Positions 1-24,148 of a stretch of DNA of 24,148 bases are shown here, in pieces (positions within the stretch are counted from its first letter, which is position 1; each line of letters starts with the position of its first letter). The stretch comes from a virus: positions 1 through 24,148 of IMG/VR virus record IMGVR_UViG_3300009431_000136; one strand, written 5' to 3'. The notes beneath the pieces are model-generated. The model did not search any database and was not told where the DNA came from. It worked only from the letters and a program-made list of their open reading frames with translations. The position numbers were made by a program, and so were the translations under genes.

Positions 1-1
1 G

Positions 2-103
2 TGCCTTACAGATAAAATATTTTTTACAATAGCAATAGTTTTAATAATAATTTGGGTTGTAATTTTCGCTATAAAGATATTTTATGGACAAACCAATTCG
101 TAA
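2..103 (+). CDS. C-terminal end of a small membrane protein (5' partial)
   Basis: An open frame enters from the left edge and ends at TAA 101-103. The 33 visible residues contain one strongly hydrophobic stretch (FFTIAIVLIIIWVVIFAI), long enough for a single transmembrane helix, then a short polar tail ending in GQTNS. The next gene starts inside it (ATG at 84), the same overlap style seen across the window, which supports it being translated. The N-terminus lies outside the window, so family and function cannot be assigned. Confidence 0.45.
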   Translation, partial: CLTDKIFFTIAIVLIIIWVVIFAIKIFYGQTNS

Positions 104-257
104 AATTTGTAAATGTAAAGAACGATCTGCTATTAGTGGGCTTATAGTGGATCAGAAAACTCATAATATTCTCGATTATGTTTGTGCAGATTGTGAAGGA
201 CTGATCGAAGCGCCGGCCAATATGAAGTTAATTATTATTCAAAAAAAAGGAGGCTGA
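84..257 (+). CDS. small Cys-rich (zinc-finger-like) protein, unknown function
   Basis: This is a 57-residue protein with four cysteines arranged as CKC near residues 9-11 and CADC at residues 35-38, spacing that would suit a single zinc site. No enzyme motif is present. It starts inside the preceding membrane-protein gene and its stop (TGA 255-257) lies two bases before the ATG of the next gene, so the three small genes look translationally coupled. It is one of five short Cys-containing proteins in the first 3.2 kb. Phage miniproteins of this kind often bind host proteins or nucleic acids, but nothing here shows the role. Confidence 0.55.
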   Translation: MDKPIRKICKCKERSAISGLIVDQKTHNILDYVCADCEGLIEAPANMKLIIIQKKGG

Positions 258-259
258 CT

Positions 260-418
260 ATGAATGTATTTAAACATTTTACTCTTATCGTTATAACTAT
301 TTGTATAGTGCTTTTTATGATTATTACAAGTTTTCGATTATCTAAATTAGAAAAAATGCAAAGTGTTTATTCTCAAAAAGTGAATTCTTTAGTTGATTAT
401 TCACTTGGGATTAAATAG
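260..418 (+). CDS. small single-pass membrane protein
   Basis: The 52-residue product begins with a short basic/polar N-terminus and a hydrophobic segment (about residues 7-23, TLIVITICIVLFMIITS), followed by a polar, Lys/Gln-rich tail likely to be helical. The layout is that of a small inner-membrane anchor protein. The start follows a good AAAGGAGG site at 245-252. The stop is 14 bases before the dehydratase start. No family is recognised. Confidence 0.5.
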   Translation: MNVFKHFTLIVITICIVLFMIITSFRLSKLEKMQSVYSQKVNSLVDYSLGIK

Positions 419-432
419 AAAGGAGATAAGGA

Positions 433-1437
433 ATGAAGAAGATTTTGATCACAGGTAGTAATGGATTCATTGGTCATCATTTTTGTGAACACATAATTAA
501 AAAAACGGATTGGCAGATATTTGCAATTGATAAACTTACTTATGCATCGTTTGGCTTTGATAGGCTTAAAGATGTTAATGTTTTTAATATCAATAGAATT
601 CAATTATATACCTATGATTTCACCAAACCTTTAGAGGGTTATTTATCTAAGCAATTACAGGATGTTAATTATATTGTGCATATGGGAGCTGAGACACACG
701 TGGACCGTAGTATAGAGGATCCTAAGCCGTTTGTTTTGACAAATGTTTTAGGTACCATGAATATGTTGCAGTTTGCGCGTACGTGTAAAAATTTAGAAAA
801 GTTTATATACTTCTCTACAGATGAAGTATTTGGGCCTGCGGTAAAAGAATTTTATCCTTATGGGTTTTTGGAATGGGATAGATATAACTCATCAAATCCT
901 TATGCTGCTACAAAGGCCGCTGGAGAGGAATTATGCTTGGCTTGGCAAAATACCTATAAAGTACCGGTAATAATTACGCATACAATGAATGTATTCGGAG
1001 AACGTCAGCATCCGGAGAAATTTATACCTCTTATTGTTAAGAAAATACTTAATAATGAATTAGTGCATATTCATGCTGATAAAGAATGTAAGGTCCCGGG
1101 ATCCCGGTTCTGGATTCATGCGCGCAATGTTGCGGCCGCGATTATGTTTATATTAGATAAAGGTAGGATAAGAGATAAATATAATATAGTGGGCGAAAAA
1201 GAACTCAATAATCTTGAACTAGCTGACTCAATAGCAGATCTTATGTGTAGGGATCTTAGATATGAATTAGTAGATTTTCATTCCTCGAGGCCTGGACATG
1301 ATTTAAGATATGCACTTTGTGGCACCAAGTTAAAAGAAATGGGATTCAATATGCCTAAAGATTTTATGGAATCTCTAGATAAAACAATAAGCTGGATGTT
1401 GGAAAATAAAAGATGGTTAGATCTAAAAAATGACTAA
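433..1437 (+). CDS. dTDP-glucose 4,6-dehydratase-like NAD-dependent sugar epimerase/dehydratase
   Basis: This is an extended short-chain dehydrogenase (334 aa, close to the ~350 aa of RmlB). The NAD-binding Rossmann motif GxxGxxG is at G8, G11 and G14. The block AETHVDRSIEDP (residues 86-97) followed by TNVLGT, the TDEVFG motif (129-134) and the YxxxK pair (Y157, K161) are the signature of RmlB-type dehydratases, which convert a nucleotide-diphospho-glucose to its 4-keto-6-deoxy form with bound NAD. In RmlB, T-D-E of TDEVFG together with the Tyr form the active site, and all are present. An AAAGGAG site lies 8 bases upstream of the ATG. It stands alone among tiny genes, about 17 kb from the glycosyltransferases, which it could supply with a deoxysugar precursor. 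Its nucleotide specificity (dTDP, CDP, GDP or UDP) cannot be read from the sequence, so no symbol is given. Confidence 0.88.
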   Translation: MKKILITGSNGFIGHHFCEHIIKKTDWQIFAIDKLTYASFGFDRLKDVNVFNINRIQLYTYDFTKPLEGYLSKQLQDVNYIVHMGAETHVDRSIEDPKPFVLTNVLGTMNMLQFARTCKNLEKFIYFSTDEVFGPAVKEFYPYGFLEWDRYNSSNPYAATKAAGEELCLAWQNTYKVPVIITHTMNVFGERQHPEKFIPLIVKKILNNELVHIHADKECKVPGSRFWIHARNVAAAIMFILDKGRIRDKYNIVGEKELNNLELADSIADLMCRDLRYELVDFHSSRPGHDLRYALCGTKLKEMGFNMPKDFMESLDKTISWMLENKRWLDLKND

Positions 1438-1576
1438 GAATATCTACGTTATCGGCTGGATCCATAAACTCGGCTATTTTATTGCATTAGCTTATTTTAT
1501 AGATTTGAATAAAGCAAAAGATGTAGCTAAAATACGTAAATGCAGAGTTTATAAATTAGAGGAGGTGATTGTATGA
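1430..1576 (+). CDS. small hypothetical protein
   Basis: A 48-residue reading frame overlaps the end of the dehydratase gene by 8 bases and ends in an ATGA overlap with the next gene (stop 1574-1576, next ATG 1573). These junctions, and an uninterrupted frame across the gap, are the reasons to call it. The product has a moderately hydrophobic N-terminal half, then a basic helix-like segment (KAKDVAKIRKCRVYKLEEV) ending in acidic residues. No family is recognised. The sequence gagGAGGTG in its last codons also serves as the ribosome site of the next gene. Confidence 0.5.
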   Translation: MTKNIYVIGWIHKLGYFIALAYFIDLNKAKDVAKIRKCRVYKLEEVIV

Positions 1577-1767
1577 AGATATTTTTAAAAGATGGAAGAG
1601 TAGTTATTTATAATGACGCTAATAATATCAAAATAGAAGATGGATTTGTAAAAGTTTTGGACGAAAAGGGTGGTTGGATAGCTATGTTAAATCAAGAACT
1701 AATTGAACGTATTGATTGCCTTTCCCCTTGTTCAATAAAACGAAGAAAGAATAGGTGTTCAAAATGA
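1573..1767 (+). CDS. small hypothetical protein with beta-rich N-terminus
   Basis: A 64-residue protein. Its N-terminal half alternates hydrophobic and polar residues (MKIFLKDGRVVIY, FVKVLDEKGGWIAML), which suggests a small beta-barrel or beta-sheet fold, and its C-terminus is basic with two cysteines (CLSPC) plus a third near the end. A strong GAGGAGGTG site sits 7-8 bases upstream, and both ends overlap neighbours by ATGA. No function can be assigned. Confidence 0.6.
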   Translation: MKIFLKDGRVVIYNDANNIKIEDGFVKVLDEKGGWIAMLNQELIERIDCLSPCSIKRRKNRCSK

Positions 1768-1988
1768 AAATTATTTTAATTATTTATGGTTGCCTATGCA
1801 TTGGTATTGTTATTGGATATTTTACTTGCGCGTTGATGATGGCTAATAAAGAAAGAAAGCGAGTAAAAGAAATATTAAATCATCATCTACAGGAAAAGAT
1901 TGTTGGTAGAGCATATCTCTATGAAATAGACTGGGATTCTTTTATTGATCAAGTTGAGAAGGATATAAATGAGCAAGAAGAAATATAA
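1764..1988 (+). CDS. small membrane-anchored protein with acidic helical tail
   Basis: The best start is the ATG at 1764, which forms an ATGA overlap with the preceding stop; a GTG at 1755 in the same frame would add three residues but has no better ribosome site. The 74-aa product has an N-terminal hydrophobic helix (residues 2-25, with glycines and cysteines) and then a charged, probably helical cytoplasmic or periplasmic domain ending in EKDINEQEEI. It could be a signal anchor or a spanin-like piece, but no lipobox follows the hydrophobic segment in the expected place. Function unknown. Confidence 0.55.
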   Translation: MKIILIIYGCLCIGIVIGYFTCALMMANKERKRVKEILNHHLQEKIVGRAYLYEIDWDSFIDQVEKDINEQEEI

Positions 1989-2127
1989 ATATACTCATTG
2001 CTTTAAATGTAAACATCATTATTTTAGACGTAGCATTAGAGATAATGGGATCAAATGTAGATACGGATATCAAGGACTTTGGAGTGCAAAGCGATGTAAG
2101 AAGTTTAAAGCGGAAAGGAAAGTTTAA
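1969..2127 (+). CDS. small basic zinc-finger-like protein
   Basis: A 52-residue, very basic protein with CFKC (residues 11-14), C30 and C43 as possible zinc ligands, plus three histidines near the first pair (H10, H16, H17). It overlaps the preceding gene by 20 bases and stops one base before the next start. It is not among the longer open frames of the region, but its composition, the junctions and the AAAGGAAAG site it carries for the next gene support it. A nucleic-acid-binding role would fit the charge but is inference. Confidence 0.5.
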   Translation: MSKKKYKYTHCFKCKHHYFRRSIRDNGIKCRYGYQGLWSAKRCKKFKAERKV

Positions 2128-2128
2128 T

Positions 2129-2266
2129 ATGATTAGAAAAGATAAAAAGGCTTTGGAAGAAATCTTTAAAGAAGAATTTGAAAGAGCTCGTAGGAGAATT
2201 GCGAAAAGAGTAGCGAGTTTATTAGTAAAACAAATGGCATTGAAAGTGCCAAAGAGGAAAAAATGA
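2129..2266 (+). CDS. small charged helical protein
   Basis: ATG 2129 is preferred over an upstream in-frame ATG at 2045 because AAAGGAAAG lies 7-8 bases before it and because the longer version would overlap the zinc-finger-like gene over most of its length. The 45-residue product is almost entirely charged and helical (KALEEIFKEEFERARRRIA, then VASLLVKQMALKV), with an amphipathic pattern. Its end overlaps the DUF6166-like gene by ATGA. No family recognised. Confidence 0.55.
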   Translation: MIRKDKKALEEIFKEEFERARRRIAKRVASLLVKQMALKVPKRKK

Positions 2267-2520
2267 AACATACATTAGAAGGAATACAGGAAACTAGGGA
2301 AGTATTTTTAGATGGTGCGATATTAACTCCCGACGAGAGCCAGAAGGTTAAAAATCATAGTCCGGATGGCTTTAATTGGGGTTATGGTGGATCTGGGCCT
2401 TCGCAGTTGGCATTGGCCATTGTTTTAAAGATTACGGGCAAGTCAGATGGTTATCAAGACTTTAAGTGGAAGCACATAGCGCCTTTATTGCCTAACTTTG
2501 AAATAGAATTTGAGTTATGA
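2263..2520 (+). CDS. DUF6166-like small phage protein
   Basis: The 85-residue product carries the run SPDGFNWGYGGSGPSQLALA (residues 33-52), which I recognise as the hallmark of a small conserved family annotated as DUF6166 in phages and mobile elements. Family members are usually 80-120 aa and have no established biochemical role. The C-terminal part (DFKWKHIAPLLP) also fits. The gene starts in an ATGA overlap with its predecessor. Family assignment is from memory of the motif and is moderately sure; function is unknown. Confidence 0.65.
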   Translation: MKHTLEGIQETREVFLDGAILTPDESQKVKNHSPDGFNWGYGGSGPSQLALAIVLKITGKSDGYQDFKWKHIAPLLPNFEIEFEL

Positions 2521-2524
2521 AAAA

Positions 2525-2639
2525 CGGTAGTAGCTCTGGACAACTCTGGAACTGGATAGGGTATACTCTTGAACCTGAGTGCCACCAGCTTTATAACTTG
2601 CCAGTGATGTTATCGTTATAAGGTTAGAGCTACCACCCG
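2525..2639 (+). ncRNA. candidate structured RNA (possible cis-regulatory element or small RNA)
   Basis: The interval between the DUF6166-like gene and the PnuC-like gene is visibly richer in G and C than its surroundings and folds well by eye. The outer stem pairs GGTAGTAGCTCT (2526-2537) with AGAGCTACCACC (2626-2637), 11 of 12 positions, and two G-U pairs can extend it inward. A second stem pairs CTTTATAAC (2589-2597) with GTTATAAGG (2615-2623), nine pairs including one G-U. A small hairpin pairs ACTC (2565-2568) with GAGT (2577-2580). ACTGG (2551-2555) can pair either with CCAGT in the loop of the second stem (2601-2605), making a pseudoknot, or through CTGG with CCAG (2585-2588), so two states are possible. 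The outer stem ends ten bases before the next ATG, which has no ribosome site. A 34-codon frame (2517-2621) with an ATGA start overlaps it and is the main alternative. Confidence 0.5.
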
Positions 2640-2646
2640 AAAAAAA

Positions 2647-2859
2647 ATGATTAAAACTTTAGGATACATAGCTTCATTCAATACGGTCCTGACGGTTTAT
2701 CTTACCGGCAATAAAAATATCGCAATATGGTATTTATCAATCATCAATCAATGCATATGGGGATTCATTGGATGGAAAACAAAGCAATATTATCTTTGCT
2801 GCATGGCGATTTGTTTACAGATCTTAAATATTAGAGGATTAAGGAAGTGGATGAAATGA
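2647..2859 (+). CDS. small three-helix membrane protein resembling half of a PnuC transporter
   Basis: A 70-residue, highly hydrophobic protein with about three membrane segments (roughly residues 4-20, 24-42 and 46-62) ending in NIRGLRKWMK. The pattern of a W/N-containing helix (WYLSIINQCIWGFIGWKT) followed by Tyr- and Gln-containing helices and an N-I-x-G-x-x-x-W ending resembles one repeat of PnuC nicotinamide riboside transporters, which are about three times longer; short phage proteins of this type exist. Transport activity is not shown. No Shine-Dalgarno site precedes the ATG, only a run of A, and the structured RNA candidate abuts it, so its translation may be controlled by that RNA. 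It ends in an ATGA overlap with the next gene. Confidence 0.6.
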   Translation: MIKTLGYIASFNTVLTVYLTGNKNIAIWYLSIINQCIWGFIGWKTKQYYLCCMAICLQILNIRGLRKWMK

Positions 2860-3008
2860 AACAAGCACAAGTTTGTCCAGTATGTGAAGGCCGGGGAGAA
2901 GTTGCTGCTGGATTTTATATGGATAGTACTACATCAGCACCCGAAAAATGTAAAAGTTGCTGGGGATGTGGATATATAGTAATTGATCAAAACGATGATG
3001 GAGAATAA
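2856..3008 (+). CDS. DnaJ-type zinc-finger miniprotein
   Basis: A 50-residue protein made of little more than CPVCEGRG (residues 7-14) and CKSCWGCG (32-39), i.e. two CxxCxGxG-like motifs as in the cysteine-rich domain of DnaJ. The second has an extra Cys in place of the usual residue before G. In DnaJ two such motifs bind one zinc; the J-domain and the substrate-binding domains are absent here. Single zinc-finger miniproteins like this are frequent in phage genomes and have no known function. Start overlaps the previous stop by ATGA, and the acidic tail (DQNDDGE) is unusual. Confidence 0.65.
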   Translation: MKQAQVCPVCEGRGEVAAGFYMDSTTSAPEKCKSCWGCGYIVIDQNDDGE

Positions 3009-3032
3009 ATTATAAAAGGAGGTTTAATTAAA

Positions 3033-3221
3033 ATGAAAATAGTTAAATGTAAAAATTGTGGAGCAGATATTCTTTGGTTAAAGACAATTAAAAATAAACT
3101 AATTTCTGTTAATGCGCAAAAAAAGAAATTATTTGTTAGGGCTCTTGGACATATACATTCTAAATATGAACTTTTTGAAGGATGGGAGAGCCATTCGTGT
3201 TTGGCAAAAAAAACTAAATGA
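3033..3221 (+). CDS. zinc-ribbon-like small protein
   Basis: A 62-residue protein beginning KCKNCGADILWLKT, with a CxxCG knuckle at residues 6-10, followed by a beta-like middle and HSC (residues 54-56) near the end that could supply further ligands. This arrangement, CxxCGxxIxW followed by a strand and a Lys/Val/Asn segment, is common in short phage proteins of unknown role. A strong AAAGGAGG site is 9-10 bases upstream. It ends in an ATGA overlap with the next gene. Confidence 0.6.
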   Translation: MKIVKCKNCGADILWLKTIKNKLISVNAQKKKLFVRALGHIHSKYELFEGWESHSCLAKKTK

Positions 3222-3358
3222 GCGGCAAAATCTACAGAAAACTACGCCAAGAAATTCGTAAGGACATGCAGAAATGGATCAACCATGTTATAAAGTCCCT
3301 CGCGCTAGGAGATAGGCTCAAGCTTGCATGGAAGATTGTAAGGGGTAGACATGTGTAA
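3218..3358 (+). CDS. small basic hypothetical protein
   Basis: A 46-residue, Lys/Arg-rich, probably helical protein (for example KIYRKLRQEIRKDMQKW). Its codon use is less AT-rich than its neighbours. It starts with an ATGA overlap to the zinc-ribbon gene and is the last clear gene of the early small-gene run; promoter elements for the packaging operon begin 52 bases after its stop. No family recognised; DNA or RNA binding would fit the charge only. Confidence 0.5.
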   Translation: MSGKIYRKLRQEIRKDMQKWINHVIKSLALGDRLKLAWKIVRGRHV

Positions 3359-3410
3359 AAAATTTTGCCCTAAACTCCGACGGGAGAATAAGTTGCTAAA
3401 ATATTTGTAG

Positions 3411-3440
3411 TTGACAACGTAATAATTTCCATGCTATTTT
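3411..3440 (+). promoter_or_regulatory. sigma-70-type promoter with extended -10 for the packaging operon
   Basis: A perfect TTGACA (-35) at 3411-3416 is followed after 18 bases by TATTTT (-10) at 3435-3440, preceded by TGC at 3432-3434, an extended -10 arrangement. The site lies in the only non-coding gap between the small-gene run and the ParB-methyltransferase gene. With the usual 6-7 base distance the transcript would start at about 3447, which is the A of the start codon of the next gene. A TATATA at 3440-3445 is an alternative -10 but gives a 23-base spacer. Confidence 0.65.
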
Positions 3441-3446
3441 ATATAT

Positions 3447-4697
3447 ATGTTAGCTTGGAAGACAGAGAAGCGTAAAGTCTCCGATTTAATCCCCGCAAAA
3501 TATAATCCTCGTACATTATCAGATAAACAATCCAAAGACCTTTCTAATTCAATTCAGAAATTTAGCCTAGCGGATCCTATTATAATCAATAAGGATAATA
3601 AAATTATTGGTGGACATCAACGCATTAAAATCTTAAAGGATCAAGGAATTGTAGATGTCGATGTCCGGGTCCCTGATAGACAGTTATCAGAAAAGGAAGA
3701 AGAAGAGCTTAATCTCAGATTAAATAAAAATGTTGGTGAATGGGATTGGGACCTATTAGCTAAGTTTGATGAAGACATGTTATTAGGTGTTGGATTTGAT
3801 AGTAATGAGATGGATTTAATATTAGGAGTTGACGAAGATGATTTTAATGTCAAAAAAGAGATTGAAAAAATTAAAGGAAATCCAGTTACTAAAAAAGGAG
3901 ATTTATATCAATTAGGCGATCATAAATTATTGTGTGGTGATTCTACTAATATAGAAAGTTATAGAATATTATTTAATAAAATTAGGGCTAAGATGATTTT
4001 TACTGATCCACCATATAATGTTGATTATAGTTATGATTGGCGTTCTGGTTTGCATAAAGGTAAGACAGTTGAACATAATTTCTTTAATGATAAGAAAAGC
4101 GATAAGGAATATTATCAGTTTATCAAAGACTGTTTCTTAAATGCTTATAAATTTAGTTTTGAAGATACAAATTATTATTGTTGGTATGCAAATAAATTTC
4201 ATCATATAGTTAGGCAAAGTTTAATTGATGGAGGTTGGCATTTCTCCCAAGTTATAATTTGGATAAAAAACTATCAAGTATTATCGCCTGGACAAGATTT
4301 TCATAGAACATTTGAGCCTTATTTTCATGGTTGGAAAAAAGGCAAGAAACACTTCTATAATAAAATAGGTAATTATAAAGATATTGTTAATCACGAAGAG
4401 TATGAAGAGCTATTATCTACTTGGTATGAGAATAGAGATAAAATAAGCACGTATCAGCACCCTACTCAAAAGCCGCTTAGATTAGCTGAAAGAGCTATTA
4501 AGAAATCTTCAGTAGTAGATGATATAGTTTTAGATATGTTTGGAGGTTCTGGTTCTACTTTATTAGCTTGCGAGCAATTAAAAAGAAAATGTTTTACTAT
4601 TGAATTAGATCCCATATACTGTGATGTCATAGTCAAAAGATGGGAACAATTTACTAATAAAAAAGTGACGAATGTTACAAATTTGGTGACCGTATGA
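3447..4697 (+). CDS. ParB-like nuclease domain fused to an N4/N6 DNA methyltransferase
   Basis: This 416-aa two-domain protein is typical of phage and plasmid genes next to terminases. Residues about 8-95 form a ParB/sulfiredoxin-like domain, with a GGHQRI motif (residues 55-60) in the usual position. Residues about 150-410 are a DNA adenine/cytosine-N4 methyltransferase: catalytic motif IV DPPY is at 187-190 and the SAM-binding motif I DMFGGSGS is at 363-370, so the order IV before I marks the beta class. The expected product is a methylated base in a short recognition sequence, protecting phage DNA or marking it for packaging or regulation. No restriction partner is nearby. The ATG has no ribosome site and an in-frame stop lies at 3423-3425, so no upstream start is possible; the promoter position suggests a leaderless mRNA. 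It ends in an ATGA overlap with the terminase small subunit. Confidence 0.92.
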   Translation: MLAWKTEKRKVSDLIPAKYNPRTLSDKQSKDLSNSIQKFSLADPIIINKDNKIIGGHQRIKILKDQGIVDVDVRVPDRQLSEKEEEELNLRLNKNVGEWDWDLLAKFDEDMLLGVGFDSNEMDLILGVDEDDFNVKKEIEKIKGNPVTKKGDLYQLGDHKLLCGDSTNIESYRILFNKIRAKMIFTDPPYNVDYSYDWRSGLHKGKTVEHNFFNDKKSDKEYYQFIKDCFLNAYKFSFEDTNYYCWYANKFHHIVRQSLIDGGWHFSQVIIWIKNYQVLSPGQDFHRTFEPYFHGWKKGKKHFYNKIGNYKDIVNHEEYEELLSTWYENRDKISTYQHPTQKPLRLAERAIKKSSVVDDIVLDMFGGSGSTLLACEQLKRKCFTIELDPIYCDVIVKRWEQFTNKKVTNVTNLVTV

Positions 4698-5122
4698 AAT
4701 GGAATATGTCTACAGTTAAGAAGTTGTTAAATGCTTTCAGAGAAGGGAATACAATAATATCTGCTTGCAAAATAGCTGGAATAACAAGAATGACTTTTTA
4801 TAGATGGATTGCGAAAAGCCCTAAGCTAGAATTAAGAATAGAAAAGTTAAAAACAAATAGAAATTCTTTAGTTGTGGATGCATTATATGCTAAGGCATTA
4901 AAAGGTGATACTACGGCGTGTAAGGCTTGGTTGCAGAATAAAGCTAATTGGAAATTCACTGAAACAAAAATAGATGTTAATGCTTCAGCAAGTGCAGGAG
5001 CTGAAGCAAAAGCGGAGGTAGTCCTTGAGCCAGCAGTCGTCAAAAATAGATTACAACACAACATTGGGCTTATTAAGAGATTCGGATTGCTTGATCTCGA
5101 ATCAGTCGAAAGTTCAAATTGA
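4694..5122 (+). CDS. terminase small subunit
   Basis: A 142-residue protein with an N-terminal helix-turn-helix (about residues 15-42, ACKIAGITRMTFYRWIAKSP), a middle helical section (LYAKALKGDTTACKAWLQNK) often seen in phage small terminases and related DNA-binding proteins, and an Ala/Glu-rich linker followed by a C-terminal tail. Small terminase subunits recognise the packaging site and hand the DNA to the large subunit, and the next gene is that large subunit, with which it overlaps by 98 bases. The ribosome site of the large subunit lies inside this gene. Sequence alone does not identify the packaging site type. Confidence 0.85.
   Translation: MKWNMSTVKKLLNAFREGNTIISACKIAGITRMTFYRWIAKSPKLELRIEKLKTNRNSLVVDALYAKALKGDTTACKAWLQNKANWKFTETKIDVNASASAGAEAKAEVVLEPAVVKNRLQHNIGLIKRFGLLDLESVESSN
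5014..5018 (+). promoter_or_regulatory. ribosome binding site deciding the TTG start of the large terminase
   Basis: GGAGG at 5014-5018 lies inside the small terminase gene and six bases before TTG 5025. No ATG occurs in the large-subunit frame before the conserved Walker A region, so this site is the reason to accept the TTG start and the 98-base gene overlap. Confidence 0.65.
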
Positions 5123-6560
5123 TTTATTTCTTTCCTATATATTAAAGGACGAGAAAGGAAAGAAGATTAATCAAGCCCGCATTCATCAAGAGATACAATG
5201 GCACATAGATGAATGTAAAAGACGTAAAGAAAAATACTGTGGAATCCTCGCGCCCTGGGGACACGGTAAAACTGAACAGGTTGTTATAGGCCGCACATTA
5301 GATGAGATTGGTAAAAATCCTAATGTGCGTATTTTTATAGTTACTAATACTGATGATAATTCTAAAGCCAGAGTATCATCTATTATTAAATATATTCTTT
5401 ATGATAAAGATTATCAAAAAGTATATCCAAATATTGTACCGGCTCAAGGTGAAGATTGGACTAAGCATAAGATTATAGTTAAACGTGATTCTAAGTCAAA
5501 AGATGGCACAGTTGAAGCATGGGGCGTTATGTCATCTGGTACAGGATCTAGGTGTGATATGCTTTTATTTGATGATCCTGTTGATATGCGTAATGCAATA
5601 TCAAATCCTGCTATGCGGCCGGCTGTAAAAGATTGCTTTAAGAATGTTTGGTTATCACGCTTGGTCCCTGATGGAATGATTGTTTATATAGCTACTGTTT
5701 GGCATCAAGATGATAATACATCAGAGATATTAAAGAATAAGGAATGGAAATTCTTAGTAATGAAAATATCAGAGGATTTTCAAAGCATAGAATGTGAATC
5801 TGCATTTAAAGGAAAATTTAGAATTCCAGTTTGGAGCAAGTGGAATAAAAAGGAATTAAAACAAAGATTTAATCTCATAGGTAAACGTGCATTTAATCGA
5901 GGTTTTCGTCAGCAGGCATTAAGCGATGAGGATAGAACTTTTCCATCATCAGAAAAGATATTTAGACCGGAGATAGGGCAAGATGTAATACAGCGGGTAT
6001 GGCCACGTTGTATTGGAATAGATCCATTTGGTAAACAGGTAGTTATATTTACCCTCGCGCTAAGTCCTTTAGGACAAAAGTTTCTTGTTGATATTCGTCG
6101 CGGCAAATGGGGACCCACTAGAACAATAACAGAGATTATAAATGCTTATAGAGATCATCATCCTCATATAATAGTCTGTGAGAATAATGCTGCTCAAGAA
6201 GCTATTGTGCAGTGGGCAGCTGAAAAGTCTTTCGATCTTAATATAGTTCCTTTTTGTACAGGTAAACAAAAGGCTGATCCAATGTTAGGATTGCCATCTT
6301 TAGAGGTTGAGTTTGCTAATAAAAGTTGGATAGTACCATATAAAGGTATAGATATATTTGATAATCTGCATCCGATTAATGTTTGGCGTAAAGAAATGAT
6401 GGAACATCCTCTTGGTGAAGCAGAGGATACAGTTATGGCATCTTGGTTTGCCCGGGAAGGTGCGAGATTTCTAACATATGAGGATCCTCAAAAAGAGACT
6501 CAGTCGATCGTAACTCAAGAAGAAGTTGGGGTTGAGCCGGTTGTTATAGGTAATTATTAA
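5025..6560 (+). CDS. terminase large subunit (packaging ATPase and nuclease)
   Basis: The motor that cuts concatemeric phage DNA and pumps it into the prohead. In the N-terminal ATPase domain, Walker A is APWGHGKT (residues 76-83, K82), Walker B is MLLFDD (179-184), and TVWHQDD (224-230) matches the coupling motif that often reads TRWHxDD. The C-terminal RNase H-like nuclease has the expected acidic residues D333 (IGIDPFG), E386 (VCENNAA) and D468 (GEAEDTV). The length, 511 aa, is normal and all key residues are present. It starts at TTG with a good GGAGG site and overlaps the small subunit gene. It stops 72 bases before the next gene; that gap contains nothing I can recognise. Confidence 0.95.
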   Translation: MSQQSSKIDYNTTLGLLRDSDCLISNQSKVQIDLFLSYILKDEKGKKINQARIHQEIQWHIDECKRRKEKYCGILAPWGHGKTEQVVIGRTLDEIGKNPNVRIFIVTNTDDNSKARVSSIIKYILYDKDYQKVYPNIVPAQGEDWTKHKIIVKRDSKSKDGTVEAWGVMSSGTGSRCDMLLFDDPVDMRNAISNPAMRPAVKDCFKNVWLSRLVPDGMIVYIATVWHQDDNTSEILKNKEWKFLVMKISEDFQSIECESAFKGKFRIPVWSKWNKKELKQRFNLIGKRAFNRGFRQQALSDEDRTFPSSEKIFRPEIGQDVIQRVWPRCIGIDPFGKQVVIFTLALSPLGQKFLVDIRRGKWGPTRTITEIINAYRDHHPHIIVCENNAAQEAIVQWAAEKSFDLNIVPFCTGKQKADPMLGLPSLEVEFANKSWIVPYKGIDIFDNLHPINVWRKEMMEHPLGEAEDTVMASWFAREGARFLTYEDPQKETQSIVTQEEVGVEPVVIGNY

Positions 6561-6632
6561 TAATAAATTGAATTCAATGAAACCAAAATTAGACGAAATC
6601 GAAGATAGTAGATAAGTAGGAAAATATTAATT

Positions 6633-6983
6633 ATGATATTAGAACCTCAAATAGCATCAAATTTAGCGCAGAATTCTGAAACATCAATAATTACTGTTCT
6701 TGGATTATTAGGATGGAGAATACAAGTAATTAGTTTTTCAGCAATTAGAAGTGGAAATGGAGAAGAAGAAAATTCAATATCTATAAAAGGAGTATTGAAA
6801 TTCGGTTCTATAATAAAATGGACTACTAAAGATAAAAGTAATCAAGAAGCTATAGTTGATTTCGGTGAGATAGATGATCAACCTATAGCTCCGATTGGAG
6901 TAAGTGTTTCAGTTATGGCGACTGCATCTGATGATAATGGTGATTGTATTGCAAATCTTAGATATAGAATGTTAAAAACATAA
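6633..6983 (+). CDS. small hypothetical protein between terminase and portal
   Basis: A 116-residue acidic protein with a strand-rich pattern (SIITVLGLLGWRIQVISFSA, SISIKGVLKFGSIIKW, GVSVSVMATASDD), suggesting a beta-sandwich or barrel. No known motif. Its position between terminase and portal, where small head-associated or accessory proteins are often found, makes a virion or assembly role possible. The only ribosome site is a weak GTAGGA about a dozen bases upstream, so expression may be lower than that of the neighbours. It is followed 12 bases later by the portal gene. Confidence 0.6.
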   Translation: MILEPQIASNLAQNSETSIITVLGLLGWRIQVISFSAIRSGNGEEENSISIKGVLKFGSIIKWTTKDKSNQEAIVDFGEIDDQPIAPIGVSVSVMATASDDNGDCIANLRYRMLKT

Positions 6984-6995
6984 CAGGAGATAATT

Positions 6996-9218
6996 ATGTT
7001 TGGATTAAAATTACTTAGAAATAAAGATTTCAATCAGATTAAAGAAACACTTACACGCGCAGAGAGAACATTAGAAGATTTGGGTTGGATTAATTTAAGT
7101 CTTGATGAAAACGAACAAAGTCGTTTAGCTATATCTGGCGGATTTAAAAAAGCATTGCTTAGAAGTAGGATATTTTATTTTAATAATCCTTTAGCTGGCC
7201 ATTGGTGTAATCTTACTACTTGGTTTGTATTTGGTGAAGGTTTAGCTATGCCTAAAATAGAAGAAGAAGAAGTTCAGGAAGAAATAGAGAAATTTTGGAA
7301 TGACCCAGATAATAAACTCTCATTTACTAGTTATCAGGCTCAGCAATCATTGTCTAATAAAATACAATATGAAGGGAACATATTCTTTCTTTTATTTGAT
7401 GATGAGGAAGGTAACGTAAAAGTTAGGATACTTAATTCTATAGAAGTAGATGATATTATTAAGGATCCAAATGATAGAATGCGTCCTTTGTTTTATAAAG
7501 TAAAATTTAGAGAAAATAAATTTGATTTTGTAAATGATATAAATGAATTTGCAGAAACTAAAGTAGCATATTATCCAGATAAAGATAATATAGCTATAAA
7601 AGAAGCTAATATTCCAGTGAATAAACTTAGAGATGATGCGCGGATATATCACGTAAAAATCAATGGTGATATTAATGATAAATTTGGAGTACCTGATTTA
7701 TTTAGAGGACTTGATTGGATGAGAGCGCATAAAGATATGGCTGGGGATATGGCTACATTTATAAAGGCATTATCTCAATTTGCATGGAAAAAGAAAGTTA
7801 AAGGTACGCCGGCTCAAGTAAATTCAATAGCTAGTGCGATGAATTCAAAGACAGATTTTTCTAATATTAAAAATACAGCAGGAAGAACCCAAATAGAGAA
7901 TGAGGCCCTTAGTCTTGAAGCAATAAGAACACCTACTGGTGGCGTAAATGTAATGAAAGATGGTGCGCGTGAAATGAAATTGCAAGTTGCGGCGGCATCG
8001 GGAATATTTGAGCATTATTATGGGGATCCATCAACTGGTAATTTAGCTACAGCTAAATCAATGGAATTACCTATGATAAAGAAATTTTCAGCATATCAAA
8101 CATTATGGATGGGAATATACGATACAATTCTGCAATATATGATTGATAGAAAAATAGAAAAAGGCTTATTACCTGGTAATCAAAAAGAGGATTCTAAAGC
8201 TAATAGGATCATTACTGAGGCCGATTTCGATAGAAGCATAGATATTGATTTCCCACCTATACTTGAAGCAGATATTAAAGAGTCTTCTGAGGGTTGGAAA
8301 AACGCTAAGGAATCGGGATTAGTGTCATCCGAGTTAGCATCTGAACGCTTTATGAATGATGCTAATATACGTAATATTAGTGAAGAACTTAAAAATATAC
8401 CAAAGGATAAGCCTAAAGATAATCCACATAAGGATAAGCCTAAAGATACTAAAGAAGCAATCGAAGCACCTAAAAAAGATATTGGCCGTTTATCAAAAAA
8501 GAATAATTTCTTAGAACAAAAAGTTAATTCATTCCGTAAATCTATTGCAACTAATTTTAATATTCTCAAAAAAGAGATAAAAGAAAGTATTAAAACATCA
8601 TCATTGCCAGATGGTAGAACTACTGGTATTGTTAGTGATTTAGAGAATAAATTATTTAAGTTTGGTGAAAAGATGAAAATATCCGCACGCTCATTTTTCC
8701 CTGTAGCAGTAGGTATAGGCGAGAAATTTATGCAATCTGAATTAAGAGATGTTATTCCTGGTATAAATATATCTGAAACAGTATATGAATCTGAGGGTGC
8801 GGCAGATGGGGTGCTTGGAGATGCCTTGCTTTGGAATTCACAATTTTTAGATGAGAGTTTAATACCTGCTATGAATGCAGGTATAGGTGGAACTATGAAA
8901 CAAAGTTTTGCTTCGGTTGCTGAGTATAATAAAGCTGTGAATCTAAGTGTAAGTAAATTTGAAAGTAGATTGGAACATTATGTAGGTGCATTGTGGACCG
9001 TAGAAGAAAGAGCTGTTAAAGAAGCGGGGCGTAATACCGATATCTTTGTTAATTTTGTGGGCCCGGATGATGAGAGAAACTGCCCTGGATGTCAAGAAGC
9101 GGTAGATGGTAATCCGTGGCCAGTAAACGAAGCGCCTGTGCCTGGAGAGCAGAATTGTTTAGGTAGATGTCGACATGCCTTGCAGGTAATACCTAAAGGA
9201 GACGTTGCTACGATATGA
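6996..9218 (+). CDS. portal protein with C-terminal MuF-like head-morphogenesis domain
   Basis: Residues 1 to about 455 are a phage portal protein, the dodecameric ring at the capsid vertex through which DNA enters: the aromatic-rich N-terminal region, the NNPLAGHWCNLTTWFVFGEGL stretch near residue 64 and the diagnostic NLATAKSMELPMIKKF segment (about 348-363) are all typical. A Lys/Asp/Pro linker with a repeated KDKPKD unit (about 468-485) leads to a helical region and a C-terminal segment (about 685-735) with VGPDDERNCPGCQEAVDG and a CLGRCRH pair, which resembles the end of MuF/SPP1 gp7-type minor head proteins. Most phages encode portal and MuF protein separately; here they are one 740-aa chain. 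The start has GGAG eight bases upstream, and the stop overlaps the next start. Confidence 0.9.
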   Translation: MFGLKLLRNKDFNQIKETLTRAERTLEDLGWINLSLDENEQSRLAISGGFKKALLRSRIFYFNNPLAGHWCNLTTWFVFGEGLAMPKIEEEEVQEEIEKFWNDPDNKLSFTSYQAQQSLSNKIQYEGNIFFLLFDDEEGNVKVRILNSIEVDDIIKDPNDRMRPLFYKVKFRENKFDFVNDINEFAETKVAYYPDKDNIAIKEANIPVNKLRDDARIYHVKINGDINDKFGVPDLFRGLDWMRAHKDMAGDMATFIKALSQFAWKKKVKGTPAQVNSIASAMNSKTDFSNIKNTAGRTQIENEALSLEAIRTPTGGVNVMKDGAREMKLQVAAASGIFEHYYGDPSTGNLATAKSMELPMIKKFSAYQTLWMGIYDTILQYMIDRKIEKGLLPGNQKEDSKANRIITEADFDRSIDIDFPPILEADIKESSEGWKNAKESGLVSSELASERFMNDANIRNISEELKNIPKDKPKDNPHKDKPKDTKEAIEAPKKDIGRLSKKNNFLEQKVNSFRKSIATNFNILKKEIKESIKTSSLPDGRTTGIVSDLENKLFKFGEKMKISARSFFPVAVGIGEKFMQSELRDVIPGINISETVYESEGAADGVLGDALLWNSQFLDESLIPAMNAGIGGTMKQSFASVAEYNKAVNLSVSKFESRLEHYVGALWTVEERAVKEAGRNTDIFVNFVGPDDERNCPGCQEAVDGNPWPVNEAPVPGEQNCLGRCRHALQVIPKGDVATI
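8403..8447 (+). repeat. direct repeat in the portal linker
   Basis: The 18-base unit AAGGATAAGCCTAAAGAT occurs at 8403-8420 and again at 8430-8447, nine bases apart, both in the portal frame. They encode KDKPKD-type units of the hydrophilic linker between portal and MuF-like parts. Such units expand or contract by slippage, and the length of this linker probably tolerates it. Confidence 0.8.
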
Positions 9219-11998
9219 GAAAGAAAATATTATTAGGTATATTAGGTTTATCGGTAATTCTTAAATTAGGATTTACGCAACCTGCACCTATACCGGTATT
9301 GGATTTTGCTGAGTTTATAGGAACAGTTACTACTGCTTTTAATAATATACTTTCATCGGCTGATTCTGATGTACAGTTAGCTTTAGATACAATAGATGAT
9401 ATTGATGCGTCAGATATAAAAGTAAGAGTAATATCTGGATCTACTTTTGAAACAGTTCAGGATGATGTTGATACATATACTAGCACTGGATTGATAGATG
9501 GAGGAGCGATAACAGATGGAGGGAGCGAAACTATAGATGTAGCGATTCTTAAGGGTGCATTACGTGATACAAATAGCCATAGAGCAGATATATACTTATT
9601 TGATTTAGCTGCTGTTAGTGGCACAGCTATTCCTACAGATACTATTCGTTATATAGGCGTTGAATATAATGCGGGATCTCCACAGCTTATAGTTAAGACA
9701 ACTGATAGTTGGAATATGCATACTGAATTTCCATTGGGTTCAGTTGTTAATGAAAGTGGGACTATACATGCTATAAATAATCCTCAATTTGTTTCTAATT
9801 TTGCGGCTCACGGACTTCAGAGATTTTATGAAACAGAAAAATTGTTTAGAGACAATAGAAGTGGTGGAATTATTATAGGTGAAACCGGAACGCGAAACGT
9901 TACGGTAACGACAGGTACATTATGGGATAGGGTAAACGAATTTACAATAGCAACTATTGATACTAGCGGTTCTGATACCTTTGATAGCTATTCTTCAGCA
10001 GGATTAGAATCAAGTGGAAATTCTCAATGGGATAATGCTAATTATGATAATAGCGGGACGTTAACAGCATTAGGTCCTAATAAATATGCAAATCTATGGT
10101 GGTTTATAGAAAGCGACGGCGATTTAGTTTGTGTATATGGAACTGCGGAATATCCTACATCAGCTCAAGCTTCAGAAGAAGGAAGCCCAAGCGTTCTTCC
10201 TGATAGAATAATAGTTCATGGACGTATAATAGGTAGATATATTTTCCAAGAAGGAGCGGCCACAACTACAACTATTGAAAGCGCTTTCGATACTGTATTT
10301 GCGACAACTGGTATTACCGATCATGGAAATCTTGGTGGTCTTGCAGATAATGATCATACTCAATATGGACAATTAGCTGATAATGCAGTAATAGCTGGAG
10401 ATTGGGATAATACAGCTAATCCATGGGATATTTCAGATGAAACTAATGCTGCAGTTAGTGGAACTCTCCAATCTTTAACGGGCGATACTTTTTCTATTAA
10501 AGAAGGAGCATTAACAAGTTTAAATATTTGTCAATACGATGCAACAGGTACATTGCTTAAATGTTCGCTTCCACCTACGGATGATACCTTATTAATGGGG
10601 AGTGGAAGCGATTGGCAAAATAAAACTATTCCGAATTGTACAGGATCAACTCAACATTTACGATATACTCAAGCTACAAATACTTGGTCATGTACAACTG
10701 AATCAGTACCTATTACTTACTGGGAACAAACTGGTACCGTAATTCATCCTGGTTCAGCAGGATCAATTACAGATGAAGTATCAATAGGCGCCACTGCTAC
10801 AGTAAATTCTTCTAAATTTTCAATAGATGGTGATGATGATCAAATACAAATGGTTATTCAAGGTAATGCTACTCAGAATAGCGATTTATTATTATTAGAA
10901 AAATCAGATGGATCAGATCTAATTAGAATAAATGAAGATGGACATATAGGATTGGATGGTACTGCTCCGCCTACTACATCTATAATGTCTGTTGATTCTT
11001 CTGGTGGTTTACGTGGTGCTTTAAATTTTGTTTATGAATATACAAGTGGAACAGCGGCATCAAATATTCTTTCATCAGAAACTTTATCTGTTGATTTTGC
11101 TGTTAACTATGGAATATTAAATAGGCAGACTTTAAACAATGATAGCGCAGGAACTAATAATTTCTATGTTAATGCTGCTGAATTTGGTATAGATACAGAT
11201 ATTTCTATATCTGGTGGCGTTCAAAATTTCTACGGTTATCATGTTAATGATAATAGAGGATTAGCAAATGCGGGTTCAAGTGGCGGTACAGTTAATAAAT
11301 ATGGTGTATTTATCGAAGCTTTTGGTGCTATGGCAGGTTCTATCACTACTAGACAATTTGGAATTTTTACAAATGAGCCTATCGTTATTATTCCTGATGT
11401 AGGCCTTTATTTTGAAGGTGTAGTAGGTTCTGCGTTAGGAGATACATTTTTGTCTTATGATTCAGGATCTGGAACTTTAGGTCTTACAACTGATGGAACT
11501 AAAATTTTAACTCTTGATACAGATGGATTACGAACTCCTGGTATGGTATCGAGATTTGGGTTTTATTATGCTTATGCAAGCGCTGAAATAGCAGGAAATG
11601 TAGCATATACTACCTTAGATCTAGATACTGTTGTAATAGCAGATTCAGATTATTATTCAGAAAGTGCAGGTACAGTTACGATACAAAAAGATGGATTATA
11701 TAAAATAGGATATCATGTTAATTTTGATTTAGATGCAGGTACTCGTTATCATGGAAGAGCAGCTATTTTTGTTAATGTAGGTGTTGGTGATACATTAATA
11801 GGACATTCAGAATCTGGTGCTTATGCAAGAATCACAACTCAAGCAGGAACAAGCGCAACTAACGAAATAATTCATTCCTTAAATGCGAATGATACAGTTG
11901 AATTAAAAGCTATTGTAGAAAATACTGATTTAGATATAGGTGGAGTAATTACAGAACCTGCAAATTTGGTAATGGAGTATATTCGAGATGATTCATAA
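9215..11998 (+). CDS. fibre-like structural protein with signal peptide and C1q/TNF-like C-terminus
   Basis: A 927-aa protein rich in Gly, Ser, Thr, Asn and Asp and nearly free of Cys, as in extended virion fibres. The motif DHGNLGGLADNDHTQYGQLA (about residues 369-388) is a common element of phage tail-fibre and base proteins. The last 145 residues (from FGFYYAYASAEIAG, about 783) have the strand pattern of a C1q/TNF-like jelly roll, including GLYKIGYHVNFDL, a fold used as a trimeric receptor-binding or adhesion head. Oddly, residues 1-22 (MRKKILLGILGLSVILKLGF) look like a Sec signal peptide: basic N-terminus, hydrophobic core, and a QPAP segment after it. The gene sits between portal and prohead protease rather than with tail genes, which are not in the window. 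It may be a head fibre or an exported protein. Host-receptor role is inference. Confidence 0.8.
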   Translation: MRKKILLGILGLSVILKLGFTQPAPIPVLDFAEFIGTVTTAFNNILSSADSDVQLALDTIDDIDASDIKVRVISGSTFETVQDDVDTYTSTGLIDGGAITDGGSETIDVAILKGALRDTNSHRADIYLFDLAAVSGTAIPTDTIRYIGVEYNAGSPQLIVKTTDSWNMHTEFPLGSVVNESGTIHAINNPQFVSNFAAHGLQRFYETEKLFRDNRSGGIIIGETGTRNVTVTTGTLWDRVNEFTIATIDTSGSDTFDSYSSAGLESSGNSQWDNANYDNSGTLTALGPNKYANLWWFIESDGDLVCVYGTAEYPTSAQASEEGSPSVLPDRIIVHGRIIGRYIFQEGAATTTTIESAFDTVFATTGITDHGNLGGLADNDHTQYGQLADNAVIAGDWDNTANPWDISDETNAAVSGTLQSLTGDTFSIKEGALTSLNICQYDATGTLLKCSLPPTDDTLLMGSGSDWQNKTIPNCTGSTQHLRYTQATNTWSCTTESVPITYWEQTGTVIHPGSAGSITDEVSIGATATVNSSKFSIDGDDDQIQMVIQGNATQNSDLLLLEKSDGSDLIRINEDGHIGLDGTAPPTTSIMSVDSSGGLRGALNFVYEYTSGTAASNILSSETLSVDFAVNYGILNRQTLNNDSAGTNNFYVNAAEFGIDTDISISGGVQNFYGYHVNDNRGLANAGSSGGTVNKYGVFIEAFGAMAGSITTRQFGIFTNEPIVIIPDVGLYFEGVVGSALGDTFLSYDSGSGTLGLTTDGTKILTLDTDGLRTPGMVSRFGFYYAYASAEIAGNVAYTTLDLDTVVIADSDYYSESAGTVTIQKDGLYKIGYHVNFDLDAGTRYHGRAAIFVNVGVGDTLIGHSESGAYARITTQAGTSATNEIIHSLNANDTVELKAIVENTDLDIGGVITEPANLVMEYIRDDS

Positions 11999-12008
11999 AG
12001 GAGGATAT

Positions 12009-12275
12009 ATGAATAAAATAGTTTTAATAATGATGTTATGTTTGATAGCAACCTTTGTATATGGAAATAATCAAGACATATTTGATAATGCACCTGTTGA
12101 AGTAATAAATATTCCTGCTAAAAAAATATTTAACTATGAGACTGGACAACTTATAGCAATAGCAGAGGAAGAAGTTAAATTAAGCGTAGGTAATGCTTCT
12201 AAATCATATACTGTTCCTGTAGGTAAAGTTTTTAAATTTAAAATAGTTTTACAAGGTAGATTAGAGGACGAATAA
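12009..12275 (+). CDS. small exported protein with signal peptide
   Basis: ATG 12009 is preferred over the in-frame ATG at 11988: AAAGGAGG (11997-12004) precedes it by four bases and the protein then begins with a clean signal peptide (MNKIVLIMMLCLIATFVYG, cleavage likely after residue 19). The mature part of about 69 residues is beta-rich and ends with SYTVPVGKVFKFKIVLQG, wording reminiscent of phage fibre or adaptor ends. It follows the signal-peptide-bearing fibre directly and overlaps the next gene at TAATG, so a partnership with the fibre is plausible. The unused upstream start lies inside the fibre gene. Confidence 0.65.
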   Translation: MNKIVLIMMLCLIATFVYGNNQDIFDNAPVEVINIPAKKIFNYETGQLIAIAEEEVKLSVGNASKSYTVPVGKVFKFKIVLQGRLEDE

Positions 12276-12412
12276 TGTTAGAAGGCGTATATCCTCAACA
12301 GAAAATTATAATAGAAACAGTCAAAGGGACTGCCTTTTGGATTAAGATAGTGATTGCTTTGATACCTGTTATTGGAACAATAATTTTAGCGAAAATAAGG
12401 AAAAAGAAATGA
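12275..12412 (+). CDS. small single-helix membrane protein, holin-like
   Basis: A 45-residue protein with a polar N-terminus, one hydrophobic segment (about residues 21-39, FWIKIVIALIPVIGTIILA) and a strongly basic tail (KIRKKK). The arrangement with a basic cytoplasmic C-terminus suits a small holin or an anchor. It begins in a TAATG junction and ends in an ATGA overlap. Too short to place in a family. Confidence 0.5.
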   Translation: MLEGVYPQQKIIIETVKGTAFWIKIVIALIPVIGTIILAKIRKKK

Positions 12413-12735
12413 ATGGAGAAGATAAAATTTTTTGTGAAAGAAGATTAACTATATTAGAAACCAAACTCGAAGAGGGTTGGAAATCTCATGATAGAGAAGC
12501 CAAAATTCGTCAAGATGCAACTTGTAAAAAATTAGATATAATAGTAAAAGAAGTAAGTAAGATAAACGAAAGATGCTTTGATAGGACTGAAAGCTATGTA
12601 TTAATGGATAAACATATAAAAGATGAAGGTAGACTTAAAAGTATATGGTCTGATAGAAGATTTCAGGCAATGCTTGGAATTATGGCAGGTGGTTTTATTC
12701 TTATGGGAGTAATGATAACGGCTTTAATCCAATGA
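12409..12735 (+). CDS. coiled-coil protein with C-terminal membrane anchor (XhlA-like arrangement)
   Basis: A 108-residue protein: helical charged region with heptad-like spacing (residues about 5-80), then one hydrophobic helix (FQAMLGIMAGGFILMGVMITALI, about 85-107). The order, a soluble coiled coil followed by a C-terminal transmembrane anchor, resembles XhlA-type proteins that act with holins in cell lysis, and phage lysis cassettes commonly contain one. The sequence itself lacks a decisive motif. The ATGA overlaps on both sides place it in one translational unit with its neighbours. Confidence 0.6.
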   Translation: MNGEDKIFCERRLTILETKLEEGWKSHDREAKIRQDATCKKLDIIVKEVSKINERCFDRTESYVLMDKHIKDEGRLKSIWSDRRFQAMLGIMAGGFILMGVMITALIQ

Positions 12736-12881
12736 AGATAGAAGATAAGAAAGCAATAGTTGCTAAATTAGTAGAGATAGATAAGTATACCGATGTTATA
12801 AAAGAACAGATGAAACTGATAGCATCTAACTACATAGAAGTTTTAAGGATACTTTCTAATGACGATAGCAGTAAAAATTGA
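12732..12881 (+). CDS. small helical hypothetical protein
   Basis: A 49-residue, largely helical and charged protein with no membrane segment, beginning in an ATGA overlap and overlapping the next gene by 23 bases. Its last codons contain the ribosome site region of the gene that follows the next one only weakly, so translation of the downstream frame is probably coupled. No family recognised. Confidence 0.45.
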   Translation: MKIEDKKAIVAKLVEIDKYTDVIKEQMKLIASNYIEVLRILSNDDSSKN

Positions 12882-13038
12882 AAAAGGAGTTCACGAGAAG
12901 ATAAAAATTATTAGTTGCCAATTAAACAGCCTTATACATTGGACTATGGAAGATATTAAAAGATCTAAAGACAAATTAAGGACGCTTAGAAAACTTACAA
13001 ACAATATAGAAGAAATGGTGATAATAAAAGATGAATAA
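12859..13038 (+). CDS. small helical hypothetical protein
   Basis: A 59-residue protein predicted helical by composition (EDIKRSKDKLRTLRKLTNNI), without hydrophobic membrane segment and with one Cys (residue 20). It starts 23 bases inside the preceding gene and overlaps the following gene by eight bases. The ATG at 12859 has no strong ribosome site of its own, so expression would depend on coupling. A regulator of the neighbouring holin-like proteins is one possibility, not supported further. Confidence 0.45.
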   Translation: MTIAVKIEKGVHEKIKIISCQLNSLIHWTMEDIKRSKDKLRTLRKLTNNIEEMVIIKDE

Positions 13039-13210
13039 AATAATTGATAAATTATTATCAGGAAGATTTATACTTACTTTAATTTCTGGCGTTGTTTTTA
13101 TATATGCTGTTTATACAAAAGCATTAGAAGCACAGGCTATTTCTGCGATTATTTCAATGGTATTTATTTCTTATTTTCAAAAAACAGATAGAAAAAAGGA
13201 GGAACAATGA
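13031..13210 (+). CDS. two-helix holin-like membrane protein
   Basis: A 59-residue protein with two hydrophobic segments (about residues 12-28, RFILTLISGVVFIYAVY, and 34-49, QAISAIISMVFISYF) joined by a short turn and ending in a basic tail (KTDRKKEEQ). Two-helix proteins of this length and charge pattern are the class II holins of many phages; holins form membrane holes that time lysis. The assignment rests on topology only. It ends in an ATGA overlap, and its last codons AAAAAGGAGGAA carry the ribosome site of the next gene. Confidence 0.55.
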   Translation: MNKIIDKLLSGRFILTLISGVVFIYAVYTKALEAQAISAIISMVFISYFQKTDRKKEEQ

Positions 13211-13497
13211 ATATCTGGGAAAAAATCAAAGCATTTTTCAGTAATGCAGTAGTGAAAATTTCTGACATTCTAAAAGAAGTATTCAATGTCGCTTTCAAAA
13301 TCATCATATCTGAATTAAAAGACATTGCAATGAACACAGTACAAGAATTGAAAAATAGCGATTTGTCTGGTCCTAAAAAAAGAGAAGAAGCATTTAAAAG
13401 AATAAAAGATTATGCTATAACAAATTTAGTAAATGTTTCTGATAGTGAAATTAATTTAATAATCGAAGTCTTTGTGAAAAAATTGAAAGGAAATTAA
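13207..13497 (+). CDS. amphipathic protein, possibly Holin_LLH-like
   Basis: A 96-residue protein with an amphipathic N-terminal helix (IWEKIKAFFSNAVVKISD), a second hydrophobic-polar helix and a C-terminal domain REEAFKRIKDYAITN ... SDSEINLIIEVFVKKLKGN. The C-terminal pattern of a helix, a short Asn/Ser-containing turn and I-E-x-x-V-K-x-L resembles the end of the phage LL-H holin family (superfamily VI), where a membrane helix precedes it; here no fully hydrophobic helix is visible, so the match is weak. Excellent AAGGAGG site upstream. Confidence 0.5.
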   Translation: MNIWEKIKAFFSNAVVKISDILKEVFNVAFKIIISELKDIAMNTVQELKNSDLSGPKKREEAFKRIKDYAITNLVNVSDSEINLIIEVFVKKLKGN

Positions 13498-13498
13498 T

Positions 13499-13765
13499 AT
13501 GGTACCAGTAGTAGCGGGACAAGCAGTAGGCAATTTTATATGGCACTTCATTAAACGTTTCAGTGCATTTTTATTTTGTGCTGGTTTAGTATGGGCTGTT
13601 TATGTAACTGTTGTGAGGCCGCATACAAAAGGAACATTTAAAAACAAGCAAGAAGCTGAACGAATATCTAATTACGATAATGCACCAAAACAAACTTTTT
13701 TCGGTTGTGCTAATTATAAAATATTAGAGGCTAAAAAAAATGATAAAGTGGATAATAGCAAGTAG
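13499..13765 (+). CDS. single-pass membrane protein of the lysis-like cassette
   Basis: An 88-residue protein with one hydrophobic segment (about residues 20-40, FSAFLFCAGLVWAVYVTVV) and a soluble tail of about 45 residues containing NYDNAPKQTFFGCANYKIL. There is no lipobox, so it is not an outer-membrane spanin, but an inner-membrane spanin-like or accessory role is possible. It begins two bases after the previous stop and overlaps the next gene by 26 bases. No family recognised. Confidence 0.5.
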   Translation: MVPVVAGQAVGNFIWHFIKRFSAFLFCAGLVWAVYVTVVRPHTKGTFKNKQEAERISNYDNAPKQTFFGCANYKILEAKKNDKVDNSK

Positions 13766-14177
13766 CATATGCGGAATCCTGGGCAGATTGGGTGGCATAG
13801 GTAAACCTTTTAATACTAAATATAGAGATCTGGGATGTCCATTTATGACTTATGGTTATTTATTATTTCTTTGGCATCCGATAGATACTCTGGGATGGGT
13901 AATGTTGATTTTATGTATTCCTATAACATTAGGAGCATTGAGTACATATTGGGATAAATTATTTGGTTATGATAATTTCTGGTTCCATGGTTTTATGTGT
14001 GGATTAGCTATATTTCCTTTGATATGGGCCGGGTTGATCTGGTGGTTAATATTAATACGTGCTTTAGTGATCGCTATACTAATGGGCGGTTGGAGTAGAA
14101 TATTTAAAAATGATATAATAGAAGAGACGGGACGATATTTCTTCTTAGCAGCTACTATACCTATATTAATACTATGA
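13740..14177 (+). CDS. multi-pass integral membrane protein
   Basis: A 145-residue, tryptophan-rich protein with about four to five membrane segments (roughly residues 3-19, 37-50, 51-70, 83-116 and 130-145). It carries a conserved-looking RxGGxGxPFNTKYRDLGCP stretch after the first helix and MGGWSRIFKND before the last. I have seen similar proteins described only as phage membrane proteins of unknown function. It is much larger than typical holins and its location after the holin-like genes might make it a lysis or superinfection-exclusion protein. The start has GAGG nine bases upstream; the end overlaps the next start by ATGA. Confidence 0.6.
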   Translation: MIKWIIASSICGILGRLGGIGKPFNTKYRDLGCPFMTYGYLLFLWHPIDTLGWVMLILCIPITLGALSTYWDKLFGYDNFWFHGFMCGLAIFPLIWAGLIWWLILIRALVIAILMGGWSRIFKNDIIEETGRYFFLAATIPILIL

Positions 14178-14827
14178 GTTTAATATTATCTAAATCAGTT
14201 AATTTTGGTTCAAGAAAAGGCGGCTTGACAACTGTTGGATATCGATTACTTAATGCTGATGGTTCTGTGAACTTAGCACGCACTACATCCGGTATAACAG
14301 AACTGATAGCTAGTACAGGATTGTATGGAGGAATTATAACCTTTGATGATAACTTTTCAGGATTTGTGGTTTGGGATACTGGACAAGCAACACCTCTTTA
14401 TGCAATGGATCAATTTGATTGGAGAACAATTTCAAGTGCTGGTGGTGTAGCGATATCACATGGAGTAGTTGGTAAAGGAATATGGACTGAAGAAGAAAAA
14501 AATAAAGTTTTAAGACAAGTTACTAAAATACTTAAAAGAGTTAAAGAAAGAAATAATTCTGATGTGAAAGAAGCTATTAATAAAATAAATCAATCTATTC
14601 AAAATAATAGAAAAGTTTCTTCAGATATTCTACTTAGTATTAATAAAGATATTCTTAATTTGAATGAAGATAATAGAGAAAAGATTAAATCGTTTGAAGA
14701 GAACATAAAAATTCTAGGTGAAGCTCTAGAAGTATTGTTACAATATGCAGAGTTTAAACAAATAATTAAGGAGGTAGAAAATCATGTCGAAACTGGAACA
14801 ATTAAGCTTGAGAATCAAAAAGTTTAA
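14174..14827 (+). CDS. beta-domain plus coiled-coil protein, probable virion-associated protein
   Basis: A 217-aa protein in two parts. Residues 1 to about 80 are strand-rich (GGLTTVGYRLLNADGSVNLA, YGGIITFDDNFSGFVVWDTG), a module I recognise only as recurrent in phage late regions. Residues about 105-217 are charged and helical with heptad repeats, a coiled coil for oligomerisation. The combination is typical of fibre, tip or linker proteins, but no function is established. It overlaps the protease gene by 44 bases and carries that gene's ribosome site (AAGGAGG at 14768-14774). The role is inference from fold and place. Confidence 0.6.
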   Translation: MSLILSKSVNFGSRKGGLTTVGYRLLNADGSVNLARTTSGITELIASTGLYGGIITFDDNFSGFVVWDTGQATPLYAMDQFDWRTISSAGGVAISHGVVGKGIWTEEEKNKVLRQVTKILKRVKERNNSDVKEAINKINQSIQNNRKVSSDILLSINKDILNLNEDNREKIKSFEENIKILGEALEVLLQYAEFKQIIKEVENHVETGTIKLENQKV

Positions 14828-16445
14828 AGAGGCTTTCTTTGCTCGAATTGATAAACTTGAAGAAGAATTTAAAGAAGTTGATAAAGCATTAGACTTTGAT
14901 AATGAATTGAATATATCTGAACCTTTTACAGCTCAAAATGCACCAGATAGAATTAAAAAACTTCCTCCAAAGCTTAAGGATGCTTGGATTAAAACTTTTA
15001 ATTCTGTTTTTAAAGATTCAAAAGATGAAGGAAAGGCATTTAGAATAGCTAATGCTCAAATCACTAAAATGAGAGAAGATGGTATAGATCTTGGTGAAGG
15101 ATCCCCTGTAGGTAGCTTTGAACATATGAGAGATAAAGTTAGTGAAGCTCTTAGAAAAAAGACAGATTTATTTAATGCGGGTAAAGTTAATAAAGGGGAA
15201 ATAGCGCCATCTCCATTTATACGATTTATGTTTTTGGATAAAATCATTGTAGGATTTAGAGACAAAACTTTTTTAGTACCTTTTACTCTTAAAGATGATA
15301 AAGTAACTTTTGAAAAGCCCAAAGAAGTTGTTGAGACTTTTCAGATAAAAGAAAATAAAGGAAAACAAACTAACGTAATGAATGAATTAAAAGAGAATGG
15401 TATTAAAATAACTAAATCAGCTCAAAATATGGACTTAGATCTAGCTGAATTTATATCTTTGAAAGAAGCTAATTTCGATGAAGAGACTGGTGAAGTTGAA
15501 GTAGTGCTTATAGAAAAAGGAACTAATTTTAATAAAAAAAGACATTATCCGGACAGTACTATACGAGAAGCTGCTCCAAAATTCAATGGACTCAAAATGT
15601 ATATCAATCATCCTACCAAAACAGAAGACAGGGAACGTCCGGAAAGAAATTTAAAAGATTGGGGTTCTACTATAGTCGAATCTCATTATGATAATGGTAA
15701 AGCTATGGGAAAAATAGCTGTACATGATAATTGGTTAAGAGAAAGATTGAAGGATCCGGTAGCAAGAGGGCATATCGGACTATCAATAAACACAGGTGGC
15801 CGTGTATCATATGGAAAAGTACAAGGTCAAGAAATGCAAATAGTTGAGCAAATTGTAATGCGTCGCCAAAACGGCCCAGCTAGTGTTGACTGGGTGACAG
15901 AGGCTGGCGCACGAGGAAGGGTGTCTCGACTATTGAAAGAATCAAATAAGGGGAGGAAAACAATGGAATTACATGAAGCTACGTTTGAAGATCTAAAAAA
16001 AGAGAATCCTGAATTGCTAAATGCGATTACTGAAAGTGTGAAAAAGAGCATTAAGGAATCTGGAGAAAGTCAGCAAAAAGAAAAAGAGCTGAAAGAGTCA
16101 AAAGAAAAGCTAGCTAACTTTGAGAAAAAAGAAAAGTTAGATCAGCAAAAAGAGACGGTAACAAAGCTGATGGAAGGTAAAGATCTCCAAGATGTTACTA
16201 AAAATCGCATTTTGGAAGCTTTCTCTAGAGAGTTGGTTGAGTCTGAAATTAAGTTGAAAGAATCTGTTGCAGCTGCTATAAAAACTGAACTTGAATATCT
16301 GAATAAGTTCAGCAAAAAAGGCAAAATCAATACAGGTTCTGGCAGTGAAGGTGAAGGTGGATTGAAGGAATCCGTACAAAAGGATCTAGATACAAGAGCA
16401 GGAGTGGGAGAGAAAAAAAAGGACAAAGAAAACGAGGATGAATAA
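14784..16445 (+). CDS. ChaB-domain, prohead protease and scaffold polyprotein
   Basis: This 553-aa protein has three parts. Residues about 53-95 match the ChaB fold (APDRIKKLPPKLKDAWIKTF followed by KAFRIANAQI). Residues about 218-385 match phage prohead maturation proteases: REAAPKFNG, then NHPT with H276, a second motif GLSINTGG with S334, and PASVDWVTEAGARGRV; H276 and S334 are the likely catalytic pair of the herpesvirus-type serine protease. Residues about 394-553 are an acidic, Lys/Glu-rich coiled coil as in scaffolding proteins. The protease trims the scaffold and capsid protein when the prohead matures. An internal ribosome site and ATG at 15963 should make the scaffold alone. The start follows AAGGAGG by nine bases. 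It is directly upstream of decoration and capsid genes, the expected place. Confidence 0.88.
   Translation: MSKLEQLSLRIKKFKEAFFARIDKLEEEFKEVDKALDFDNELNISEPFTAQNAPDRIKKLPPKLKDAWIKTFNSVFKDSKDEGKAFRIANAQITKMREDGIDLGEGSPVGSFEHMRDKVSEALRKKTDLFNAGKVNKGEIAPSPFIRFMFLDKIIVGFRDKTFLVPFTLKDDKVTFEKPKEVVETFQIKENKGKQTNVMNELKENGIKITKSAQNMDLDLAEFISLKEANFDEETGEVEVVLIEKGTNFNKKRHYPDSTIREAAPKFNGLKMYINHPTKTEDRERPERNLKDWGSTIVESHYDNGKAMGKIAVHDNWLRERLKDPVARGHIGLSINTGGRVSYGKVQGQEMQIVEQIVMRRQNGPASVDWVTEAGARGRVSRLLKESNKGRKTMELHEATFEDLKKENPELLNAITESVKKSIKESGESQQKEKELKESKEKLANFEKKEKLDQQKETVTKLMEGKDLQDVTKNRILEAFSRELVESEIKLKESVAAAIKTELEYLNKFSKKGKINTGSGSEGEGGLKESVQKDLDTRAGVGEKKKDKENEDE
15951..15956 (+). promoter_or_regulatory. 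internal ribosome binding site for a free scaffold protein
   Basis: GGGAGG (15951-15956, in AAGGGGAGG) lies six bases before the in-frame ATG 15963 within the protease-scaffold gene. It matches the usual ribosome sites of this genome and stands exactly at the protease-to-scaffold boundary, as in phage lambda C/Nu3. Confidence 0.65.
15963..16445 (+). CDS. scaffolding protein from an internal start (same frame as the protease)
   Basis: Starting at M394 of the polyprotein, this gives a 160-residue acidic, Lys/Glu-rich, strongly helical product (MELHEATFEDLKKENPEL ... ) with a Gly/Ser-rich segment (INTGSGSEGEGG) before a basic/acidic tail. Scaffold proteins guide capsid assembly and are removed or cleaved before DNA packaging; the head of lambda makes its scaffold Nu3 from an internal start in the protease gene C in the same way. 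The evidence is the ribosome site at 15951-15956 and the position of the domain boundary. Whether both products are made, and in what ratio, cannot be read from sequence. Confidence 0.6.
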   Translation: MELHEATFEDLKKENPELLNAITESVKKSIKESGESQQKEKELKESKEKLANFEKKEKLDQQKETVTKLMEGKDLQDVTKNRILEAFSRELVESEIKLKESVAAAIKTELEYLNKFSKKGKINTGSGSEGEGGLKESVQKDLDTRAGVGEKKKDKENEDE

Positions 16446-16494
16446 ATCCCGCTACGTTTAATAGCGTAGAAATTTAAAAGGAGGATATTTTATC

Positions 16495-16863
16495 ATGGCA
16501 AAGAACTTTAAGTTTTCAGGTAAAAGACTTACGATTGCAGGTATAGCCGCTGATGTGTCATCTGGTGCCTTAACGCGTCAAAAGGGATATATAGGTATCC
16601 CATTGAACCATAAACTCTCTGGTGCGTCTGTAGCTTTCGCATTAGAGGGAGTATGGGGCATGACCTGGGATTTCTGGGCGAATAGCCAACCAGCTGTTGG
16701 TACTATTCTGTATTGGGATACTAGCACTGGATTGCTTTCACTTGGATCTGCAAACGATGATTACGCAGCTGTGAAAGTTGTTACTGCGGTAAGTGCAACC
16801 GATGGTTCGTTTGATGGTTTGCTACTGCCACAGGGAAGACCGGCAGGACAAGATCAAAGCTAG
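16495..16863 (+). CDS. capsid decoration/stabilising protein (DUF2190-like)
   Basis: A 122-residue beta-rich protein. The stretch FALEGVWGMTWDFWANSQPA followed by VGTILYWDTSTGLL (residues about 48-81) matches the DUF2190 family, capsid-stabilising or decoration proteins that bind the outside of the mature head. Its position between scaffold and major capsid protein is the standard one for lambda gpD-type and DUF2190 proteins. Strong AAAAGGAGG site ten bases upstream. A short inverted repeat (CTACG/CGTAG, 16452-16469) lies in the 49-base gap before it but is too weak to call a terminator. Confidence 0.8.
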   Translation: MAKNFKFSGKRLTIAGIAADVSSGALTRQKGYIGIPLNHKLSGASVAFALEGVWGMTWDFWANSQPAVGTILYWDTSTGLLSLGSANDDYAAVKVVTAVSATDGSFDGLLLPQGRPAGQDQS

Positions 16864-16896
16864 TTTATATTAAATCAAAGAAGGAGGTAAATAGTT

Positions 16897-17865
16897 ATGC
16901 ATAAATCGCTTTTGCAAATGTATTATGATTTGAGAGAGTCAAATTCAACTACTGACTTTCCCAAACTTCTGGCCAATACTATGTTTAAAGTTTTATTGGA
17001 TAAATTCAAAGGTGTTAAATCTCCATGGAGACAATACACTATGATTTCCAATATGGTAGACTTTAAAAAAGCAGACAGAGTATTGGTATCCGAAGCTCCG
17101 GATCTAGTAGAAGTTGAGGAAAACGGTCCCTATAGTGATTCGACACTTACCGATGATAATTATCAGATTCAATTAAGAACTTATGGGAGAACGTTTACAG
17201 TTAGTAGGAGAACCATTATTAATGATGATCTTGCAGCTATAGTAAGACAACCGGCTCGCTTTGGTAGATCATCAGGCCGTACTTTAGCTAAAAAAATAGT
17301 TGATCAAATTGAAGGCGATGGTTTGATGTATGATGGTAAGTCAATGTTTCACGTTGATCACAGTAATTCTGGTGACACCGCACTAGCTAATTCGGCCGCT
17401 GGTATTGCTGCGGTATCTGCTGGTATGACCGCTATTGAACAATCTACAGAGCCTCGTTCTGGTGAAAAAATGGGTCTAGAAGCTAGATTTATTATGGTCC
17501 CTCCAGAATTAGAAGATACAGCATTAAGAATTACTGAAGGCCAGGCTTTTATACCTGTTACTACTGCAGGTGGTACTACTGAAATTGGCAAAGCTAAAAG
17601 ATTGAAGGTGCTGAGAGAGGCATTTTTAACCAGTACGACTGCATGGTATGTTCTTGCAGGGCCTCAAGAAGCTCCGCCGGTTGAAGTAGGTTTCTTAGGT
17701 GGTAAAGAATCTCCGGATCTCCTGTTGAAAAAAGCAAATGTAGTTAATCTCGCTGGAGGAGATGATCGCTGGCAGTATGAGTTTGATGAATTGGTTTACA
17801 AAGTACGTCACGATTGGGCCCTTGCTCGCGCTTATTGGCAAGGTATCTATAGAGGTAAAGCTTAA
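16897..17865 (+). CDS. major capsid protein (HK97-fold, Mu gpT-like)
   Basis: A 322-residue protein whose sequence fits Mu-type major head subunits: a helical N-terminus, RTYGRTFTVSRRTIINDDLAAI (about residues 94-115), and further on RSSGRTLAKKIVD and the C-terminal KANVVNLAGGDDRWQYEFDE segment ending in a basic YRGKA. It has the usual length of the HK97-fold shell protein and sits after protease, scaffold and decoration genes. A very good AAGGAGG site is 9-10 bases upstream. It is followed by a strong hairpin (17881-17920), as expected for a gene whose product is needed in hundreds of copies. Codon use is richer in G and C than in most of the window, consistent with high expression. Confidence 0.93.
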   Translation: MHKSLLQMYYDLRESNSTTDFPKLLANTMFKVLLDKFKGVKSPWRQYTMISNMVDFKKADRVLVSEAPDLVEVEENGPYSDSTLTDDNYQIQLRTYGRTFTVSRRTIINDDLAAIVRQPARFGRSSGRTLAKKIVDQIEGDGLMYDGKSMFHVDHSNSGDTALANSAAGIAAVSAGMTAIEQSTEPRSGEKMGLEARFIMVPPELEDTALRITEGQAFIPVTTAGGTTEIGKAKRLKVLREAFLTSTTAWYVLAGPQEAPPVEVGFLGGKESPDLLLKKANVVNLAGGDDRWQYEFDELVYKVRHDWALARAYWQGIYRGKA

Positions 17866-17880
17866 AAAAGTGTGTGTGTG

Positions 17881-17920
17881 TAAACCGTGTGGGGAACTTT
17901 CTAGTTCCTCACACGGTTTA
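17881..17920 (+). terminator. strong hairpin after the capsid gene (terminator or RNA-stability element)
   Basis: TAAACCGTGTGGGGAACT (17881-17898) pairs with AGTTCCTCACACGGTTTA (17903-17920): an 18-pair stem with one G-U, closed by the four-base loop TTCT. It lies between the capsid stop (17863-17865) and the connector's ribosome site. The classic terminator U-run is nearly missing (only TTT at the end of the stem, then AAAAGGAGG), so partial termination or protection of the upstream capsid mRNA is more likely than full stop. The same DNA read on the other strand is also a hairpin followed by TTT. Confidence 0.7.
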
Positions 17921-17934
17921 AAAGGAGGATAGCC

Positions 17935-18315
17935 ATGAGTTTTACATTTAATACTGGAACGAATATCGGAAAGGTTAGAGTTCTTATTGGTGATACAACT
18001 CAGGCTACTGCATTATTATCTGATGAAGAAATAAATGTAACTTTAGGATTAACAAGTAATGATATATATTTAGCTTCTGCGATTTCTTTAAAAAGTATAG
18101 CTGCAAATAAAGCTGCAATCGCTAAGAGAATTAAAGCTGGTAATTATGAAGAAGATCCAAAAGCAGTAGTCAGTGGATTACTTGAAATTGCTAAGAATTA
18201 TGAAGAGCGCTCGAGAATGACTCCGGCTGATGCTGATACTGAAATTTTCTATACTGATTTTAATTATAATGATATTTTAATTCAAAAAGCATTAAGAGGC
18301 GAAATAAATGATTAA
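17935..18315 (+). CDS. head-tail connector / head-completion protein (gp6-like)
   Basis: A 126-residue protein with the typical start IGKVRVLIGDTTQATALLSD (about residues 11-30) followed by EEINVTLGLTSNDIYLASAISL, the pattern of the adaptor proteins (HK97 gp6-like and DnaT-like domains) that form the ring beneath the portal and join head to tail. The remaining part is helical and ends in a Tyr/Asp-rich tail. Location directly after the major capsid gene is standard. AAAGGAGG lies 7-10 bases upstream. Its end overlaps the following methyltransferase gene by eight bases, so a sugar-modification type enzyme is tied directly to a connector gene. Confidence 0.82.
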   Translation: MSFTFNTGTNIGKVRVLIGDTTQATALLSDEEINVTLGLTSNDIYLASAISLKSIAANKAAIAKRIKAGNYEEDPKAVVSGLLEIAKNYEERSRMTPADADTEIFYTDFNYNDILIQKALRGEIND

Positions 18316-18889
18316 TATTTCAAAACAAGATTTAATAGAATTGCAAACAATATCACAGAATAAATTACCAGAGGATTTAGAAGAAATGGTATCTACTCAA
18401 AAAGATGCATTACTTAAATGCCCTGGCGTGATTGCTCATTATTATAGATTCTTTTATTTTCTTACTACAAAATTTAAGCCTTCTGTTATTTTAGAATTAG
18501 GAACAGATACAGGTATTTCTATAGCTTGTTTAGCTGGAGGTAATCCTAATAGCAAAATATATACTGTAGATCATACAAATCATCTAAATAGAAATTTCAT
18601 AAAAGATAATGTGAAATATTTAAATCAAGATAGTTTAAAACCAATAGATATAAAAAATATAGATATTTTATTTATAGATACTAATCATGATGGAATAAGA
18701 GTATATGAAGAATATATGTTTTATAAAAATAAAATGTCTGAAAATGGGATAATCTTTTTTGATGATATTTATTTAACTGAGGCAATGAAATATTTTTGGA
18801 TTAATCTTGTGCCAGAGAAAGGATTTAAATTTGATTTAGATATACATGGAAAGGCAGGTTTTGGAGTTATATTATTAAATAATCAATGA
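18308..18889 (+). CDS. class I SAM-dependent methyltransferase, small (paralogue of 20490-21074)
   Basis: A 193-residue protein with SAM-binding motif I VILELGTDTGISIACLAGG (about residues 61-79), a following acidic strand end (VDHT), then IDILFIDTNHDG (about 116-127) and the strand GIIFFDDIYLTEAM (about 147-160). This layout belongs to the small MTase_24-like group of Rossmann methyltransferases, which often act on sugars or small molecules and contain metal-binding aspartates like those in FIDT and FDDI. The substrate cannot be read; a methylated sugar is the favoured guess from the neighbouring glycosyltransferases. It overlaps the connector gene by eight bases. The end HGKAGFGVILLNN is shared with the paralogue (HGKNGFGAIILN). 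Confidence 0.8.
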   Translation: MINISKQDLIELQTISQNKLPEDLEEMVSTQKDALLKCPGVIAHYYRFFYFLTTKFKPSVILELGTDTGISIACLAGGNPNSKIYTVDHTNHLNRNFIKDNVKYLNQDSLKPIDIKNIDILFIDTNHDGIRVYEEYMFYKNKMSENGIIFFDDIYLTEAMKYFWINLVPEKGFKFDLDIHGKAGFGVILLNNQ

Positions 18890-18917
18890 GGGCTCAGAGC
18901 CACAGAAAGGGGTAATG

Positions 18918-19919
18918 ATGAAAATAGTACATGAATTAAATCAGTTAGATTTTGGAGGAGTAGAAAAAATAATTCGTAATATCATTAAATACGATAAACA
19001 AAATGAACACTTTATCGCTGCTTATAAAGATGGTAATTATAAATCAGAACTTGAAAAGGTTGGAGCTAAAATAACATTACTCTCAGATAAAGAACTAGAT
19101 ATTCAAGCAGATATTATACATATACATTGTGGAGGCGCTCCGAGTAATTTAGCTCATGATCTCAAAAAAGAATTTCCTATTGTTGAAACTATCCATTCTC
19201 CTGTTAGATCCCCTAATCGTGATGATTATATAACTCAAAGAGTCGGTGTAACTAAAGCTGTAGCATCTTTAAATAAAAATGCTGCATATATTCTTAATGG
19301 AATTGATTTTGAATCTATGATCCCTACAAAAACAGCTGATCAAGTTATAAAAGAATTAAAATTAAATTCTGAAATACCTATTATTGGTAGACTTGGCCGC
19401 ATAGGTAAAGATAAAGGATTAGAGGAATGGTTATTAACTTGCTATTATCTTCAACAAGAAGGAATTAATTTTGTACCTATAATCATAGGGGATGAGGCAC
19501 AGAATTGCAATGGTTATAAAGGAATGTTAAAATTAATGGTTGAATCTTTACCCATTAAAAATGTAATATGGATTCCTAATCAATTAAATATAGCTAATTA
19601 TTTACAAATAATGGAAGTTTTTTTATATCCTAGTCCAACAGAAGGATTTGGCCTTTCTCTTATTGAAGCAGCTTATATGAATTCAGTAGTTGTAACATAT
19701 AAAAATGATGTCAATCGTGAATTATTAGAAGGATATGCAATATTGGTTGATAAGGATATAAAATCACTTGTAGTTGGAACAAGGAAAGCTTTAAATACAA
19801 ATATCCAAGATGCTTTTAGTGGATTATCTAGTGCCTGGGTAGAGACAGAATACGATGCTGAAAGAATGTCTCAGGAATATCAAGACTTATATAAGGAGGT
19901 TTATGAGCGCTGTAACTGA
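18918..19919 (+). CDS. GT4-type glycosyltransferase (GT-B fold)
   Basis: About 333 residues from ATG 18918; ATG 18915 is one codon earlier and equally possible, but 18918 has the better distance to AAAGGGG (18907-18912). N-terminal features are LDFGGVEKIIRNI and HIHCGGAP; the C-terminal donor-binding domain has IIGRLGRIGKDKGLEEW (about residues 153-169) and FLYPSPTEGFGLSLIEA (about 235-251), where the Glu-containing E-G-F-G-x-x-x-x-E motif binds the nucleotide sugar. It is therefore a retaining GT4-family enzyme that moves a sugar from a nucleotide donor to an unknown acceptor. Its 3' end overlaps the next structural-type gene by 17 bases and contains that gene's ribosome site. All motifs are intact. 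Confidence 0.88.
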   Translation: MKIVHELNQLDFGGVEKIIRNIIKYDKQNEHFIAAYKDGNYKSELEKVGAKITLLSDKELDIQADIIHIHCGGAPSNLAHDLKKEFPIVETIHSPVRSPNRDDYITQRVGVTKAVASLNKNAAYILNGIDFESMIPTKTADQVIKELKLNSEIPIIGRLGRIGKDKGLEEWLLTCYYLQQEGINFVPIIIGDEAQNCNGYKGMLKLMVESLPIKNVIWIPNQLNIANYLQIMEVFLYPSPTEGFGLSLIEAAYMNSVVVTYKNDVNRELLEGYAILVDKDIKSLVVGTRKALNTNIQDAFSGLSSAWVETEYDAERMSQEYQDLYKEVYERCN

Positions 19920-20493
19920 TATATTAACAAGTGTAGTTAATCTTAAACGCAATACAGCTTTCGTAGTTGATGAGATTGCCGTAGGGGCCTCCATATCTGT
20001 AGATAGACAACCTGCTAAAAGTAGTAGGATAGAAGTAGAAATTATAGGCGCTACCGTTTCATCTGGTTTGGTTAATCTTGCAGGCAATACTACTGAAACT
20101 TTAAACTTCGCGGATAATGGAGTTCAAGTAGGACAGTTGAATTTTACAAGTCTTACGGGTATTACAATATCAGGCATTAGTGATGGATTTATAAAGGCTA
20201 GAGCCTTAAGCAAAATGGGACAACCATTAAATCAGGAAATTCTTATTTCAGAGAATATGAATATAAGATTTTTTGCAGAAAATGGTCGAATAAGAACTTT
20301 AAAACAAGGTCAAGAGGATGTTTCTAATTATAGATTAATTGCTGAACCAGATGCAGATGTACAAGATAATGATTTAATATTTGCTGTATCAGGAATATTC
20401 GGCTTAACTTTAGGTCAGATAAAATTCTCTGAAAAACTTTATGATTTTTCTGGAACGGCTCATCATGTAGAAGCGGAGATAATGAAAATATGA
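19903..20493 (+). CDS. probable virion structural protein, beta-rich
   Basis: ATG 19903 is chosen because AAGGAGG ends five bases before it; an in-frame ATG at 19855 would lie deep inside the glycosyltransferase gene and adds a basic segment unlike the rest. The 196-residue product is beta-strand-rich and has the low-charge composition of virion proteins (SVVNLKRNTAFVVDEIAVGA, GITISGISDGFIKARAL). No family recognised. It is flanked by a glycosyltransferase and a methyltransferase with overlaps of 17 and 4 bases, so it is embedded in the sugar-modification set. It could be the modified substrate itself, or a connector or tail-terminator component. Confidence 0.6.
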   Translation: MSAVTDILTSVVNLKRNTAFVVDEIAVGASISVDRQPAKSSRIEVEIIGATVSSGLVNLAGNTTETLNFADNGVQVGQLNFTSLTGITISGISDGFIKARALSKMGQPLNQEILISENMNIRFFAENGRIRTLKQGQEDVSNYRLIAEPDADVQDNDLIFAVSGIFGLTLGQIKFSEKLYDFSGTAHHVEAEIMKI

Positions 20494-21074
20494 TAGAAAA
20501 AATAATAAGAGATTTATCAGAACTATGTGATGTCCCAAATGAAATATATAATAGTATAATTAAACAAGAAAGTATACATCCCGAGAAAGCTACATATTAT
20601 AGATTTCTTTATCAATTAAGTAAAAAAATTAAACCTTATTTATGTGTTGAACTTGGTACTAATCGTGGCATTGCTGCTGCATGCTTGGCCCTGGGTAATC
20701 CGGATGGCAAGGTTATAACTATTGATATAAAAGATAAAAAGAAATTTGAGGGATGCTTACGACCTAATATCGATTTTTGGATTCAAGATAGCTTGGCTCC
20801 TTTAAAATATAATTTAGAAAATATTGATATTCTTTTTATAGATACATCTAGTAAAGGATCACGTAATAAAATAGAATATGATCATTGGATACCATATATG
20901 AGAAAAGGCGGTTTAGTTTTAATTGATGATATTCATATAGTTGAAGATATTAATGGCAATATAACTACGGATTTTATGTCTGATTTTTGGTTTGATTTTA
21001 AACCTAAAGGTACTAAAATACAATTACCCTTGCATGGTAAAAATGGATTTGGAGCGATAATATTAAATGGCTAA
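20490..21074 (+). CDS. class I SAM-dependent methyltransferase, small (paralogue of 18308-18889)
   Basis: A 194-residue protein with motif I LCVELGTNRGIAAACLALG (about residues 51-69), then an acidic ITID strand, IDILFIDTSSKGS and GGLVLIDDIHIVED. It lines up along its entire length with the product of 18308-18889, including TYYRFLYQLSKKIKP versus HYYRFFYFLTTKFKP, the D-S-L block after the SAM domain and the terminal HGKNGFGAIILN. The two are clear paralogues that have diverged, more likely recruited for different positions or acceptors than a recent copy. It starts in an ATGA overlap with the structural gene and overlaps the next gene by eight bases. Confidence 0.8.
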   Translation: MIEKIIRDLSELCDVPNEIYNSIIKQESIHPEKATYYRFLYQLSKKIKPYLCVELGTNRGIAAACLALGNPDGKVITIDIKDKKKFEGCLRPNIDFWIQDSLAPLKYNLENIDILFIDTSSKGSRNKIEYDHWIPYMRKGGLVLIDDIHIVEDINGNITTDFMSDFWFDFKPKGTKIQLPLHGKNGFGAIILNG

Positions 21075-21756
21075 TAGACGTATATCTCATATAGAATTAA
21101 AAAATATTTATAAGGATCAAGATATTTGGGTTATTGGATCTGGTACTTCAATGCAATTTATAGCAAAAGATTTTTTTAAAAATAAGGTTACAATAGGTCC
21201 CTGTCAGGTATGGAAATATTTTGAATTAGATTATAATTTACATAAGCATCAAGAGTTTGTTCAAGAAGCAATAGATAATAAACAAATAGTTATAGCTTCA
21301 AAGCATGATTGTGGAGATATAGATCAACCCTTAAATGAATATCAATCTCATTTTATTTTTACTCATAAGCGTGGAAGATTCGGAGAACTCGAAACTAATT
21401 TCGTAGAAAACTTAAAATCGATAGGTAAAGATGATGATATTTTTGTTAGTTATAGCACAATAAGTAGCTGTATTCATTTAGCTGCATATATGGGAGCAAA
21501 AAATATAATGTTATGTGGCCATGATTGTGGTTGGATAGATAATAAATCCCACATGTTTGATTACGGTAAAAGATTAATAGAATTTCATAAAAATGATTTC
21601 AATAAATATCATAATATGTGGTTTAAAAGAGTTGAAGAAGATTCAATAAGGCTTCGTCAAAAACTTAAAGAAATTTATAAATGTAATATCTATTCTCTAA
21701 ATCCTTTTATTAATTTAGGACTTGAAGGACATAAATATGATACCCAACAACCCTGA
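21067..21756 (+). CDS. DUF115/MptE-like protein, possible glycosyltransferase
   Basis: A 229-residue protein starting with a nucleotide-binding-like segment DIWVIGSGTSMQF (about residues 18-30) and containing SCIHLAAYMGAKNIMLCGHDCGW (about 138-160). The pairing of a V-I-G-x-G-x-S strand with a later AAYxGAKxIxLxGxD strand is the layout of DUF115/MptE-like proteins, related to flagellin sialic-acid or pseudaminic-acid transferases of the Maf group and to sialyltransferase-like folds. True Maf proteins are much larger, so only the core domain is here. It most likely transfers or handles an unusual sugar. The gene overlaps both neighbours, and the radical SAM start lies in its last 20 bases. Confidence 0.62.
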   Translation: MANRRISHIELKNIYKDQDIWVIGSGTSMQFIAKDFFKNKVTIGPCQVWKYFELDYNLHKHQEFVQEAIDNKQIVIASKHDCGDIDQPLNEYQSHFIFTHKRGRFGELETNFVENLKSIGKDDDIFVSYSTISSCIHLAAYMGAKNIMLCGHDCGWIDNKSHMFDYGKRLIEFHKNDFNKYHNMWFKRVEEDSIRLRQKLKEIYKCNIYSLNPFINLGLEGHKYDTQQP

Positions 21757-22675
21757 AATAAGATTTGAAGTAAGTACAATTTGTAATCATAATTGCATAT
21801 TCTGTAAAAATGATTCTATGAATAGAAAGCGTACAGTTATGAGTTATAGATTATTTAAAGATTTAATAGATAAAATATTCAAAGAAACAAATCAATATAA
21901 TGTAGTATCTTTTGCTGGTATAGGTGAACCTCTTTTTGATTTTTATCTTGAAGATAAGATAAAATATATTAAAAGAAAATATCCACATGTTCATATTCCA
22001 ATGGTTACTAATGGATCCTTATTAAGTATAACTAGATTTAGAAGTCTTCAAGAAGCAGGACTTGATATTCTTAGAGTTAGTTTTCACGGTGGTAATAGAA
22101 AATCATATATGAATTTACATCAAGTTGATGATTTTTATAGAACATCTAGAACAATAGAAATAATATTAGATCATAAATTCAATATCAAAACTAAAATAGC
22201 TTTAACATTTGCTATGGTAAAAGGAATAAATGATAAATCAATAGAAGCATGGAAGAATAAATGGATTAGACCCGATATATGGCTTTCTGAAATATGGACA
22301 GCTCATAATTGGACTACAGCTTTTAAATTTAGGAAAGAACAAGATATTAAAAAATCTACATGTGGCAGAGTATTTAAGGCTCCTCTACAAATTCAGGTAG
22401 ATGGTACTGTGAATATGTGTTGTTTTGATTATGATGGTAAATTATTATTAGGCGATTTGAAATATCAATCTCTAAAAGAAATATTCTCAGATAAGGCCTT
22501 TGAATATATAGCGAAATATCATACTACTGGTAATTTTGAAAATAGCGATTTAATTTGTGAGCATTGTGATCAAAGAAATGAAAATAAATCCGAGTCTTTA
22601 ATATTTAGTTCTCGGTTTAAAAATAAAGAAGATAGAATAACAAAAAGTTCAACTGCTTATAAACCCATAATTTAA
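21737..22675 (+). CDS. radical SAM enzyme with SPASM-like C-terminal Cys cluster
   Basis: ATG 21737 has GAAGGA seven bases upstream and is preferred over a TTG at 21722. The 312-residue protein has the radical SAM cluster CNHNCIFC (C16, C20, C23), which binds the 4Fe-4S cluster that cleaves S-adenosylmethionine, then GIGEPL (the GGEP-like SAM motif) and VTNGSLL. C-terminal cysteines (CGRVF, MCCFDYDG, CEHCDQ) and the sequence VDGTVNMCCFD match a SPASM-like auxiliary cluster domain. Radical SAM/SPASM proteins include peptide-maturase and sugar- or cofactor-modifying enzymes; nothing close by looks like a precursor peptide, whereas the neighbours act on sugars, so a sugar or protein-side-chain modification is most likely. 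Starts 20 bases inside the DUF115-like gene. Confidence 0.85.
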   Translation: MIPNNPEIRFEVSTICNHNCIFCKNDSMNRKRTVMSYRLFKDLIDKIFKETNQYNVVSFAGIGEPLFDFYLEDKIKYIKRKYPHVHIPMVTNGSLLSITRFRSLQEAGLDILRVSFHGGNRKSYMNLHQVDDFYRTSRTIEIILDHKFNIKTKIALTFAMVKGINDKSIEAWKNKWIRPDIWLSEIWTAHNWTTAFKFRKEQDIKKSTCGRVFKAPLQIQVDGTVNMCCFDYDGKLLLGDLKYQSLKEIFSDKAFEYIAKYHTTGNFENSDLICEHCDQRNENKSESLIFSSRFKNKEDRITKSSTAYKPII

Positions 22676-22687
22676 AGGAGGCATATG

Positions 22688-24148
22688 ATGCCCAAATATT
22701 CAATTGTTTTGATAGCTTCAAATGGAATATCCTTAACGATCAAATGTATTGAAAGCATATTAGGAAACAGTAAAGATTATGAACTTATCATAATTGATAA
22801 CAATACAAATGATGGCACAAGAGGATATCTACAATCTATGTCTACGGATAAAAAATTTAAGAATGTTTCAATCATAGAATCAAATGAAAATTTAACATTT
22901 GCTGAAAATAATAATCTGGGTTTAAATATTGCCAAAGGAAAATATATTGTTTTTATTAATAATGATACAATAGTTTGTAAGGATTGGTTGGATAGAATGG
23001 AAATCCATTTTAATAGAGTACCAGTTAGAAATATAGCAGCTGTGGGCCCGGTTACTTCCATGTCTAATGGAAAACAATGTGTTGGTTTACAAGATTCTGA
23101 AGAATGGTATAAAAAATTTAAGGGACGCTGGGTTCACACTGGATTATTATTTGGTTGGTGCATAATGATAAGAAAAAAGGTTCTTGATGAAATAGGTGGC
23201 TTTGACGAAAGTCTTAAAAATAGTCATGAAGATAATGATTTATGCTTACGCATTTCTTTAGCTGGATATAAAATGATCATTGCTTATGATACTTATATTT
23301 ATCATCTAGGTCAGGGAACATTACAGCAAATTATGTCTACTGAAGATTATATGAAAAATGGATATATCAATAGGGAACGCTATTATGATAAATGGTATAA
23401 AAAAACCAAGAAAAAACTTGTTGCGGTTTATAGAACTAATAACGGAAAATATCTTATGGATAGCTTGCATCAAACCTCTAAATTTGTAGATAGTATTATA
23501 ATTCATTTTTGCAGAACGAATATGTCTACTATTGAAATACAAGCATTAAAAAAAGCTTTCCCTAAAATAGTAAAAATAGGTTTTTATGATGGAATTTTTC
23601 AAGAAGATTATGAACGTAATTGGCTACTTCAACAAGCTCTCAAGCTACATGAACAAGGAAAAGCAGATTGGTGTATATCTATAGATGATGATGAAATATA
23701 TGAAGATAAAATTATAGATAGAATTCAAGAAATGATGAATCCGCGTAATCCTGAAATTATGGGATATTGGTGTAATTGGCGTACGATCTGGGAGCGTCGT
23801 TTAGATAAAGAATATTATCGTACGGATTCAACATTTGGTAAATTCTGTAATTACAGATTTTTCAGATTAATTAAAAATCAAGAAATTATATCCAATCATC
23901 CAGAAGGACATCATTGTGGAAGTGCTCCTTCATTTGCTGACGAAAATCTTCGTTGGTGTAATATTCGTGTTAAACATTTAGGATATGATACTCCAGAACA
24001 ACGTCAAAAGAAATATGAATTTTACGAAAAAAATGATAATTTTAAAACTAAAGCAGATATTGGATATGATGATTATAAACATTTAATATCTAAGAATGTC
24101 GAACTTGAAGAATATATTGCGGATAATAGTATTTCTCTTTTAATGATG
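22688..24148 (+). CDS. multidomain GT2 glycosyltransferase (3' partial)
   Basis: At least 487 residues are visible with the C-terminus outside the window. ATG 22688 is six bases after AAAGGAGG; ATG 22685 is the alternative. Domain 1 (about 1-230) is a GT2-family GT-A fold: the start YSIVLIASNG, IIIDNNTNDG, the donor-metal motif FINNDT (about 90-95) and HEDNDLCLR (about 179-187). Domain 2 (about 243-475) begins LVAVYRTNN and has SIDDDE (about 330-335) as the metal motif, with the length of a second, shorter GT2-like domain. The last visible residues ISLLMM are how another GT2 domain typically begins, so a third catalytic unit may follow. Such multi-headed enzymes assemble oligosaccharides. It follows the radical SAM gene by 12 bases. 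Confidence 0.85.
   Translation, partial: MPKYSIVLIASNGISLTIKCIESILGNSKDYELIIIDNNTNDGTRGYLQSMSTDKKFKNVSIIESNENLTFAENNNLGLNIAKGKYIVFINNDTIVCKDWLDRMEIHFNRVPVRNIAAVGPVTSMSNGKQCVGLQDSEEWYKKFKGRWVHTGLLFGWCIMIRKKVLDEIGGFDESLKNSHEDNDLCLRISLAGYKMIIAYDTYIYHLGQGTLQQIMSTEDYMKNGYINRERYYDKWYKKTKKKLVAVYRTNNGKYLMDSLHQTSKFVDSIIIHFCRTNMSTIEIQALKKAFPKIVKIGFYDGIFQEDYERNWLLQQALKLHEQGKADWCISIDDDEIYEDKIIDRIQEMMNPRNPEIMGYWCNWRTIWERRLDKEYYRTDSTFGKFCNYRFFRLIKNQEIISNHPEGHHCGSAPSFADENLRWCNIRVKHLGYDTPEQRQKKYEFYEKNDNFKTKADIGYDDYKHLISKNVELEEYIADNSISLLMM

Follow-up and report, generated by a model that had tools for sequence, protein, structure and literature searches.

Sugar-enzyme genes in the neck operon of an uncultured phage clade: a possible system for glycosylation of virion protein

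Why would a phage keep enzymes that transfer and modify sugars among the genes that join its head to its tail? The question is raised by a 24,148-base fragment of a virus (IMG/VR record IMGVR_UViG_3300009431_000136) from an uncultured tailed phage; the whole of this fragment is called the window below. Inspection of the letters alone, hereafter the sequence-only reading, had listed here a connector gene, two methyltransferases, a GT4 glycosyltransferase, a beta-rich virion-type protein, a DUF115/MptE-like protein, a radical SAM-SPASM enzyme (rSAM) and a multidomain GT2 glycosyltransferase. Every gene of that inventory is confirmed (Table 1), and all main genes of the window lie on the + strand.

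Table 1. Main genes of the window, with the evidence for their assignment
Feature	Position	Strand	Evidence or remark
rmlB-like gene (dTDP-glucose 4,6-dehydratase-like)	433..1437	+	TIGR01181 E 2e-79, below its cut-off
ParB-DNA methyltransferase fusion	start 3447	+	
TerS	between ParB-DNA methyltransferase fusion and TerL	+	
TerL	start 5025	+	
Portal	start 6996	+	
Fibre-like gene	start 9215	+	small-gene run comes next
Protease/scaffold-like protein	start 14784	+	
Head decoration (cement) protein	16495..16863	+	PF09956 E 1e-7; phrog_122
Major capsid protein (MCP)	16897..17865	+	PF25209 E 2e-37; phrog_4523 E 6e-58
Connector-position (head-tail adaptor-like) protein	17935..18315	+	phrog_1732 E 4e-7; homologue near or right after MCP in relatives
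MT1, class I methyltransferase (Methyltransf_24)	18308..18889	+	PF13578 E 5e-11, over cut-off
GT4 glycosyltransferase, soluble	18915..19919	+	PF00534 E 2e-16
Head-closure/stopper-position protein, beta-rich	19903..20493	+	position in relatives; predicted all-beta fold
MT2, class I methyltransferase (Methyltransf_24)	20490..21074	+	PF13578 E 5e-11, over cut-off; PF01596 E 5e-5
MptE-like/GT42-like protein	21067..21756	+	PF01973 E 4e-7, 30.6 bits, below cut-off of 34.6
Radical SAM-SPASM enzyme (rSAM)	21737..22675	+	PF04055 E 2e-17; PF13186 E 7e-10
Multidomain GT2, first two GT domains	22685..24148	+	PF00535 E 9e-20; open at contig end

The enzymes appear to be expressed together with the virion genes. 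MCP and connector are 69 bases apart, and from the connector onward all neighbours overlap or are separated by at most 25 bases: connector-MT1 -8, MT1-GT4 +25, GT4-closure -17, closure-MT2 -4, MT2-MptE -8 and rSAM-GT2 +9. The MptE-rSAM spacing is -35 with the listed TTG start and would be -20 with the ATG at 21737, which is better placed. The tight packing described from the letters is thus confirmed by the recomputed spacings (-35 or -20 to +25 from connector to GT2). No terminator-like site was found on the + strand between 16897 and 24148. The window contains seven perfect AAGGAGG-ATG signals where 0.4 would be expected, and among these sites are those preceding MCP, connector and GT2. Because AGGAGG precedes the ATG at 19903, the closure protein probably starts there rather than at 19855, as called earlier. 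The overlaps, the absence of terminators and the gene order kept in relatives together give good support to the co-expression with virion genes that had been proposed.

Relatives were collected by searches with the MptE-like, rSAM, MCP and GT4 proteins, that is, partly via the sugar genes. As a single-sequence query against viral contigs the MCP gave no matches, but an alignment-based MCP search did recover relatives. The sequence-only reading had pointed to conserved order in related genomes as a check, and about 15 contigs that share the structural block, with MCPs 36-66% identical, do show it: the connector is followed by variable enzymes, GT4, the closure protein, a GT2 of about 800 aa, gp10, tail terminator and tail tube. 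In L002, L003, L012 and L017 the series reads connector-MptE-rSAM-MT-GT4-closure-GT2-gp10-terminator-tube-tape measure, the L012 contig stopping inside the closure gene; MT1 homologues in the first three are 40-52% identical. L055 shows connector-MT-GT4-closure-MptE-rSAM-GT2, the order of the window minus one methyltransferase. The MptE/rSAM pair is missing from L019, L040, L041, L045, L046, L050 and L051, which carry other tailoring genes 5' of GT4, namely methyltransferases of MT24 and MT11 type and a polysaccharide pyruvyl transferase (PF04230, E 1e-13 in L041 and 3e-12 in L045; a close homologue in L046 was identified by reading). Wherever both are intact, GT4 adjoins the closure gene or one short ORF intervenes. 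The accessory enzymes, in turn, are exchanged among contigs: MT24, MT11, the MptE-like/rSAM pair, pyruvyl transferase and rmlB. The last of these, judged by its sequence a probable supplier of sugar nucleotide, has a 43% identical homologue immediately 5' of GT4 in L021. As many independent contigs carry these families in the corresponding interval, the arrangement is not due to chance, and the cassette layout is, on the gene orders compared, inherited in an uncultured phage clade, which makes the observation firmer than the sequence-only reading had put it.

Because these first contigs had been found partly via sugar genes, a survey was seeded with the tail tube, a structural gene 3' of the cassette, and the loci were annotated by iterative profiles. 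Forty loci formed 25 groups at 90% tube similarity; two groups are cut before gp10, which leaves 23 readable ones. Relatives with the structural genes and without the sugar genes had been named as the observation that would speak against the sequence-only reading. A GT2-family gene is retained in the late operon, directly 5' of gp10, in 20 of the 23 groups, a fraction that is valid for this clade and not for phages at large, since contigs with GT genes had supplied the seed of the tube alignment. In most of them a closure homologue precedes GT2; the groups L072/73, L074 and L082/83 share the tube and have no GT2 at this place. The most distant members (tube 32-38%) are without GT4, and upstream of closure-GT2 most of them have rmlB and L088 has a methyltransferase. 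No cultivated relatives of the tail tube or of the L088-type GT2 were found, nor any cultivated clade member.

The core enzyme is the large GT2 protein. The window encodes about 60% of it, the first two GT2 domains; the contig ends before the SunS/GmaR-like part, which we infer from relatives. In the close clade, full-length proteins are 763-809 aa long, those of the distant clade reach 1045 aa, and the L003 homologue (803 aa) comprises three GT domains and TPR. Across 19-20 proteins the conserved motifs are NND/NDD and EDND/DDND in domain 1, D-x-D-E in domain 2, and D-x-D-E with HE in domain 3; the L084 protein is without domain 1. The solved structures closest to domain 3 with its TPR, by a three-sequence profile, are GmaR (E 6e-21) and SunS (E 1e-14), and single-sequence searches with the C-terminal part also give GmaR/SunS. 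The SunS family model TIGR04195 matches L003 (E 2e-17, 63.6 bits), L045 (E 6e-21, 74.8 bits) and L070 (E 1e-12), all far under its curated cut-off of 350 bits, so the GT2 protein is similar to SunS, and may act in a like manner, but is not a member of its family. The most distant proteins, of L088 type, gave no significant match to a solved structure. Both GmaR, the Listeria flagellin GlcNAc transferase, and SunS, the sublancin S-glycosyltransferase, have a GT2 domain with D-x-D followed by TPR, the layout present in full-length relatives past the end of the window. In the clade, however, this part forms the last third of a protein of about 800 aa with two more GT2 domains, and the anti-repressor part of GmaR was not recognised.

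In GmaR, which glycosylates flagellin, the TPR has been proposed as the part that binds the protein substrate (PMC9638930); chiefly for this reason we prefer a protein acceptor. We put at roughly 0.6 the probability that the cassette performs phage-encoded glycosylation of virion protein in the cytoplasm during late expression; the enzyme activities, the acceptor, the glycan and its sugars are as we infer them here. The module would be expressed with neck and tail genes and would have as its core GT4 and the large GT2 protein, with two or three GT-A domains and the GmaR/SunS-like GT domain plus TPR at its end. Before or during assembly, this last domain would attach or extend a sugar on a simultaneously made structural protein, for which the major capsid, cement, closure and tail-tube proteins are candidates. 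The methyltransferases might O-methylate the glycan, rSAM might modify a sugar, the MptE/GT42-like protein might transfer a CMP-activated sugar and rmlB might supply a dTDP-deoxysugar. The benefit may lie in shielding from binding or proteases, in adsorption or in stability.

The sequence-only reading had offered virion modification and remodelling of the host surface side by side. Two features now favour the former and make the latter less attractive: the GmaR/SunS-like C-terminus and the absence of membrane proteins. A role in altering host-surface glycan late in infection, or in preventing superinfection, would suit the families involved, as GT4, GT2, pyruvyl transferase, rmlB and the methyltransferases are typical of surface polysaccharide loci, and cellular rSAM homologues are found in such loci of Omnitrophota and Methanolobus. 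We nevertheless hold it to be unlikely, while giving it some weight: the cassettes have no flippase, polymerase or initiating phosphoglycosyltransferase, hydropathy predicts no membrane-spanning segment in any cassette enzyme, the C-terminus of GT2 resembles protein and peptide glycosyltransferases, and the place of GT2 between closure and gp10 is fixed across large divergence.

One of the candidate acceptors is the closure-position protein. In every intact relative it aligns with the protein at the corresponding place, which always lies between GT4 and GT2/gp10, and its AF2 model is all-beta (pLDDT 88.6), in keeping with the beta-rich protein described from the letters. The L003 homologue matches DUF6093 (E 3e-5). 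A profile search against solved structures gave no match, and a fold search against PDB nothing below E 0.02; as neck proteins (phiCD508 neck, XkdH, FCWL1 head-tail interface) occur only among the weak fold matches, the name closure/stopper rests mainly on position. Versions of the protein differ in a domain insert, which is short in L002, L003 and L055 and longer in L017 and L051. Plausible candidate acceptors are this insert or other beta domains that are exposed.

The MptE-like and rSAM genes stand in tandem in six of six cassettes that carry the pair. The label DUF115/MptE-like, given from the letters, is not safe: the match to PF01973 stays under the cut-off and the fold is at least as near to GT42 sialyltransferases. 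With an AF2 model (pLDDT 78.5) Foldseek returns Cst-I (E 3e-6) and Cst-II (E 5e-6), both GT42, and MptE HPPK (E 1e-5), with TM-scores of only about 0.5, so that a substrate cannot be named; the sequence profile found nothing significant among solved structures (best MptE HPPK, E 0.037). A pterin function, as in MptE, was set aside, as no pterin genes were observed close by and the partners recruited with it act on sugars. The weak PF01973 match and the likeness to Cst-I/Cst-II recall Maf/DUF115 flagellin glycosylation and GT42 sialyltransferases, and L039 even carries a full DUF115-methyltransferase fusion, placed with rSAM between MCP and connector; the protein of the window is, unlike Maf/DUF115, short and single-domain.

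In rSAM, the CX3CX2C and SPASM cysteines are invariant across nine homologues. The cassette rSAMs and that of L011, an unrelated phage, form one clade (100/99) inside an Omnitrophota radiation. The tail tube, however, has no match in 384 Omnitrophota genomes, and we claim no host. In large phage contigs rSAM relatives adjoin genes of KDO8P synthase-like and CMP-Kdo synthetase type (kdsA- and kdsB-type in L014, kdsB-type in L015 and L016), and in Methanolobus vulcani the homologue follows kdsB-kdsA-kdsD-kdsC. Unlike these CMP-Kdo gene sets, the window and the cassettes show no kds genes, and a link of the cassette to ulosonic acids is suggested via the neighbours of rSAM homologues only. From these neighbours and the GT42-like fold matches we guess that the pair consists of a CMP-sugar transferase and a sugar-modifying rSAM.

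Could the genes be an assortment of morons that entered a permissive site of the structural operon independently of one another and share no function? Accessory content does vary (L019, L040, L041, L051 and L055), other genes are inserted nearby, and in L011 rSAM and a methyltransferase sit between TerL and portal. Against this, the same closure gene is always bracketed by GT4 and GT2 in the close clade, the MptE-like gene and rSAM always move together, the cassette rSAMs fall, together with that of L011, in a single clade, and all recruited genes are sugar-related; we regard independent insertion as quite improbable.

Somewhat more improbable still is that the glycan made by the module is destined for hypermodified phage DNA. 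DNA-glycosylating phage glycosyltransferases are known (literature cited in PMC12619734), and the window encodes the ParB-DNA methyltransferase fusion. On the other side, the cassette lies amid neck genes rather than replication genes, and MT24, rSAM-SPASM and GmaR-like parts would be unexpected for DNA. The thymidylate-synthase/hydroxymethylase family (PF00303) is absent from ten virus records of the clade, including contigs of 61-173 kb, although these records may be incomplete and hydroxylation can take other routes. Because most viral records are fragments, we keep DNA and the host envelope as alternative targets. Finally, that the large GT2 serves as a part of the virion instead of as an active enzyme, as its constant location between closure and gp10 might suggest, is highly improbable given that all catalytic motifs of its domains are retained and that it is missing from the three groups with shared tail genes.

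Glycosylation of virion protein, which we thus prefer, would not be new in kind. For mycobacteriophages, phage-encoded glycosylation of capsid and tail-tube subunits at their C-termini has been published (Freeman et al. 2023, as cited in PMC12619734), so the novelty expected by the sequence-only reading has to be scaled down. Both systems have phage-encoded glycosyltransferases and virion proteins as proposed acceptors; the present set includes rSAM-SPASM, MptE/GT42-like and GT2+TPR proteins and sits inside the neck operon of an uncultured clade. Mycobacterium phages were not among the tblastn matches of GT4, GT2, rSAM and MptE in 50,697 phage records (E 1e-5).

We can also sketch a wider proposal, tentative and rather doubtful as a whole: an inherited virion-glycosylation module would have a fixed place at the head-tail junction throughout a broad uncultured clade, with the tri-domain GT2 as a self-contained assembler of protein glycan, and exchangeable tailoring enzymes, including rSAM and its paired GT42-like transferase, would furnish every phage with a different surface sugar, methylated or of ulosonic-acid type. 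If our assumptions are true, then virion glycosylation is a long-kept trait of a broad clade beyond actinobacterial phages, and the combination of a core enzyme that keeps its place in the neck operon with swappable tailoring enzymes would resemble diversifying selection on the surface chemistry of the particle. With the cassette, phage protein glycosylation could then be reconstituted from a defined set of genes, and a GT2 gene between closure and gp10 may serve as a marker for more such cases in metagenomes.

The structural block of the window and its relatives contains two variable sites. At the first, portal and scaffold of the window are separated by an insert (9215-14177) of one fibre-like gene plus roughly ten small ones, some with membrane segments (13499, 13740); in several relatives (L012, L045) portal adjoins scaffold. 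The insert is possibly a lysis/appendage island. At the second, 5-8 kb come between the genes for major capsid protein (MCP) and connector in two relatives. The beta insert of the closure-position protein (19903-20493 and homologues; named mainly by position) differs by lineage, total protein length being 115 to 276 aa. Immediately 5´ of TerS, DNA methyltransferase and a ParB-like domain are joined in one fusion (3447-4697).

Homologues of the window's radical SAM-SPASM enzyme (rSAM) occur in other settings as well. In large phage contigs (79-223 kb) they are surrounded by genes of the KDO8P synthase and CMP-Kdo synthetase types and by transaldolase-like genes, which together may be a phage-borne CMP-Kdo set. 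The archaeon Methanolobus vulcani carries a Kdo-type set, kdsB-kdsA-kdsD-kdsC, followed 3´ by the homologue and a GT2 gene (L035:6806-10936).

Inserts and Kdo-type neighborhoods in recovered loci
Feature	Position	Description
MCP-connector insert	L039:1178-8762	fibre-like and other genes
MCP-connector insert	L040:3716-8195	fibre-like and other genes
Kdo-type genes + rSAM homologue	L014:572-4738	large phage contig
Kdo-type genes + rSAM homologue	L015:9199-13746	large phage contig
Kdo-type genes + rSAM homologue	L016:7564-11521	large phage contig

In an unrelated phage, rSAM and a methyltransferase-like ORF are flanked by a TerL-like gene and portal (L011:839-2754). Thus rSAM was acquired by structural operons more than once, or exchanged.
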